Shown here: one piece after another, positions 1-64,000 of the stretch
How the letters are laid out: every line of letters starts with the position of its first letter
Numbering within the stretch: the first letter of the stretch is position 1
Source: Heliocidaris erythrogramma
Lineage: Eukaryota > Echinodermata > Echinoidea > Camarodonta > Echinometridae
Assembly: GCA_025617745.1 (NCBI GenBank)
Contig: CM046863.1
Span: forward strand, 5,268,015-5,332,014
Length of the DNA: 64,000 bases
Direction of reading: 5' to 3'
Notes under the pieces: model-generated
Seen by the model: only the letters and a program-made list of their open reading frames with translations
Database searches by the model: none
Told to the model about the DNA's origin: nothing
Position numbers and translations under genes: made by a program

Positions 1-1124
1 TCAATTCATGTAATAATAAAACGTTAATGAAACAGAAATATTGCGGTAAGATATGCTGGTAAATGTAAAATATGCTGGTAAATATAAAATAGCAGTTTGA
101 TTCCAAGATGTACATGTACATTAAAGGTGCTGTTTAGTTTTGATACTCCTCCAAAAACATTTCATCAGATTTCTTGGATTTTTGTAGATAAATAGCAAGA
201 TACTAGCAATAAAAGATGCTGTGAAAATTTCACCTCCTAAAGTGAAATATTTTACAAATGAGAGGTAAAAAATAATTTATGTACCAGGCCAGGGATACAA
301 ACTCCAAACAACGGCAGAGTACACTATACAACCTAGATGAGGATTATGTATATTCCACACACAGTGACACACATGCTATCTCCATGCGAAGCCCAGCGAC
401 TGTTGTGTGGGGAGCCATTAGGGTGGAAAGGTCCTAGCGTTCCTTACAGATATAAATTTACTCTAAAATTCACCGGAAAACATTGATGGAATATCACACG
501 ATCCCGTACAAACCTCTTTAGATAGACGGAGAACAACATGAGACTATAATGAACACCTTTCTTTCCAATTTCCTTTTTGCTACCAAACCTGTCCATGAGC
601 TTTTATGATCAATGACTGAATGAGAGGGGGTACAGGTTATGCACTATAAATATTGCTATCAAGTTTTAATGATGCATCTTTTTTTAAGCATGCATTAGCA
701 AAGTGTAATGCATGCGTACAACATGTTAATGTGACTGCTGTAATGATTTATTTAGCAACGTACCCATCGAGGTAACACTACCAGTGTCAAAAAAATACTT
801 CCCTGTTTACGGAGTGTGGTTTTTTTTTGGGGGGGGGGGGTGGGGAGGGGTGTTGTAAAAGTGGCATTTTGTCACAGAGATTTTTATGTCTTTTATTGGG
901 TTTTTAATCAGAGCTCTTTTTCAGTTTATCAGGAGCCCTTTTGGAGCTTTCCACGGTTAAATCGCTCACCGCTCCCGTAAGAGCTCTGCTTTTGGCTGAA
1001 CACTAGATGTAAAGTTTCATGTAATTCACATAAAAAACGGTGATTTTGATCTTACACTTGATATCCTTATTTGACTTCCAAAAATCCTTAGTGTCCACAG
1101 CCAAATGGTACACAGTGTGTGCTA
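1..1124. other. Non-coding stretch, no gene recognised
   Basis: AT-rich sequence with stop codons in all frames and no coding signature. A T-run followed by a G-run lies near 822-848. Short repeats such as acatgtacat recur here and elsewhere. I see no gene. Confidence 0.6.
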
Positions 1125-1523
1125 TTAACCCTTTCAGGACAGGAATTATTTCAGGGCTAAATTGATCATTATTTTGTTCTTCAAATTGGCAACAATTCTT
1201 TTCGTGCTACATGGTTCTAATGAGGTGTATTGTCATTAAAAACAATATACATGGTTGTGAATTTTTGAAAACATTGCCAATTTTGATGAAAAACAATGAT
1301 TTTGAACCTCTCAATGTGTTGCCAATTTAAGGATTTTAAAGCTTATTCTCATTTTTAAAATTCTTGGTATCAAACGCAATACGGTTATGCAACAAAAATG
1401 GACAGTTTCTGCAGAAATTTTTGCTCTTTCTACTCATGCATCAGGTATATTTTTTATAGCGCTAAATCAAAAGTAATTGAACCAAACGACAAAATGTGGT
1501 CAATTGTCTCGAAAAGGGTTTAC
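1125..1523. mobile_element. piggyBac-like miniature element, copy 1
   Basis: It starts with TTAA followed by CCCTTTCAGGACA and ends with the matching inverse GAAAAGGGTT, where the terminal TTAA has decayed to tta-like sequence. The interior matches two further copies at 1820 and 2537: a segment with TTCAAATTGGCAACA, another with AAAACAATGATTTTGAACC, and one near the end with ACTCATGCATC. TTAA targets and CCCTTT ends are typical of the piggyBac superfamily. There is no transposase, so it is non-autonomous. Confidence 0.75.
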
Positions 1524-1529
1524 AATGTA

Positions 1530-1563
1530 TCTCTCTCTATCTCTCTCTCTTTCTCTCTCTCTG
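1530..1563. repeat. CT-rich microsatellite
   Basis: Imperfect (CT)n run directly beyond the right end of the first piggyBac-like copy. Similar (GA)n runs lie at about 2466-2490, 2962-2990, 3417-3436 and 3494-3516. Confidence 0.8.
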
Positions 1564-1819
1564 CTCATGCATCTGGTACATTTTCCAGTGCTCCCAGGCT
1601 CTGAATCAAAAGTTACTTTGCCGAATACTCAAAAATTGGACACTTGTCGCAAATGGGACCTTTTAAGACATTTGTGAAATTTATACATTTCTCTTTTGTT
1701 TTTGTTTTCTTGTTACAAATAACATTTTGATGTATACATGTACATACTGGTATGTCAATAACGTTAAATATATTTAATTCAATTCGATTCAATGTGTTGT
1801 ACAGCATTCTTTTGAAAGT

Positions 1820-2328
1820 TTAACCCTTTCAGGACAGGAATTACTTAAAGGCTAAATTGATCTCATTTTGTTCTTCAAATTGGCAACAACAGTATTTTTC
1901 TTTTAGCCCTACATGGTTCTAATAGGGTGTAATGTCTTTGAAAGCATATGTGATTGCCAATTTTGACAAAAAACAATGATTTTGAACCTCTCAATGTAAT
2001 GACAAAGGATTTTAAAGCTTATTCTCGTTTTTAAAATTTCCGGCATCAACCCAATATGGTTTATACATGCAACAAAAATGGACCTGGGGAGCGTTTTGTC
2101 AGTGATTTTTACCGACATCTGTTATAAGCTACTGAAATCCTTGCATCTGATTGGCTGAGAGCAAATTTGTCGGTAAAAATCACTGACAAAACACTTGATG
2201 AAACGCTCCCCTGTTTGTGCAGACATTTTTGCCCTTTCTACTCATGCATCTGGTTTATTTTCAGAGCTCTGAATCAAAAGTTACTGCGCCAAACCACAAA
2301 ATGTGGTGAATTGTCTGGACAGGGTTGA
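1820..2328. mobile_element. piggyBac-like miniature element, copy 2, with nested insertion
   Basis: It begins TTAACCCTTTCAGGACAGG at 1820 and ends in a degenerate GGACAGGGTTGA near 2328. The interior aligns with the copies at 1125 and 2537, except for an extra segment of about 116 bp at 2096-2211 that is itself a foldback element. The extra segment accounts for the greater length. Confidence 0.75.
2096..2211. mobile_element. Foldback miniature element nested in piggyBac-like copy 2
   Basis: The left part GGGGAGCGTTTTGTCAGTG and continuing TTTTTACCGACA are mirrored by TGTCGGTAAAAATCACTGAC and GAAACGCTCCCC at the right. The loop holds a motif (GCATCTGATTGGCTGAGAGC) found in inverse orientation in the element at 4826, so they are related. 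The related piggyBac copies lack this block, which shows it was inserted later. Confidence 0.75.
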
Positions 2329-2536
2329 AAGGTTTTATGAATGGTAGGACATGGAGAGGATGCAATGAAGGACTACAAGCCGGCTTCCTTCATGTCAAAG
2401 TGTGGAAGAGACTCATCATGATGAGGAGGATGAATTAACATGTATCCTGTCTGCATGGTGTGTTTGAAAAAAAGAGAGAGAGAGGGAGAGACACTGCCAG
2501 GGTGAATACAAGTAGATAGATAGAGAGACCTACACA

Positions 2537-2952
2537 TTAACCCTTTCATGACACGATTTATTTAAGGGCTAAATTTATCACATTTTATTCTTCAAATTGG
2601 CAACAGTAATATTTTTCTTTTAGTGCTACATGGTTCTAATAAGTTGTAAAGTCTTTGAAAACAATAAACATGGTTAGAAATAAGTAGAAAAGTTGAAAAA
2701 ACTGCCAATTTCGATGAAAAACAATGATTTTGAACCTTTCAATGTGTTGCCAATTCAAGGATTTCATAGCTTATTCTCGTTTTTGAAACTCGTGGCATCA
2801 AACGCAATATGGTCATGCAAGAAAAATGGACATAAGTGTGTGTAGAAATTTTTGCTCTTTCTACTCATGCATCTAATATATTTGTTAAAGCTCTGAATCA
2901 AAAGTTATTGAGCCAAACCACAAAATGTGGTCTGTTGTCTTGAAAGGGTTAA
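2537..2952. mobile_element. piggyBac-like miniature element, copy 3, both TTAA ends intact
   Basis: Best-preserved member: TTAACCCTTTCATGACA at the left and TGTCTTGAAAGGGTTAA at the right, so both TTAA target copies remain. The interior matches copies 1 and 2. No coding capacity is visible. Confidence 0.8.
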
Positions 2953-4825
2953 CAGAAATAAAGAGAGAGAGAGAGAGAGAGAAAGAAACTGGGCAAATAG
3001 AAAGACAGAGAGACGCACTAGTTAAATATAAAAGTTGAGTTGTGGTCATGCGATTGCATTGTGATAGAACTGTCTCAAAAGCAATCGGGAAAGGTTGACC
3101 ATGTCTCACATAAGAACATGTATGCTGTACATAAGGTTTTGGAATCACCAAAATGATAAGAAATTAACTCAATCCTGCTGAGAGTCACATGCACTGCACC
3201 AAGAAATGTGTATATGGGACTACACACAAATGTTGGGGACCAATCGTTTCACCCGTTTGTCATATTTTGAATGTGAGGGCATTTGAAGAGCAATCCTTTT
3301 CAGGGGATATATAGATGATAATCTTCCAAACTAACAAAAAAAGAATGTGAAAGCTCATAAATTTTTACCTTTCCCAGAACTCAACCTTCCCTTTAAGAGA
3401 GATAATGCATGTAATTTAAAGAGAGAGGGAGAGGGAGAAACTCGGGGATAGGAAGAAAGAGAAACCTACAAGGAGATTTTTTGTTTTAAATGTAGAGAGA
3501 GAGAGAGATAGAGAGCAGGGATAATAGACATTCTGATTAATATTTAACAACTCGGACTACTTGTCGTGTTCTACATACTTACTAAAGCATTTACCAAATT
3601 GCCGAGATCACTAAAGTCTCGTTCACAAGATGCATTAAACAGCTTCTTTTTTCATGTACACATAAACAGCTTTTTTATGACATACATGTACACTCAGTAC
3701 ATGTGCAAGCTTGCGCAAAACACGGTTCTTGTTTTTTTTCTCACAACACACTGATGAACAGTGAGTACGTGTAGGTACATTTGAACCAATCACATGATGC
3801 CAACAAAGCTGATTAATATTTCAATATCGCGAGAGATATGGACATTATATTTTTGGTGTTCTATCCTTGGCGACGTATTCTGATCCCATCCTCGACTACG
3901 AGGTATACTACATTGATTACCCCCTGTCCACCTCATCTATCAAAGCCAAAAAATTTCCCCGAAGTCAGCTAGCAACGGAACACAAAATACATATTAATGT
4001 AATTTGCAGAAAAGATTGACACAAATTCACTGACACAGTATTGTACATGTACACTTAGTGTACACACATGTAACTCTTATTTAGTGATCGATGCAATGAA
4101 AATATAAAAGAAATACATGTATCCAAATGCGTGGAAAAGTAATTACTCAACAAATAACTTACACGTTCATTTATACAAAAATGCCCCAAGATGATAGCTC
4201 TGTAAGAATACAAATATACGCACATGAGGGGCATGATGTGCATGGCATACAAGGAGAGATAGCTCTTTAATGAATGCATTGTACACTGCTGCAGTCCACA
4301 AATGAGTAGACATGTACAATGCGGGGTCTCAATCTTTCATAAAACTCCTGCATTCTTTGTGGTTTGTTCATTGAGGTAATTTGCTTTCATTCAACCCCGC
4401 CCCGCATTGAATCATGATCAGGCTAGTCTCGGTCACAGGCATTGGAGCACCCCATGAATAAGAAAAAAAAAACCAAAAAAAAACCATTAAGTCCAAAAGA
4501 GCAAATTCTGTGAAAAATTACACTGACTTTAGGTTCAGGTTCCCTTTATTTTCATATTCACATTTCATATTTCAGATCTTATATAAATACTGTCACTTTT
4601 GTTTACAAGAAATAATAATAATAAACATTGATTAATTCCATCACCTGGAGCATAGACTAGAGATACCAGTAACAACCTTGAGTGGGTTGTAGCTTTCAAA
4701 GTTGAAAGTTAATCAAGCGAAGAGTTCAAATGAATCAAACTTGTGTATGCAAAAAAAAACCTGGAGTACTGTGACAGTAGGTGGCACATACATGTACATG
4801 TATGTGTGTCAAGGATAACATTCTA
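2953..4825. other. Non-coding stretch, no gene recognised
   Basis: AT-rich intergenic or intronic DNA with GA microsatellites (2962-2990, 3417-3436, 3494-3516). Reading frames of 60-75 codons occur but show low complexity and no recognisable domain. Confidence 0.55.
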
Positions 4826-4978
4826 GGCCCTGTTTCATACAACTACATGTAGTTATATGTAACAACTGCCACATTTCTATGACAAATTTGCTCTCAGCCA
4901 ATCAGATGCATGGATTTCAGTAGCTTATATCAGTTATTGCAACTTACTATTGATAACAAGTTTTATGAAACAGGGCCC
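4826..4978. mobile_element. Foldback miniature element with GGGCCCTGTTTCATA-type ends
   Basis: Left end GGCCCTGTTTCATA and right end TATGAAACAGGGCC are inverted repeats. The core carries TTTGCTCTCAGCCAATCAGA, which appears in inverse orientation in the element nested at 2096. A decayed third member lies at 32491. Confidence 0.7.
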
Positions 4979-5467
4979 TGTAGCTAATGTAAAACCAAAA
5001 AAATTTTTAATGCATTTTTAATGTTCATGAATTTTGCATGTGGTTCGGATTTGTGAGTATTTCACGCCGTAAAATCATTTTATCATAATTGACATTTATA
5101 CTAATTTTTGCAAATCGCGAAAGCTTTTTGCGGTGAAAATGTCTGTCAAAATTGTGAATGTTTCACGTAGACATTTAGGATTTTACAGTATTACATGTCA
5201 TTGTGTACATGTAGGTCTGATATTATGACAGTATCGAAATGAACACTGCAAAAATAACACGACACAGACAAAAAAAATGCACATTCAATACTGAATGAGT
5301 TATGAGTGCACTTTAATATCGAGATTAGCCAGCCACATTAGATAATCAACATTGTTCCGACTTCTGAGCGCCAGACTGCAGACCAGCAGAGATGAATAAT
5401 GTGGGCGCTTGATCACATGATCAGCTAGCCATCAATGATGTATTAAGGTCCCTACATTTGTAGTTTT

Positions 5468-5790
5468 GGGGTCGGGCTAACTCGGCACTGCGTGCTGACT
5501 ATGTTTCCAAGAGTTGACGTCCCGTCCCCGCTACGCACCCGACCGGTATTTTTTAACCTTAAATTTCATGTTTTGGATAATCCTACTTCTTGAAATTTAC
5601 AACATTACTTCTTTGCTAATCATTTTAAACACCGATTCAAATAATTTTCAATTTACACAAGTGTGCTGAAATGTGGAATTAATGCGAAATTCTACACAAG
5701 TATTTGCGATCAATTCAACTCTCGGCTCACTCCGTTGTGATTTTCCGCCAAGGGCAAGTTCACCCTAGTGCCGAGTTAGCCCGGATCCCC
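5468..5790. mobile_element. TIR element with GGGCTAACTCGGCACT ends, copy A
   Basis: Left end GGGGTCGGGCTAACTCGGCA and right end TGCCGAGTTAGCCCGGATCC plus CC are inverted repeats. AGTTTT flanks both sides (5462-5467 and 5791-5796), a good candidate target-site duplication. An inverted relative ends at 11232. No ORF of note; non-autonomous. Confidence 0.75.
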
Positions 5791-5869
5791 AGTTTTCTCC
5801 TCTCTGCTGCCATCTTCTAAAAGGTTTTATTTCATTCCTGCATCATAGTACATGGATGTATATCTCATG

Positions 5870-6160
5870 CAGGGCTGTCAACTTTGGGAAAATGCTTTCA
5901 GGGAGATTCGTTTTTTCTCTGAAATTCTCTGAAAAGCAAAAAAAAAAAGGTCATCAGCATTTTCAGCTGACTTTTTACTCTAAAATTTTCTGATAAGGAA
6001 AAAAAACCCCCAAAAACGAGAGATTTATATGCTCGGCGGGAGGAAGGGGGTGGTGGTGGCAGTCTCCAGCCACGGCGATGGTGGGATGGCGGGAGAATGA
6101 GCATGGTGGCGTGAGACTCCCCCCCCCCCCCTCCCAAATGCGGGAGGGTTGACAGCCCTG
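5870..6160. mobile_element. hAT-like miniature element with CAGGGCTGTCAAC ends
   Basis: CAGGGCTGTCAAC at the left and GTTGACAGCCCTG at the right form terminal inverted repeats. The interior is an imperfect palindrome with a C-run near the right end. CTCAT sits next to both ends, consistent with a decayed target duplication. CAGGG ends fit the hAT superfamily; the assignment is tentative. Confidence 0.65.
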
Positions 6161-6500
6161 CTCATAAATAGATCTACATGTAGATACAGTATTGGCTTCC
6201 AACAACTCACTGATTATAAACCTCTATTAATATTAGTTCCATATATTCATGATGGATAAAACTTTTACAGAGTGAGTTTCGCAGCAGATTTGCAGTTTTG
6301 CTAAATGTGTGTCCGACTCCTAATACCATACCAACCACAGTACATGCTATGCACAGCGATTGCGAGCTGTGTCATGTGATTAAACTTCTACATCTATGTA
6401 TATCATTTTACAATGTAGCTCAAGAAAATTGCAAAATTATCTTCAAAGTGAGTTTTTCATTGAATTCTATAAAAAATAATAGGTAATAAACATTATTAGC

Positions 6501-7711
6501 CAGGGCTCGACACTAACTAAAATTTTGGTGGTCCAGTTGGTCCACCAAATTTGACTTATTTTCATTTTTGGTGGACCACACTCAATTTTGGTGACCAGTC
6601 CACATTAAATAATAAAATAAATATGGTTTTTGTTCAAACGTTTAGAATTATTGTTCGCGGTATTGTTTTCAATTTCATGACATGCGGTTGACCTTTCACT
6701 TTCACATACTGTTAAAGCTGTTATTTTCGTGAGTTGATGTTGGGATGCGAATTTAACAGCTCGCGAAAATATTTCCACTTGATTAATGACTGCACTAACT
6801 TGCGCCGCAAAAAAGTGAAGCCTGAGAAAACTGGAGCTCAGATCGCTATGATCAGGGAGGTGGTGATTGAAGCTTAAATTATCTCACCTTAATCTGCTCG
6901 ATATAAATGCTAGCACTTAATGTACATAAATTCTACTACGTTATTAAAAGTTGGTTTTAGACACTTCAAAAATTGGCTTGAATTTCACTTTTATTCTAGC
7001 TCAGAGCTAAAATCTCATGCCTTAATTTATTCTCCAGTAATAGACATTTTCTTTCATTTAATATAATTTTTTTATTGAATTCCTGTTGCAATAATTCAGA
7101 TTTCGTGTCAGTTATTGAATTTCTGCAATTACTCTTCATTCTCATGTACATGTATAGTCACAGGACTCTTGTTTGCCATCGCGATAGTAAAATCTGCTAT
7201 CGGGACCGTGAATGTGAGTCACATGGCTTTTACTTGTCTGAGAAGGAAGGATATTCAGAGAAATTCAATATTTTGACACCAAAACCTTCTTGGAATCATA
7301 ACAAAAATATCATATTAAGTAAAAGAATACAAATGTCTTTTACTAGAGATCGAACTGTGGCATGAGGTTTCAGTTTCGAGCTACAATTAAAGTGAAATGC
7401 CTAACCAACTTTCACATTGCAGAGTTTACAGTATGTTCAAATTAAATGCAAGACTTCAAAATAGTAATTTAAACATATTTAAACATATGCACATCACTAC
7501 CACTCGCTGTTTATCAACACATGAACATTTTGTGAAATGTGCGAAGCATTTGAACACAACGCATTGAGCTCTTTCCTTCTTTTGGGAGGATTCAAAATTT
7601 TTGGTGGTCACCATGGCACCACCATTTCCTTGCTTTTTTTTCAAATTTGGTGTTCAAACACATCATTTTCAGGGACTTTGACCTCCTGACCTCCGCTAGT
7701 GTCAAGCCCTG
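6501..7711. mobile_element. hAT-like non-autonomous element with CAGGGCTCGACAC ends
   Basis: Left end CAGGGCTCGACACTAAC and right end GTTAGTGTCGAGCCCTG-like sequence (GCTAGTGTCAAGCCCTG) are inverted repeats. Subterminal TTTTGGTGGTC and its complement occur just inside both ends. Flanks TTATTAGC and TATTAATC resemble a diverged 8 bp duplication. A 96-codon frame at 7075-7365 has no recognisable domain, and I do not call it a gene. Confidence 0.65.
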
Positions 7712-8847
7712 TATTAATCACAACAAACCTATATTACTTTATAGAGTAAGGGAGGGAGAATTCAGCCACTTAAGACAAAATGGTATTGTTTGACTATTTA
7801 TGACTTTATGCCATATTTATTTTCACTTCTTACTCAAATCATGAAAGCAAATATTGTTACTATCTTAATGTGAGAAGACAGGATTGTCCTCTTTTTTTGG
7901 TTGTCATGGCTGCCAGTATCTATTTCGCGCTCAATGTGAATGCGCATCATATGCGCGCTTATTTTTATGTTATATGTTGTATATTGATGTTATAATAGCG
8001 CATAAAGCTAATTTGTTTAATTATTATAGACGACATACTCGTTATCTCTATGTCTCTTCATCTTTTCTGTATTGAGCCGTGGCTGCATTTGCCTTCTATT
8101 ACATCACGTTTGTCAAACCCGTTGAAGGTGATGGTCAAGCTTAGGGAACTCTTGGTCGAGCTTGTCTGAAGACTTTCCACAGAAGACATCGTCGCGTGCA
8201 CTGTGCGCCGTGCGGCACGACGGTGCCCTGTTGGTTTTCTTTGGTTGTTGTTTTCATCAGTGTTCATTAATGTCATTTTAGCTGATTGTTGACTAGGTTA
8301 TCGTATAATAAAAACCATTTTAATTGTTAGATTCGAAATGCATAAGACTGTTTGAATTGTTTTCCTTTTCACCTTTTCTTCTTGCGAATGAACCAGGGAC
8401 GTGAGGTTGATACTAGTTGTTCTTTGTCAATTTAATATATCTAAAAACGAATACTTAATTGTACACTTTCAGTCTGTCACATTAACAACAACAAAAAATC
8501 CCGGAAAAAAAACAAGAATTACCATGGCAATATTCATTTTCATTTTCATTTTCCATCTCGGGGGCAGTTTTCAGCCACATGTACATGTACAAAGTCAATA
8601 GGAAACGCGCACGCGCGCTGTGCGTTCGCCCACTGATCAAAAGTCCCAGTGGGCCGAGCCGCCGATCCTGGAAGGTAACCCCTTTAGCAACTCCGAGGGT
8701 GGTTTGCATGGCTCACAGTATGTGAGAAATGGTGATATTTAGATCTATTTTTTTTTTTTATATCTCCCTCGACACCCAGTATATGCATCCCATGTACAAC
8801 TCCGTAGGCCATTACCATATTGATAAGCCAAGGACCTCGTACAGCTA
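7712..8847. other. Non-coding stretch, no gene recognised
   Basis: Mixed composition with short low-complexity runs. Frames of 60-75 codons overlap on both strands without a domain signature. Nothing supportable. Confidence 0.5.
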
Positions 8848-9831
8848 GATCCGGGCGAACTCGGCCTTGCTGGAAAATTGCGGCCGAGTATATTTAGTTT
8901 ATATCTGCATGACAAGAGGAGGCATGGATTCACAAACACTGGTGAGTTCTCGGAAATTTCTTATGTTCTTTTTTTGGATTTTTTTGTAAAAATACGTACG
9001 ATCAAAAAAACATACTAATTCCAAAAGTTTCCCTAGGAGGAAACGCTGAGGTGAAGGACCTGTCGGTCGCGAGAGTTATCAGGAAAGTGTTATTTCAGGG
9101 CATTCCCATGTCCTGCTAACCCGTGCGCAATTAGATTGCTGGGGAAAAACGCCTTGCTTCGTGATGTAAAAGGCGTATAGCAATTTTGTTGTTTTTTTTA
9201 AACTCACAATAGTCGCACCCATGGACGCTAGATGGCGCTATCGCGCAAGTACACAGATAGTCAATGCGTGATTCGGCCCGCTATGCATGCACACACTTCC
9301 GATACCGCCTGTGTTAAGCGAATGACAATCGAATGAATCTGAGATTTTTTCTTTTTGTGATTGGTCCCCCTATGTTTATCAATGACGTATTCTGCATGCC
9401 TGTGTGTTCATCGACCCGGGATGCGCTTTGCATCCCACCAAACCCAGGATTTTTTCCCTGAAGGAGCTAAGAAGTGGCGGTATGTATGCAATTTTAGGCA
9501 TTTCTATCGCTACTTACCTTGTTCTAGTATAGTTTGAATGGTTGATTTAGTGAAATGTGTCAGAATCTTTTTATTTTATGGCAGTTGAGTTCGTTATCTA
9601 TCGATGCGTCATTGAATAACCGTGCCGCAGTGACTTGCCTATGCCTGTGAGAGGCATAGAAATGGGCTTGTCATGCAGTCAGCCCTTCGATTTTGGGTTT
9701 TGACTATCGATAGTACATGCCTAACATAGCAACGAAGAATATGTCAACATATTTTTCAACACATGCTATGGACTATTTAGCCCTCATTTTTCACTATTTA
9801 TGAGATTTTCAGGTCAGTTTTGAGCCATCTA

Positions 9832-10774
9832 GGATGCGCGCGCCGGTATTCGGTCATATTCCAGAATTCGGTCACGCAGCTCTTTGAACAGCTGTGAAGA
9901 ACTCATAAATAATTTTTGAGGCTCGAAACCTGTACATAACAGACACATGAACAAGGTACCTCTAATGTTGAAAGCAATTCAGGTCGGACGCCCTGGAAAA
10001 GATCTCCAAATACCCTCGAAACTGGTCAGTGTTACCCAAGTTTCCGCACTTCCGGGTTCCGTTAGCGCGTGAGTTAACACGCATAGCCATATGTAGACGC
10101 CTATGGTGAAATAACTATGTGTGCAGGTGCAATGAATTTAGTATGTGTGTGAAGAGGAGCTTCCGGGTCTTCCGGGTCTTCCCTCTATCGCAGCGAATTT
10201 GCAAATGGCGATCTCACGATGAGCAAGAGAATATATACCTCACCCCTGCCAGTGAGATGGCGCTCTTCCAGTATTCGGTCAGGCAACATTGAGTGCCTTG
10301 CGCCAACGCGCTTTGTGTGCAACTTGTCGCTCTGCGCTTCGCCGACGCGCTTTGCTGACGCGCTTTGCTCTTTTTAGAAATACATTTTGTGCATTATTTC
10401 TGACCCTAGAGCTTCGATTTGTGGATTTTAATGGATAAAAATTCTCATACATTTAATTATGAATATATAGAAGCCACAGAAAATGCCTAAAAACGCAGAA
10501 ATGTGACAAAAATGGTTATATAACTCTCCCGAGATGCAGCGCACTATCGCGTGACTGAATTGTGGGCGGCGCCGACCGAATACTGGGCTGAAAACTTCTC
10601 CTTCTTCTGTTGGCGATATCTTTTGGGGTAAGTTTCCATGTTTTAAATTATTTTGATAATTATTTAAAGGACAATTTTGCGGTTCGTTTGATGGTAGATT
10701 GTCAATTTAAAGAGATAGGTATTCATATCAGCGGCGATTTCTTTTTAAGTGACCGAATACCGGGGCGCGCACCC
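9832..10774. mobile_element. TA-flanked non-autonomous element with ATTCGGTCA subterminal repeats
   Basis: Left end GGATGCGCGCGCCGGTATTC and right end GAATACCGGGGCGCGCACCC are inverted repeats, each flanked by TA (9830-9831 and 10775-10776). The motif ATTCGGTCA or its complement TGACCGAAT recurs inside both ends, near 9850, 9872, 10271, 10577 and 10750. Such arrays commonly bind transposase. A 69-codon frame at 10610-10819 crosses the right end and looks spurious. A TA target suggests Tc1/mariner-like mobilisation, but this is inference. Confidence 0.7.
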
Positions 10775-10861
10775 TATGTGATAATTGGAATATTAAGGCT
10801 TTTAAGGCATAATTTGTGACGGTGAGTGCCGTTTTTATTTTTTCGTGGCAGTGGCCACTCA

Positions 10862-11232
10862 CGAAGCTAATCCTGGCTAGCTGAGCATGCTGAGTGAGCC
10901 CAGTTTCCAGAGGCAGAGAGTTGAGCTGATCACAAATACTTGTGTTGAATTTTGCAATAATTACACATTTTAAAACGCTTAAATTAAAAATTATGTGATA
11001 TAAAGGTGTAATTTTGTTAAATACTTAAAAATCATAAAAATAAAATGCTTTGCAAAGAAGCAATTTTGAAAATTACAAGAAGTAAATTTATACAAAAGTC
11101 AAGACATGAAATTAAGGCTAACAGTTGGCGTGCACTTCAAGTTCAACTCTAGAAATAGAAATATAGTCAAAGGGCAGTGCCGAATTCGCCCTGTTAGTGT
11201 TGAGTGCTACTGTGCCGAGTTAGCCCGACCCC
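10862..11232. mobile_element. TIR element related to 5468-5790, inverted copy B
   Basis: The right end TGCCGAGTTAGCCCGACCCC is the complement of the left end at 5468. The adjoining GAGTTGAGCTGATCACAAAT and TACTTGTGTTGAATTTTGCA match the inverse of copy A near 5700-5745. The outer left end is not certain: GATCCGGGCGAACTCGGCC at 8848-8866 is a candidate, which would make this a 2.4 kb element with the TA-flanked element at 9832 nested inside. Confidence 0.55.
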
Positions 11233-12360
11233 AAATATATCCAAACGGATGTAGGCCCTAAATCCGCACTCAACCGAACTCCGAAGATCGTTTGTTTGCA
11301 GAAAGAGGATTTTGGACACATTATTGATTTTTGTGGCATGTTTCACTTTTTTCTACATAAAAGCCAAAGTAGGGCTCTTACTGTAGATATCTAGATCTAA
11401 CTTGTTACATTATAAAAATTTATAGACCTAAGTTAGTCCTAGTCTACATTCAATTCAATATTATACTTATAGCGTCACTCTCCGCTCCTCGCGTCGCTCC
11501 CAACCGGCCCATGGGCATGGCCCAATGCAAATGGCACCCAATGCAGCTTGGATTTGTATGGCGCGCATTAACCGCTTGTCACACTCGACTCTACACACGA
11601 AACATGCACCGCATATCAGACTTCCGGGAATAAAAAATCTGTAATTCAAACACCAGCAAATCTAAAAAAACTTAATACTAACCACAAATAACAGTAATTT
11701 ACCTAAAATGGCGTTAAACGCAACATTTTGATGGTGATAGACAAGCACCGTTGGCAAAAAGATGTATTTTACACTCCCATAGAGTCCACGGGAAACAGCA
11801 GATGATTGCTGTAATAGTGCAATACGCGGTCAACTGAAACCGCATCACAATACATTGGCTTTGAGCGATTAAAAATAAAGTTCTTGTTTAGCAAGATTTT
11901 ATTCTATTCATTAATTCATAAACCCACATCAAAACTACATATTACACTTGTGAATTGCTTATTCTACAGAAATATTTCATCAAATTGTGCTACTAATGGG
12001 TCTTTCATAAAATACTTGAATGAACATGAATACATCAAAAACTTTTTGGTAAACCGCCATGGGTGTGGTGACGTTATCGACAGGCTCGTTCCAAAACTGT
12101 TATTCATCGTGTAGTCCCACGTGTAGGAAATTCTGTATTTATGGCAGAGAACACTCAAAAATAGGATTTTCTTGCGGAAAATGCTCATCTAAAAACAAAT
12201 GCACCCTAAATCTACTTAAAGTATGTCAGACATCTTACGCTAAGTACGAAATATTTATGGTTTAAGAATGAGAAATGGTTTATGAAAAATTTGACGGTTA
12301 AGGACAGATTTCATGGCGGGAATTCCCCCCTCGCGAGTGCATTTTCCCTGGAGGCCGAAT
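11233..12360. other. Non-coding stretch, no gene recognised
   Basis: AT-rich sequence with overlapping short frames on both strands around 11,884-12,265. None shows a domain or a codon pattern distinct from its antisense frame. Confidence 0.5.
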
Positions 12361-12361
12361 G

Positions 12362-12363
<2 letters not shown>

Positions 12364-12393
<30 letters not shown>
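12364..12393. repeat. Homopolymer G tract
   Basis: Long G-run; further G or C runs lie at 12648-12668, 12880-12895, 13439-13458, 13901-13923, 14952-14965 and 16019-16037. Length here may be affected by assembly. Confidence 0.8.
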
Positions 12394-12394
<1 letters not shown>

Positions 12395-13557
12395 CACGAT
12401 ATGTGTGGCAAACAAATAATCACCAAACAATGCTAAGGGCTAGCAAAATAAGCACTAATCACTACCTCAAACGGCGGCGGGGGGAGGTAGGCTTATTATT
12501 AAAATATTTCGAGGGTCGTATGACAGGGTGTCGATAGAGGACTGGCATGATCATGATCTACCTAGGGGGTTTGGCAATTAGCACTCCCGGCCGCCCTCAT
12601 TTCATTCTGCAAATTAGGCCAACGAAATATGAAAATTGAGTTAGGCCCCCCCCCCCCCCCCCCCCCCCGGCCCTTTCCTTTTTTTTCTTTCTTTCTTTGT
12701 TTCTATATTTAAAAAAAAAAATTCTCTATTTATTTATTTATTTTGTTTCTTTATTAAACTTTTTATGGAAGACCGCGATTTTATTTCCTCCACGCATTCC
12801 GTTCCGTTTATTTGATTTTCTTTTTTGCATTATAGACCACCCCGGCACTGTTCAAGGCCTATTCTCGTCGGGCGGCCGGGGGGGGGGGGGGGGGTTAGTA
12901 TGTCTCATTCAGGCCTACCGTCGCATCCCCGTCCATGAAAACTTGAAACATGAAAAACTTTCTCTCTCTTCACCAGACGGGTAAGCAGGGATCAAATTCA
13001 CTAGAAAAGATCCTCGAAAGAGTAAGAAATTTGACAGTAGGGCCCACCATTCAGGAGCCGGTCAGGAGCAGCGAATCTGAAAGTACACGATGAAAAGAAT
13101 CCAAAGAGGTTCTATTCTATTCTTTCAATGAAAACATCATTCTGTAATTTGTTCCAAAGTAAATATTTGCCATAACTCTTCCTTTTTGCACAAAAATTGG
13201 CCAAGAAGAACCAACCCAGGTCGAAAATCCTATAGACAGAATTTCTATAGGTCCCATAGAGACCCATGTAGGTCTCTATATGTTTTTATGACCCATAGAA
13301 TTCCTATGGGTGTCTATGGTACCGATAATCCTGTAGGTTTCTATAGGACCAATAAGAAATCCTGCAGGTTTCTATATGACCCTATATAGAAAATCCTAAA
13401 GGTGTCTATACGACCAATAAGAAATTGATTAACTGGGGAGGGGGGGGGGGGGGGGGGGTAGGGTGATTACCTGGAAACACAGTATTTTTTGCCTTTTGGG
13501 TCTAAATTATATACCCAATAGGCAATAAAATCATGCGAGCGCATAGCGCGAGCTTTT

Positions 13558-13560
<3 letters not shown>

Positions 13561-13590
<30 letters not shown>
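13561..13590. repeat. CT microsatellite, repeated in each tandem unit
   Basis: TTTTTTTTTCTCTCTCT-type tract before GATAAAGTGACC, present again at about 14,611-14,640 and 16,133-16,171 in the other units with different lengths. Confidence 0.8.
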
Positions 13591-13592
<2 letters not shown>

Positions 13593-15529
13593 AAAGTGAC
13601 CTGAAATCACTGCATTCTAAACCCTTATTTTAAAATTCCCTGAAATAATCATTTTAACATGGCAAATAGATTAAACAAATATGGCGTCGGAGGTTCTAGG
13701 ATTTTCTCTATTTATTTATTTATTTTGTTTCTTTATTAAAATTCTTTATTTTTCCCTTTAGTATTAAGACATCTCTGCAACTTTTTATGGAAGACCGCGA
13801 TTTTATTTCCTCCACGCATTCCGTTCCGTTTATTTGATTTTCTTTTTTGCATTATAGACCACCCCGGCACTGTTCAAGGCCTATTCTCGTCGGGCGGCCG
13901 GGGGGGGGGGGGGGGGGGGGGGGCGTATGTCTCATTCAGGCCTACCGTCGCATCCCCGTCCATGAAAACTTGAAACATGAAAAACTTTCTCTCTCTTCAC
14001 CGGACGGGTAAGCAGGGATCAAATTCACTAGAAAAGATCCTCGAAAGAGTAAGAAATTTGACAGTAGGGCCTACCATTCAGGAGCCGGTCAGGAGCAGCG
14101 AATCTGAAAGTACACAATGAAAAGAATCCAAAGAGGTTCTATTCTATTCTTTCAATGAAAACATCATTCTGTAATTTGTTCCAAAGTAAATATTTGCCAT
14201 AACTCTTCCTTTTTGCACAAAAATTGGCCAAGAAGAACCAACCCAGGTCGAAAATCCTATAGACAGAATTTCTATAGGTCCCATAGAGACCCATGTAGGT
14301 CTATATAGGTTTTTATAGGATAGGTTTCTATATGGAAATGGTATATATGACCCATAGAATTCCTATGGGTGTCTATGGTACCGATAATCCTGTAGGTTTC
14401 TATAGGACCAATAAGAAATCCTGCAGGTTTCTATAAGACCCTATATAGAAAATCCTAAAGGTGCCTATACGACCAATAAGAAATTGATTAACTGGGGAGG
14501 GGGGGGGGGGGGGTAGGGTGATTACCTGGAAACACAGTATTTTTTGCCTTTTGGGTCTAAATTATATACCCAATAGGCAATAAAATCATGCGAGCGCATA
14601 GCGCGAGCTTTTTTTTTCTCTCTCTCTCTCTCTCTCTCTCGATAAAGTGACCTGAAATCACTGCATTCTAAACCCTTATTTTAAAATTCCCTGAAATAAT
14701 CATTTTAACATGGCAAATAGATTAAACAAATATGGCGTCGGAGGTTCTAGGATTTTCTCTATTTATTTATTTATTTTGTTTCTTTATTAAAATTCTTTAT
14801 TTTTCCCTTTAGTATTAAGACATCTCTGCAACTTTTTATGGAAGACCGCGATTTTATTTCCTCCACGCATTCCGTTCCGTTTATTTGATTTTCTTTTTTG
14901 CATTATAGACCACCCCGGCACTGTTCAAGGCCTATTCTCGTCGGGCGGCCGGGGGGGGGGGGGGGCGTATGTCTCATTCAGGCCTACCGTCGCATCCCCG
15001 TCCATGAAAACTTGAAACATGAAAAACTTTCTCTCTCTTCACCAGACGGGTAAGCAGGGATCAAATTCACTAGAAAAGATCCTCGAAAGAGTAAGAAATT
15101 TGACAGTAGGGCCTACCATTCAGGAGCCGGTCAGGAGCAGCGAATCTGAAAGTACACGATGAAAAGAATCCAAAGAGGTTCTATTCTATTCTTTCAATGA
15201 AAACATCATTCTGTAATTTGTTCCAAAGTAAATATTTGCCATAACTCTTCCTTTTTGCACAAAAATTGGCCAAGAAGAACCAACCCAGGTCGAAAATCCT
15301 ATAGACAGAATTTCTATAGGTCCCATAGAGACCCATGTAGGTCTCTATAGGTTTTTATAGGTTTCTATATGGAAATGGTATATATGACCCATAGAATTCC
15401 TATGGGTGTCTATGGTACCGATAATCCTGTAGGTTTCTATAGGACCAATAAGAAATCCTGCAGGTTTCTATAAGACCCTATATAGAAAATCCTAAACGTT
15501 GTCTATACGACCAATAAGAAATTGATTAA

Positions 15530-16011
15530 TTATAAGATTAATATAAGAAGAAATCCTGGAAATGATGTGGGTGTCTATACAGGAACAACCACGTGACAAT
15601 AATTAATCCTATCCTACTCCTATAATACTACTCCTATAATCCTATATAAACCTCCTATATCCTACATCCTATATCCTATACCTAGCTACTATAAGCAATA
15701 ATATTGTATCACATTCATTTTACATATATAGGGACATAGTTGTATAGTGCTTTAAAAAATGGTTATTAACTAGATTCAAAGGCTTAGGAAGATTTTCAGG
15801 ATGGGAGGAGGAGAGGGGGAGGGGGGGGGGGGGGTCTCGATCATTTGTGTTTGACCCGCCGTTTGAAGATTTTTTTCCCCACCGACTGCCCCCCGTTGTC
15901 ACCATTTTAGACAGTCCAAAACGTCATTTTTTTTCTGTTTTGGCGCCTTTATATATAATTGTTAAGCCTTCCCTTTTCTTCTCTTTGCTCTACCCCATTT
16001 TTAGACCACCA
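15530..16011. other. Segment unique to the third tandem unit
   Basis: About 482 bp with no counterpart in tandem copies 1 and 2. It includes CCTATATCCTACATCCTA-type runs and TATATAGGGACATAGTTG, which resemble the middle of the TA-flanked elements at 20,470 and 49,201. It may be an insertion, or the ancestral sequence deleted from the other copies. Confidence 0.6.
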
Positions 16012-16138
16012 CTGGGGAGGGGGGGGGGGGGGGGGGGTAGGGTGATTACCTGGAAACACAGTATTTTTTGCCTTTTGGGTCTAAATTATATACCCAATAG
16101 GCAATAAAATCATGCGAGCGCATAGCGCGAGCTTTTTT

Positions 16139-16173
<35 letters not shown>

Positions 16174-16636
16174 AAAGTGACCTGAAATCACTGCATTCTA
16201 AACCCTTATTTTAAAATCCCCTGAAATAATCATTTTAACATGGCAAATAGATTTAAAAAATGTGGCGTCGGAGGTTCTAGGGCGCTGATCACGTTCGGAA
16301 TTCCATATGCAGTTAAACCATGCGAGTGCAAAGCGCGAGCCGAAATTTTTCGATATAATGAGTTGATAAAAAAGCATTTGTAGCCTTTCTTTTAAGCAGT
16401 TGAAGAAATTAATAAAAGTAGGCCTACTTGAAGATATCGTTGAATTGTAAGATATTCAGTTTATTGTTATTAAGTTAGACAAAGTACTAGGTGTTAAAAA
16501 AAAAAAAAATTGAACACCTTTGGAAAAATAATACGCCAGGAGCGTGAAAAACAAAACTTTGTCACACATGCCTATAATCGGACATTAAAAACTGAATTTT
16601 TTTTTTTTTTTTTTTTTTTTGGGGGGGGGGGGGGGG

Positions 16637-17245
16637 CTCATGATAACCGAGATCCAACACAAATAATGGGGGCTCCGTGATGTTATCCGAACCCCACCAA
16701 AAACAGTTGGGCGCTTATGATATCTGAGCCCCACCAAAATATTAGGCGAGGGGGGGGGGGGGGGGGGGGGGCTCAAAGATATCTGAGTCGCACCAAAATA
16801 TGGGGGTGCTCAGTGATATCAGAGTCCCGCCCAAATATTTGGGGTCTCAATGATATCCGAGATCCACCAAATATATTTTTGGGGGGTCAATGATATGCGA
16901 GATCCGATGTTTTAGCCTTAACCCCTCCCCAAATAAATATTTATAAAATGTTTATATTTGAATGGTAAGTCTGTAGATTTATAGGTATACATGAGCTTCA
17001 TGCCTAGAATATAATGACTCGGGAGGAGCGAGGTTAATGATATCCGAACCCCGCAATAAGTATTGGGGCGGCTCAATGATATCTGAGACCCGCTTAAAAC
17101 ATTGGGCGCTCAATGGTATCTGAGCCCCTAAGGGTTCTTTGATATCTAAGCCCCACCAAAAAATTGGGGGAGGGGCTCAATGATATCTATAAGCCCAGCC
17201 AAAATATTGGGAGGCTCAATGACATCTGAGCCCCCCAAGATTTTT
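16637..17245. repeat. Degenerate GATATC minisatellite
   Basis: About 13-14 imperfect units of roughly 35-50 bp built around CTCAATGATATCTGAGCCCC followed by ACCAAAATATTGGG. Two G-runs interrupt it (16,621-16,636 and 16,750-16,770), and a spacer at about 16,910-17,020 separates two blocks. No protein is supported. Confidence 0.75.
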
Positions 17246-17511
17246 TTTGTCTGGGGGTGCGCCCCCAAGCCCCCCCCCCCTCCGGTTCCTAAGCCTTTTA
17301 TTATTAAAACTAGATTACACTTTTCTTACTGAAATATGAAAATGCCTTTTGAAATTGTAATGAATGTGTACAATTTCTATCACAGTTCAAAGCTTAATCC
17401 CAGCATGAACACTGAAAATCTAAATGTATTTTATCTATTTCCACTAGTTTTCAAATTTTAGATTATTGTCATTCATGAATATTGTCATTCATGAATATTC
17501 TTGAGTGATTA

Positions 17512-17860
17512 GGACCTATAGAAACCAATAGAAACCAACAGAAAATCCAAAAACCAATAGGAGTACTGTCTATAGACTAGAATCTATTGGTTTCATCACT
17601 GGATTGGTGTATGGGATCCAGTAGGAATCCAATAGAAACCAATAGGACCAACAGGATAGCTGCATGGCACCCTTGAATTATTGATTGGGCTTTACTGGAT
17701 TTTCTATGGGTTTTATGGGGTTTTATGGTTGCACATTTGAACAGATGTGCTTCATATGAAACTGCTATGGGTCCCTATATAGGAAACCAATAGAAACCAA
17801 CAAAACCATGAGAAACCATTAGGAATTTCCCGTTGGTTTTCTATGGGTCTCTATAGGATT
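17512..17860. repeat. CTATAGG / ACCAATAGAAACC motif array
   Basis: Short degenerate direct and inverted repeats such as AGAAACCAATAGAAACCAAC and CTATGGGTCTCTATAGG. It mirrors the arrays at 13,228-13,420, 14,255-14,475 and 15,297-15,500 inside the tandem units. Confidence 0.7.
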
Positions 17861-18104
17861 TTAGACCTGGGAATCTTCAAATAGCTGTATAATACTGTGC
17901 AACGGATCTTTAAAAACAATCCCTGTTAAAAATCTAAAAAGCATACATTTTTAGTGGGTTTCGCTGATTATAGGGTAGCAAAAACCTCTTGACTTGAATC
18001 CTCGTTTAGGGTGCTTTTCAGAAAGTCATGGACGCGGGTGTCGTACAGGCCTCAATGAGACATTATGCACCCCCATTCAGACATAACTTTCTCCTCAGGA
18101 ACAG

Positions 18105-18106
18105 AC

Positions 18107-18141
<35 letters not shown>

Positions 18142-18474
18142 GGGGGGGGGGGGGTTAATTTCTTTTTACACCAAGCCGACCAAGGGTTATCCATTTTTAT
18201 TATTATATACTTATATTTGTTATTCATGTGGCCAGCATTTCGCATGAACATGAATGGTCTTCATAATTCCTCTCTCTCTCTCTCTACTTTCAATTCTCTC
18301 ACTCTCTTTAAATATCCCCCTCTCATTCTTAGTGATTTTCTGATCAATATTCTTTCCAATTTTCCTTTCGTTCTCTCTCTCTTTCTTTCTTTCTCTACAG
18401 GAACTTGTTTTCTCTCTCATCAGCACCCGAATTTGTTATCTCTTTCGGCTCTCTCTCTCTCTCTCTCTCTCTTG

Positions 18475-18507
<33 letters not shown>

Positions 18508-18545
18508 GCTCTCTCCTTCTCTCTATCTCTCTCTCTCTCTCAATA
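18105..18545. repeat. Poly-T/poly-G tract and long CT-rich low-complexity region
   Basis: A T-run followed by a G-run (about 18,105-18,154), then CT-rich sequence with long (CT)n blocks at 18,269-18,290 and 18,449-18,540. A 182-codon open frame across it is a by-product of composition. Confidence 0.85.
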
Positions 18546-18548
18546 TAG

Positions 18549-18709
18549 TGGGGTGTTGCAAGAAAGTTGCGATTGATTGCAAGTTGCAACTGATCGGTAC
18601 TGACCAATCAAAATCATCTTCTTGAATGGGCAGACCCTGAACCATTCAGAATGGTTTTCTAATTTGCTTTACAATTTGCAATTGATTGCAACTTCCTTGC
18701 AACACCCCA
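18549..18709. mobile_element. Miniature element with TGGGGTGTTGCAAG ends
   Basis: TGGGGTGTTGCAAGAAAGTTGC at the left is mirrored by GCAACTTCCTTGCAACACCC plus CA at the right. TAG lies on both sides (18,546-18,548 and 18,710-18,712), a possible 3 bp target duplication of the kind made by PIF/Harbinger elements. No coding capacity. Confidence 0.7.
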
Positions 18710-19794
18710 TAGGTCTATCTATCTATCTCAGTCTCTCTTTCATGCTCATACAACAGTAGTGGGGGTATAGGCACATATAGGCCTATATTTTTTCCTTTCT
18801 TTATTCTTACTGCATTTTTCTTATCACCCTTTTTGTCATTGCATCCTCTTCATTCTTCCAGCTTAAGCCATCCTTTTGTTTTACCTCTTTTTCCATTTCT
18901 CCAATTCCAGCCAAAATAATGTGTCCTTTTCCAGTTATTCCACAAAAAATTGTCTATTTTTACGGTGTAGGCCTATTTGTATATGCTTATACTTTGTTAT
19001 CAACCATTTGTGAATGTTTATATCATGCTGTCATGCATGCTATTGATATAGGCCGACTGTTTTGACCAGAAGAACTTTCTTTGAGATTTATTCAGAATAG
19101 CTGAAATTTGTTGAATGAGTTAATTTTAGTAAAATTTATTGAAAACCATTCATTCAGAAATCAGAAATGGAGAAATCAGAACTGTTCTCATTGCCATGCA
19201 GTTGATTGCCAATTTACGAATGATCGCAAAGAGAATTGCGCCATCTGATGGTGGGTACATGACCATCAGGCCAGGGTGGCTCGAGTTCCGAATATATACT
19301 GATAAGACTTTAAATCAAACTCCGGAATGAATTTGAACTATTTTGAATTACGAAATGAACAAGCAGATTGTGTCAGTCGTCGCACTCTCGGATATAAAAA
19401 AGTAAGGACGATTTATAATGTTTTAGACGTATTTCCGGGAGCACGACAGCCAAACCCAATACGCTTGCAAGTAAAAGTTATACATTGACATCAAGATATG
19501 TTTTAAACAGCAGTTCCTTCTGTTTACGTTTGAAAGTATATACTTCTAGTAACTGGGTAATCTAAACATAATCCTATTTTTGCAAACATAGTTCGGGGTA
19601 CGTGGAAGGTGGTATGCGTTGCTCTGACGTGTAGTGATCTATTTTTCCGAAACATTTGTAAAAATATTTCAGGTAGGTTATTAGCAGATAAATTATGCAT
19701 GAAAATATCAACATTTGTTGTTGATTATTGTTATATGGCAATCAGTCAATTTTGACTATTATCACCAACAATTTTTTCGTTTATTTTATTTTTT
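18710..19794. other. Non-coding stretch, no gene recognised
   Basis: AT-rich. The block GAATTGCGCCATCTGATGGT near 19,233 resembles GAAGTGCGCCAGCTGTTGGT near 22,013, suggesting another dispersed repeat. No gene seen. Confidence 0.5.
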
Positions 19795-20467
19795 CAGACT
19801 TTAATAGAATAACATTGTAATACAATAGGCCTAATACTTTTAGGATTTTGTTTGCATGGAACAGGTTGTTAGTGTGAGACAATAATGATTAACATTTCTA
19901 ATAGCGCGTTTTTGAACACTCTAAAAACTAAAATGTTAAATCACCATTTAAAAGGGCCGAGGAGTGACCACCTTTTCAAAATGGCAGATCAACCTCTTAA
20001 ACCTGCTAGATACAACCTTTATAGTATTGGATCCAGCATGTTAAAATTGTTAATCTGCCTTTTTGAAAAAGTGGTCACTCCTCGGCCCTTTTAAATGGTG
20101 ATTTAACACTTTAGTTTTTACAGTGAATGCGAGAAATTATATTTAACAAATTCCCACAAGCGTTACCCCAGATGAGAATTCCATACTTGTAATACAATAG
20201 GTCTAATACTTTTAGGATTTTGTTTGCATGGAACAGGTTGTTACTGTGAGACAATATCCTACATGAATAACATTTCTAATAGTGCGTTTTTAATGCGAGA
20301 AAGTATATTTACCAAATTCCCACAAGCGTTACCCCAGGCGAGAATTTCATACTTGAGGTATTGAGTCATTAAAGTAGAATAAACTGATAATACAATTTTA
20401 CTGGGAAAGAAGTGTCTAAGTCTGTTAAGTTTACCGGTATATCTTGAGAGGACCTTACTCAGATTAG
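19795..20467 (-). pseudogene. Decayed LINE reverse-transcriptase 3' part, partly duplicated
   Basis: On the minus strand, sequence near 20,190-20,120 reads YGILIWGNACGNLL, matching the C-terminal part of APE-type LINE ORF2 proteins (PYLNYGILAWGN-like). The block starting AATACAATAGGCCTAATACT at about 19,820 recurs at about 20,197, and CCCACAAGCGTTACCCCAG recurs at about 20,151 and 20,321, so this stretch is tandemly duplicated. The first copy is split by a 209 bp element (19,917-20,125). It probably belongs with the remnant at 21,594-21,990, beyond the inserted element at 20,470. Multiple frame breaks; not functional. Confidence 0.6.
19917..20125. mobile_element. Miniature element with about 60 bp inverted repeats, with empty site nearby
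   Basis: CACTCTAAAAACTAAAATGT, continuing through AAATCACCATTTAAAAGGGC and CGAGGAGTGACCACC, is mirrored at the right end down to TTTAGTTTTTACAGTG. The duplicated host block at 20,280-20,300 reads GCGTTTTTAATGCGAG with no insert, so it serves as an empty site. Non-coding. Confidence 0.85.
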
Positions 20468-20469
20468 TA

Positions 20470-21593
20470 CACTCTTAAAAATGCGTGGTCAAAAATAACC
20501 CCAAACGGGGTTACAAATGACCCCGCATGCGGGATCAACTATGCACAAACCCCGTGCGGGGTCACCCAAAGTAACCACATAGCGTGGTTACATTTCGACC
20601 CCGAATGTGGTCAAAATTTAACCACGATTGCGTGGTCATTTCTGCATAACTTGACCCCGCATAATTTGACCCCGCATACTAATGATCATTACCTTATAAC
20701 CCCGTCAAAACGTACGGGGTCATTTCTTCCGACCACGCAACGTGGTCATTTCCCGTCGGACGGGGTTGATACTTCTGCCTGATGCGCGTGTACCATCCAC
20801 GTTTCAAAGATTAAAAAAAAGAAGCTAATGTCAAGTAATATCATAACATATTATATTTTGTATATTTTGCTCACTATGAGCTATAACCTATCCTCTCCTA
20901 TCGTATAGCATATCATACCCCTATCATCCTACTTTAACCCTACTCCTATTATAGTCCTACATCCTATACCTATATATCCTGAAAACCTTTACTTTATTAT
21001 ATAGGGACTGTATTGCAGTGCTTGCTAAAAGTGGTTAAAGATTTTAATTTAATTTTCTAATGTAGATTTTTAGATCTTAAACCTAATTACATGTTTGAAT
21101 ATGTACAACATAATAATTAGTATACATACATTTTTCATCACATTTCAAAGTGCAATCATTGCATAAAAACTTAAAAATCAAGTGTCATTTATATATATAA
21201 ATTCTGGTTGTTTACGGTTGCTCATGGGTATTCAGGATACATCATGAATATTCATGACAATGGCCCAACGTTTAACCAAGTAGAAGTCGGACCAATACTT
21301 TGCTGATGAATAAGCAATATTTCAAATGGTTAGTGATTAACCAGTGAAATTGGAACATTGTGACCAACATATTTTTGGAAATAACCCATATGGTGTTGAC
21401 CAATCGCATTGGTACATTTTTTGACCAGTCCTTTTTTTAGAGTGCATTAAAATGACCAGTTTTTGCGTGGTCATTTTGACCACGCAAAAACTGGTCATTT
21501 TAATGCAGCGGGAGCATTATTGATCGAAAACAACCCCGAAACGTGGTCGAATAAATTCGACCACGCAATATGCGACCCGCATTTTTAAGAGTG
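20470..21593. mobile_element. TA-flanked non-autonomous DNA element, copy 1
   Basis: It begins CACTCTTAAAAATGCG and ends CGCATTTTTAAGAGTG, flanked by TA on both sides (20,468-20,469 and 21,594-21,595). The first 300 bp and the last 150 bp carry many direct and inverted TGACCCCGC / TGACCACGC motifs (GCGGGGTCA, GCGTGGTCA), many arranged as short hairpins. The middle has CCTAT-rich sequence and a TTATATAGGGACTGTATTGC block. A near-identical second copy lies at 49,201. No transposase; TA target suggests Tc1/mariner-type mobilisation. Confidence 0.85.
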
Positions 21594-21990
21594 TAATGTG
21601 GGATTTCCAGGATAGATCACTATCAATATAAAGTCCCAGAAATCTAGTGCAGTCGACATCTTTAGTTCAGTATTATCATAATCGGCATGATTAGGAAGTA
21701 TTTTGTAATGTATAACTAAAAAGCATATAGAGAGTTTTATCTAAATTTAGTGATAACTTGTTTGCATAAATCCAGGACTGAACATGCAGACACAAGTTTT
21801 TACTTACAGTGTCAACTAAAGCTTGAGGGTCTCGATGGGTAAATAATAAATCAGTCTCATCCGTAGCTGCGAAGAATTTCTGAGATCATTAATATATAAA
21901 ATTAAAAAAGTGGGCCCAGTAGGGAACCTTGCAGGACGCCACGGGTAACCAATTTCAAGTGAGAATCGTGACCCTTGAATACGAATGATC
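21594..21990 (-). pseudogene. Decayed LINE reverse-transcriptase core remnant
   Basis: On the minus strand, 21,950-21,700 reads pieces such as GVLQGSLLGPLF, ILYINDL and THRDPQALVDTV, then SLNLDKTLYMLF. These match RT motifs around GVPQGSVLGPLLFLLYINDL and the region after the catalytic DD. Stops and frameshifts interrupt it. It probably continues as 19,795-20,467 beyond the inserted DNA element. Confidence 0.6.
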
Positions 21991-23812
21991 ACAATACGAA
22001 TGATCTCAAAAGAGAAGTGCGCCAGCTGTTGGTGAATACAATGACAAGGCCCAGGGGTAGCTCGCGTTAGATTGAGAGTTCCGCATAGTGACATAATGAT
22101 GTAATCAACACCCAGAACGAACCATCTTGTATTATGCGTAACTAAAAATAAATAAATAGATTAACACATTTATGAATAAATCAATTAGCACAACTTGATA
22201 TCTAAATCAATCGATATCACTAAGAGAGGATTTGCGTTTATTCTATGTCAAGAAAAATGATGGAACTTTAAGGCACCTTCCATTGTAAAAAAAAATTAAA
22301 AGTATTGTACTAAGAGCACATGCATAAGGCAGAAAAATATATTACAATATGGCGATTTTGCACCTCAGAATGAACATCTTTCCCATCCTAACAGGGTACC
22401 TTTTCATAGCTCGAGGGGTATTTATTCATTTGGAAAAATATGGGGTTGTATGCCCCCCTGCCAGCGTGTTTTTGTTTGCCTTTCAAAAACAAGGAATAAA
22501 TGTTTTCATTCTCCCCCCCCCCAAAAAAAAAAAAACAACAACAAACAAACAAAACAAAATAAAACAAAAACAAAAACAGAACCAAAGAAAAAAAAGAAGA
22601 GTATTAACAAAAAGAAGACGAAGAACATTATGTTCGGCCATTGCTTTATACCTGCATGTTTTAGATTTAAACCACTTCGTGGCTTCGGACCCTTATGACT
22701 TTTTCTAAATTGTGCAAATTTGAGGTAAATTTGTATTAAAAATAAATCTTCGCACATCATGCTAAACAATTGAAAACGAAACGCAAAACACAAGAAGGAA
22801 ATGAAACTGGTTTGCATATTCCAAGCTCGAATAAATTAGGATTTAATTCTGTACAGCAGACCTAATGGATACAAATAGATTCATTACCGACAAAGAACTT
22901 TGTTTACATAATTGTGTCAAGAATTATAGTACAATTCAGTATTTTGCTATAGAAACTAAACACTGTTTATCTTTCACGTAATATATAGGCCTCTTCCTTG
23001 TATCTTGCATCGTAATGAATCACACTCTTATGTGATTGTAATCGATAATGTAATGACAGTGGCGGACCCAGGATTCTTATGCAAGGGGGGGGGGGGCAGT
23101 TCAAATAATTCAATGACATTATAAAAGGGTCATATTTCGAGGTGCCATTTTACTGCAGAATTCTCTTACAAGCAAGCAAAGAAGGAAGAAGGGTCCGTAT
23201 CATATATTTGGTTATAACAGGTAAGGCGCTAAACAAATATTGGCGTATTCTTTTTATTTCACATTCATGCTTCATTCCACAGGACTTGGGCCATAATTAT
23301 CTAGAGCCCTATCAAATGTATTACGTTATGCACCTTTTAAAAATAGTATCGTAATAATTCTGATAAATCGAATCCTTTTCGCAATAACAATATTAATGTT
23401 ACGGGTTTACATACAAAGCATATGAATTTGGGCTCATAAGTGCAACTATCCCCACCACCCACCCTCCTCCGGTATATCATCCCCCGTACAACTATACCCA
23501 AAGGACAATTACACTGGATAACGTCGAATAGGTATTTGATAAAGGTAAATCCGACCTTAACGGCAGAAAAAGCAAGGGAGAAGCAGAAAAGTCAGAGGAG
23601 CGGATTGGTGAAAGCTTGAACGAAATCGGGCAAGAAAGTTGTTAATTTTTGGAAAATGTAATAACTATACATAAATTATGTGATTTTCAAATTCGCCGAA
23701 TCGGTCAAGACAGCTGTCATGTAACGGCGGACAACTTTCTCATTTGTTCTAAAGCCCAAAATGACTAACATATTTATTATAAAAATGTGTTGCTCAGTAG
23801 GATATTTTTCTA
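21991..23812. other. Non-coding stretch, no gene recognised
   Basis: AT-rich sequence with an A-rich, lysine-coding low-complexity block at 22,515-22,620. A GTGGCGGACCCAGGATTCT segment followed by a G-run at 23,060-23,097 looks like one end of a hAT-type miniature element; its other end was not found. No gene supported. Confidence 0.5.
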
Positions 23813-24965
23813 TTTCAGATTTCAGATTTCAGATTTAGATTTTATTTCATTACACTTTCATTTTTCAAAGTACATGTATATAACAATATGTATTATATGC
23901 AATCAATAATATTGACAACACAACTTAGTGCAGAAACGTTTTTGATCATTACAAGCAAAATTGAGTTGTAAGAAAAAAAAGTAACAGTAATGAAGACTAT
24001 ACATTAGATTAATTTTATGAAAATGATAATGAAAACAGAGACCAGCATAGAAGCATAGATTGTAGAAGCGCTGGTCCCTGGCAAAAGATAAATCATGAAT
24101 ACAGTACATAAAAAAACTAGACTGGGCAACCATGCATAAAATGCCAATAAAAGGGAAAAGGAAGATGACAGATACATGGCCATGGAAAGCAAAGACATCA
24201 TAAGCATAACACACTTTCCATCGAAGAGAAAGCATTGAAAACGCTGGGAATAGTAACAGTGGAAAGGAGTAAATTTTACAAAAACAGAAGAAGAAGGACA
24301 AAGTGACAGGGGGTGAGGAAGGGGGGGGGGGGAGGATCTGGAAGGTTTCATTTAATCTATAGATTTTGCTACACAGGTAAACAAGAATCACCATTGAGGG
24401 ATTCAACATTCATAAAAAGCAATAAGTGATTTTCTCAATTTACGTTTGAGTGTACTCAAACTTATACTGTCTCGTATATTTAAAGGGAGGGAATTCCAAA
24501 ATTTAGGAGCTGTATATGAAAAAGTATTCTGGGTTAATGCTGTACGAGTTCTTGGCAAGTGATATAGATTGATTTGTCTGGTGGGGTAATGATGGATCTC
24601 ATTATTTGCTGTAAATATATTATTGAAGACAGTGGGCAATTCATGATTATGATACTGAAACATAAGTACAGCAAGATTGAGGCGGTAAATATCATAAATA
24701 TTTAGTACATTATGAGAGTGAAAAAGACCATCAGTGTGGTGGCGATAAATAACATTACTTATAATTCACATAACCTTTTTCTGTAATAAAAAACTCTGTC
24801 TAACAGGCATGCCGCACTGTTTCCCCAGGCTAATATTCCATAATTAAGATATGGTAAAACTAGTGTGGAGTATAGTGATAGAAGTATGTTTGGCGGAAAA
24901 GACCATTTGAGTTTGTTAATCATACCTATGTTTCTGGTCCTAAAACAATATGCTAACTTTGATCA
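23813..24965 (-). pseudogene. LINE 3' fragment (ORF2 C-terminus and tail)
   Basis: The open part at 24,403-24,663 encodes 86 residues with the typical C-terminal LINE pattern: HYPTRQINLYHLPRTRT, then FWNSLPLNIRDSISLSTLKR. Upstream (24,780-24,870, minus) pieces equivalent to YLNYGILAWG and LLQKK are still legible. The 3' end carries a short tandem tail of TCTGAAA-type units at 23,813-23,842. The 5' portion is absent, as expected for a 5'-truncated non-LTR retrotransposon. Frame breaks show it is inactive. Confidence 0.75.
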
Positions 24966-25028
24966 AATAATTTTGAGAACTGCCTCCTGGGGAAAAGGCG
25001 CTTAGTAGAAAACCGGCAAATAATGATA

Positions 25029-25182
25029 TTTACCCACGCCGATGAAATCGGCAGGGTTATGTAAAGGGCTCCGTATGTTTACCCACGCCGATGAAATCGG
25101 CAGGGTTATGTAAAGGGCTCCGTATGTTTGTTTACCCACGCCGATGAAATCGGCAGGGTTATGTAAAGGGCTCCGTATGTTT
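25029..25182. repeat. Three tandem copies of an about 50 bp hairpin-bearing unit
   Basis: ACCCACGCCGATGAAATCGG, then CAGGGTTATGTAAAGGGCTC and CGTATG, starts at 25,032, 25,081 and 25,134. Each unit has the perfect stem GCCGAT-GAA-ATCGGC. Confidence 0.9.
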
Positions 25183-25242
25183 TTTTTTTTTTTGTTTGTT
25201 TGTTTGTTTGTTTGTTTGTTTGTTTGTTTGTTTGTTTGTTTG
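25183..25242. repeat. T tract and (TTTG)n microsatellite
   Basis: A T-run followed by about 13 TTTG units, adjoining the tandem hairpin repeats. Confidence 0.9.
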
Positions 25243-26139
25243 TGTACAAGATAACAAGAGAACGGGTGAACGGATTTGCACCAAATTTTCAGGAATGTTC
25301 AGAAAGTGACAGGAAAGAATCGATTAGATTTTGGTGATGATTGGTTGACCCCTGCAAATTCTGTGTGACCTTGAACTTTTGACCCTGTAGTAAAGTATAG
25401 GAACTTCAGTTCAGAGAGTGACAGGATAGAAACTAGAAAGTTTGATGACCCCAAACTTCGCCTGCCGATGCAGAAATATTTTGGTCAATCAAAACACTCA
25501 TTACTTCGTCTCACCAAAAATCTATTTCAGGTTTATGAATTTTAGAAGACTTTTAGACCCATTATTTGCTATTTCACTTCAAATCCGCACGAGCCTGCAA
25601 TGAATATTCAAAGCCAACGTATCCCAGCAACAAGGGATTTTTTCGCGCTTGAACTGTACTCTCGTATGCGAAATCGAAAGCGGCTAGGTATACGGTATAC
25701 GTATAGCCTAGCACGTCTAATTTCTCCTATTTCTTATCTTCTGTGCATTTCTGTTTATTTTCCCCGGTTCTTTCCACTTTGTTGTGGAAGTTTTTGTGAT
25801 TTATTTTATCCTGGTGGACGTGTAGTACGTGATTTTAATTGTTTTCGGTGAAAATCTGGTGCGTTTGTTCGACGTGAGTGAGTCTATCGCACTCGCGAGT
25901 GTCGCGTGTGTTGATCTGAGTGAGTGGCTGAGTAGCTGTAGTGTACGTACGTACGGCTGACTGTAGTACTGAGTGAGTAAGCTCTGTGCCTCGCATGCAT
26001 GCACGTCATTTTCAAGTCGAGATCCAACTTCTTTTGTCGTCATATTTATTTTATCCAAGCCCGATGAAAAAAAAAACAACCCGAATTGCAATGTAAAGAT
26101 AGAACATGAATACATTTACTAACACTGACATGACTGAAC

Positions 26140-26314
26140 CAAGGCCGTACGCAGCGGGGAGGGGGGGGGGGGGGGCAGTTGCCCCCCCCCCCAGAAATTT
26201 CAAAATCATACTTTTTTTTAATCGGGTTTTAGACTTCAAGTTATGGGTTCCTTTGAAAGCGATCATCTTGCCCCCCCCCCCCCCCCAGGAAAAAAATTTC
26301 TGCGTACGGCCTTG
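26140..26314. mobile_element. hAT-type miniature element with perfect 8 bp target duplication
   Basis: CAAGGCCGTACGCAG at the left and CTGCGTACGGCCTTG at the right are perfect inverted repeats, and GACTGAAC is present on both sides (26,132-26,139 and 26,315-26,322). Internal G and C runs pair with each other. An 8 bp duplication and CA-type end are characteristic of hAT elements. Non-coding. Confidence 0.9.
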
Positions 26315-26636
26315 GACTGAACACTGAATACAAATTGCTAACATTTTTTTTCTCACCACGCCACGCTCTCTGACATGTCTAATCAATTACTTTGAGGGGA
26401 GGGATGTTTCAATAATAAAATATCTTTTTCAGAAGAATTTTTTCAAGGGTGGGGACACACAAAGCTATGACCTGGATATGGCAAAATTTATTGGGGGGGG
26501 GGGGGGGGAGATGTGCCTCTTGTTATCCCCTTTGAATGGCTACTGCTTACAAAAATAATCGCAACAAAACAAAACCTATTGGGTTAAGGCGTGGGTCTGC
26601 CGCCTTTGACGGCCTTTCTAGTTTAATGTATGTTTC

Positions 26637-27736
26637 TTGAAACTTCGAGTTTTTCTGCTTCCAAACTTTTTGGACCCTATATCGGAACAATTTATCATTC
26701 AAGTCTATAAAGTTGAAAAACATTTACGGTCGGTTGACACTAAAAAGGCTTCAGGTCCAGATCAAATCCCACCTTGGATTCTTAAAGATTTCTCTCATAT
26801 TTTATGTGGACCAATTTGTTCAATTTTCAATGCCTCTATATATTGCTCAAGCATAATTATGTTCCTCCTATTTGGAAATCTGCAAACATTGTTACCATTC
26901 CTAAAGTCAATCCACCTGCACAGGAAAAATGATTTGCGGCCATCTCTTTGACCCCTGTGCTTGCTAAATTGTTAGAGAATTTTATTTACAATTGGTTGTG
27001 GAATGAATACTTACCTCATATTGATAAAAGCCAATTTGGCAGTATACCTGGTTCGTCAACAGTTTTAGCTCTTATTGATTTATGTCATAACTGGTACTTT
27101 TTAACTGATTCTAAAAAACAAGCACTTCAAGTTTTATTAGTAGATTTTTCTAAAGCGTTTGATCGAATTAACCATGAAATTATAATTGACAAACTTACTA
27201 GATTGGGTATAAATAGAGTTATTGTAAACTGGATTCAAGCTTTCCTATGTCATAGGAAACAGAGAGTGAAATTAGGTGATACCACATCAGAATGGTCTTT
27301 CATAAATGGAGGAGTTCCTCAAGGTACAAAACTTGGGCCTCTTTTGTTTATAATTATGTTAACTGATCTCCAACCGGTCTTACCCGTAGTTAAATACGTT
27401 GATGATACCACTGTTTATGATGTTCTAAAACCAGGTCAAAATGGATTACTTCAGGAATCTTTGAATGATATGATAAAATGGACTAGTGATAATTGCATGG
27501 CCATTAATCCAAAGAAAACTAAGCAGTTGATCATTAATTTTACTAGAAATGAGTATGATGTAAACTTGACAATGAATAATGAACATATTGAACAAGTTCA
27601 TGAAGCAAAATTATTAGGTGTTTGGATTAACGATAAACTTAACTGGGATACCCATGTTAACGATATTTATTCTAAAGCAGCAAAACGGTTATATTTATTG
27701 ATCCAACTTCGTAGGGCTGGCCTGTGCAAAAAGTGA
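26637..27736 (+). pseudogene. LINE reverse transcriptase (broken), plus strand
   Basis: Part of an APE-type non-LTR retrotransposon ORF2. The first piece (26,637-26,951) has KASGPDQIPPWILK, the RT finger region; the frame then shifts and the second piece (26,948-27,736, 262 residues) carries the RT palm. It shows DFSKAFDRINHE, GGVPQGTKLGPLLF and the catalytic YVDDTT at about residues 151-156 of the piece. Another frame change near 27,736 separates it from later coding at 27,740-28,100 (SVLEYACQV, LLESVQKRALRII). The endonuclease domain is missing, so the copy is 5'-truncated as well as frameshifted. It converges on the TRIM-like gene. Confidence 0.9.
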
Positions 27737-28397
27737 TTTGTGCAAATATTATACAACTTGTATTAGGTCTGTCCTAGAGTATGCTTGTCAGGTATCCCAT
27801 GAGGGCCTAACCAAGGAACAAAGTGATCTACTGGAATCTGTTCAGAAACGAGCTTTACGAATAATTGATCCATGCAGAGTTAAACTATGATGATGCAATT
27901 AATGTTTTTGGTTTACAAACCTTGAAAGATCGTACAGAACATATGTGTTCGTGTCTATTTACCCTGATGCAGAGTTCTACTCATAAATTGCATGACCTTT
28001 TGCCGGAAAAAAGGACAACAGATATGTATTACGTAACAGTTAACCGTTTTCTTTACCCAGATGTAAAACAAACAGATGCAAAAATAGTTTTGTTCCTTGG
28101 TGATTGTACCATTTACAGTAATCTGTCAATGTTGTGTCCTCTAGGGTCTTTTTGTTTTTGTTTTTGTGTTTTTCCACTCTTTTTATGGCCGGGTTATTTC
28201 AGTCTCTTGGAGCGTATTCAAAATTTACTTCCCATTTATTTCTATAAGATTCATTTACTCATTCAATATACTTCTTTGTCATATATATATATTTATATTG
28301 TGTATACACATTATATTTGTTAAATTGTATTAAACCAAATATATGATTTTATTTTAGTTGCAATAAATGAATCAATCAATCAATCAATCAAATCAAT
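27737..28397 (+). mobile_element. LINE 3' part and (AATC)n tail
   Basis: Continuation of the plus-strand LINE. Fragments of the C-terminal ORF2 region lie near 27,770-27,890, then an AT-rich 3' UTR, ending in AATAAATG followed by an (AATC)n run at 28,368-28,395. Short tandem tails of this sort mark the 3' end of several LINE clades. An open frame at 27,865-28,323 is mostly AT-rich UTR translation and is not a separate gene. Confidence 0.75.
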
Positions 28398-28401
28398 TTA
28401 T
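28396..28401 (-). terminator. Polyadenylation signal AATAAA of the TRIM-like gene
   Basis: TTTATT on the plus strand (AATAAA on the minus), about 70 bases downstream of the TRIM-like stop codon. The gene 3' end therefore abuts the LINE tail. Confidence 0.55.
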
Positions 28402-28471
28402 TGCAAAGGCTGGAATTCCCCATAATTATGCTTCTTTATCAATCAGAGGCTTATCATGTTTATCATGCTTA

Positions 28472-30112
28472 TCACAACACACATACTTTCTTGTATACTA
28501 ATATTCTTTGCTCATCACACAAGACAAGCTTTCCAGAGGGGGTCACCAAGCAGGCACTTCGGTAGAAAGAAACACTTGGGTCTTCATACCCTACAATGCC
28601 TTTCGCCTGGATGGCTCCATTCGAAGACATCTGACCTACACTACACCTACCGCTCCTCTTGTTCCAGTTTGTAACGTAGATCGTGTCGGTTAGTGTTTCG
28701 GATCGGAACAAAGAGAAGTCCCCTTCGTCGTAGGTGAAAGACATTGTTTCTCCATTTCTGGCAATGATCGTGACCTCGCATTCGCCGCTCCTCGCGATAA
28801 CGCTCCCGTTAGACAATGCATGAATCCGACCACGTACTTCCTTCCCCGTGAAGGATATAGTTTTCTCTATCTCCCCATCTGCAGGATTGATGACGTAGAT
28901 GTTGGACTGTCCATAGAGAGCGGCAAGGATCTTTCCATCCGGGTCAACATCGACGTACGCGTAATCATGCGAGACGTTCCTGGGTATGGGGATGGTGCGG
29001 ATTTGATTCCAGTTTTCGTCGTGTATTGTTATGCAATCCTCCAAAATGTCCCCGGTACATTCTTTGCGGAACTTCCCGCACGCGACCCTCTTCCTATCAA
29101 TAGAGGAACAGGAGACAAAGAATGTATCTGGTTTACCGGCAACTACCCTTGTGGATGTACCTTCAGTAAGATCAATGACGTATAGGCCTTGATCAGTTGG
29201 ATCGAAATTCGTTACAGCAATACTATCGTAACCTACCAAACCGACAAACTTCGGCACTTTCACCGAATTTCTGATTGTCTTTACCTCAATAGTTTTGAAG
29301 AGTTTCCACTGCCCTGAAGGATATTCTAATCTCCCGCAGAATGAACTGTTGATGTAGCCTTTGACGAACCTGAGACCCTCCAGGGTGTGTTCCAACCTCC
29401 CAGCTGATTCGCATCCATCTTCATCGTGTAGACAACGAAGTAATTCTAAGACTTTTCGAGCATTTTTCATTAAATATCTATCATCTTTTATTACTCCTCT
29501 GATCTTTTTACTCTTTTCACGGGCCATGTCGCGTGTCCCTTCGAATTCCTTTTCTAAATTATTAAGCCTCATTTCGATACTTGAAATGTCCTCAAGAATC
29601 TCACGTTTCTGCTCCTTCAAAGGCATCATCTGTTTATCAGCGGATCGGCAACAATATCTCAATCTTTCCTCCCTCTCCTCATTTATTATCCGAATCTTTT
29701 CATCTGCCTCTTCATTGATCATACGTTCCTTTTCTCCCTTTATGCTCATTTCCCTCTCAATTTGATCGTCGTAAGCATTTTCTACGGCTTTTCGAATCGA
29801 CGCCAGACGGGAATCTGTAATTTTCTTGCAAGATTGTATACGCGCATCAAGTTGGCATAAAAGGTTGTTCGCCTCTTCCACTCCTATATATGTCGGTTCC
29901 TTGTCTGTCTTCATTTCGTTCAGGAGATCCTCGATGTTCTCGAGAGTGCATGGGTCATGGCTGTCGGTAGCGCACTGATGGCAAATAGCAATCACATGAT
30001 ATTCGCAGAAGAATTTGATTGGCTTGCTGTGCATGTCACATGACCATGTCGTGTCACACTTTTCCTTGCTCACCGGGTGTTGCTCAGATGGCTCTGAGAA
30101 ATTGGACGCCAT
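28472..30112 (-). CDS. TRIM-like protein: B-box, coiled coil, C-terminal beta-propeller-like region
   Basis: The 546-residue ORF is uninterrupted. Residues 19-56 form a B-box 2 zinc-binding module with C25, H28, C36, H39, C44, C47 and H52 in the usual spacing. Residues about 60-220 are charged and heptad-like (EKERMINEEADEKIRIINEE), consistent with the TRIM coiled coil used for dimerisation. Residues about 270-545 have repeated YVIDL / YVINPADGE / YVTNW strands resembling the NHL-type propeller region of TRIM2/3/56-like proteins. No RING finger lies in this exon. Upstream of the ATG the frame stays open to a good 3' splice site (AG at 30,131-30,132), so a RING or 5' UTR exon could lie further right; none was identified. 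Family members are ubiquitin ligases or adaptors in innate immunity or RNA regulation; for this protein the role is inferred. It is the only host-type gene supported here. Confidence 0.85.
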   Translation of the reverse strand: MASNFSEPSEQHPVSKEKCDTTWSCDMHSKPIKFFCEYHVIAICHQCATDSHDPCTLENIEDLLNEMKTDKEPTYIGVEEANNLLCQLDARIQSCKKITDSRLASIRKAVENAYDDQIEREMSIKGEKERMINEEADEKIRIINEEREERLRYCCRSADKQMMPLKEQKREILEDISSIEMRLNNLEKEFEGTRDMAREKSKKIRGVIKDDRYLMKNARKVLELLRCLHDEDGCESAGRLEHTLEGLRFVKGYINSSFCGRLEYPSGQWKLFKTIEVKTIRNSVKVPKFVGLVGYDSIAVTNFDPTDQGLYVIDLTEGTSTRVVAGKPDTFFVSCSSIDRKRVACGKFRKECTGDILEDCITIHDENWNQIRTIPIPRNVSHDYAYVDVDPDGKILAALYGQSNIYVINPADGEIEKTISFTGKEVRGRIHALSNGSVIARSGECEVTIIARNGETMSFTYDEGDFSLFRSETLTDTIYVTNWNKRSGRCSVGQMSSNGAIQAKGIVGYEDPSVSFYRSACLVTPSGKLVLCDEQRILVYKKVCVL

Positions 30113-30130
30113 TTCATCTAGCCGAGCGAC

Positions 30131-30150
30131 CTATAAACAAATGAAGCGAA
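30131..30150 (-). promoter_or_regulatory. Candidate 3' splice site upstream of the TRIM-like ORF
   Basis: On the minus strand a T-rich stretch ending TTTGTTTATAG precedes GTCGCTCGG and the ATG 19 bases later. It implies at least one upstream exon. Confidence 0.5.
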
Positions 30151-30598
30151 ATTTAATGAATTACATTTTTGATGACAGATACGATTAAATTATACGCCGT
30201 GTTACCAAAAAGACAATGATGTTGCATGTTGATCGAAGTTGGAACAACGGTATGGTACGAGTTAGAATGCATTATTCGATTGGCCGTCAACAGAAACTTG
30301 CACTGAATCTTTTTGGGAGGCGTGTATGTGTGTTTGTTTGTGACCAACAAATGATCGTATTCTACGAAAGCGGAAAACCAGTTGATTCTACAGGCATTCA
30401 CAAAATTGATTACCAATCGGTGACAAATCTACGGAGGTAACCCCCCTCACTCGGGGGAAAAAGAAAGGGGGCAAAGTAAAAAAGGGAAGGAGATGGCGTG
30501 GTGATTGATTGAAGCAAGGTTTTTATTCATTTCATATCCAAATTTCCATAGTACAAAACAATATAATTTGAAAGTACAAAATCAAGAAATGAAAAAAG

Positions 30599-31285
30599 CC
30601 CGGTGGAGCCACTCGCTCGCAGAGGGAGACGTGTATGGCCGTTACCACAAAATAACCCCATTTTGCAGTCAATTTCAAGGACATTTTGTGAAATTTAACC
30701 CCCCCCTCCCCCCCCCCTTTTACGTCAAAACAAGGACAAAATGGTATTTTGTAATACCCCTATTTATAAGATTGTAAGGGCACTTTCGCTAACTTACCCG
30801 CTATTTTACCATATTTCAAGGACAAGACATTTATACCCTTTTTATAAAGTTTTTATAAAGGTGTCCAAGACCCGATTCCTCGAATTACAAGTTCACACAC
30901 ATGTAATATTCAGTTCACTAAGTTCACTAAGTTCAGTCCTATTTCAGTACATATGAATTTTTTGATGTGCTTCAATTTAACACGTGTTTCTATATGGGGG
31001 CCCGAATTACTCGTGTGTGCCCTGATGGGATTTTTTTCTCAACGATGAGCAGGCCCTCCCCGGCGCCGGCCGGCCCGCAGCTAGCGACTCGGCTCCGGGA
31101 TTTTTCTTCCAGGGTTTTGCTTCCCTTTTCCTGACCCCTACTTTTTATCAATTTAGAGGACACCTGCACACCCCTATTTCCTATATTTCGAGGAATATCC
31201 TGTCCGTTAACGTTACTTTACCCCTTTTCCCGCGGTATTGGTTTTGGTTTTGGATCCCTAAGTCACATTGAGTGGCTCCACCGGG
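30599..31285. mobile_element. hAT-like element with CCCGGTGGAGCCACT ends
   Basis: CCCGGTGGAGCCACTC at the left is mirrored by GAGTGGCTCCACCGGG at the right. The flanks GAAAAAAG and GAAAAAGG match at 7 of 8 bases, consistent with an 8 bp duplication. The interior repeats a TTTCAAGGACA phrase and has a C-run at 30,700-30,717. No transposase frame. Confidence 0.7.
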
Positions 31286-31489
31286 GAAAAAGGAACCTAC
31301 TGCAAAGCATAGCTTGTTTGTGTAGGTTCTCAAGAATGAATATAACATTAACATAATTATCGCTTATAAAATCGAAGATTGGAAGTGAAATACATATTTG
31401 AAAAAATATATATATTTTAGCATATCTCTCATAGCAACATAATTAATCAAATAGTCATGAAATCCTGTATTTATAATGATGAAAAATTT

Positions 31490-31739
31490 CATAGGAAGAT
31501 GCTGTACACTAAAGAACAAATGACAAGACAGGACTCAGAGGACAAGAAACTGACAAGATAATACGAGACAGAACAGGACAAGACATGACAAGATAAAACC
31601 AGCATATGACAACACAGGACAAAACAAGACCCAAACAAAAGAGAGAAAAGGGGGGAAAGAAGAAAAAGGTCAAACAAAAATCAAGAAAACAAGACAGAAC
31701 AAAAACAAAACTACACTAGAAGAAAAAAAAGAAGAAAGA
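31490..31739. repeat. Purine-rich low-complexity sequence (GACAAGACA-like)
   Basis: Imperfect repeats of ACAAGACAGGAC type followed by AAAGAAGAAA runs, just beyond the LINE 3' fragment on its right. Confidence 0.6.
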
Positions 31740-32205
31740 GTGACTTTAACTCATAGATGAACTGTACTTTTGAAGTAAAAGTTTTTTAAACCCTCTACTG
31801 AAACTAAAATGTGTGGCTTCATTTCCGATTGGATCTGAAAGAGAGTTCTAGAGTCTGACCCAGTAAATATAAACATGTTATTTGAAATCAATGTTCTCGT
31901 TATTGGTAGATAAAAAAGCCCGGCAGACCTAGTAGGGTAGTGATCAATATTGAGATTCTTTGAAAATGGTGAATAAAATACATTGCGCAGTTCGTTTCTA
32001 TTTAATTTATACATAAATATTCCAAGATTATAACTATATAAATCACTGATCTTTAGTATGCTATGTTCATGAAAGAGTGCATCGGTGTGCGCTCGGTAAC
32101 CCGAATGACATATAACACGCAGCGCTTTTTTCTGTAGAAGTAAAACTCTTTTTAATCGATAGTCGGAACAACTGCCCCATGTTACTGTACCATTTGCTGC
32201 AGTAT
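31740..32205 (-). pseudogene. LINE 3' fragment (ORF2 C-terminus)
   Basis: Minus-strand reading shows WGSCSDYRLKRVLLLQKKAL, then ICHSGYRAHTDALF and HYPTRSAGLFYLPITRT, the usual C-terminal LINE ORF2 pattern. The best open piece is 31,751-32,014 (87 residues); a frame change near its end gives a non-homologous tail. 5'-truncated and inactive. Related in style, but not identical, to the fragment at 24,403. Confidence 0.75.
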
Positions 32206-32490
32206 GCTACAAAGAATAAATGAAAATAAACAAAAAGTTATCGCTCTCATTGCTGTTTAGTTTGATTGAAACTCTATAGCAAAAATCTGTGACTCGTCCA
32301 ACCAGAAGATCCCGTTATCAAAAACTTAATCAATTCAAAAACAACTTCATCAAGCATTGAAACTTCTTACCAGTATCTTTATGTATCATAAACATCCATG
32401 ATTCCGTTGTGTCAAAGAGTCATCTGCAATGCCTGATCAGTTACATTTTCTCTCATGTACATACCCAGTCCGCCTCGTTTAACTATCAGT

Positions 32491-32627
32491 GCCCTGTTTC
32501 ATAAAACATATCATAAGTAACAAGTGCCGAAACTCTATTATAAATGTGCTTATACGCTAATCAAATGCAGTTATTCCAGTATAGCTTGCAACATTTATTG
32601 TAGCTTAATGTGTTATATGAACAGGAT
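32491..32627. mobile_element. Decayed foldback element related to that at 4826
   Basis: The left end GCCCTGTTTCATAAAA matches the 4826 element, and TTATATGAACAGG near 32,613 is a decayed right end. The core resembles the CTAATCAAATGCAG version of the family motif. Confidence 0.5.
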
Positions 32628-32916
32628 TCAGCTAGGCTTACTCAGCCGTGGTCATCCATAACCAGATGCGGGCATGGTCTATAGAGGCAATGTACAGAAA
32701 TGTCGTTTGCTTTTCTCGATTCACTAGTTTCAGAACAATGTAACCGAAATAGAATGAGAGATATAATCTAGCTTCACGTATACAAAAAAAAAACAACAAA
32801 AAAACATGAAGCAGACTGGCACAATAGCAAAATGGTTGAACAGGTCATTAAAAAAATATATCGCTTTAGCAAAATATGCACTGCAGTGCCTATGGGATCC
32901 CAACTTCGCGTTGGTA

Positions 32917-33168
32917 AGATAATATTGGATATTTATATAGCGCTCATATCCACCTATGGTGCTCAAGGCGCTCCAGTATTACCCTGGCTTTAGCCCAGCT
33001 GCCCTATAAGGCGCTTGAAAGCATTCAAGGAATAAATTCCTACCAGGTACCCATTTACTACACCTGGGTGGAGAGTGGCAAATGTAGATTAATGTCTTGA
33101 CAAAGGACATTAGTGCCGCGGCGGGACTCGAACCGCGAACCATGAGATCCACAGTCTGGTGACATATC
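32917..33168 (-). mobile_element. tRNA-derived SINE, body and B box (split by Gypsy insertion)
   Basis: On the minus strand a pol III B box GGTTCGAGTCC is present (33,124-33,134), inside a tRNA-like stretch. The body runs to a TATATAAATATCC tail near 32,930. The A-box half of the same SINE lies at 42,961-42,985, on the other side of the 9.8 kb Gypsy element. Joining the two flanks across the duplicated TATC gives an uninterrupted tRNA-like head. Confidence 0.75.
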
Positions 33169-33170
33169 TT

Positions 33171-33485
33171 TGGTGGTCGAGTACATTTATCATCAAATGT
33201 ATTACTTAAAATACCAGCTACCATCAGCACATTCCACTTACATACAGATCTTACCTTACATAAACTTGTGTATCCACACGAACGACGTCTCACTCCAAAA
33301 CTGCTCTCGCTCTCGTGATCCCACGTATATCCCGGCCTGTGTCGCCCTCTATCGTCACGTATGTGTACTGTGTGTCGTCATCATAGCTGTGTGTCGTCAT
33401 AGTTGTGTGTCGTCATAGCTGTGTGTCGTCATAGCTACCTGTAGCCCGCCCGCTCCTGTTATAGGCCGTTACATCGTATACAACA
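33171..33485 (-). repeat. Gypsy-1 3' LTR
   Basis: 315 bp, starting TGTTGTATACG and ending CACCA on the minus strand (TG...CA). It matches the right LTR at every position I compared. The shared sequence extends two bases further left (TT), and with those the flanking TATC repeats line up as a target duplication. Confidence 0.95.
33369..33434. repeat. Four 16 bp repeats inside the Gypsy-1 LTR
   Basis: CTGTGTGTCGTCATAG occurs four times with period 16, the first with a 3 bp CAT insertion. The other LTR has the same array at about 42,844-42,909. On the element's strand the repeats read TATGACGACACACAG, lie in the early U3 region and could act as enhancer units; this is inference. Confidence 0.8.
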
Positions 33486-33496
33486 TTCCCCCCGGT
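33486..33496 (-). promoter_or_regulatory. Gypsy-1 polypurine tract
   Basis: CCGGGGGGAA on the minus strand, immediately before the TG of the 3' LTR: the position of the plus-strand primer in LTR retrotransposons. Confidence 0.8.
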
Positions 33497-34153
33497 TGTC
33501 TCAAAAAGGCCGGGGGGAAGTCTCTTGTCCCCGTTAAATTATTAACATTTTAACATTCTTTCTTTTTTTTTTTAGTTGAAATACTCAAGAAATTCCCCAC
33601 AACATAACATTATACATCATTACATTTTCTTGATATAAATTTTTGTTCAGTTGAAATATTCATGAATTTCCCACAACATAACATTATGATTAAGTACTGC
33701 AATTATTACATTCTTACATTGTTTTTTCACATCCATTTTTTTTCTTCTAAATAATATCTTTAAAATTTCCATCAGCACACCTTATTCGCCCACGCGCGCA
33801 CATTTTTATATATATGTAGGTCGAATATGGCGGAGGGACTTGCATACCCCTGCAAATTTCAACACGTAAATCAAACAATCAATACATAGAATTTACTGAA
33901 TAGAATTTGCAATAAACAAACAAACGAACCATACGGAGAACACAAGTGTTCGAAAAACCACGGGGGTATGAAAACTCGTACCGGAGTATTTACAAAGCAA
34001 CTGTTATAACATGGTGTTCCATATATGGCATATAAAGTGAAACATAAATACATACATAAACATATATTGGGGTTGCAGGGGGGTGCAAGAGCTGGTATGG
34101 AAAAACGGAATAATAAACAAAACGCGCGCAACTTATCTGGCAAAATCCTGAAA
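33497..34153. other. Gypsy-1 3' untranslated region
   Basis: Non-coding interval between the TatD-like ORF and the PPT. It contains an imperfect duplication: AGTTGAAATACTCAAGAAAT at 33,574 and AGTTGAAATATTCATGAATT at 33,650, each followed by a CCCACAACATAACATTAT phrase. Confidence 0.6.
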
Positions 34154-35638
34154 TTAGCAGAGGCCATACAGCCTCATGCCGTTAGCGGCCGTCTCCCGCA
34201 TAAGACCGGTGAGAGAGACTCCCCGAATCCGGGCTACGACATAGCCGACATCTCCCAGGAATTCTGGGGTATGCCATGATTGTTGGGGGTGGACGGGCAG
34301 ATGTGGCGCATCTGTCTCTAGTAGCAGGCGATTGTCAGGGATGGCCCTGATTCCCATGGCCTGAGGGGACCTCGCACCCAGGTGCCTTTTAGCTAGTCCC
34401 GTCACCCCAAAGTATACATGGGGAAACAGGGCCATCCACTCATCCACAATGCTGGGAGTGCCCTCAAAACAATGGATGTGGATGCGTTGCTCTCGCGGGC
34501 AGTTGCTAGCAATCTTACGGCGCGCGATGGTATGCGCCGACCTGGAAACCGAGTCCGAACCGCCCTTGCCACTCACGGCACCTCGGAGATGGACCACCAG
34601 AACCCTCCCAGTTGACAGGCCCAGGAGGCGCGCTAAGAGTACCTCCTGCGCCGGCCAGCGAGATTCCGAGACAGAAAAATCCAGGCCAACCTCCGAAATG
34701 CCGACCACCCTGGGATTAGCCAGGGCAGCTACAAGGGCAGACCACTCCTCTGCCTTCACCCGATGGGCATGTTTAGGGTGGATGCCCACCGCGACGCCAA
34801 AAGAGCTGGGCAACCCCTCGATCACCCGGTCGAGATACCCGGAGTTCATATATGTGGAAGGGTCGCAATAATTCATGATCCCTCCGGTTACCTCCACCGG
34901 GTAGTCAGGCCTCCCGACGGGCTCACACAACCTCTGGGACCGCTTTACCCTGTCCAGATGGTAGTGACTGTCAAATCCCGTCAAGAGGGTGACAACCGGT
35001 CGTCGTGGGGGCATCGCACCTACTATGGGTAATCCCCTATCCAAGGTTTCCGTGGACGTGTGGGGCCGGGTATTACTACGGCCCCGACCACAGAAGCGCA
35101 TCGGGTCCGGAAACGGAGCCGAATTTTTGCGGCCCCATCCCCGGCCCGGGGACGATCGTGGAGGAGGAGGCCCCGGAAGCGGAACCGGGTCCATGTGTGA
35201 ACGTACCGCGTTACGTATCCGCTTCCGGCGCTCCCTCCGTTTTATTGTTCTTCGATTAATCCCCGACCGTGCCCGCAGGTTGACTACATTATCGGATTCT
35301 ACCGCCACGTCCCCCCTGATCTCGCCCGGTTCTAATGGCTCCAGGGAAGAGGGCAGCAGTGCGTCCTGCTGCGGGCCTCGGTCCAACCCTATGTCTGACT
35401 GCATGTCATTAGGCGAGGTGGCCACCCGCGCTGTATGCCATGGGTCATCCGAAGCCTGAGCCTCCCCATCCAACCAATCCTCCGGTGGAAGAGGGAAGTC
35501 ATTCCCCCCCAACCAGGAGACCGGCGGTGGAGGAAGGGCCAAGGGATCGGCCTCCCAAGAAATCGGCACCTCAGCCGGGGCAGCCTCCTCCTCACCTGAC
35601 GGATGATCCGGACCTGTGTTTTTCATGTCCCTGTTCAT
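34154..35638 (-). CDS. TatD-family metal-dependent hydrolase encoded by Gypsy-1 (ORF3)
   Basis: 494 residues. Residues 1-120 are acidic and proline-rich, and 129-142 are strongly basic (RRTIKRRERRKRIR), a plausible nuclear signal. Residues 221-494 form a TatD-type TIM-barrel domain: D223-S-H225 (FDSHYH), GIHPKHA at 285-291, E316 in SEVGLD, H350 in VVHLRG, H389 in IHCFEG, and D443 in LLETDAPHLP, with a C-terminal AANGMRLYGL resembling the family's last helix. These are the metal ligands of TatD nucleases, which act as Mg-dependent 3'-5' exonucleases and have roles in repair and apoptosis. The ORF sits after pol, where env lies in retroviruses, and a 3' splice site lies 10 bases before the ATG. 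A matching ORF in Gypsy-2 argues against a chance capture. The activity here is inferred from ligands only. Confidence 0.9.
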   Translation of the reverse strand: MNRDMKNTGPDHPSGEEEAAPAEVPISWEADPLALPPPPVSWLGGNDFPLPPEDWLDGEAQASDDPWHTARVATSPNDMQSDIGLDRGPQQDALLPSSLEPLEPGEIRGDVAVESDNVVNLRARSGINRRTIKRRERRKRIRNAVRSHMDPVPLPGPPPPRSSPGRGWGRKNSAPFPDPMRFCGRGRSNTRPHTSTETLDRGLPIVGAMPPRRPVVTLLTGFDSHYHLDRVKRSQRLCEPVGRPDYPVEVTGGIMNYCDPSTYMNSGYLDRVIEGLPSSFGVAVGIHPKHAHRVKAEEWSALVAALANPRVVGISEVGLDFSVSESRWPAQEVLLARLLGLSTGRVLVVHLRGAVSGKGGSDSVSRSAHTIARRKIASNCPREQRIHIHCFEGTPSIVDEWMALFPHVYFGVTGLAKRHLGARSPQAMGIRAIPDNRLLLETDAPHLPVHPQQSWHTPEFLGDVGYVVARIRGVSLTGLMRETAANGMRLYGLC

Positions 35639-35647
35639 AGCCTAAAC

Positions 35648-35668
35648 CTGCATAGGAAAAAACAGAAA
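35648..35668 (-). promoter_or_regulatory. Candidate 3' splice site before the Gypsy-1 TatD ORF
   Basis: On the minus strand the tract TTTCTGTTTTTTCCTATGCAG ends in AG ten bases before the TatD ATG and downstream of the pol stop. Gypsy-2 has the same arrangement. It would allow ORF3 expression from a spliced RNA. A weak possible donor, GAG/GTATTT, lies in the leader near 42,515. Confidence 0.6.
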
Positions 35669-35741
35669 GGAAGATACAGGTGGTTAAATCAAACAACACA
35701 ATTCTACTTACGACCCGCTACCGAATGTACAGAGACTCATA

Positions 35742-38700
35742 TCACCTGTTCCTGTTGCAAAACGGACAAAAATACTTGTCCATTTCGAAACTTTCCGCTA
35801 ATGTTACTCCTACACAACTGCCATGAAACCATTCGTTACATCCGTCACATTGTATCATTAATGATCCATCGTCGGGACCCTTACAAAAACAATAGACATC
35901 TTTGGGGGCACCCGTGAGGGCTTCACTCCTATCCGTGCACTTCTTGAGACGGTCGTGGTTTAGGGTAAAGGCTCTTCTCTTATAGGCCACCCTATACAAG
36001 TATGGTGATAGTCTTTGAGTGATGACCGCAGGACCTTTCCAGGGGGGAGACAACTTCCGTGACCTCCCCTTGGTTATGGCCGTATCTAAAATATAGACGC
36101 GGTCACCGACCTCGAATTGGCGTACATGTTGCTTTACGTCATAGTCACGCTTCATCAACCGCTGAGTCGACTTGAGGGCCGCCCGGGCTGACGCATGAGC
36201 ATGGCGCATTGCATTCGCCAGGTCTGTCGCATACTCGTCTATGGGCCTGTTGGGTGGGGATGTCGGAATGGTGAAAACAAGATCAGCAGGCAGGTTTACT
36301 TCTCGGCCGAGCATAAGCCTGTTTGGAGTAAATCCTGTGCTTCGGTTTACCGTGGCGCGTATGGCCCCTGCGATTTGAGGTAGGTACTTATCCCAATCCC
36401 TTTGGGACCTCCCAATGTAGCATCGCACCGCATCCAACAAAGTTCGATTAAACCGCTCCACTTGGCCATTGGCGGAAGGGCGGTAGGGAGTAGTCTTCGT
36501 CTTGTGGATCTGCAGGATACGGCACATGTTCTTGAATAACCTACTCTCAAAATTCCTGCCTTGATCTGTGAATATTTGGAAAGGATACCCGAACCGGCAG
36601 AAGAACTCGCACACCGCGGCATGAGCTGTACCTTCCGCCGATTGGGAGGGCAGGGGTACGCACTCCACCCACTTTGTAAATTGGTCAACCATCATCAGTA
36701 TGTGCGCATGTCCCTGTGCTGTTTTCGGCAAAGGCCCAATGAAATCCAAATGGACTCGCTCCATGGGAGCCCCCGCATGATAACTCTGCATAGGGTGCCT
36801 CCCATAGCGTGTGGCCTTTTTGTTCTGATTGCAGGTGGCACACTTACTGATGTACCCTCGAATATCCTCAGACATGCCGTACCAATAGTACTTGGACTTC
36901 AACTTTGCCCGAGTACGACTCACACCTGCATGCCCAGCCGAGGGTGGGTCATGATTGAGGCGGATGATGTTCTGTCGAAGTGACTGGGGGACTACAACGA
37001 CATTCACATCATCTCTCTTCCTCCAGATTATTCCCTCCCTCATGGTGAAGAGCTCTCTATTCACCCATAAGAACTTACCTTCGGGTGAAAGGAGAAACAG
37101 AGTTCCTTGGTCTAGTTCAACCTTATCTTTAAGCCACCTACATAGGTATCCGAGCTGCGGGTCCGCCTCTTGCTCGACTTTAATTAGATGAAGAGCGGGC
37201 AGACCATCAGAAGCTCCAGATGAGGCATCGTCTAACTGAACATTGTTTACGAAAAAGGAGGGCATACTCCCCTCATGGGAGATGTCCATGTGAGTAACAC
37301 AGAAATCTTCCTCGAGGGCAACACCTGCTACCTTAGTCCCACCCGTTAAAGGAACCACGTCGTCCACGACATCAACGAAGTGGGCCCAATCATTGTGTCT
37401 CTTGTAGCAGTAAGAGCACCCACCACAAGGCAAATCTTCCGGGTGGATGCCCAGACGGTAAGTCTCACAAAAGGGTTCACCGTCAGGCACCCGTGAAAGA
37501 GCATCAGCATTTTGATGATGCCTACCTGGTCGATGTTCGACAGTCATGTTATATTGACCCAATTCCTCAAGCCAGCGTGCCAGCTGGCCTTGGGGCTCCT
37601 TGAAATTAAGCAACCAAGTTAAACTCCCGTGGTCAGTCCGTAAGGTGAATGGTTTGCCCAGTAAATAATGCCTATATTGACGGGTAAACCTTACTACGGC
37701 TAACAACTCCCGGCGAGTTACACAATAGTTGCGCTGTTCAGGAGTAAGAGAAAGGCTGCCATAGGAAATTACTCTCTCCTCACCCTCCTGAACCTGCAAC
37801 AATTCAGCCCCCACGGCCGTCGCCGAAGCGTCGGTATCGAGAATGAATAGGTCAGTTGGATTAGGCAGAACAAGAACAGGGGCGGACGTCATCAGGCCCT
37901 TCACTTGCTCAAATGCCAGCTGGTGCTCTTCCGTCCAGCCGAACTTGTGCTTACCAGTGAGTCCATACAACGGCTCTGCCACCTGTGCATAGTTCTTAAG
38001 GAATCCCCGATGGTAATTGGCTAATCCTAAGAATTGTTCAACCTCCTTGGTCGAAGTAGGAGGGGGCCAGTTTACCACTGCCTTAACATGCTCCTCCTTG
38101 AGATGTAGCCCCTCGCCATCAACCTCTCTGCCCAGAAACTCCACCCTTCGTTTGAAAAAGGCACACTTTTTGGGCTTCAGTTTCAACTTATGGTCCCGGA
38201 AACGTTCCAAGACCAGCCTAAGGTTTTTTATGTGATCGCTGAAGGTGGTTCCCAACACAACCACATCATCGAGAAAGGCGAGGGCTATATCCCAGGTAAG
38301 ACCCCTTAGAACGAGATGCATCACACGTTGGAAAGTAGCCGGGGCATTGCACAACCCAAAACCCATGCGTGCGAACTCAAACAGCCCATGCTTTGTGACA
38401 AAGGCCGTTTTGTCCCGGTCTTCCTTCCTGATTTTAATTTGCCAATACGCCGAATTGGCATCCAGTTTAGAGAACCATTCATTACCGGCCAGAGTATCTA
38501 AACATTCTTCAATGCAAGGGAGTGGGTAGACATCCTTTCTGGTAACATTGTTTAGCTTCCTATAATCAATGCACCAGCGGACGCCTCCATCACGCTTTCT
38601 TACCAACACGGGGGCAGAAGCCCATTCTGACATGGAGGGTTTAATTACCCCAGCGGCCAACATCTTATTAAGATGAGCCCGTTCTTCCTGAACGAAGTTA

Positions 38701-39758
38701 AGGGGAGTTCGCCTCATTTTCTGTTTTATGGGTTGGGCGTCCCCCGTGTCGATAGCATGAGAGATCTCGGTAAAATTCCCGAGGTCAAACTCATCCCTTG
38801 CGAACACGCATTCAAATTCAATCAATAGATTCTTCAATTGTTCTTGCTGATCGGGGATCAGGTCGGTTATTGAACGCTCCCAGAGGTCCTGCAAATAAGA
38901 GGGTATGCTGGGAGAAATCCCAAAAGCACTGACCTTCCTTACCCCGATATCAGTAGGGTTACCCGAAGTGGGTTCCACTATAGAAACCACCCGAGCCTCT
39001 CCTAAGGTCTCACCCTTTCTTAGCTTCAGGCTAACCTCTGTGGGATTTATAACGTATACTGAAATGATACCCCCGGCTTCATGAAGAGAGCGAGGAATCA
39101 GTACAGGCATGGAGGGCTGGGGTTCTAACAACAATGGCCCAGAGGGCACAGCAACAATGCACTGTACCCTCCGCACCGACAGTGGCGGAACCCTAACCTC
39201 TTCCTTGACAGATACTTTACTAACATCCTGGTCCGCTTCCTCACGCTGTATAATGGGAATATCCTCACTGTTAAACGTTAGGATAGAATCCGAGATATTG
39301 ATGCGAGCCTCATATTTTCGTAATAGGTCGACCCCAAACAACATTTCATCTGTTATGGGAGCCACAAATACGGGCTCACTTATCACTTGTGATCCGATTC
39401 TAACGTCTATAGGTCCGACTACAAGACCATCCATCTTCATGCCCCGTCCAGCACCCTTAAGGACTACTTGCTTGAGGGTCGCTGGGCATGGTGTTAGACG
39501 TTTAAATACTTTGTCAGAAAGAATAGTGACTGCAGCTGCCGTGTCTAAGACTGCATTGATAGATTCGGCACCAATCTCAATCGCTATGTTTAGCATTGAC
39601 GTGGAGGAGATCCTGCATACCACCACCTCCAACTCCCCGGAAGGAGATGGGGCGGCAGCGCTCAGGGTTCGTTCCGAATCAATCTGATCATGTACCATTC
39701 CTGGTCGCTCTAGTATCGAGTCTGGCGGCCACGGTGGGTGGGACCAGGGAACATACAT
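35742..39758 (-). CDS. pol: Gypsy-1 Pol: protease, RT, RNase H, integrase, PHD finger
   Basis: 1338 residues, uninterrupted. Aspartic protease motif D72-T-A (LDTAAAVTIL). RT at about 365-550 with FLDD at 495-498 as the catalytic box. RNase H at about 635-755 with D641/D643, E684 and D709. A conserved cysteine cluster C778, C781, C784 follows. Integrase: zinc-binding H936, H943, C973, C976; catalytic D1005, D1065 and E1101, with 35 residues between the last two, as in retroviral integrases; a GPY/F-type module at about 1215-1265. The C-terminus is a full C4HC3 PHD finger (C1290, C1292, C1304, C1307, H1312, C1315, C1331, C1334). Y1289, M1301 and W1310 fall where H3K4me3-reading PHD fingers form their aromatic cage. 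The ATG at 39,758 may not be the true start: the frame is open upstream across the Gag stop and lies in the -1 frame relative to Gag, so a Gag-Pol frameshift product is likely. Confidence 0.95.
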   Translation of the reverse strand: MYVPWSHPPWPPDSILERPGMVHDQIDSERTLSAAAPSPSGELEVVVCRISSTSMLNIAIEIGAESINAVLDTAAAVTILSDKVFKRLTPCPATLKQVVLKGAGRGMKMDGLVVGPIDVRIGSQVISEPVFVAPITDEMLFGVDLLRKYEARINISDSILTFNSEDIPIIQREEADQDVSKVSVKEEVRVPPLSVRRVQCIVAVPSGPLLLEPQPSMPVLIPRSLHEAGGIISVYVINPTEVSLKLRKGETLGEARVVSIVEPTSGNPTDIGVRKVSAFGISPSIPSYLQDLWERSITDLIPDQQEQLKNLLIEFECVFARDEFDLGNFTEISHAIDTGDAQPIKQKMRRTPLNFVQEERAHLNKMLAAGVIKPSMSEWASAPVLVRKRDGGVRWCIDYRKLNNVTRKDVYPLPCIEECLDTLAGNEWFSKLDANSAYWQIKIRKEDRDKTAFVTKHGLFEFARMGFGLCNAPATFQRVMHLVLRGLTWDIALAFLDDVVVLGTTFSDHIKNLRLVLERFRDHKLKLKPKKCAFFKRRVEFLGREVDGEGLHLKEEHVKAVVNWPPPTSTKEVEQFLGLANYHRGFLKNYAQVAEPLYGLTGKHKFGWTEEHQLAFEQVKGLMTSAPVLVLPNPTDLFILDTDASATAVGAELLQVQEGEERVISYGSLSLTPEQRNYCVTRRELLAVVRFTRQYRHYLLGKPFTLRTDHGSLTWLLNFKEPQGQLARWLEELGQYNMTVEHRPGRHHQNADALSRVPDGEPFCETYRLGIHPEDLPCGGCSYCYKRHNDWAHFVDVVDDVVPLTGGTKVAGVALEEDFCVTHMDISHEGSMPSFFVNNVQLDDASSGASDGLPALHLIKVEQEADPQLGYLCRWLKDKVELDQGTLFLLSPEGKFLWVNRELFTMREGIIWRKRDDVNVVVVPQSLRQNIIRLNHDPPSAGHAGVSRTRAKLKSKYYWYGMSEDIRGYISKCATCNQNKKATRYGRHPMQSYHAGAPMERVHLDFIGPLPKTAQGHAHILMMVDQFTKWVECVPLPSQSAEGTAHAAVCEFFCRFGYPFQIFTDQGRNFESRLFKNMCRILQIHKTKTTPYRPSANGQVERFNRTLLDAVRCYIGRSQRDWDKYLPQIAGAIRATVNRSTGFTPNRLMLGREVNLPADLVFTIPTSPPNRPIDEYATDLANAMRHAHASARAALKSTQRLMKRDYDVKQHVRQFEVGDRVYILDTAITKGRSRKLSPPWKGPAVITQRLSPYLYRVAYKRRAFTLNHDRLKKCTDRSEALTGAPKDVYCFCKGPDDGSLMIQCDGCNEWFHGSCVGVTLAESFEMDKYFCPFCNRNR

Positions 39759-39802
39759 AGGGCTTGCTGGATGTACCAGCGTACGGGAGTCAGAAAAAGG
39801 GC

Positions 39803-42046
39803 TTACTGATCGGACTGGGGACTCCCCGCCCCCTCCGATCTCGGTCCGTTTCCCTCCTCCGCGTCCCTTTCTTGGAAACCAACGACTCTTGCAGCCTTCT
39901 CAGTCTGCTCATCCCTTGGCCGGCCCGCCCTCGGGGCAGGACATTCCCTACTGAAATGCCCTAACTGTCCACAATTGTAGCACCCCTGGTTGGCTCTCAG
40001 CCTCACTACCGAGCGATCGGGGGTGGCTGAGTCTTGGCCAGACGTGGCCCTAAACTTGTACGGAGAATCCCTCCGAGCTTGTGGGCCACGACCTCTTACA
40101 CTAACTGTAAGTCCCCGGATGGAGCTGGCTAATCCATGCACTGTGGCCTGAAGGGCAGTGAGCTGGACAATCATAGTCTCGAGTTTGGTCTCTAGAGTAC
40201 CTACCCTGGATTCCACCCTGGTTTCTGCTGAAACAGCCCTCGGTGGAGGCGCGACCCTCTGAACACTAGGTTCCGGGTCATGGTCCACCGACAGTTGTTT
40301 TATTTCCTTCTTTGCGCCCTTGCCGCTGGAGGGACCTCTGATAGTCCTCTGTGTGTACTGGTACCACTTGTACCGTTCAAGCGCTATCTCCAGTGTGTTT
40401 GGCCTGCTATTCAGAACATACTGACCAGCATCCTTGTCTTGTGACCCCTGACAGAATCGGGCGACAATTTGTTCTTGTATGAACGCCTCCGGTAAACCGA
40501 GAAAAGCTTGTCCTGCCAGTGTCATGAGACGATCAGCCCACTGGACTAGCGTCTCTTCAACTTTTTGGGATGCCCCTTGGAACTGCATGCGAGTCACAGC
40601 GGGCTCCTCACGAAGGGAAAAACGCTTTTCCAATTTCTTCACCAGGGTACCGTAAGGCATATCCGGATCTCCCTCCGTAAGAAGGGCCATGTATTTACTG
40701 GCCTCCCCGTCTAATGACCAGCATAAATGATTCCTTCTTTGGGTGTCGTCCCAGTTACTCTCGTCGGCAAACAATTGAAACTTTGTAAGGAACGCCATCC
40801 AGCTTCCCGTACCACTATAGGTAATGCTTTTTGGAAGAAAAGCGGGTTTGCGTGGTGGCATTCTGACCGACGTCGGAATATTGTGGGTCTCCCTGTTCCG
40901 TCCCGCTCCCGCGTCCGGTCCCAAGGGTGACTCCCGAGTAACAGGTGGCGGACTCGGGAATACTGGGTAGCCCCGGGGGCCTGCTACCGGTGGGTAGTCA
41001 GCATGTCGGTACGCTGGCAGGACTGGAGGGGATGAGTATGGATATGTATGACCATGCATATACCCATACTGGTTGGGGAATTGTGCATAGGGATCATACC
41101 GCCCTCGAATCCCCGTTCCGCTAGGTACGGGAAATTCAGGCCGGAATTGGGGAAACAACTCCGGTGTAAAGTCCCTGGAGTTAAGGGGTTGTGAGGGCTG
41201 TCCAGCCCACCCCGATAGAAATCCACCCGGAACTGGGGGCTGAGGAAGATTTAGATGCTCCCCAGCCCGCTCTGGTGGGAACTCTGTCGGGACGGTGGGC
41301 TTGGGAAGGGGAAGAAATTCCCCCAACACTTCCCGCAAACATTCCCTCACCTCTGGTGAGGACTCTGTTGAGATGGTAGGCTTGGGAAGGGGAAGAAATT
41401 CCCCCAACACTTCCCGCAAACATTCCCTCACCTGATCTTTAAAATTTGGAGGCGATATAGCGCCTATATTCGAGTGCCGTTGCTCATTTAAATTTGTGCC
41501 TGCTTGTTTTTTACCCCCAGTTGGGCAGCGTATTCCCTCCCTTCTAGGGTCACCCGGGGGATAGTAGGTATCTGCCCCCCATGTGGATTTGGCTGGTTGG
41601 CCCAAATCCCTATCCTGCCTCCCCCCACCCATGGAAATAGCTGCCTGAGGTTGAACAACTTTGGGGGCCTTAGGAGCAGGCCGGTTACTATTCCCCAAGG
41701 TGAGGTTTAGAGGGGCTAGGTGATCTTCGGGCCCAACCCGCTGGGGGTTTGTGCGAGTTAAATCAAAAGCCGTTTTATCTCTCGGCTCATCCCCCAGTGA
41801 AAGATTAAGGCGACCCTCCGGTGGAGGAATATATGGCGCAAAGTCAAAATAAGAAAGTATTTGTTCCACATTATGTATATATGGCAATGTACCCAACGTC
41901 AGCGGGCAAATGTCGCTTGCTTCCCGCAAGTTGATAATTCGCTCCGCTAATGCCGGTCCAATGCCAGGAACCGTCATTAATTGTTGCCGTGTGCAATAGT
42001 TAATTTTTATCTTGCCCTCCATTTCTATAATTGAGGATCTAAACAC
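39803..42046 (-). CDS. gag: Gypsy-1 Gag with N-terminal helix-hairpin-helix and CCHC zinc knuckle
   Basis: 747 residues. Residues 13-70 (INYCTRQQLMTVPGIGPALA and following) match the helix-hairpin-helix DNA-binding fold of ComEA type, with the hairpin GIG at 28-30 and a second weaker half after it. A proline-rich linker follows with two near-identical 27-residue repeats (VRECLREVLGEFLPLPKPT, period 81 nt at about 41,295-41,430). The capsid-like region spans about 400-570 (FLTKFQLFADE; RMQFQGASQKVEETLVQWAD; FCQGSQDKDAG). A short coiled coil (TLETKLETMIVQLTALQATV) comes next, then the CCHC knuckle CYNCGQLGHFSREC at 689-702. It would form the particle and bind RNA. The ATG at 42,046 is the first in frame; a second lies eight codons on. 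Confidence 0.9.
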   Translation of the reverse strand: MFRSSIIEMEGKIKINYCTRQQLMTVPGIGPALAERIINLREASDICPLTLGTLPYIHNVEQILSYFDFAPYIPPPEGRLNLSLGDEPRDKTAFDLTRTNPQRVGPEDHLAPLNLTLGNSNRPAPKAPKVVQPQAAISMGGGRQDRDLGQPAKSTWGADTYYPPGDPRREGIRCPTGGKKQAGTNLNEQRHSNIGAISPPNFKDQVRECLREVLGEFLPLPKPTISTESSPEVRECLREVLGEFLPLPKPTVPTEFPPERAGEHLNLPQPPVPGGFLSGWAGQPSQPLNSRDFTPELFPQFRPEFPVPSGTGIRGRYDPYAQFPNQYGYMHGHTYPYSSPPVLPAYRHADYPPVAGPRGYPVFPSPPPVTRESPLGPDAGAGRNRETHNIPTSVRMPPRKPAFLPKSITYSGTGSWMAFLTKFQLFADESNWDDTQRRNHLCWSLDGEASKYMALLTEGDPDMPYGTLVKKLEKRFSLREEPAVTRMQFQGASQKVEETLVQWADRLMTLAGQAFLGLPEAFIQEQIVARFCQGSQDKDAGQYVLNSRPNTLEIALERYKWYQYTQRTIRGPSSGKGAKKEIKQLSVDHDPEPSVQRVAPPPRAVSAETRVESRVGTLETKLETMIVQLTALQATVHGLASSIRGLTVSVRGRGPQARRDSPYKFRATSGQDSATPDRSVVRLRANQGCYNCGQLGHFSRECPAPRAGRPRDEQTEKAARVVGFQERDAEEGNGPRSEGAGSPQSDQ

Positions 42047-42629
42047 AAAGATATATATTCAAATATGCTCTCGATATTATTAAATATTGACAATCACGCC
42101 AACTACAGTGAAGGCAAGAATTGAGAATCAACAATTACAAATATTACACACGCATATAAATTAACAGAATTCCATAGGCCGAGTCCCGAATAATAATCGG
42201 AAAAGAAAATCGGCAAATTCCATTAATCATACAAGATAATTATATTGAAATGTCACAAGTAAATAATTAATCATCAGCAATCACACTACGGCAGTCTCAA
42301 TAAAACACTAGCATGAATGATCAAAAACACACTACAAAATCACGCAATCAATGTACTATTACAACGCATACAGACACATTTCAAACAGTAATCAAACCAA
42401 CAACCTAACATTCTCTCGAAATTTCCACCAGAAACAATCTCAACATTATCATTAAATCCAATCACAGCAAATTACAAATTAAATATAATACAAATTTACA
42501 GCATATATTAAATACCTCAATTCAAAAAAATGGCGCTCCCGCCGTCAACTGGTCATATGACCCACTGCCGCGTCGGACAAATCTACAAAATTCCACAACA
42601 AAATTCCATTCAATCACGCTTTCCGCTTA
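42047..42629. other. Gypsy-1 5' leader
   Basis: AT-rich untranslated sequence between PBS and Gag ATG. GAG/GTATTT near 42,515 on the minus strand is a weak candidate splice donor. Otherwise nothing recognised. Confidence 0.5.
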
Positions 42630-42642
42630 ATCCTCGTCGCCA
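42630..42642 (-). promoter_or_regulatory. Gypsy-1 primer-binding site, serine tRNA type
   Basis: TGGCGACGAGGAT on the minus strand, three bases inside the 5' LTR. It is complementary to the CCA-terminated 3' end of animal tRNA-Ser(GCU), ATCCTCGTCGCCA, over 13 bases. The tRNA sequence is from general knowledge. Confidence 0.75.
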
Positions 42643-42645
42643 ATT

Positions 42646-42960
42646 TGGTGGTCGAGTACATTTATCATCAAATGTATTACTTAAAATACCAGCTACCATC
42701 AGCACATTCCACTTACATACAGATCTTACCTTACATAAACTTGTGTATCCACACGAACGACGTCTCACTCCAAAACTGCTCTCGCTCTCGTGATCCCACG
42801 TATATCCCGGCCTGTGTCGCCCTCTATCGTCACGTATGTGTACTGTGTGTCGTCATCATAGCTGTGTGTCGTCATAGTTGTGTGTCGTCATAGCTGTGTG
42901 TCGTCATAGCTACCTGTAGCCCGCCCGCTCCTGTTATAGGCCGTTACATCGTATACAACA
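42646..42960 (-). repeat. Gypsy-1 5' LTR
   Basis: 315 bp, read as identical to 33,171-33,485. It would hold the element's promoter. A reading frame across it (82 residues) is the same in both LTRs because the DNA is the same, and is not a gene. Confidence 0.95.
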
Positions 42961-42985
42961 TATCCACTAAACCACGACACCTCTA
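42961..42985 (-). mobile_element. 5' head of the tRNA-derived SINE split by Gypsy-1
   Basis: On the minus strand TGTCGTGGTTTAGTGGATA contains the A box TGGTTTAGTGG (42,964-42,974). It continues at 33,168 after the Gypsy-1 insertion. Confidence 0.7.
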
Positions 42986-43475
42986 TACGCTTATACGACC
43001 GAATAGAAATTGTGATGTGGGAATCTTTTCGTACTTGTATATGTTATGGTTATCTTAGATGTTTGGGGGAAGATGGGCAGTAAGGGCAAGGGAGAGAAAG
43101 AATATGAGGGCACCCACCGGCGTATCCAGAATGGTTGAACAGGGGGAGGAGTTTAACAAAATAACAAAGACACACAGACAAAGGGTAGGGGTATGGTTAA
43201 GGTCTTGACCCTAAATCATATTAATAGTTGATTATTAGATGATTTCTAGCAGAGGAACATGCGGGAGGAGCACTATTTGCCCCCTGGCCACTCCTATGAT
43301 TACACCCTCTCGTTCACCCAGTAAAAACAGCCCCCCCCCAAAAAAAAAAAAAAAAAAAAAAAAAATAAGTGACACCAGTTTCCCCTCGATGCCTGAACCC
43401 ACGCAATGCCACTGGCCATAAACCATGTAAATTGAAGATTTAGGACCGTCCTAAGTGGCCCGCATAAACTGGAGC
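42986..43475. other. Non-coding stretch, no gene recognised
   Basis: Contains GGCGTATCCAGAATGG near 43,122, a possible single hAT-type end, and a C-run followed by an A-run at 43,331-43,365. No gene. Confidence 0.5.
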
Positions 43476-43605
43476 CAGTGCCGTATATAGATAGAGTCTA
43501 ACAACATGGCGCATATTCCTTTGTTGCAAGCTTACATAACAAAGGAATATACGCCATGTTGCTACTGAAACCAAGTTGGCCAGACTCTCTCTATATACGG
43601 CACTG
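43476..43605. mobile_element. Small foldback element with CAGTGCCGTATATAG ends
   Basis: CAGTGCCGTATATAGATAGA at the left mirrors TCTCTCTATATACGGCACTG at the right. A second inner palindrome pairs CATGGCGCATATTCCTTTGT with ACAAAGGAATATACGCCATG. About 130 bp in all. Non-coding. Confidence 0.85.
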
Positions 43606-45336
43606 ACTGGAGCTCCTAAATAGCGCCATCTTTCATAAGGATTTGATAAGTGTCTGTGCCTCTCATTTTCCCATCATTCCTCATTCTAGTTTGTAAAAGC
43701 TTAGAATGAACCTGCACACAATTTTCCACAATGCCAAGTCAAAAACAATACAGTGTAGTTTGAATTATAAAATGTGCCTATTATCCAAACAAGCAGTTTG
43801 CCAAAATTTAAAATAAGGTGCAATAAGTCATTTTCAAATTATAATCTTAATTTAGCAATCACTGTACGATGGCGCTGTTCAAGTTCTGCCAGTTTAATGC
43901 CATTTGAAATGATCCCATTTCTGTTGTTTTCTTAATACCCGTGGCATGGACGGCGTCATTTGCTAACGTGGAACTGCGTCAGCTACAGACTCGGCCTCTG
44001 ACGAGTGAGATGATACCAAAATGTGAATGTAAAAATTAACAGTGCTCTTAGAACTATCATGACTATGAATGCCTTCATTCACTGGGCATATTTCCTTCAC
44101 AGGTTAGACTAGTGCAAAAGAAACTAATCCTCGTGTGGAAGAGGCATTATCAAGTATATTTTTATTATATTCAATTAAGATAGGACATAATAGGCTAAAT
44201 GCAGCTTAATGTGTGTCATGTTCCTATGTAGTTCCTGTGTAACTTACCTGAAATAAAATCGTGAACATGTGGGAGATACGCTGAGATGTATAGAACTACA
44301 GGCCAATTCCGTACCTTTCAAACGCTGTATCTTCCATGTCTTCTCCAAGTATCAAATTACAGAATAATACATGCACTTAGATATTGACGCTGTCTGTACT
44401 GCGAAACGAAGGCAACAGCGCCAACTTCAGTCGAATACCATATAAAGCCCTGGCGCTACTTAAAGGAGAATTAACACTAGGATATAAATGTACTTATGTT
44501 CAAAGGTGTAATAATATTCTTAATCATTGACCTGTATCACTTTAGAAATAAAATATCAGAAAAGGGTTTAAATCAAGACATTTTCTTGCTGACATGGAGT
44601 TGCATGTGAACCATTGGAGACCGTTCCGGTCAGGAAGATATTTTTAATCCACGAGCTAAATTGCTTCTATTCATTATAAAACAAAGCCCCATATATGATG
44701 GAAAATACATAACAGGTGTATATATTTATTTTAAAATTTGAAATTTATAGATTTCTTTTTAAATTCTCCGGTTTTGCTAACTAGAAATCGATTTCTTGGT
44801 CTTGCCTGGCAGAGCAGAACATAATTTATGCAACGCGCATTCTGACTTTTGAAGTCCATTATCTCAAAGCAGGTGAATGCATAGTTTGTCACTATTGACG
44901 CTCGGGAAAGTCATCATCCATAAATTTGAATTAATTCGCTCCGTCACGTACGTCATATTATCAAGAAAATAGATTGGAAATATAAAACACATTTTCGTTT
45001 TTAGAATATATGTATATATCTGTTAAATATTTTAAATCTCAGATGGAATTTGGTATAAGGAAGAAAGACAATTTTGCATTCGGATTAAAAATATCTTTAT
45101 GTACACATTAAGCAAATGGCAGCCCCCTGGTATCGCTAGCAGACGATAAATCTTGCCGAGAAAATCCTGATTTATACCCATCTCGTATATTTTAATGCAA
45201 AACTACGTAGGGCAACAAGAAGGAATAGATTACATCTTTGAATATGAGCACATTTATATTTTGAGGTTAATTGCCCTTTAATCCTATATGTCATTTCCCT
45301 CTCAAGAGAGTTGCTAATGAACTATTTAATGTGTGT
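43606..45336. other. Non-coding stretch, no gene recognised
   Basis: Unique-looking AT-rich DNA with no sizeable open frames and no repeat structure that I recognise. Confidence 0.55.
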
Positions 45337-45523
45337 GGGCGTGTGGGGGAGGGGGTGTGCGCGCGCACGTGTGTGTGTATATAATTGTTAATTGTATACA
45401 TTATTACCCTCTTCACACAAGCGCGCACACCCCCACACCCTATCATACGCCCAGACTCCGTTTCGCCCACACCTTGTTTCTCCAATGTCTGCTAAATGAT
45501 TATGATGATGATGATTTAACTAT

Positions 45524-45556
<33 letters not shown>

Positions 45557-45597
45557 CGTACTACTACCACCACTACCACTACTACTACTAGAAACAC
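45337..45597. repeat. GT/GC-rich, AC and (ACT)n microsatellites
   Basis: TGTGTGTGGGCG-type and GCGCGCACGTGTGTGT runs at 45,330-45,380, a matching CA-rich run at 45,417-45,440, ATG repeats at 45,500-45,513 and (ACT)n with ACC interruptions at 45,522-45,590. Confidence 0.8.
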
Positions 45598-45606
45598 TAC
45601 AAGTCT

Positions 45607-45843
45607 GCAGTGGCGCAAATCCATTTTGAAATTCGGGGGGGGGGGCACCACATGATTTAACTGTCCGAAATGTCTGGAATTTTCTGGCATTTTTTTTTGT
45701 TTTCATGAAAAATTAACTGACCAAGCAAAAAAAAAGTTCTTCAAAACAGGTGGGGGAGGGGGGGGGGGGGGGCATTGGCCCATCTTCAAAAAGTGGGGGG
45801 GGGGGTGTGGCATGTCCCCCTGTCCCCCTGGATTTGCGCCCAT
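45607..45843. mobile_element. hAT-like miniature element with GGCGCAAATCCA ends
   Basis: CAGTGGCGCAAATCCA at the left and TGGATTTGCGCCCATG at the right are inverted repeats with one or two differences. The interior has G-runs and an AAAAAAA block. No convincing 8 bp duplication was seen. Confidence 0.65.
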
Positions 45844-45911
45844 GCTACTAGTACTATTTTCTATTTTTTGAATAATTCTAATCATTTATATTTTTTATAA
45901 TGACGATGATA

Positions 45912-46266
45912 ATTCAATTCACTTTATTCACATCCATAAAAAAGCAGCAAGGTATATACAATACATAAAAACATTGCAACAATTGTATAAGAAAAAAGAA
46001 CAGTTAAACAATAACACAAAAGATCAAAATGTAGTGGATGTAGGAGATCGGCAAAGGCCAAAGACCTGTCGAGGCCGATCCCCCTTGTCTACATTTTAAA
46101 AACAAAACAATAACATGATAAGACAAAGTAAGGCAGAACAAATCAAAAACAGATAAAGTAACATGACATTACATAGCGAGAAACAAGTAAACAATTAAAA
46201 AAGAAGAAAAAATAAAATACGGACTAAGTAAAACAAAACAAAACAAACATACAAACAGGCATTTAA
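45912..46266 (-). mobile_element. 3' untranslated region and tail of LINE A
   Basis: A-rich on the plus strand. A stem can form between GGAGATCGGC at about 46,042 and GCCGATCCCC at about 46,073. The 3' end reads GTGAATAAAGTGAATTGAAT on the minus strand. A hairpin near the 3' end is typical of LINE RNAs recognised by their own RT. Confidence 0.6.
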
Positions 46267-46746
46267 TTAATTAGATGTTGATGGAGAGTTGATAAGATAT
46301 GATTTATATTTATGTTTAAAGGATGATAATGATGGACAATCTTTAAATTCTTTTGGCAATTCATTCCAGATGGCAGGCCCTTTGTATGTAATAACGGTTC
46401 TAGAAAAACTATAACTATAATTTGGTATATAAAACGCATTTGAATTTCTTGTTGAATACTTATTTACACTACTATTTAGAATAAAAATATGATCAAAAAT
46501 TTTCGGCAAGATATGTTTTGAATAGCAAAACATAAAATTGGCAAGAAAATAACGGTGTAGATCAAATACATTTAGAATTTTAAGCTTTTTGAATAATGGG
46601 TCTGCATGAGCAAGATAGGGTGATTTAGTAATGATTCTTATTGCACGTTTTTGTAGTAAAAATATTTTTTGGAATAAAAAGGTTGCACTGCTTCCCCATA
46701 TTATATTACAATAGGTTAAGTATGGCAAGATCATGGTGTTATACAA
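46267..46746 (-). pseudogene. LINE A ORF2 C-terminal region
   Basis: 159 open residues starting within the post-RT region: LPYLTYCNIIWG, LLQKRAIRIITKS, then STRNSNAFYIP and GPAIWNELPKEF. It is the last quarter of an APE-type LINE ORF2. A frame change near 46,800 separates it from the RT core, so it is part of a broken gene. Confidence 0.9.
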
Positions 46747-46790
46747 ATTGGTAAGTATATATAATGGAAGTGTGAATTTTAGTCTATTAA

Positions 46791-47345
46791 TTATACCAAT
46801 GACATTCTGTATGATATTTCATTGATATGATCTTTCCACGTAAGTTTATTGTCAATCTTTATTCCAAGGAATTTCACTGAAGTTACTTTATTAATTTCAT
46901 TGTTATTTATATACAGCTTAATCATTTCTTCAACGATGGACTTATTTCTTGTTTTGAAAATCATATAATTTGTTTTGCTAAGATTAATCAATAACTTATT
47001 GACAATGAACCAAGAATTGACTTTGACTAATTCAGAATTGATTAAAAGTCCTACGTTGGATGGATCATTACTGGCAAGAATGAGGCTTGTATCGTCTGCA
47101 AATAAAATGAAAGACAAGATATCACTCGCGTTCGGCAGGTCATTTACATATAAAAGAAATAATAAAGGTCCCAATACCGACCCTTGCGGAACACCAAGTG
47201 AAATGTCTGCATAAGAAGAATTAAAATTACCAATATTTACAAACTGCTTTCGGTTATTTAAATAATTTTTCATCAAATCTAAAGCCACGCCTCTTTTATA
47301 CCATAAAAATATAACTTTTGAATTAAAATAGTATGGTCTATACAA
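46791..47345 (-). pseudogene. LINE A reverse transcriptase core with FADD box
   Basis: Open piece of 184 residues. It contains LGVPQGSVLGPLLFLLYVND and the catalytic FADDTSLIL, then LGIKIDNKLTWKDHI. The first residues are out of frame; the true RT sequence upstream is broken by a frame change near 47,300 and by an in-frame TGA at about 47,366 within the DLSKAFD region. Confidence 0.9.
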
Positions 47346-47365
47346 TCAAATGCTTTAGACAGGTC

Positions 47366-47869
47366 TCAAAAAATTCCAGTTAAAAATTGTTTACTTTCAA
47401 AAGATTTTGCAATTTTTTCAGTAAAATCAATGAGGGCATGGTAAGTACTATATGCCTGTCTAAAACCATATTGCCTACTGTATAAAATATCATTCTGATC
47501 AATAAAAGACATTAGTCGATTGAATATTATTTTTTCAAAAATTTTACTAAATATTGATAAGACAGATATTGGTCTGTAGTTCGTTAAAAGTAGTCTATTA
47601 CCATTCTTAAAAACAGGTACCACCTTTGCAATTTTTAGTAAGTCTGGAAAAACACCCTTTTCAATGGCAAGATTTATAATATTGCACAGTGGTTTAACTA
47701 TTGCATGACCTGATCGTTTTAGAATCTTTGGATGGATGCCATCGTATCCTGGACTTTTATTAGGATCTAATTTATCTATAATGGACATGATATCATAAGT
47801 GTTGACTGGGCTTAAAAATATAGATGATGAAAAATTTCCTTTTAACCATTGTGCGCTATTCTGATTCAA
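47366..47869 (-). pseudogene. LINE A reverse transcriptase N-terminal half
   Basis: 167 residues with LDPNKSPGYDGIHPKIL, NYRPISVLSIFSKIFEKI and QYGFRQAYSTYHAL, which are RT motifs 0-2. It ends at an in-frame TGA inside the motif that holds the first catalytic aspartate. A frame change near 47,960 separates it from the endonuclease ORF. Confidence 0.9.
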
Positions 47870-47955
47870 GTTATATTCAGGTTCAGGGCAAGAGTTTTTG
47901 ATCTTATCTTGAACAATTTGGCCAACATTTACAAAAAAATTGTTAAAAGCATTTA

Positions 47956-49137
47956 CTATTCCTTGTCTATCTCATTTATATCGTTCTTCTTTGCTTCTTT
48001 TTTATTCAATACATCATTAACTACTTTCCATGTTGCTTTCATATCGTATTTTGCGGTGGCAAACTTAGTACTGTAGTAAACACGCTTTTCACTTCTGATC
48101 TTATTATTAACAATATTTCTACAACATTTATATATTTCATGACGATTGGGTGTAGGATTTTTTACATATTTCCTGAAAAGATTGTTTTTACGCTTTATCA
48201 ATAATTTAATTTCTTTTGTTATCCATGGCTTACGTTTTATTCGATTATTCATCTTCATTTGAACAGTAACAACAGGAAAGCACTTCTCATATAACTGCTT
48301 ATAAAGTAATATAAAATTATCATACATCTCATGAACATCCTTTATACAATTCAGGAATTCCCAATTAATTTGTTCCAAATGAGTACAGAATACATCAATG
48401 TTAGTTTCACTCATATCAACCTTAGTGCTACTATAAGTGTCATTTGTTGGACCATTATCAAATTCCATAACCATGAAAGGCGTTAAGTGATCACTGATAT
48501 CAGTGGTAACTATTCCAGATTTCACAACATTTTCAGCATTATTACAAAATATATTGTCAAGAGTTGTAGTGGAAACACTTGTAACTCGAGTTGGTTTATA
48601 TATTTGTGGAACATAAGTATAAGAAATAAATGTGTTTAAAAAGTCAAACAAATGTGGGGTGTCTTGGTTAAATATGTCTACATTAAAGTCGCCCATAATT
48701 ATGCACTCCTTCTCCTTTGAAACTGTATCCAGAGATTGCACAATTTTTTCCAAAAGATCTGTAAAATTTTGATTTGGTGGACGGTAAATAACTGCAACGA
48801 TACATCTCTTAAGTTTAGTATGTATTTCAATAAATAGGCTTTCTAAACAATCACAAAATACATCTAGATCAGTTCTTCTCTTAAAGTGTAAATTCTCATG
48901 GATATACAATCCAACTCCACCACCTCTCTTTATTTTGCGACAGTTTCCAACAAACTCGAAATTGGGTATACCAAAATATACATTTTCGTTTTCCCTTAAC
49001 CATGTTTCAGTTACTCCTACTATAGTCATGGGGTCCTGTATGATATCTGTTACATTTGTGAATTCATCAAAATTACATCTCAGACTACGACAATTGAAAT
49101 GATATACTTTTAAAAATGAATGATCATATTGTTTCAA
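47956..49137 (-). pseudogene. LINE A apurinic-type endonuclease domain
   Basis: 393 residues, the N-terminal domain of LINE ORF2 that nicks target DNA. Motifs in order: NCRSL near residue 15, ETWL at about 43-46, IYRPPN at about 119-124, GDFNVDI at about 148-154, LDNIFCNN at about 193-200 and SDHLTP at about 217-222. These cover the catalytic set of exonuclease-endonuclease-phosphatase enzymes. The C-terminal linker to RT begins near residue 300. The domain looks intact although the downstream RT is broken, so the element is dead. Confidence 0.9.
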
Positions 49138-49200
49138 AATATCATTTTGGGAGTATAATATTCATTTTCAATATGTATATTGGGACTATAATCGCCACTA

Positions 49201-50364
49201 CACTCTTAAAAATGCGGGGTCAAAAATAACCCCAAACGGGGTTACAAATGACCCCGCATGCGGGATCAACTATGCACAAACCCCGTGCGGGGTCACTTTG
49301 ACCCCGCCATGCGGGGTCACCCAAAGTAACCACATAGCGTGGTTACATTTCGACCCCGAATGTGGTCAAAATTTAACCACGATTGCGTGGTCATTTCTGC
49401 ATAACTTGACCCCGCATACTAATGATCATTACCTTATAACCCCGTCAAAACGTACGGGGTCATTTCTTCCGACCACGCAACGTGGTCATTTCCCGTCGGA
49501 CGGGGTTGATACTTCTGCCAGATGCGCGTGTACCATCCACGTTTCAAAGATTAAAAAAAAGAATGTAATGTCATGTAATATCATAACATAACATATTTTG
49601 TATATCTTGCTCACTATGACCTATAACCTATATCCTCACCTATCGTATAGCATATCATATACACCTATCATCCTACTTTAACCCTACTCCTATTATAGTC
49701 CTACATCCTATCCTATACCTATATCCTGAAAACCTTTACTTTATTATATAGGGACTGTATTGCAGTGCTTGCTAAAAGTGGTTAAAGATTTTAATTTAAT
49801 TTTCTAATGAAGATTTTAGATCTTAAACCCAATTACATGTTTGAATATGTACAACATAATAATTAGTATACATACATTTTTCATCACATTTCAAAGTGCA
49901 ATCATTGCATAAAAACTTAAAAATCAACGTCATTTATATATATAAATTCTGGTTGTTTACGGTTGCTCATGGGTATTCAGGATACATCATGAATATTCAT
50001 GACAATGGCCCAACGTTTAACCAAGTAGAAGTCGGACCAATACTTTGCTGATGAATAAGCAATATTTCAAATGGTTAGTGATTAACCAGTGAAATTGGAA
50101 CATTGTGACCAACATATTTTTGGAAATAACCCATATGGTGTTGACCAATCGCATTGGTACATTTTTTGACCAGTCCTTTTTTAGAGTGCATTAAAATGAC
50201 CAGTTTTTGCGTGGTCATAAAATGACCAGTTTTTGCGTGGTCATTTTGACCACGCAAAAACTGGTCATTTTAATGCAGCGGGAGCATTATTGATCGAAAA
50301 CAACCCCGAAACGTGGTCGAATAAATTCGACCACGCAATATGCGACCCCGCATTTTTAAGAGTG
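49201..50364. mobile_element. TA-flanked non-autonomous DNA element, copy 2, inserted in LINE A
   Basis: Same ends as the element at 20,470 (CACTCTTAAAAATGCG ... CGCATTTTTAAGAGTG), with TA on both sides (49,199-49,200 and 50,365-50,366). It differs from copy 1 mainly by gain or loss of motif units: it has an extra CTTTGACCCCGCCATGCGG block and a doubled AATGACCAGTTTTTGCGTGG, but lacks one CCCCGCATAATTTGA unit. Open frames across it are spurious. Confidence 0.9.
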
Positions 50365-50366
50365 TA

Positions 50367-50458
50367 GGACTATAGTTATCATCTTGATCATCTATGAAAT
50401 CATTTTGACAAATACTAGTACACAAAATGCAATTTTCACAAGTAAAATTTGAGTTCAA
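50367..50458 (-). pseudogene. LINE A upstream coding fragment with cysteine motif
   Basis: Minus-strand reading MNSNFTCENCILCTSIC lies just upstream of the endonuclease, on the far side of the inserted DNA element. CENCILC is a short Cys cluster of the kind that often precedes the endonuclease in this LINE group. Its frame continues across the insertion point only approximately. Confidence 0.5.
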
Positions 50459-50466
50459 ATTTCTGT

Positions 50467-51440
50467 GCCTGCAACATTAATAATGTCATTGACAATGCTA
50501 TTTTATCTTCAACATAATAATTTATTCATTTGACCAATCATAAAAAAATGAACAGATGTTACAATACATTGTTCAACGCCATAATGTTATATATTGTTGT
50601 AATTATGTTGATAATTATGCATACTGTGTTGCTGCCATCTATCGGCGCATGTATTATTGTGTCTTTTCTGTTATTGTTATTTCTCAAAAATTGAGTAAAA
50701 GCAACAATGTATAAATTTAATAGCATCTTAAAACTACAAAACAGGCACCCGCATAGGCGCATGTATTACTGTGCTTTTGGATCATGGCTTGAATAAAGTC
50801 CTGTAGTAAATATTACATCTGTCTGAAAGTCGCATGGTGTCTGCCTACATACATATAAATATATTGAGAGAACGTGACAAAATAAGTTTAATAAACCAAA
50901 GTTTAGTATACCACCGTTGCCCGGAGTTATGTGCAATCTCACCTGCTCTCCAGGTACACAATAAATTCTTTATACATATATATGGAATATTGTACATTGC
51001 ACACACGGACTAGTGTTTAAATGATATTTCTTTGGTGACATTGGGGGTTCTACTCTATTCCAGTATAAGGTGTAATAATGACAAGGTTGTTAACAATTTT
51101 GAGATCAGCCTCAATTATAGTCGACTTGACATTTTATGAACATAGAAAATTTAATGCCGTGTATTTTTGTTTTGTTTGATTTGTGATTCCATATGCATTG
51201 AAAAGCGCAGCGCAAGATAACTTAACCACAGTGCGAGCGCTGTACCTAACCACAGGCAAATCTTATAGTATAGACGAAAAGGCATCATTTCCATTACGTG
51301 TGTGGGGATGGTATATCAAGTGTGTTTCATACAATTCAAACTAATAATAAACCTATATAAACGAATCAGTGGTGAGCACCCGGTGAGCACTAATCAAATT
51401 CCAAAAATTTAAAACATGTACGTGTTCAAAAAACCTCTTC
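50467..51440. other. Non-coding stretch, no gene recognised
   Basis: AT-rich DNA between LINE A and LINE B, with short overlapping frames only. Some could be the decayed 5' part of LINE A. Confidence 0.5.
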
Positions 51441-51444
51441 CACT

Positions 51445-51764
51445 TTTGCTTGTTTGTTTGTATTTGTTTGTATTTATTTCCATATTAAAAAGACAGATAT
51501 ACATGTTTAAATAATTATCAATGAGTATAAATATGGCGGATAGCCCATTTCAGTGGCACTAACATAGTGCCACTGTTCTTCCATGGGGTCCTTAACATAT
51601 AAACAATAACATGCATATAAAACATAACAAATCATCATAATCAGTAAAACAAAATTAATCATAATACATTAAAACCCATGACACACAAAAGGGGAAAAAT
51701 AAAATATCTTACAATCCCACCCCCCCCCAAAAAAAAAACAAATTGCAACAATAGGCAACAACAG
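51445..51764 (-). mobile_element. LINE B 3' untranslated region with hairpin and tail
   Basis: A perfect 11 bp stem CAGTGGCACT-AACAT-AGTGCCACTG lies at 51,551-51,575. The 3' end has AAATACAAACAAATACAAAC repeats (minus strand, 51,445-51,485). A C-run and A-run are at 51,718-51,740. Confidence 0.7.
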
Positions 51765-52307
51765 TTACCGAAAATCGAGATAGGCTTGGATATTGGATTT
51801 AAAGGAATGGACCGTTGACATTACTGATAGATAAGAAGGTAATTGATTGAAAAGTGTAGCCCCCCTATAAAAAAATGTTCGTTTACAGCTACTTGTTTTC
51901 GGTCTAGGGAGACTAAGGTGATTTATTGTTCGAAGTGAGTAAGGGCAAAACTTTTGAGAAAATGACATTTTCATATATTCAGGTGCAAAATTATTTAGAA
52001 CTTTAAACATCATTACGTACATATGCTCCCTTTGACGAGTAGTTAATTTCTTCCATTTCAGAATATCATGTATGTATGAGGTTGAAGTATGAGAATATGG
52101 ATTTATTTTTAGAATAATTCTTCCTGCTCGGTTTTGGAGTTTTTGTAATAATATCAAATAGTTTTGGGATGCAGATTGCCAAATTATATCAGCATAATCA
52201 AAATGAGGAATGATAACCGAAGAATATATTATTTTTAAACTAGATTCATTAACAAAATGTCTAATTCTGCCAAGGAAGCCTATCATTTTACCGATTTTTG
52301 AATACAT
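51765..52307 (-). pseudogene. LINE B ORF2 C-terminal region
   Basis: 180 residues: IIPHFDYADIIWQSAS, LLQKLQNRAGRII, then SYIHDILKWKKLTTRQREHM and FFYRGATLFNQLPSYLS. This is the post-RT domain of an APE-type LINE, a different family from LINE A. Separated from RT by at least one frame change at about 52,310-52,530. Confidence 0.9.
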
Positions 52308-52517
52308 ATGATAAATATGGACATTCCATTTGAGTTCCTTATCAATAAAAACCCCAAGATACTGAAAAACTTTCTACCATTTGAATATTAGTTTCACAAA
52401 TACGTAAGTCAAGATTATTATGTCTTGCTAACATATGCCGATTACCAAATAACATACCAACTGTTTTACTACAATTTATTTTCAGTATGTTTTTACTCAT
52501 CCATCTTGCAACATTTT

Positions 52518-53234
52518 TCAATTCGGTATTAAGAGTTCTTTCAACAACAAGTGGGTTTTATCAGAGAAGTATACTACAGTATCGTCAGCATATAAATGGT
52601 ATGAACATTGAGAAATGGAACATGATAAATCATTTATAAATATTACAAAAAGAAGCGGACCCAATATAGATCCCTGAGGTACACCATTTGAAATTAAACA
52701 TTCATATGAAAAGACATTATTCAAACATGTTATAATTTTGTGATCAGAAAGATAACTTAAGAACCAGACAAGTGGTTTACCAGTCACCCCAAATTGAGAT
52801 AGTTTAGAGATAAGTATTTGGTGATTGACTAAGTCAAAAGCTTTTTGTAAATCTAAAAAGACAGCACCCGTGTACTCGCCATTATCCATGGCAAGAAGCC
52901 AATCGTCTGTAACCTTTGACAGGGCAGACGTAGTTGAATGCTTAGGTCTAAAACCCGATTGTTCAGAAATAAGAAATTGTTTTTGATTAAGATAACATAA
53001 GAGTTGTTTTTGAATTACCCTTTCAAGTAATTTAGAAATACACGGGAGTAAAGAAATGGGTCTATAGTTATCAGGATTGGATTTATCCCCCAATGGTATT
53101 ATCTTAGCAACTTTCCATTTATCCGGTACTCTTCCATCTTCAATGGATTTATTTATTAAATAAGTTATAGAGGGGGTTAATTCACTGGCACAAGTCTTTA
53201 AAATATAATTATGTAGATATACCATCAATGCCAA
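52518..53234 (-). pseudogene. LINE B reverse transcriptase
   Basis: 238 residues with NYRPISLLPCISKLLERV, EQSGFRPKHSTTSAL, FLDLQKAFDLVNHQIL (first catalytic Asp), NGVPQGSILGPLLFVIFIND and the YADDTVVYF box. Overlaps the end of the endonuclease ORF in another frame (53,209-53,234), so a single frame change has split ORF2 between GIDGIS and the next RT motif. A second change near 52,520 ends the ORF. Confidence 0.9.
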
Positions 53235-54549
53235 CAGACTTTTTGTTCTTTAGTATATTAATTTCTTTCAAAATATCACTTTCTTGAACTTTTTTTAGAA
53301 TAAACGAGTCACCCATTATAGCACGTATTTGAGGAGAATCAGTTAAATCCTGTGTCTCATCAATAGATATATTATTAGAAACATTTGCAAAATGTAAATT
53401 GAACTTATTGGCAGTACTAAGAACGTCACCGTCAGATAAAGGGATAGCAGATGCAACAATATGATTTGAAATAATAGATTTTAAAACCTTCCAGGACTCA
53501 TTTCTACTTTGGTTTTGGCATAGTTTTTCATAATAATATTTTCTTTTTTCTTTTTTAATTTCATAGGTGACATTATTTCTTAAACGTCTATACTCTGCCC
53601 ATAACCTTTCATCTTGTTTAAATTTAGCCTTTTGTTTAATTCTGTCTCTCTGTTTCATCAAGTTAAAAAGATGTTCATTTAACAAAGGGGAATGTTTATT
53701 TTTTACACGTTTAGTTTTAAATGGCATATGTTTATCCACAACCATTAGCAAAATTTCTTCCCACCTCTTTACCGCATTATTTATATCTTCAAATTTTTCT
53801 ATCTCATTCCAGTTTTGATGTTTAACATCAGATTTAAAATGATTGATATCAATGTTTCTGCACTTCCTAAAAGTTACATATTTTTCATGGGTATTTGTTG
53901 AGTGGGATTTCCAAATGAGAAAACTCATGGCGTGATCACTGACCCCATTATCGATTATACCAAAACACTTCACTTTATTAATTGCATTGGTGAGCATATG
54001 ATCAATTAATGTTGAGGAGCCGTTAATAACACGTGTACATTCCAAAGTATTAATCTGTTCCAAGGAATAAATACTGTTAAGTTGATTATACTTTGCAGTT
54101 TGCAAGTTTTGTGGATGTTTAAGATCATAATTCGCATCACCCATTATTATCATCGAGTAGTTAAATCCACAAACAAATGATAGCATTTGCTCATAATGAA
54201 CAAGTACCTCAGTATTAGAATTTGGAGGTCTGTACCAATTAATAAATATGATGGGTTGTGTATTTTTTAAATGTGTAATAATCGCTAAAGCTTCTATCGA
54301 GGAAAGAGAATCATGTTCTAATATCGTAAATTTTAAAGTTTCATGAATATAAATTGCAACACCACCTCCGATTCTATTTCGGTCTTTACGGATCATTACA
54401 TAATTTGGTACAAAAATTTCACCATCCAAGATGCTATCTAATCTAGTTTCATTAAGAGCAAATATGTGAATTTGATTTTCAGTAATAATTGATCGTATTT
54501 CATCAATGTTTTTCAATAAACTAACAACATTCAGCTGAGCAACCCTCAA
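53209..54549 (-). pseudogene. LINE B apurinic-type endonuclease
   Basis: 446 residues. Endonuclease motifs: QLNVVSL near the start, LNETRLD at about 33-39, NWYRPPN at about 104-110, MGDANYD at about 136-142, LIDHMLTN at about 182-189 and SDHAMSF at about 205-211. The linker to RT follows, ending in KSVGIDGIS at the frame break. The domain is uninterrupted but the ORF2 polyprotein is not. Confidence 0.9.
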
Positions 54550-54800
54550 ACCCCAGACAACTCCCGATATTTACAACTGTTTTGATTTCGAGTATTTCGT
54601 ACACAATCTTCACAATTATTGGGCAGGATTAAAGTATCAGGAATATCATTATAAAAAGGTAATTCTTTCATCATACATTTAGGACATATCCAATCCAGAA
54701 AAAATTCTGAAACATCATTGTAAATCAACAAAGGAACACTAGCACATGAAATATGAACCCATGTATGACGAGATGTACACAGAAGCCCTTTTTGGTTACT
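54546..54800 (-). pseudogene. LINE B PHD-like zinc finger upstream of endonuclease
   Basis: Minus-strand reading gives LLCTSRHTWVHISCASV, then WICPKCMMKELPF and CEDCVRN. The C...W-V-H-x2-C...W-x-C-x2-C spacing is the second half of a PHD-type finger found just before the endonuclease in several LINE families. The first half is not legible; a stop lies close upstream. Confidence 0.55.
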
Positions 54801-56700
54801 TGGTTACACTACTTGATCTCACAAGAATGAATGCACAAACACAATCAAATTAATTGCTGATGGTCTGTCATTAAAATAGACTTCCGTAAAGGTAAATGCT
54901 TATGTTATGGTACAGGTGGCTCTGTTTTTATAGGAAAGGCCGCCGCTGTAAAACAAGCTTAAAATATGCTAAAATGCATAAGGTAATTACATCTGGTTGA
55001 GTTTTGGCTCACAAAATACGAGTAAACGATAATACAAAAAACGAATTGTTAAAAGCTTAACTTGTTATGGTAAAATATATACTTCTGCTAGAAGCATTAT
55101 TAAAAATATGTGCGACAGTTTCCAACGCAAGATATGCCGTAGGTCATAAGATGGCAGTGAAACTGGTGCCAACTCAATCAGTTGACCAATACAAAAATAT
55201 CACTATAACAATTCAGCACTTTCTGGTACAACAAATAAACGATTATTAGTTCAATAATGGGTGAGAAATAAAATTTCCTCGATTGCAGGGTTGCCAAGTA
55301 ATATGTACCACACATGAGGATGAAGCTGTGGCGAGAATGTTCGATTGAAACCCACGGCAACATAGATGAACATAAGAGTCAGAATGTTCGTCGAAGCCAA
55401 CGTCAGCGTAGATGGACACGTAGTCGAAGTCACCCGCGGGATGCAAATTTTCAGGTGAACGGAGGCCCCTCGCGGTGCGCCCAGGTGAACCACCAGAGTC
55501 CGGTCACGTTGTGCAGCGGTGAGCCAGAGTCTTCTGACGTTCAGACGAGCAAGGATGACCACAGCACCATAAACTCGGTGGAGTGAAAGTGTCCAAATCG
55601 TCGCTTATAAATTCTGCTCCCTTGAAGAATATCTCACGTCGCAGAGATAAAGTAGCTTGACGTCGAAACCGTGGATTAAAAGTCTCTTCTCATCAGCGGG
55701 TTGCTGGAAACATTCTACGGGATCGTACCCGGTTAGAAATTCAACTTCAAAGTTCAAAGTTCAAATAACAGTAGAGGTGTGCTTACCTCAGTGGCTGACG
55801 CGGGAGAGAAAAAGAGCATGACAGACTTTCACTTAATATAGACATGTGTTGGAAAAGTACTGTAATTGTAAATGCAAACTAAGGACATGAGATGGGCATG
55901 TGATGTTCACATGACAAACACAAAAGAGCATGGACATAGCTACTGTCATGGAAAGTGGGCATGTGCAGGGAGATCCAGGCAGGTGTATTGTTATGTAAAA
56001 CAAGTATGTAGCTGGCCTGTCTGGAAATATACACAAGTACAGTGTATACACAACTGCAGACTTTCTGCAGAAAAGTACTGGGGAAATACAAGCGAAGTGG
56101 CGTCTTCGATGGTCAAAGAGCGCTGATTGGTACATACAGTTTACGTGCAAAATAAAAAAAAAACACATGGGACACATGATTGGATAATAGGTAGACAGAT
56201 CATGAATAAACAAATTATAATTTCCAAGTCAAGTGTCACATGACCTTACGTAACCGGGAAATGCCTGGATATCACCAGCTGTACCTTAATGTACCTTAAT
56301 GCACAACAACAAAAAATAATGTGTCAGCCATTTTGGATTTGCATTACACGCTGTATAAACAGAGGCATTAATCGTAAATGCATAAAATTATTACATTTGA
56401 CATAAAATGCATTAACGCTACACGTCCATACACGCAGCCTGTGAATGCAATTGACCCATACGCTAGTTATTAACAGTATTGTTTGCACTTTTTATTTTGA
56501 AATCACTTTTAAAACGATACTCTATAATGACGCACACAAGATCATACCAGTCATTGACGCGGCCTTGCGTCAGAAAAATGACGGCTAAAGCCCAGCTCAC
56601 ATTAATTTTTATTTCTATTGTATTCGCACGCATATAAACACACCACTTCACCAACACAGCATACAATATTCACTAACCTGTATCATTCACTAAGTAACTA
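54801..56700. other. Non-coding stretch, no gene recognised; may include outer LTR of Gypsy-2
   Basis: Overlapping short frames on both strands around 55,170-55,590 and 55,830-56,210 show no domain. If the Gypsy-2 LTR is long, its outer end lies here; with only one LTR in the window I cannot place it. Confidence 0.45.
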
Positions 56701-56703
56701 ACC

Positions 56704-56918
56704 TGTATCCGTTATCCCACAATTATTCCAGAACACGAGACCAGTCAGAGTCAGACTATATATGCACGATGTCCTGTCGAATGTGTGTCAGTTGAGTTGT
56801 ACGCAGGTACCGTTCGGTTGTACGTGCGGATCGGTGTGTGTGCAATCAAACGTGTTGCTTGTGTGTGCGTCCTCAGCGGTCAGCAGACAACTTAATTTAT
56901 AACTACATTAATACTACA
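56704..56918 (-). repeat. Gypsy-2 3' LTR (inner end defined, outer end provisional)
   Basis: On the minus strand the LTR begins TGTAGTATTAATGTAG directly after a polypurine tract. A TATATA box lies at about 56,757-56,765. The outer limit at 56,704 is only the first position that gives a TG...CA pair after CTAACCTGTATC repeats and may be wrong. Confidence 0.45.
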
Positions 56919-56932
56919 CATCCCCCCATCCT
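56919..56932 (-). promoter_or_regulatory. Gypsy-2 polypurine tract
   Basis: GGATGGGGGGATG on the minus strand, just before the LTR start TGTAG. Confidence 0.65.
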
Positions 56933-57109
56933 AAAAATAACTCTGTGGATCTTTATAACTCGAATATAAAAAATAAAATCCCCTAATTCAACATAACAGA
57001 ACACATTTCTTATGCAAAGGTCTACGGAGATAGTTGTTGAGTAAAAACTAATTGCTTAAAATAAATATAACTTGATGCATGATTACAAAAAAACATTCAC
57101 AAATTTTCA

Positions 57110-57445
57110 CTCTTCTGTTTGTTTGTTTTTTTCTTATCGTTTTCTTATTCTTTTGGTTTTTTTTTTAATATTCTTTTTTTCTTTTCTTTTCTTTTCTTTT
57201 CTTCTCTTAACAAACACAACAAACAAAAGTTACAAATGCTTGTTTTTTTTAATCGTTTTCTTATTCTTTTTTTTTTTTTTTTTTAAATATTCTTTCTTTT
57301 TTTTTCTTTTCTTTTCTTCTCTTATCTTTTTCTTATTCTTTTGTGTTTTTTTCTTTTCTTTTCTTATCTTTTTCTTATTCTTTTCTTTTTTTCTTCTTTT
57401 CTTTTCTTCTCTTAACAAACACAACAAACAAAAGTTACAAATGCA
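57110..57445. repeat. TTTTC-rich tract with internal 205 bp duplication
   Basis: Pyrimidine-rich on the plus strand (purine-rich on the element strand). CTTCTCTTAACAAACACAAC followed by AAACAAAAGTTACAAATGC occurs at about 57,202 and 57,406, so the block is duplicated. A 163-codon Phe-rich frame here is not a gene. Confidence 0.8.
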
Positions 57446-57489
57446 TATATTGAAATGTACAGACATTTCTCTAATTAGATCCTTATACA

Positions 57490-58620
57490 CTAGCGGATCC
57501 AATCTTGGCGAGGGCGAACGGGCAGATAGGGAGCATCCGTCTCGAGAAGAAGGCGGTCATTAGGTATAGATTGAATTGCCAGGCGCTTAAGGTGAGCTTC
57601 AACCCCCCGATAGTAACTGATATTCCCAGTTATCCCGAAATAGACATGGGAAAACGCTGACATCCATTTGTCGACTATGTCCGGCGAACCCGTGAAACAA
57701 TGGAGATGTATTCTTTGGGTGGCCGGGCACAGTCGACGGATGGTATCGCGCGCCAACTTGTGTACTGATCTAGGAATTGGTTCTTCACCCTGTCTAGGGC
57801 CAGTGGAACCCCGCAGGTGGAGAACAAGGACCCTCCCAGTGGACAGTGCCAAAATCCGCTTAAAAAGTGTCATTTGGGCCATCCACTGAGAGTCGTCCGT
57901 GGAGTAATCTAAACCCACCTCCGAGATTCCAATGATCCTAGGATCTGCAAGGAGTGATCGCAGAATACTAAAATGACGCTCTGGCAAATCGAAAGCATGT
58001 TTGGGATGTATCCCCACTGCCACCCCATGCCCAGCAGGCAAACGGTCAAAGACGCTGTCAAGGTAACCGGAGGCCGAATATCGTGACGGGTCACAAAAGT
58101 TCATGACTCCCCCAGTCACCTCGACAGGATGCACAGGCGCGCCCAATGGCTTGTCTAATTTACCATCCTTCAAATATTTTTCCACCCTATCTGGGTGAAA
58201 ATGACTGTCAAAAGCTGGGGGCAGTGGTTCATCATCATCCCGTGGGAAAGATATTTCTTGCAAGGGCATTATTTTCTGCGGGGGAGACACTGCGAGTCCA
58301 CAATAGGATTCGATCATCGCCGCGGTAATTCCCCGGCCTCGTCCAACAGAGGCCACCGCCACATAGGATGGCCTAGCAAGGCCGCGACCCCGGCCGACCC
58401 CATGGGCAGCTACCTCTGCGAAAGAGGGCTTATTAGACAGCCCTGGAAACGGACCTGATCCGGCCAAAAGGCGCTCCCTTTTGCTCTTTTTGGCCCGCTT
58501 CTCGCGCTGTCTTCTTTTCTCATTGCGTCTCTTCCTCGCTGCTGCCTCTATGGTAGTATGCTTACCTTCAGCGGCTATGTCAGTCATCTGGGTAACCCCA
58601 GGTGGAAGTGGTTGTTCCAT
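57490..58620 (-). pseudogene. TatD-family hydrolase ORF of Gypsy-2, C-terminally shortened
   Basis: 376 residues. A basic stretch lies at about 29-50 (KRRNEKRRQREKRAKKSKR), then Gly/Arg repeats (GRGRG) and a TatD domain from about 135. Ligands are retained: D138 and H140 in FDSHFH, GIHPKHA at 203-209, E235 in SEVGLD, H268 in LHLRG, H307 in LHCFTG and D362 in LLLETDAPYLP. Compared with the Gypsy-1 protein it stops about 40 residues early, right after RQDW, losing the last helices with the conserved NGMRLYG-type segment. The DNA beyond the stop is the duplicated purine-rich tract, so the 3' end may have been replaced. An acceptor-like AG lies four bases before the ATG. Whether the short form is functional is unknown. 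Confidence 0.85.
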
Positions 58621-58623
58621 GAT

Positions 58624-58648
58624 CTAAAAAGGAAACACACGAGAAAAT
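58624..58648 (-). promoter_or_regulatory. Candidate 3' splice site before the Gypsy-2 TatD ORF
   Basis: On the minus strand TTTTCTCGTGTGTTTCCTTT is followed by TTAG and then ATCATG. It corresponds in position to the acceptor in Gypsy-1 although the surrounding bases have diverged. Confidence 0.6.
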
Positions 58649-58678
58649 TTTGACGAAGAAATGGTAACAAGACCTAAT

Positions 58679-59152
58679 TCACTTTCTTTTGCTACAGAGA
58701 GGACAAATCCACCTTACACTTTCTAACCCCTCTGACTCTGTTATGCCTACACATAAACCATGATACCAATTATCACACTGGTCGCACTGGATCATTAGAG
58801 AGCCGTCATCAGGTTTCCGGCAGAGGCAATAAACCTTGCCAGGAGTTCCTGCGACAACCTCACTATGATCTGTGCATTTCTTTATTCGGTCATGGTTCAA
58901 TGTGAAAATAGCCTTTCTGTAGGCTACTCGATACAGATACGGAGACAGCTTCTCCACGATGACTCCGGGCCCTTTCCAAGGGGGGCTCAGTTTCCGTGAT
59001 CTCCCCTTGATCCGGACCGTGTCCAGAATATAAACACGGTCATTCACTTCATATTCCCGAGTGTATTGCCTGACATCGTAATCTCGTTTCATCCGGCGCT
59101 GGGAAGATTTAAGCGCTGCTCGGCCGATATATGAGCATTGCGCATAGCACAA
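58679..59152 (-). pseudogene. Gypsy-2 integrase C-terminal module and PHD finger
   Basis: 157 open residues: KRDYDVRQYTREYEVNDRVY, a GPY/F-type module (PWKGPGVIVEKLSPYLYRV), then a complete C4HC3 PHD finger from VYCLCRKPDDGSLMIQCDQC through WYHGLCVG to ICPLCSKRK. Tyr before the first Cys, Met in LMIQC and Trp in NWYHG are kept, as in Gypsy-1. It is out of frame with the integrase core by a frame change at about 59,100-59,130. Confidence 0.9.
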
Positions 59153-59943
59153 GTCAAGTCCGCCACATATTCATCAACGGTCCTGTCCTGTGCTGGCAAA
59201 GGAACAGAGAATACGAGGTCAGCTGGAAGATTCACCTCCCGACCTAGCATAAGCTTGTTAGGGGTAAATCCAGTACTTCGATTTACTGTGGCACGGATAG
59301 CCCCAGAAATCTGTTGCAAGTGCTTATCCCAGTCTTTCTGAGATTTTGCCACATAACATCGCACTGCATCCATCAGGGTCCTATTCATTCGTTCACATTG
59401 GCCGTTGGCAGAAGGCCTGTAAGCCGATGTCTTGGACTTATGGATCTGAAGGATACGGCACATGTTCTTAAATAGATTGCTCTCAAAATTCCTGCCTTGA
59501 TCTGTGAATACCTGAAAGGGATACCCAAATCGGCAGAAAAACTCGCTCACTGCCGCATGAGCTGTTGTTTCCGCCGTTTGGGAAGGCAAGGGTACACACT
59601 CTATCCACTTGGTGAATTGATCCACCATAACTAATATATGCTCATTGCCTTGCTGGGTCTTCGGTAATGGACCCATAAAATCAAGATGCACACGCTCCAT
59701 GGGTACCCCAGCATGGTAATTCTTCATAGGATGCCTCCCATAGCGCGTGGCTTTCTTGTTTTGATTGCAAGTAGCGCATCTAACTATATAATTTCGGATG
59801 TCCTCAGACATGCCATACCAGTAGTACTTAGTCTTTAGCTTAGACCGAGTACGACTAACTCCAGCATGCCCTGCTGAAGGTGGATCATGATTCAGACGGA
59901 TTATGTCATGCCTCAGCGATTTGGGAACCACTAAGACAATCAT
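59089..59943 (-). pseudogene. Gypsy-2 integrase core
   Basis: 284 open residues with HDPPSAGHAGVSRTR and CATCNQNK (zinc-binding HHCC), DFMGPLPKTQQG, FTDQGRNFES and NGQCERMNRTL (catalytic D, D, E). It starts after a frame change near 59,940 and ends at another near 59,100, so it is one section of a broken pol. Confidence 0.9.
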
Positions 59944-59995
59944 CCCTCTTCCTCCAGATCACTCCTTCTCTCAGGAAAAATAGTTCCCTGTTTAT

Positions 59996-62812
59996 TCACA
60001 GAAACTTACCTTCTGGTGAGAGAAGAAACAGGGTACCTTCATCTATCTTTTCCTTGTCTACTAACCACTTACGTAAGGGCTCGAATAGTTGGTCCTTTTC
60101 CTGCTCCTTTTGCATTAATGTAGGAGAAGGCAAGTCCTCATCTGCCCCTACTGAGTTATCGACAACTATACTTCTTACCTCAATCTCCATGTGGGTCACG
60201 GGGAAACATTCTTCAACGGCCACGCTTGATACCTGCGGGCCATGTCCTAGTGGCACCACATCGTCCACCGAGTCGATGAAACGTGCCCATTCTTTATGCC
60301 TCTTAGTGCAATACGAACATCCGCCGCAAGGCAAGTCATGCAGTTCCACACCGAATCGATAACCTTCACACACCGGTCCAGTATCCGGAATGCGAGAAAG
60401 AGAATCGGCATTCGAGTGGTGTCTGCCCGGCCGATGTTCGATCTGCATATCATACTGCCCTAACTCCTCAAGCCAGCGAGCCAGTTGGCCTTGCGGCTCT
60501 TTGAAGTTTAGCAGCCACATTAAACTACCATGATCCGTTCTCACAGTAAATGGCCTACCAAGAAGGTAATGCCTATACTGCCTGGTAAACTGTACAACTG
60601 CTAAAAGTTCACGGCGAGTGACACAATAGTTTTTCTGCTGTGAAGAAAGGGATAAACTACCATAGGCAATAACTTTCTCCTCGCCATTTTGTACCTGTTG
60701 CAGCTCTGCATCGGTATCCAGAATGAACGGATCTGATGAATTTGGAAGTGCAAGCACAGGGGCGGAAGTTAACAGAGCTTTAATCTGCTCGAATGCAGAC
60801 TGATGAACATCTGTCCAGCAAAATGCATTCTTACCGGTAAGCTCATACAACGGTCCAGCCACATGTGCATAGTCTTTCATAAACACTCGGTGGTAATTGG
60901 CAAGCCCAAGGAACTGTTCTACTTCCTTAGTGCACGTAGGCGTAGGCCAGTCAACCACCCTCTGAATGTTTTCTTCCTTAAGATGCAAACCTGCACCGTC
61001 AACTTCTCTACCCAAGAATTCGACCCTTTGCTGAAAAAAGGAACATTTCTTGGTTTTCAGTTTCAGCTTATAATCTTTGAAACGTCCCAGGACTGCTCTT
61101 AGATTCTCGATATGATCTGAAAAAGATGTGCCCAAAACAAGAACATCATCCAAGAATGCAAGCGCTACGTCCCACGTGAGACCTCTCAAGAGCAGATTCA
61201 TCACACGTTGGAAAGTGGCCGGTGCATTGCACAGCCCAAATCCCATACGTACGAACTCATACAGCCCATATTTGGAGATAAAGGCTGTTTTGTCTCTATC
61301 CGAGTCTTTAACCTTGATTTGCCAGTAGGCGGCATTGGCATCGAGTTTCGAGAACCATTTATTGCCAGCCAAAGTATCAAGGCATTCCTCAATATCTGGT
61401 AGGGGATACACGTCCTTTCTGGTGACATTGTTTAGCTTGCGGTAATCAATACACCAGCGGACTCCTCCGTCTCGCTTACGCACTAACACAGGAGGAGATG
61501 CCCATTCCGACACAGAAGGTCGGATTACCCCAGCAGCCAGCATCTTGTTTAAGTGGGCACGCTCTTCCTGAACGAAGTTCAGGGGGGTCCTCCGCATCTT
61601 CTGTTTAATTGGCGAGGCATCGCCCGTGTTAATACTGTGAGTTATCTCATTAAAATCGCCGAGATCAAACTCATCTGTTGCGAATACACACTCATAAATG
61701 AGCAAAAGATTCCGTAATTCCTCCCGCTGCTCTGGTGCCAGCTCCTCGATGGAACGGTTCCAGAGATCCAATAGATGGGGAGGTATACTACTCGAGTCAG
61801 AGGTATCAGCCGTGCTAACAGTTCTTACTGTAGCATCTTCTGAAAGCTCTGTGTTACATTCTAATACTGAGACTTGTCCAATGATTTCACCTCTCCTAAG
61901 TTTACAGCTTGTGGAAGAGGGATTAATCATGTAAACGTCCGTCTCCTCATTTCCATCATGAAGACTACGGGGAACAAGCACAGACACTGGTAGAAAAGGC
62001 GACGGCTCCACCAAGAATGGCCCGGAGTTTAAGGAGCAAGTGCACCTCACCCTCCGTACCAAACAAGGGGGAACAACCACATCATTCTCCACACGCACCT
62101 GCGCCACATTCTCCGAATCTTCACAGTGAATGATGGGCAATTGCTCACCATTAAGACTCAAAATAGACTCTGGTATGTTTATCTTAGCTTTGTGCTTTCG
62201 TAGCAGGTCCGCGCCAAATAACATCTCATCAGCTATGGGAGCCACATATATATCTTCACTAAGTGTTTGAGTACCTAGTTTCAGATTTATCGGCCCCACG
62301 ACTATGCCATCCATTATCATATCTCGTCCAGCCCCTTTAAGTCTAACTTGCTTAAGGATAGGCGGTCGAGGTTGGATACGGCCAAATAGTTTATCGGATA
62401 TAATCGTGACAGCGGCTGCTGTATCCAAAACCGCAGTAGTTGATTCAGAGCCGGCTGTCAACTTGATATTTAATGTGGAAGTAGATACTATCACTTCCAC
62501 TTTCTTATTCATCCCTGGCCTACCAGTATTTGCCTGTGTATCTGGTGGCCATGGTGGGTCCTGGAAGGGTACCATCTTGGGAACCAAACGTGCTGCTGGA
62601 GCCTCAGAAACTTCAGAATTTCTCTGAGATTCCACACTGCCTGCCTGATTCCCATTGCCTACGGCCGCATTCACATTATCGGAGCTGGAGATGGGGATCC
62701 CTGATCGGATCGGGGACCCCCCATCTCCTCCGATCCTCTTTCGTTTCCCTCCTCCTGAAAGGACACTGCTCTCACCTGCCCGCCAACTGAAGGTATTCCT
62801 CGTCGGGGGCAA
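59996..62812 (-). pseudogene. pol: Gypsy-2 Pol: protease, RT, RNase H (truncated by nonsense codon)
   Basis: 938 residues. Protease LDTAAAVTII, RT with FLDDVLVLG, RNase H with FILDTDA and RTDHGSLMWL, then the conserved CGGCSYC cluster. Compared with Gypsy-1 about eight residues are missing right after the DTDA of RNase H. The ORF ends at an in-frame TGA where Gypsy-1 has Trp, about 30 residues before the integrase zinc-binding region. The N-terminus overlaps Gag by about 140 nt in the -1 frame, the same relation as in Gypsy-1. Confidence 0.9.
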
Positions 62813-64000
62813 ACTCTGCTAAAATGGCCTTGCTCCCCACAATTGAAACATCCAGAAAAACCCACCTTGGCAGGTGAGCGGTCAATTGTGGGTGGAGTCC
62901 GGCCAGTTATACGATCAGAAGTGCCAGGGATGCGGCCAGATGTAAATCTAGGCCGGTCACCAGCCCCAGGTCTTGATCCTGAACGATCTGGTGTGGCCGG
63001 CATCCTGGATGATCTGCTGGTATTACACCGATTCACCAAATCGAGGGTATTCTTGGATAGATCCATGCTGGCTTTCACCAAGGAATCCATATTGGATGCC
63101 CAGGATGCACTCTGTGATTCCAGTGCGGCAACTCTAGCTTCAATGCTAGACTTGCCGGCAGCTGTCTGTGGGGCGGTAACCTTTTGGATTTTGATGTCAG
63201 TTTCCGTCTCATCCATCGACAGCTGTCTCACATCCTTCCTAGACCTTGTGTTATGCAAATGCATAGACTTTTGGGTGAACTGATACCACTTATACTTTTG
63301 CAGCGCTAAATCTAGTGTACTGGGCCTAGAAATCAGGACATGGTGTCCTGCTTCTTTGTCTGATGCCCCTTGGCAGAATCGAGTCACTACTAGTTCCTGG
63401 ACATAGCTGTCCGGGAGCCCAATAAATGCTTGTCCCGCCAATGTCAAGACACGATCGGCCCATTTGAGGATGTCTTCGTCCACACGTTGCTGAGCAGACT
63501 GGAACTGCATCCTCATCACTTCTGGCTCGTCATGGAGAGCAAACCGCTTTTGAAATTTCTGAACAAGTTCAGAGTATGTCATCTGTTGGTTGCTCTCTCT
63601 GACAAGCGTCATGTATTTGCCGGCTTCTCTTTCAAGAGCCAGGCACAAGTGATAAATCTTGTCGTCCTCCGTCATGTGATGACGGTCGACAAACAACTGA
63701 AACTTGGCGTAGAATTCCGCCCAACCGCTCTTGCCGTCATAAGATAGTGTTTTTGGCAGCAAGACAGGCTTAGCTAGGGGCGTTCTATCAAAAATTCCAT
63801 GTCTCTCCGAGGAAATTGGAGGAACAAGTGTATCTGGAGTTAGCCGAGATACATGAGGTGGTTGGGGATACATGGGTTGGTTGGAACTAACCAGCGGGGC
63901 TTCAGTAACTTGAGGGGGATTCCCACACATCAAGTCACCTTGCCCTTGGGGTGGGCGCAAATGATCTACGGGTAATTGATACCCATGAGATTGATACCCA
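62671..64000 (-). CDS. gag: Gypsy-2 Gag (partial, N-terminus beyond window)
   Basis: At least 429 residues from 63,960, and the frame may stay open to the window edge. Capsid-like region: FYAKFQLFVDRHHMTEDDKI, RMQFQSAQQRVDEDILKWAD and FCQGASDKEAG, matching Gypsy-1 Gag. Then DVRQLSMDETETDIKIQKV, a short coiled coil (RVAALESQSASWASNMDSLV) and the CCHC knuckle CFNCGEQGHFSRVC. It ends at 62,671 after overlapping the start of Pol. Whether it has the helix-hairpin-helix N-terminus cannot be seen. Confidence 0.85.
   Translation of the reverse strand, partial: GYQSHGYQLPVDHLRPPQGQGDLMCGNPPQVTEAPLVSSNQPMYPQPPHVSRLTPDTLVPPISSERHGIFDRTPLAKPVLLPKTLSYDGKSGWAEFYAKFQLFVDRHHMTEDDKIYHLCLALEREAGKYMTLVRESNQQMTYSELVQKFQKRFALHDEPEVMRMQFQSAQQRVDEDILKWADRVLTLAGQAFIGLPDSYVQELVVTRFCQGASDKEAGHHVLISRPSTLDLALQKYKWYQFTQKSMHLHNTRSRKDVRQLSMDETETDIKIQKVTAPQTAAGKSSIEARVAALESQSASWASNMDSLVKASMDLSKNTLDLVNRCNTSRSSRMPATPDRSGSRPGAGDRPRFTSGRIPGTSDRITGRTPPTIDRSPAKVGFSGCFNCGEQGHFSRVCPRRGIPSVGGQVRAVSFQEEGNERGSEEMGGPRSDQGSPSPAPIM

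What the first reader, a model, noticed from the sequence alone, without database searches (positions are those of the whole stretch)
34154..35638. Ty3/Gypsy retrotransposons carry a TatD-family nuclease as a third ORF
The intact Gypsy-1 and the diverged Gypsy-2 (57,490-58,620) both encode, directly after pol where env would lie, a protein with the TatD metal ligands in order: D-x-H, E in EVGLD, H in HLRG, H in HCF, D in ETDAP. The two proteins are diverged yet keep every ligand, which suggests selection inside the element and not a recent host capture. Both have a basic N-terminal extension that could direct nuclear entry. TatD enzymes are 3'-5' exonucleases, so roles in trimming cDNA ends, removing tRNA primer or RNA remnants, or countering host DNA sensing are all possible. 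I do not know of a described LTR element class with this gene; novelty is unverified.
Basis: partly seen in the sequence, partly recalled or inferred. Interest (0 to 1): 0.95.

Follow-up and report, generated by a model that had tools for sequence, protein, structure and literature searches.

The report
Retrotransposon carrying its own TatD nuclease
Two related copy-and-paste DNA parasites in this window each carry, after their usual genes, an extra gene for an enzyme of the TatD family, which trims DNA and RNA ends, and this suggests that such elements can bring their own end-cleaning enzyme to the job of copying themselves.

Summary
On the minus strand, Gypsy-1 (identical LTRs, TATC target duplication, PBS, PPT, open gag and pol) encodes a 494-aa third ORF between pol and the 3' LTR. 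Gypsy-2 (69% identical over the RT-containing ORF) has the same gene in the same place. Both hit Pfam TatD_DNase (2e-31, 7.6e-31). The domain models as a TatD barrel (pLDDT 88.7). The metal ligands are kept, with the class II HxH motif. Between copies, synonymous change is near saturation while the protein is constrained.

New here: both ATGs lie 3-9 nt after a splice-acceptor-like site (11 of 2698 window ATGs qualify), and only one open codon precedes each ATG. The gene is probably expressed like env, from a spliced RNA. Corrections: Gypsy-2's pol is broken and its TatD lacks about 38 residues. Bdelloid LTR elements already have another 3' exonuclease (DEDDy) as ORF3, so this is a new variant of a known kind. 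No paper on a TatD version turned up in an open-licence library. Genome-wide copies, host, splicing and activity are untested. Best guess: it trims or clears reverse-transcription products.

The parts
33165..33168 (.). target-site duplication TATC (left)
   Evidence: matches 42961-42964
33169..33485 (-). Gypsy-1 3' LTR (317 bp; the next base is also shared)
   Evidence: 100% identical to 42644-42960
33486..33497 (-). polypurine tract before the 3' LTR
   Evidence: read from sequence; role inferred from position
34154..35638 (-). Gypsy-1 ORF3, TatD-family nuclease, 494 aa
   Evidence: PF01026 2e-31; AlphaFold2 and PDB fold match of residues 215-494
34163..34975 (-). TatD domain of Gypsy-1 ORF3 (residues 222-492)
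   Evidence: ligands
35213..35275 (-). basic stretch of the N-terminal extension (12 K/R in 21 residues)
   Evidence: NLS role inferred
35648..35670 (-). splice-acceptor-like tract ending in CAG, 9 nt before the TatD ATG
   Evidence: 14 of 16 pyrimidines; splicing inferred
35742..39758 (-). Gypsy-1 pol: PR, RT, RNase H, integrase, PHD finger (frame open from 39899)
   Evidence: Pfam; open frame
39848..39854 (-). heptamer GGGAAAC in phase for -1 gag-pol frameshift
   Evidence: function inferred
39803..42022 (-). Gypsy-1 gag, 739 aa from ATG: HHH motif, weak PNMA match (below cut-off), CCHC knuckle
42630..42642 (-). primer-binding site TGGCGACGAGGAT
   Evidence: read from sequence; the tRNA-Ser(GCU) match is recalled, not tested
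42644..42960 (-). Gypsy-1 5' LTR; holds donor-like AAG|GTAAGA at 42730
42961..42964 (.). target-site duplication TATC (right)
56921..56931 (-). polypurine-tract-like stretch of Gypsy-2; presumed 3' LTR begins at 56920
   Evidence: read by eye; 5' LTR outside the window, so unconfirmed
57490..58620 (-). Gypsy-2 ORF3, TatD-family, 376 aa, C-terminus missing (about 38 aa)
   Evidence: PF01026 7.6e-31; alignment
58624..58643 (-). splice-acceptor-like tract ending in TAG, 3 nt before the Gypsy-2 TatD ATG
   Evidence: 13 of 16 pyrimidines; splicing inferred
58679..62812 (-). Gypsy-2 pol, broken into three ORFs (PR-RT-RH; integrase; C-terminal part with PHD)
62671..63999 (-). Gypsy-2 gag, runs off the window

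Best explanation
The element is a Ty3/Gypsy LTR retrotransposon family with three genes: gag, pol (probably by -1 frameshift) and a TatD-family metal-dependent nuclease as ORF3. Shown: position, family, predicted fold, ligands, class II HxH type, presence at the same place in two diverged copies, constrained evolution. Inferred: ORF3 is made from a spliced subgenomic RNA, as env is in retroviruses, using the acceptor-like site just before its ATG; the basic N-terminal extension takes the enzyme to the nucleus or to nucleic acid; its origin is a host TATDN2-type gene, which also has an N-terminal extension and HxH. Most likely job: a 3'-5' nuclease that works beside RT and integrase on the element's own replication products. 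It would trim or destroy non-integrable cDNA 3' ends and left-over RNA or RNA-DNA pieces, so that clean cDNA integrates and stray DNA is neither used for suicidal autointegration nor sensed. This is like what the host enzyme TREX1 is reported to do for HIV-1.
For: TatD identity. Element anatomy: (LTRs, TSD, PBS, PPT). Same gene in the same place in a diverged relative. Constraint: TatD domain pN 0.308, pS 0.795 over 234 codons; differences at codon positions 1, 2, 3 are 84, 65, 151 (from rounded fractions; chi-square p 1.4e-9). Acceptor-like site in both: 11 of 2698 window ATGs have one with 13 or more of 16 pyrimidines within 10 nt. Only one open codon precedes each TatD ATG, so no fusion to pol. 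Class II: HxH against definitions in PMC10085689 (passages). [quoted passage not shown] TREX1 is said to enhance HIV-1 integration by degrading unprocessed viral DNA (PMC11259700, start of abstract in search listing). The SET complex is a barrier to HIV-1 autointegration (PMC2644782, title and start of abstract in listing; that TREX1 belongs to it is recalled).
Against: No activity, expression or splicing data exist. ORF3 evolves faster than RT-RH and integrase (pN 0.308 against 0.112 and 0.118), about like gag (0.359). Both copies have G after the HxR motif where all 46 bacterial TatDs in the alignment have D or E, which could change or weaken activity. Gypsy-2's enzyme is truncated. Only two copies were seen; seven scans found no relative in viral contigs. 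The presumed Gypsy-2 LTR gave only one weak donor by the pattern used. For the closest precedent, the authors found no significant departure from neutrality within genomes and no proof of activity (PMC5408684, passages). The TATDN2 origin could not be tested, as no metazoan TATDN2 sequence was at hand. TatDs differ in substrates (DNA, RNA, abasic sites), so the natural substrate is open.
Confidence: 0.5

Rival explanations
1. The enzyme acts on the host, not on the element's cDNA: as a TATDN2-like nuclease in the nucleus it removes RNA from R-loops or processes damaged or abasic DNA at transcribed or integration sites, or blunts a DNA-sensing response.
For: [quoted passage not shown] TatDs cut AP sites (PMC10085689, passages); basic N-terminal stretch in both copies; PHD finger on integrase points to chromatin.
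Against: No localisation or activity data; the host source is not proven. The element gains from this only indirectly.
Confidence: 0.25
2. ORF3 is a passenger: a host TatD gene carried along by the element without use.
For: Retroelements can transduce host genes (established knowledge); among the pol and ORF3 parts measured with over 200 codons, the TatD domain changes fastest; neutrality was not rejected for bdelloid ORF3s (PMC5408684, passage).
Against: Both copies keep every ligand and a long open frame at near-saturated synonymous divergence, and an acceptor-like site at the same place. A useless gene should decay over that time.
Confidence: 0.12
3. The two elements took up TatD genes independently, as DEDDy ORF3s were in bdelloid Juno and Vesta.
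For: TatD differs more between copies (48% identity overall, 54% in the C-terminal part) than RT (88% over the RT core). DEDDy ORF3 was gained at least twice (PMC5408684, passage).
Against: The two share features absent in all 46 bacterial TatDs aligned: G after HxR, an inserted P in the CDP stretch, S for G before the glutamate ligand, plus the same site, a basic extension and an acceptor-to-ATG arrangement. No host gene was available to exclude that these are host features.
Confidence: 0.1
4. ORF3 keeps the fold but is not an active nuclease; it serves as a nucleic-acid binding or structural protein.
For: G instead of D or E after HxR in both copies; fast evolution.
Against: The active-site residues D, H, H, E, H, H, D are kept in both copies.
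Confidence: 0.12

Closest known systems
Bdelloid rotifer LTR retrotransposons Juno and Vesta with DEDDy exonuclease ORF3 (PMC5408684, abstract and passages)
   Same: LTR element with a captured gene of the 3'-5' exonuclease kind as ORF3, key residues kept (DEDD changed to DEED), role unknown; the authors say that ORF3s in LTR retrotransposons are typically expressed from spliced messages
   Different: Nuclease is of the RNase D-like DEDDy fold, not a TatD barrel; hosts are bdelloid rotifers; the paper's main text holds no 'TatD'
TATDN2 and other class II TatD nucleases (PMC10085689, PMC12709183; passages)
   Same: TatD barrel, HxH motif; [quoted passage not shown]
   Different: Cellular gene; here it is the third gene of a retrotransposon, with G where the 46 bacterial TatDs compared have D or E after HxR
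Ty3/Gypsy (Metaviridae) elements with env as ORF3, e.g. Drosophila gypsy (recalled)
   Same: gag-pol-ORF3 order; likely spliced ORF3 mRNA
   Different: ORF3 is a nuclease; its only Pfam match at E up to 0.01 is TatD_DNase
TREX1 in HIV-1 infection (PMC11259700, PMC2644782; starts of abstracts only)
   Same: 3' exonuclease acting on retroviral cDNA that favours integration
   Different: Host enzyme of the DEDDh fold (fold recalled), not element-encoded

Membership tests
TatD nuclease family (PF01026) | significant match to the family profile | tested here: met
   2e-31 and 7.6e-31, above cut-off. NCBIfam TIGR00010 matches at 78.1 and 79.1 bits, below its cut-off of 206
TatD nuclease family (PF01026) | TatD TIM-barrel fold | tested here: met
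TatD nuclease family (PF01026) | metal ligands E, H, H, D plus HxH of class II | tested here: met
   E316, H350, H389, D443, H225, H227 in Gypsy-1, same residues in Gypsy-2
TatD nuclease family (PF01026) | metal-dependent 3'-5' exonuclease activity | not testable with these tools
   needs a bench assay
TATDN2 subfamily | class II HxH and N-terminal extension with NLS-like stretch | tested here: met
   against PMC10085689; the NLS is only a basic stretch, and this alone is not enough for membership
TATDN2 subfamily | groups with TATDN2 in a tree | not tested
   no metazoan TATDN2 sequence available; protein search switched off
Ty3/Gypsy LTR retrotransposon | LTRs, PBS, PPT, TSD | tested here: met
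   Gypsy-1:
Ty3/Gypsy LTR retrotransposon | pol order PR-RT-RH-IN | tested here: met
   Gypsy-1; no RT tree was made
LTR elements with exonuclease ORF3 (bdelloid Juno/Vesta kind) | captured gene of a 3' exonuclease family as ORF3 | tested here: met
LTR elements with exonuclease ORF3 (bdelloid Juno/Vesta kind) | DEDDy fold | tested here: not met
   ORF3 is a TatD barrel; so it is not a member of that ORF3 type

The most novel reading that the evidence does not exclude
A previously undescribed lineage of animal Ty3/Gypsy elements that carries and maintains its own TatD nuclease, expressed like env from a spliced RNA and used on its own cDNA: an element-encoded counterpart of TREX1. With the bdelloid DEDDy case it would show that retroelements have repeatedly recruited unrelated 3' exonucleases to the env position, so that end-trimming is a general need of reverse transcription.
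Probability: 0.4. Interest if true: 0.82.

Novelty: new variant of a known kind. Interest (0 to 1): 0.66.

Why it matters
If true, LTR retrotransposons have taken up 3' exonucleases of at least two unrelated folds (DEDDy and TatD) in the env position. That would point to a shared problem in reverse transcription or integration, such as bad 3' ends, left-over RNA, autointegration or DNA sensing, that elsewhere falls to host enzymes. It gives a single purified protein with which that can be tested, and a possible case in which a host repair enzyme (TATDN2 type) was turned into an element gene.

Tried and rejected
Readthrough or frameshift fusion of TatD to pol: rejected, because an in-frame stop lies just two codons upstream of the ATG (one open codon between) in both copies. 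Chance ORF: rejected by the Pfam, PDB and fold results. One-off insertion of a host gene into one copy: rejected by the second copy at the same site.

Led nowhere: the first AlphaFold2 model with only two sequences was poor (pLDDT 44.8). The patterns picked by the tool were narrow, so this is weak evidence of absence. tblastn in phage records gave 17 records, all under 60% identity; the ten listed are 24-31% identical. Rfam (gathering threshold) and ARAGORN found nothing in the window. VIA and Foldseek rows below the TatDs are mostly other amidohydrolase-type barrels and were not pursued.

Literature searches for a TatD gene in LTR elements. All papers with the terms were listed (0 papers; 4 papers: PMC5408686 opened at its one TatD passage, and unrelated; three seen as listing only, unrelated by title; TatD with gypsy: 3 papers, listing only, unrelated by title). 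Looser searches with capped lists: 20 of 1,339 listed; 20 of 5,279; 10 of 51, none of the ten with 'TatD'; 3 of 3. From these PMC5408684 (outline, abstract, passages) and PMC6238403 (passages) were opened. A search on PHD finger with gypsy integrase listed 5 papers, none opened. Only open-licence PMC papers are held; subscription papers and Repbase entries are not covered.

Of 80 bacterial loci fetched I put 46 into the alignment (chosen by ORF length and score). The scan required matches to IPDNRLLLE- or TDAPHLPV-like stretches, so conservation there is biased. dS is saturated or nearly so, and no exact dN/dS is claimed. The acceptor threshold and distance were chosen after seeing the sites.

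Full report
What was checked. Both ORFs are real and lie on the minus strand: 34154-35638 (494 aa) and 57490-58620 (376 aa). Pfam gives TatD_DNase at 2e-31 and 7.6e-31, with no other family at E up to 0.01. NCBIfam's TIGR00010 matches at 7e-22 and 3.5e-22, but at 78.1 and 79.1 bits it is below its curated cut-off of 206. By sequence, the 10 PDB sequences with E below 0.01 are named TatD, TatD-related, YcfH or TATDN3, or (3e2v) 3'-5'-exonuclease. The profile of both proteins lists 19 sequences up to E 10, of which three are Sm D3 chains at E 0.86-1.0, noise near the basic and glycine-arginine stretch.

The element. Gypsy-1 has two LTRs with an unbroken 318-base identical stretch. Taking the last shared base as flank, the LTR is 317 bp and a 4-bp TATC duplication flanks the element. 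A primer-binding site (TGGCGACGAGGAT; complementary to the 3' end of tRNA-Ser(GCU) by recall) and a polypurine tract are in place. gag (739 aa from its ATG) has an HHH motif, a PNMA match just below cut-off and a CCHC knuckle; pol has protease, RT, RNase H, integrase and a PHD finger. A GGGAAAC heptamer lies in the right phase for -1 frameshifting in both copies; Gypsy-2 has two further heptamers in that phase. Identical LTRs mean a recent insertion. Gypsy-2 is damaged: pol is broken into three ORFs (one in-frame stop, two frameshifts), its TatD ends about 38 residues early, and its 5' end is outside the window. tblastn found no third copy in the window.

Age and constraint. RT-RH and integrase differ at pN 0.112 and 0.118, protease at 0.238, gag at 0.359, the TatD domain at 0.308, the aligned N-terminal extension at 0.524, with pS of 0.65 to 0.95. 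Synonymous change is saturated or nearly so, so no precise ratio is claimed, but in the TatD domain third positions differ far more than second (151 against 65 of 234 codons). The simplest reading is that the gene was in place before the split and was kept. It changes faster than RT and integrase, about as fast as gag; this counts against a core catalytic role but fits a host-facing or accessory one.

Expression. In both copies only one open codon lies between an upstream in-frame stop and the ATG, so ORF3 cannot be a pol fusion. Right before the ATG is a pyrimidine tract ending in YAG: 9 nt before in Gypsy-1 (14 of 16 pyrimidines), 3 nt before in Gypsy-2 (13 of 16). 11 of 2698 ATGs in the window, both strands, have a site of at least 13 of 16 within 10 nt; these 11 include the two TatD ATGs, and the threshold and distance were chosen after seeing the sites. 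A consensus donor AAG|GTAAGA lies in the 5' LTR at 42730, one of five consensus donors inside Gypsy-1 including its copy in the 3' LTR. The presumed Gypsy-2 LTR has only one weak site by the pattern used; by eye CAG|GTTAGT also occurs there twice. Bdelloid authors state that ORF3s in LTR retrotransposons are typically expressed from spliced messages (PMC5408684, passage). Splicing here is inferred.

Mechanism. TatD enzymes are 3'-5' exonucleases, E. coli TatD acts on ssDNA and RNA, and several cut abasic sites (PMC10085689, passages). [quoted passage not shown] ORF3 shares class II HxH and a basic N-terminal stretch (12 and 14 K/R in 21 residues). I also recall, from no call, that TATDN2 has a C-D-P stretch and an HxHCF motif like those here; that is a lead only. 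TREX1 is reported to favour HIV-1 integration by degrading unprocessed viral DNA (PMC11259700, start of abstract). The best reading is a self-supplied 3' nuclease for cleaning or clearing reverse-transcription products; host-directed roles are the main rival.

Novelty. Searches of an open-licence PMC library for TatD with gypsy, or with retrotransposon and LTR, listed 0, 4 and 3 papers, none on such an element by title or passage; looser searches with capped lists showed none either. A different exonuclease ORF3, DEDDy, is known in bdelloids, where no significant departure from neutrality was seen within genomes and activity is unproven. So this is a new variant of a known kind.

Noticed in passing
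39848-39854 and 62743-62749: GGGAAAC heptamer in both copies in the phase expected for -1 gag-pol frameshifting.
   Followed up: partly
35757-35891 and 58694-58828: PHD finger at the C-terminus of integrase in both copies, where chromoviruses have a chromodomain (recalled); may steer integration to marked chromatin.
   Followed up: partly
41918-42016: Helix-hairpin-helix motif at the N-terminus of Gypsy-1 gag (PF12836, 1.2e-6), unusual for gag to my knowledge.
   Followed up: no
41270-41431: 81-bp tandem duplication (93% identical) inside Gypsy-1 gag.
   Followed up: no
26948-27736, 46791-49137, 52518-54549: Fragments of non-LTR retrotransposons; RT or endonuclease domains by Pfam in the four ORFs scanned, others by eye.
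   Followed up: partly
28472-30112: 546-aa ORF on the minus strand without a Pfam match at 0.001; by eye like a B-box/TRIM-type protein.
   Followed up: partly
57122-57413: Simple AAAAG-type arrays between the Gypsy-2 TatD stop and its presumed polypurine tract; the C-terminal TatD codons are missing there.
   Followed up: partly
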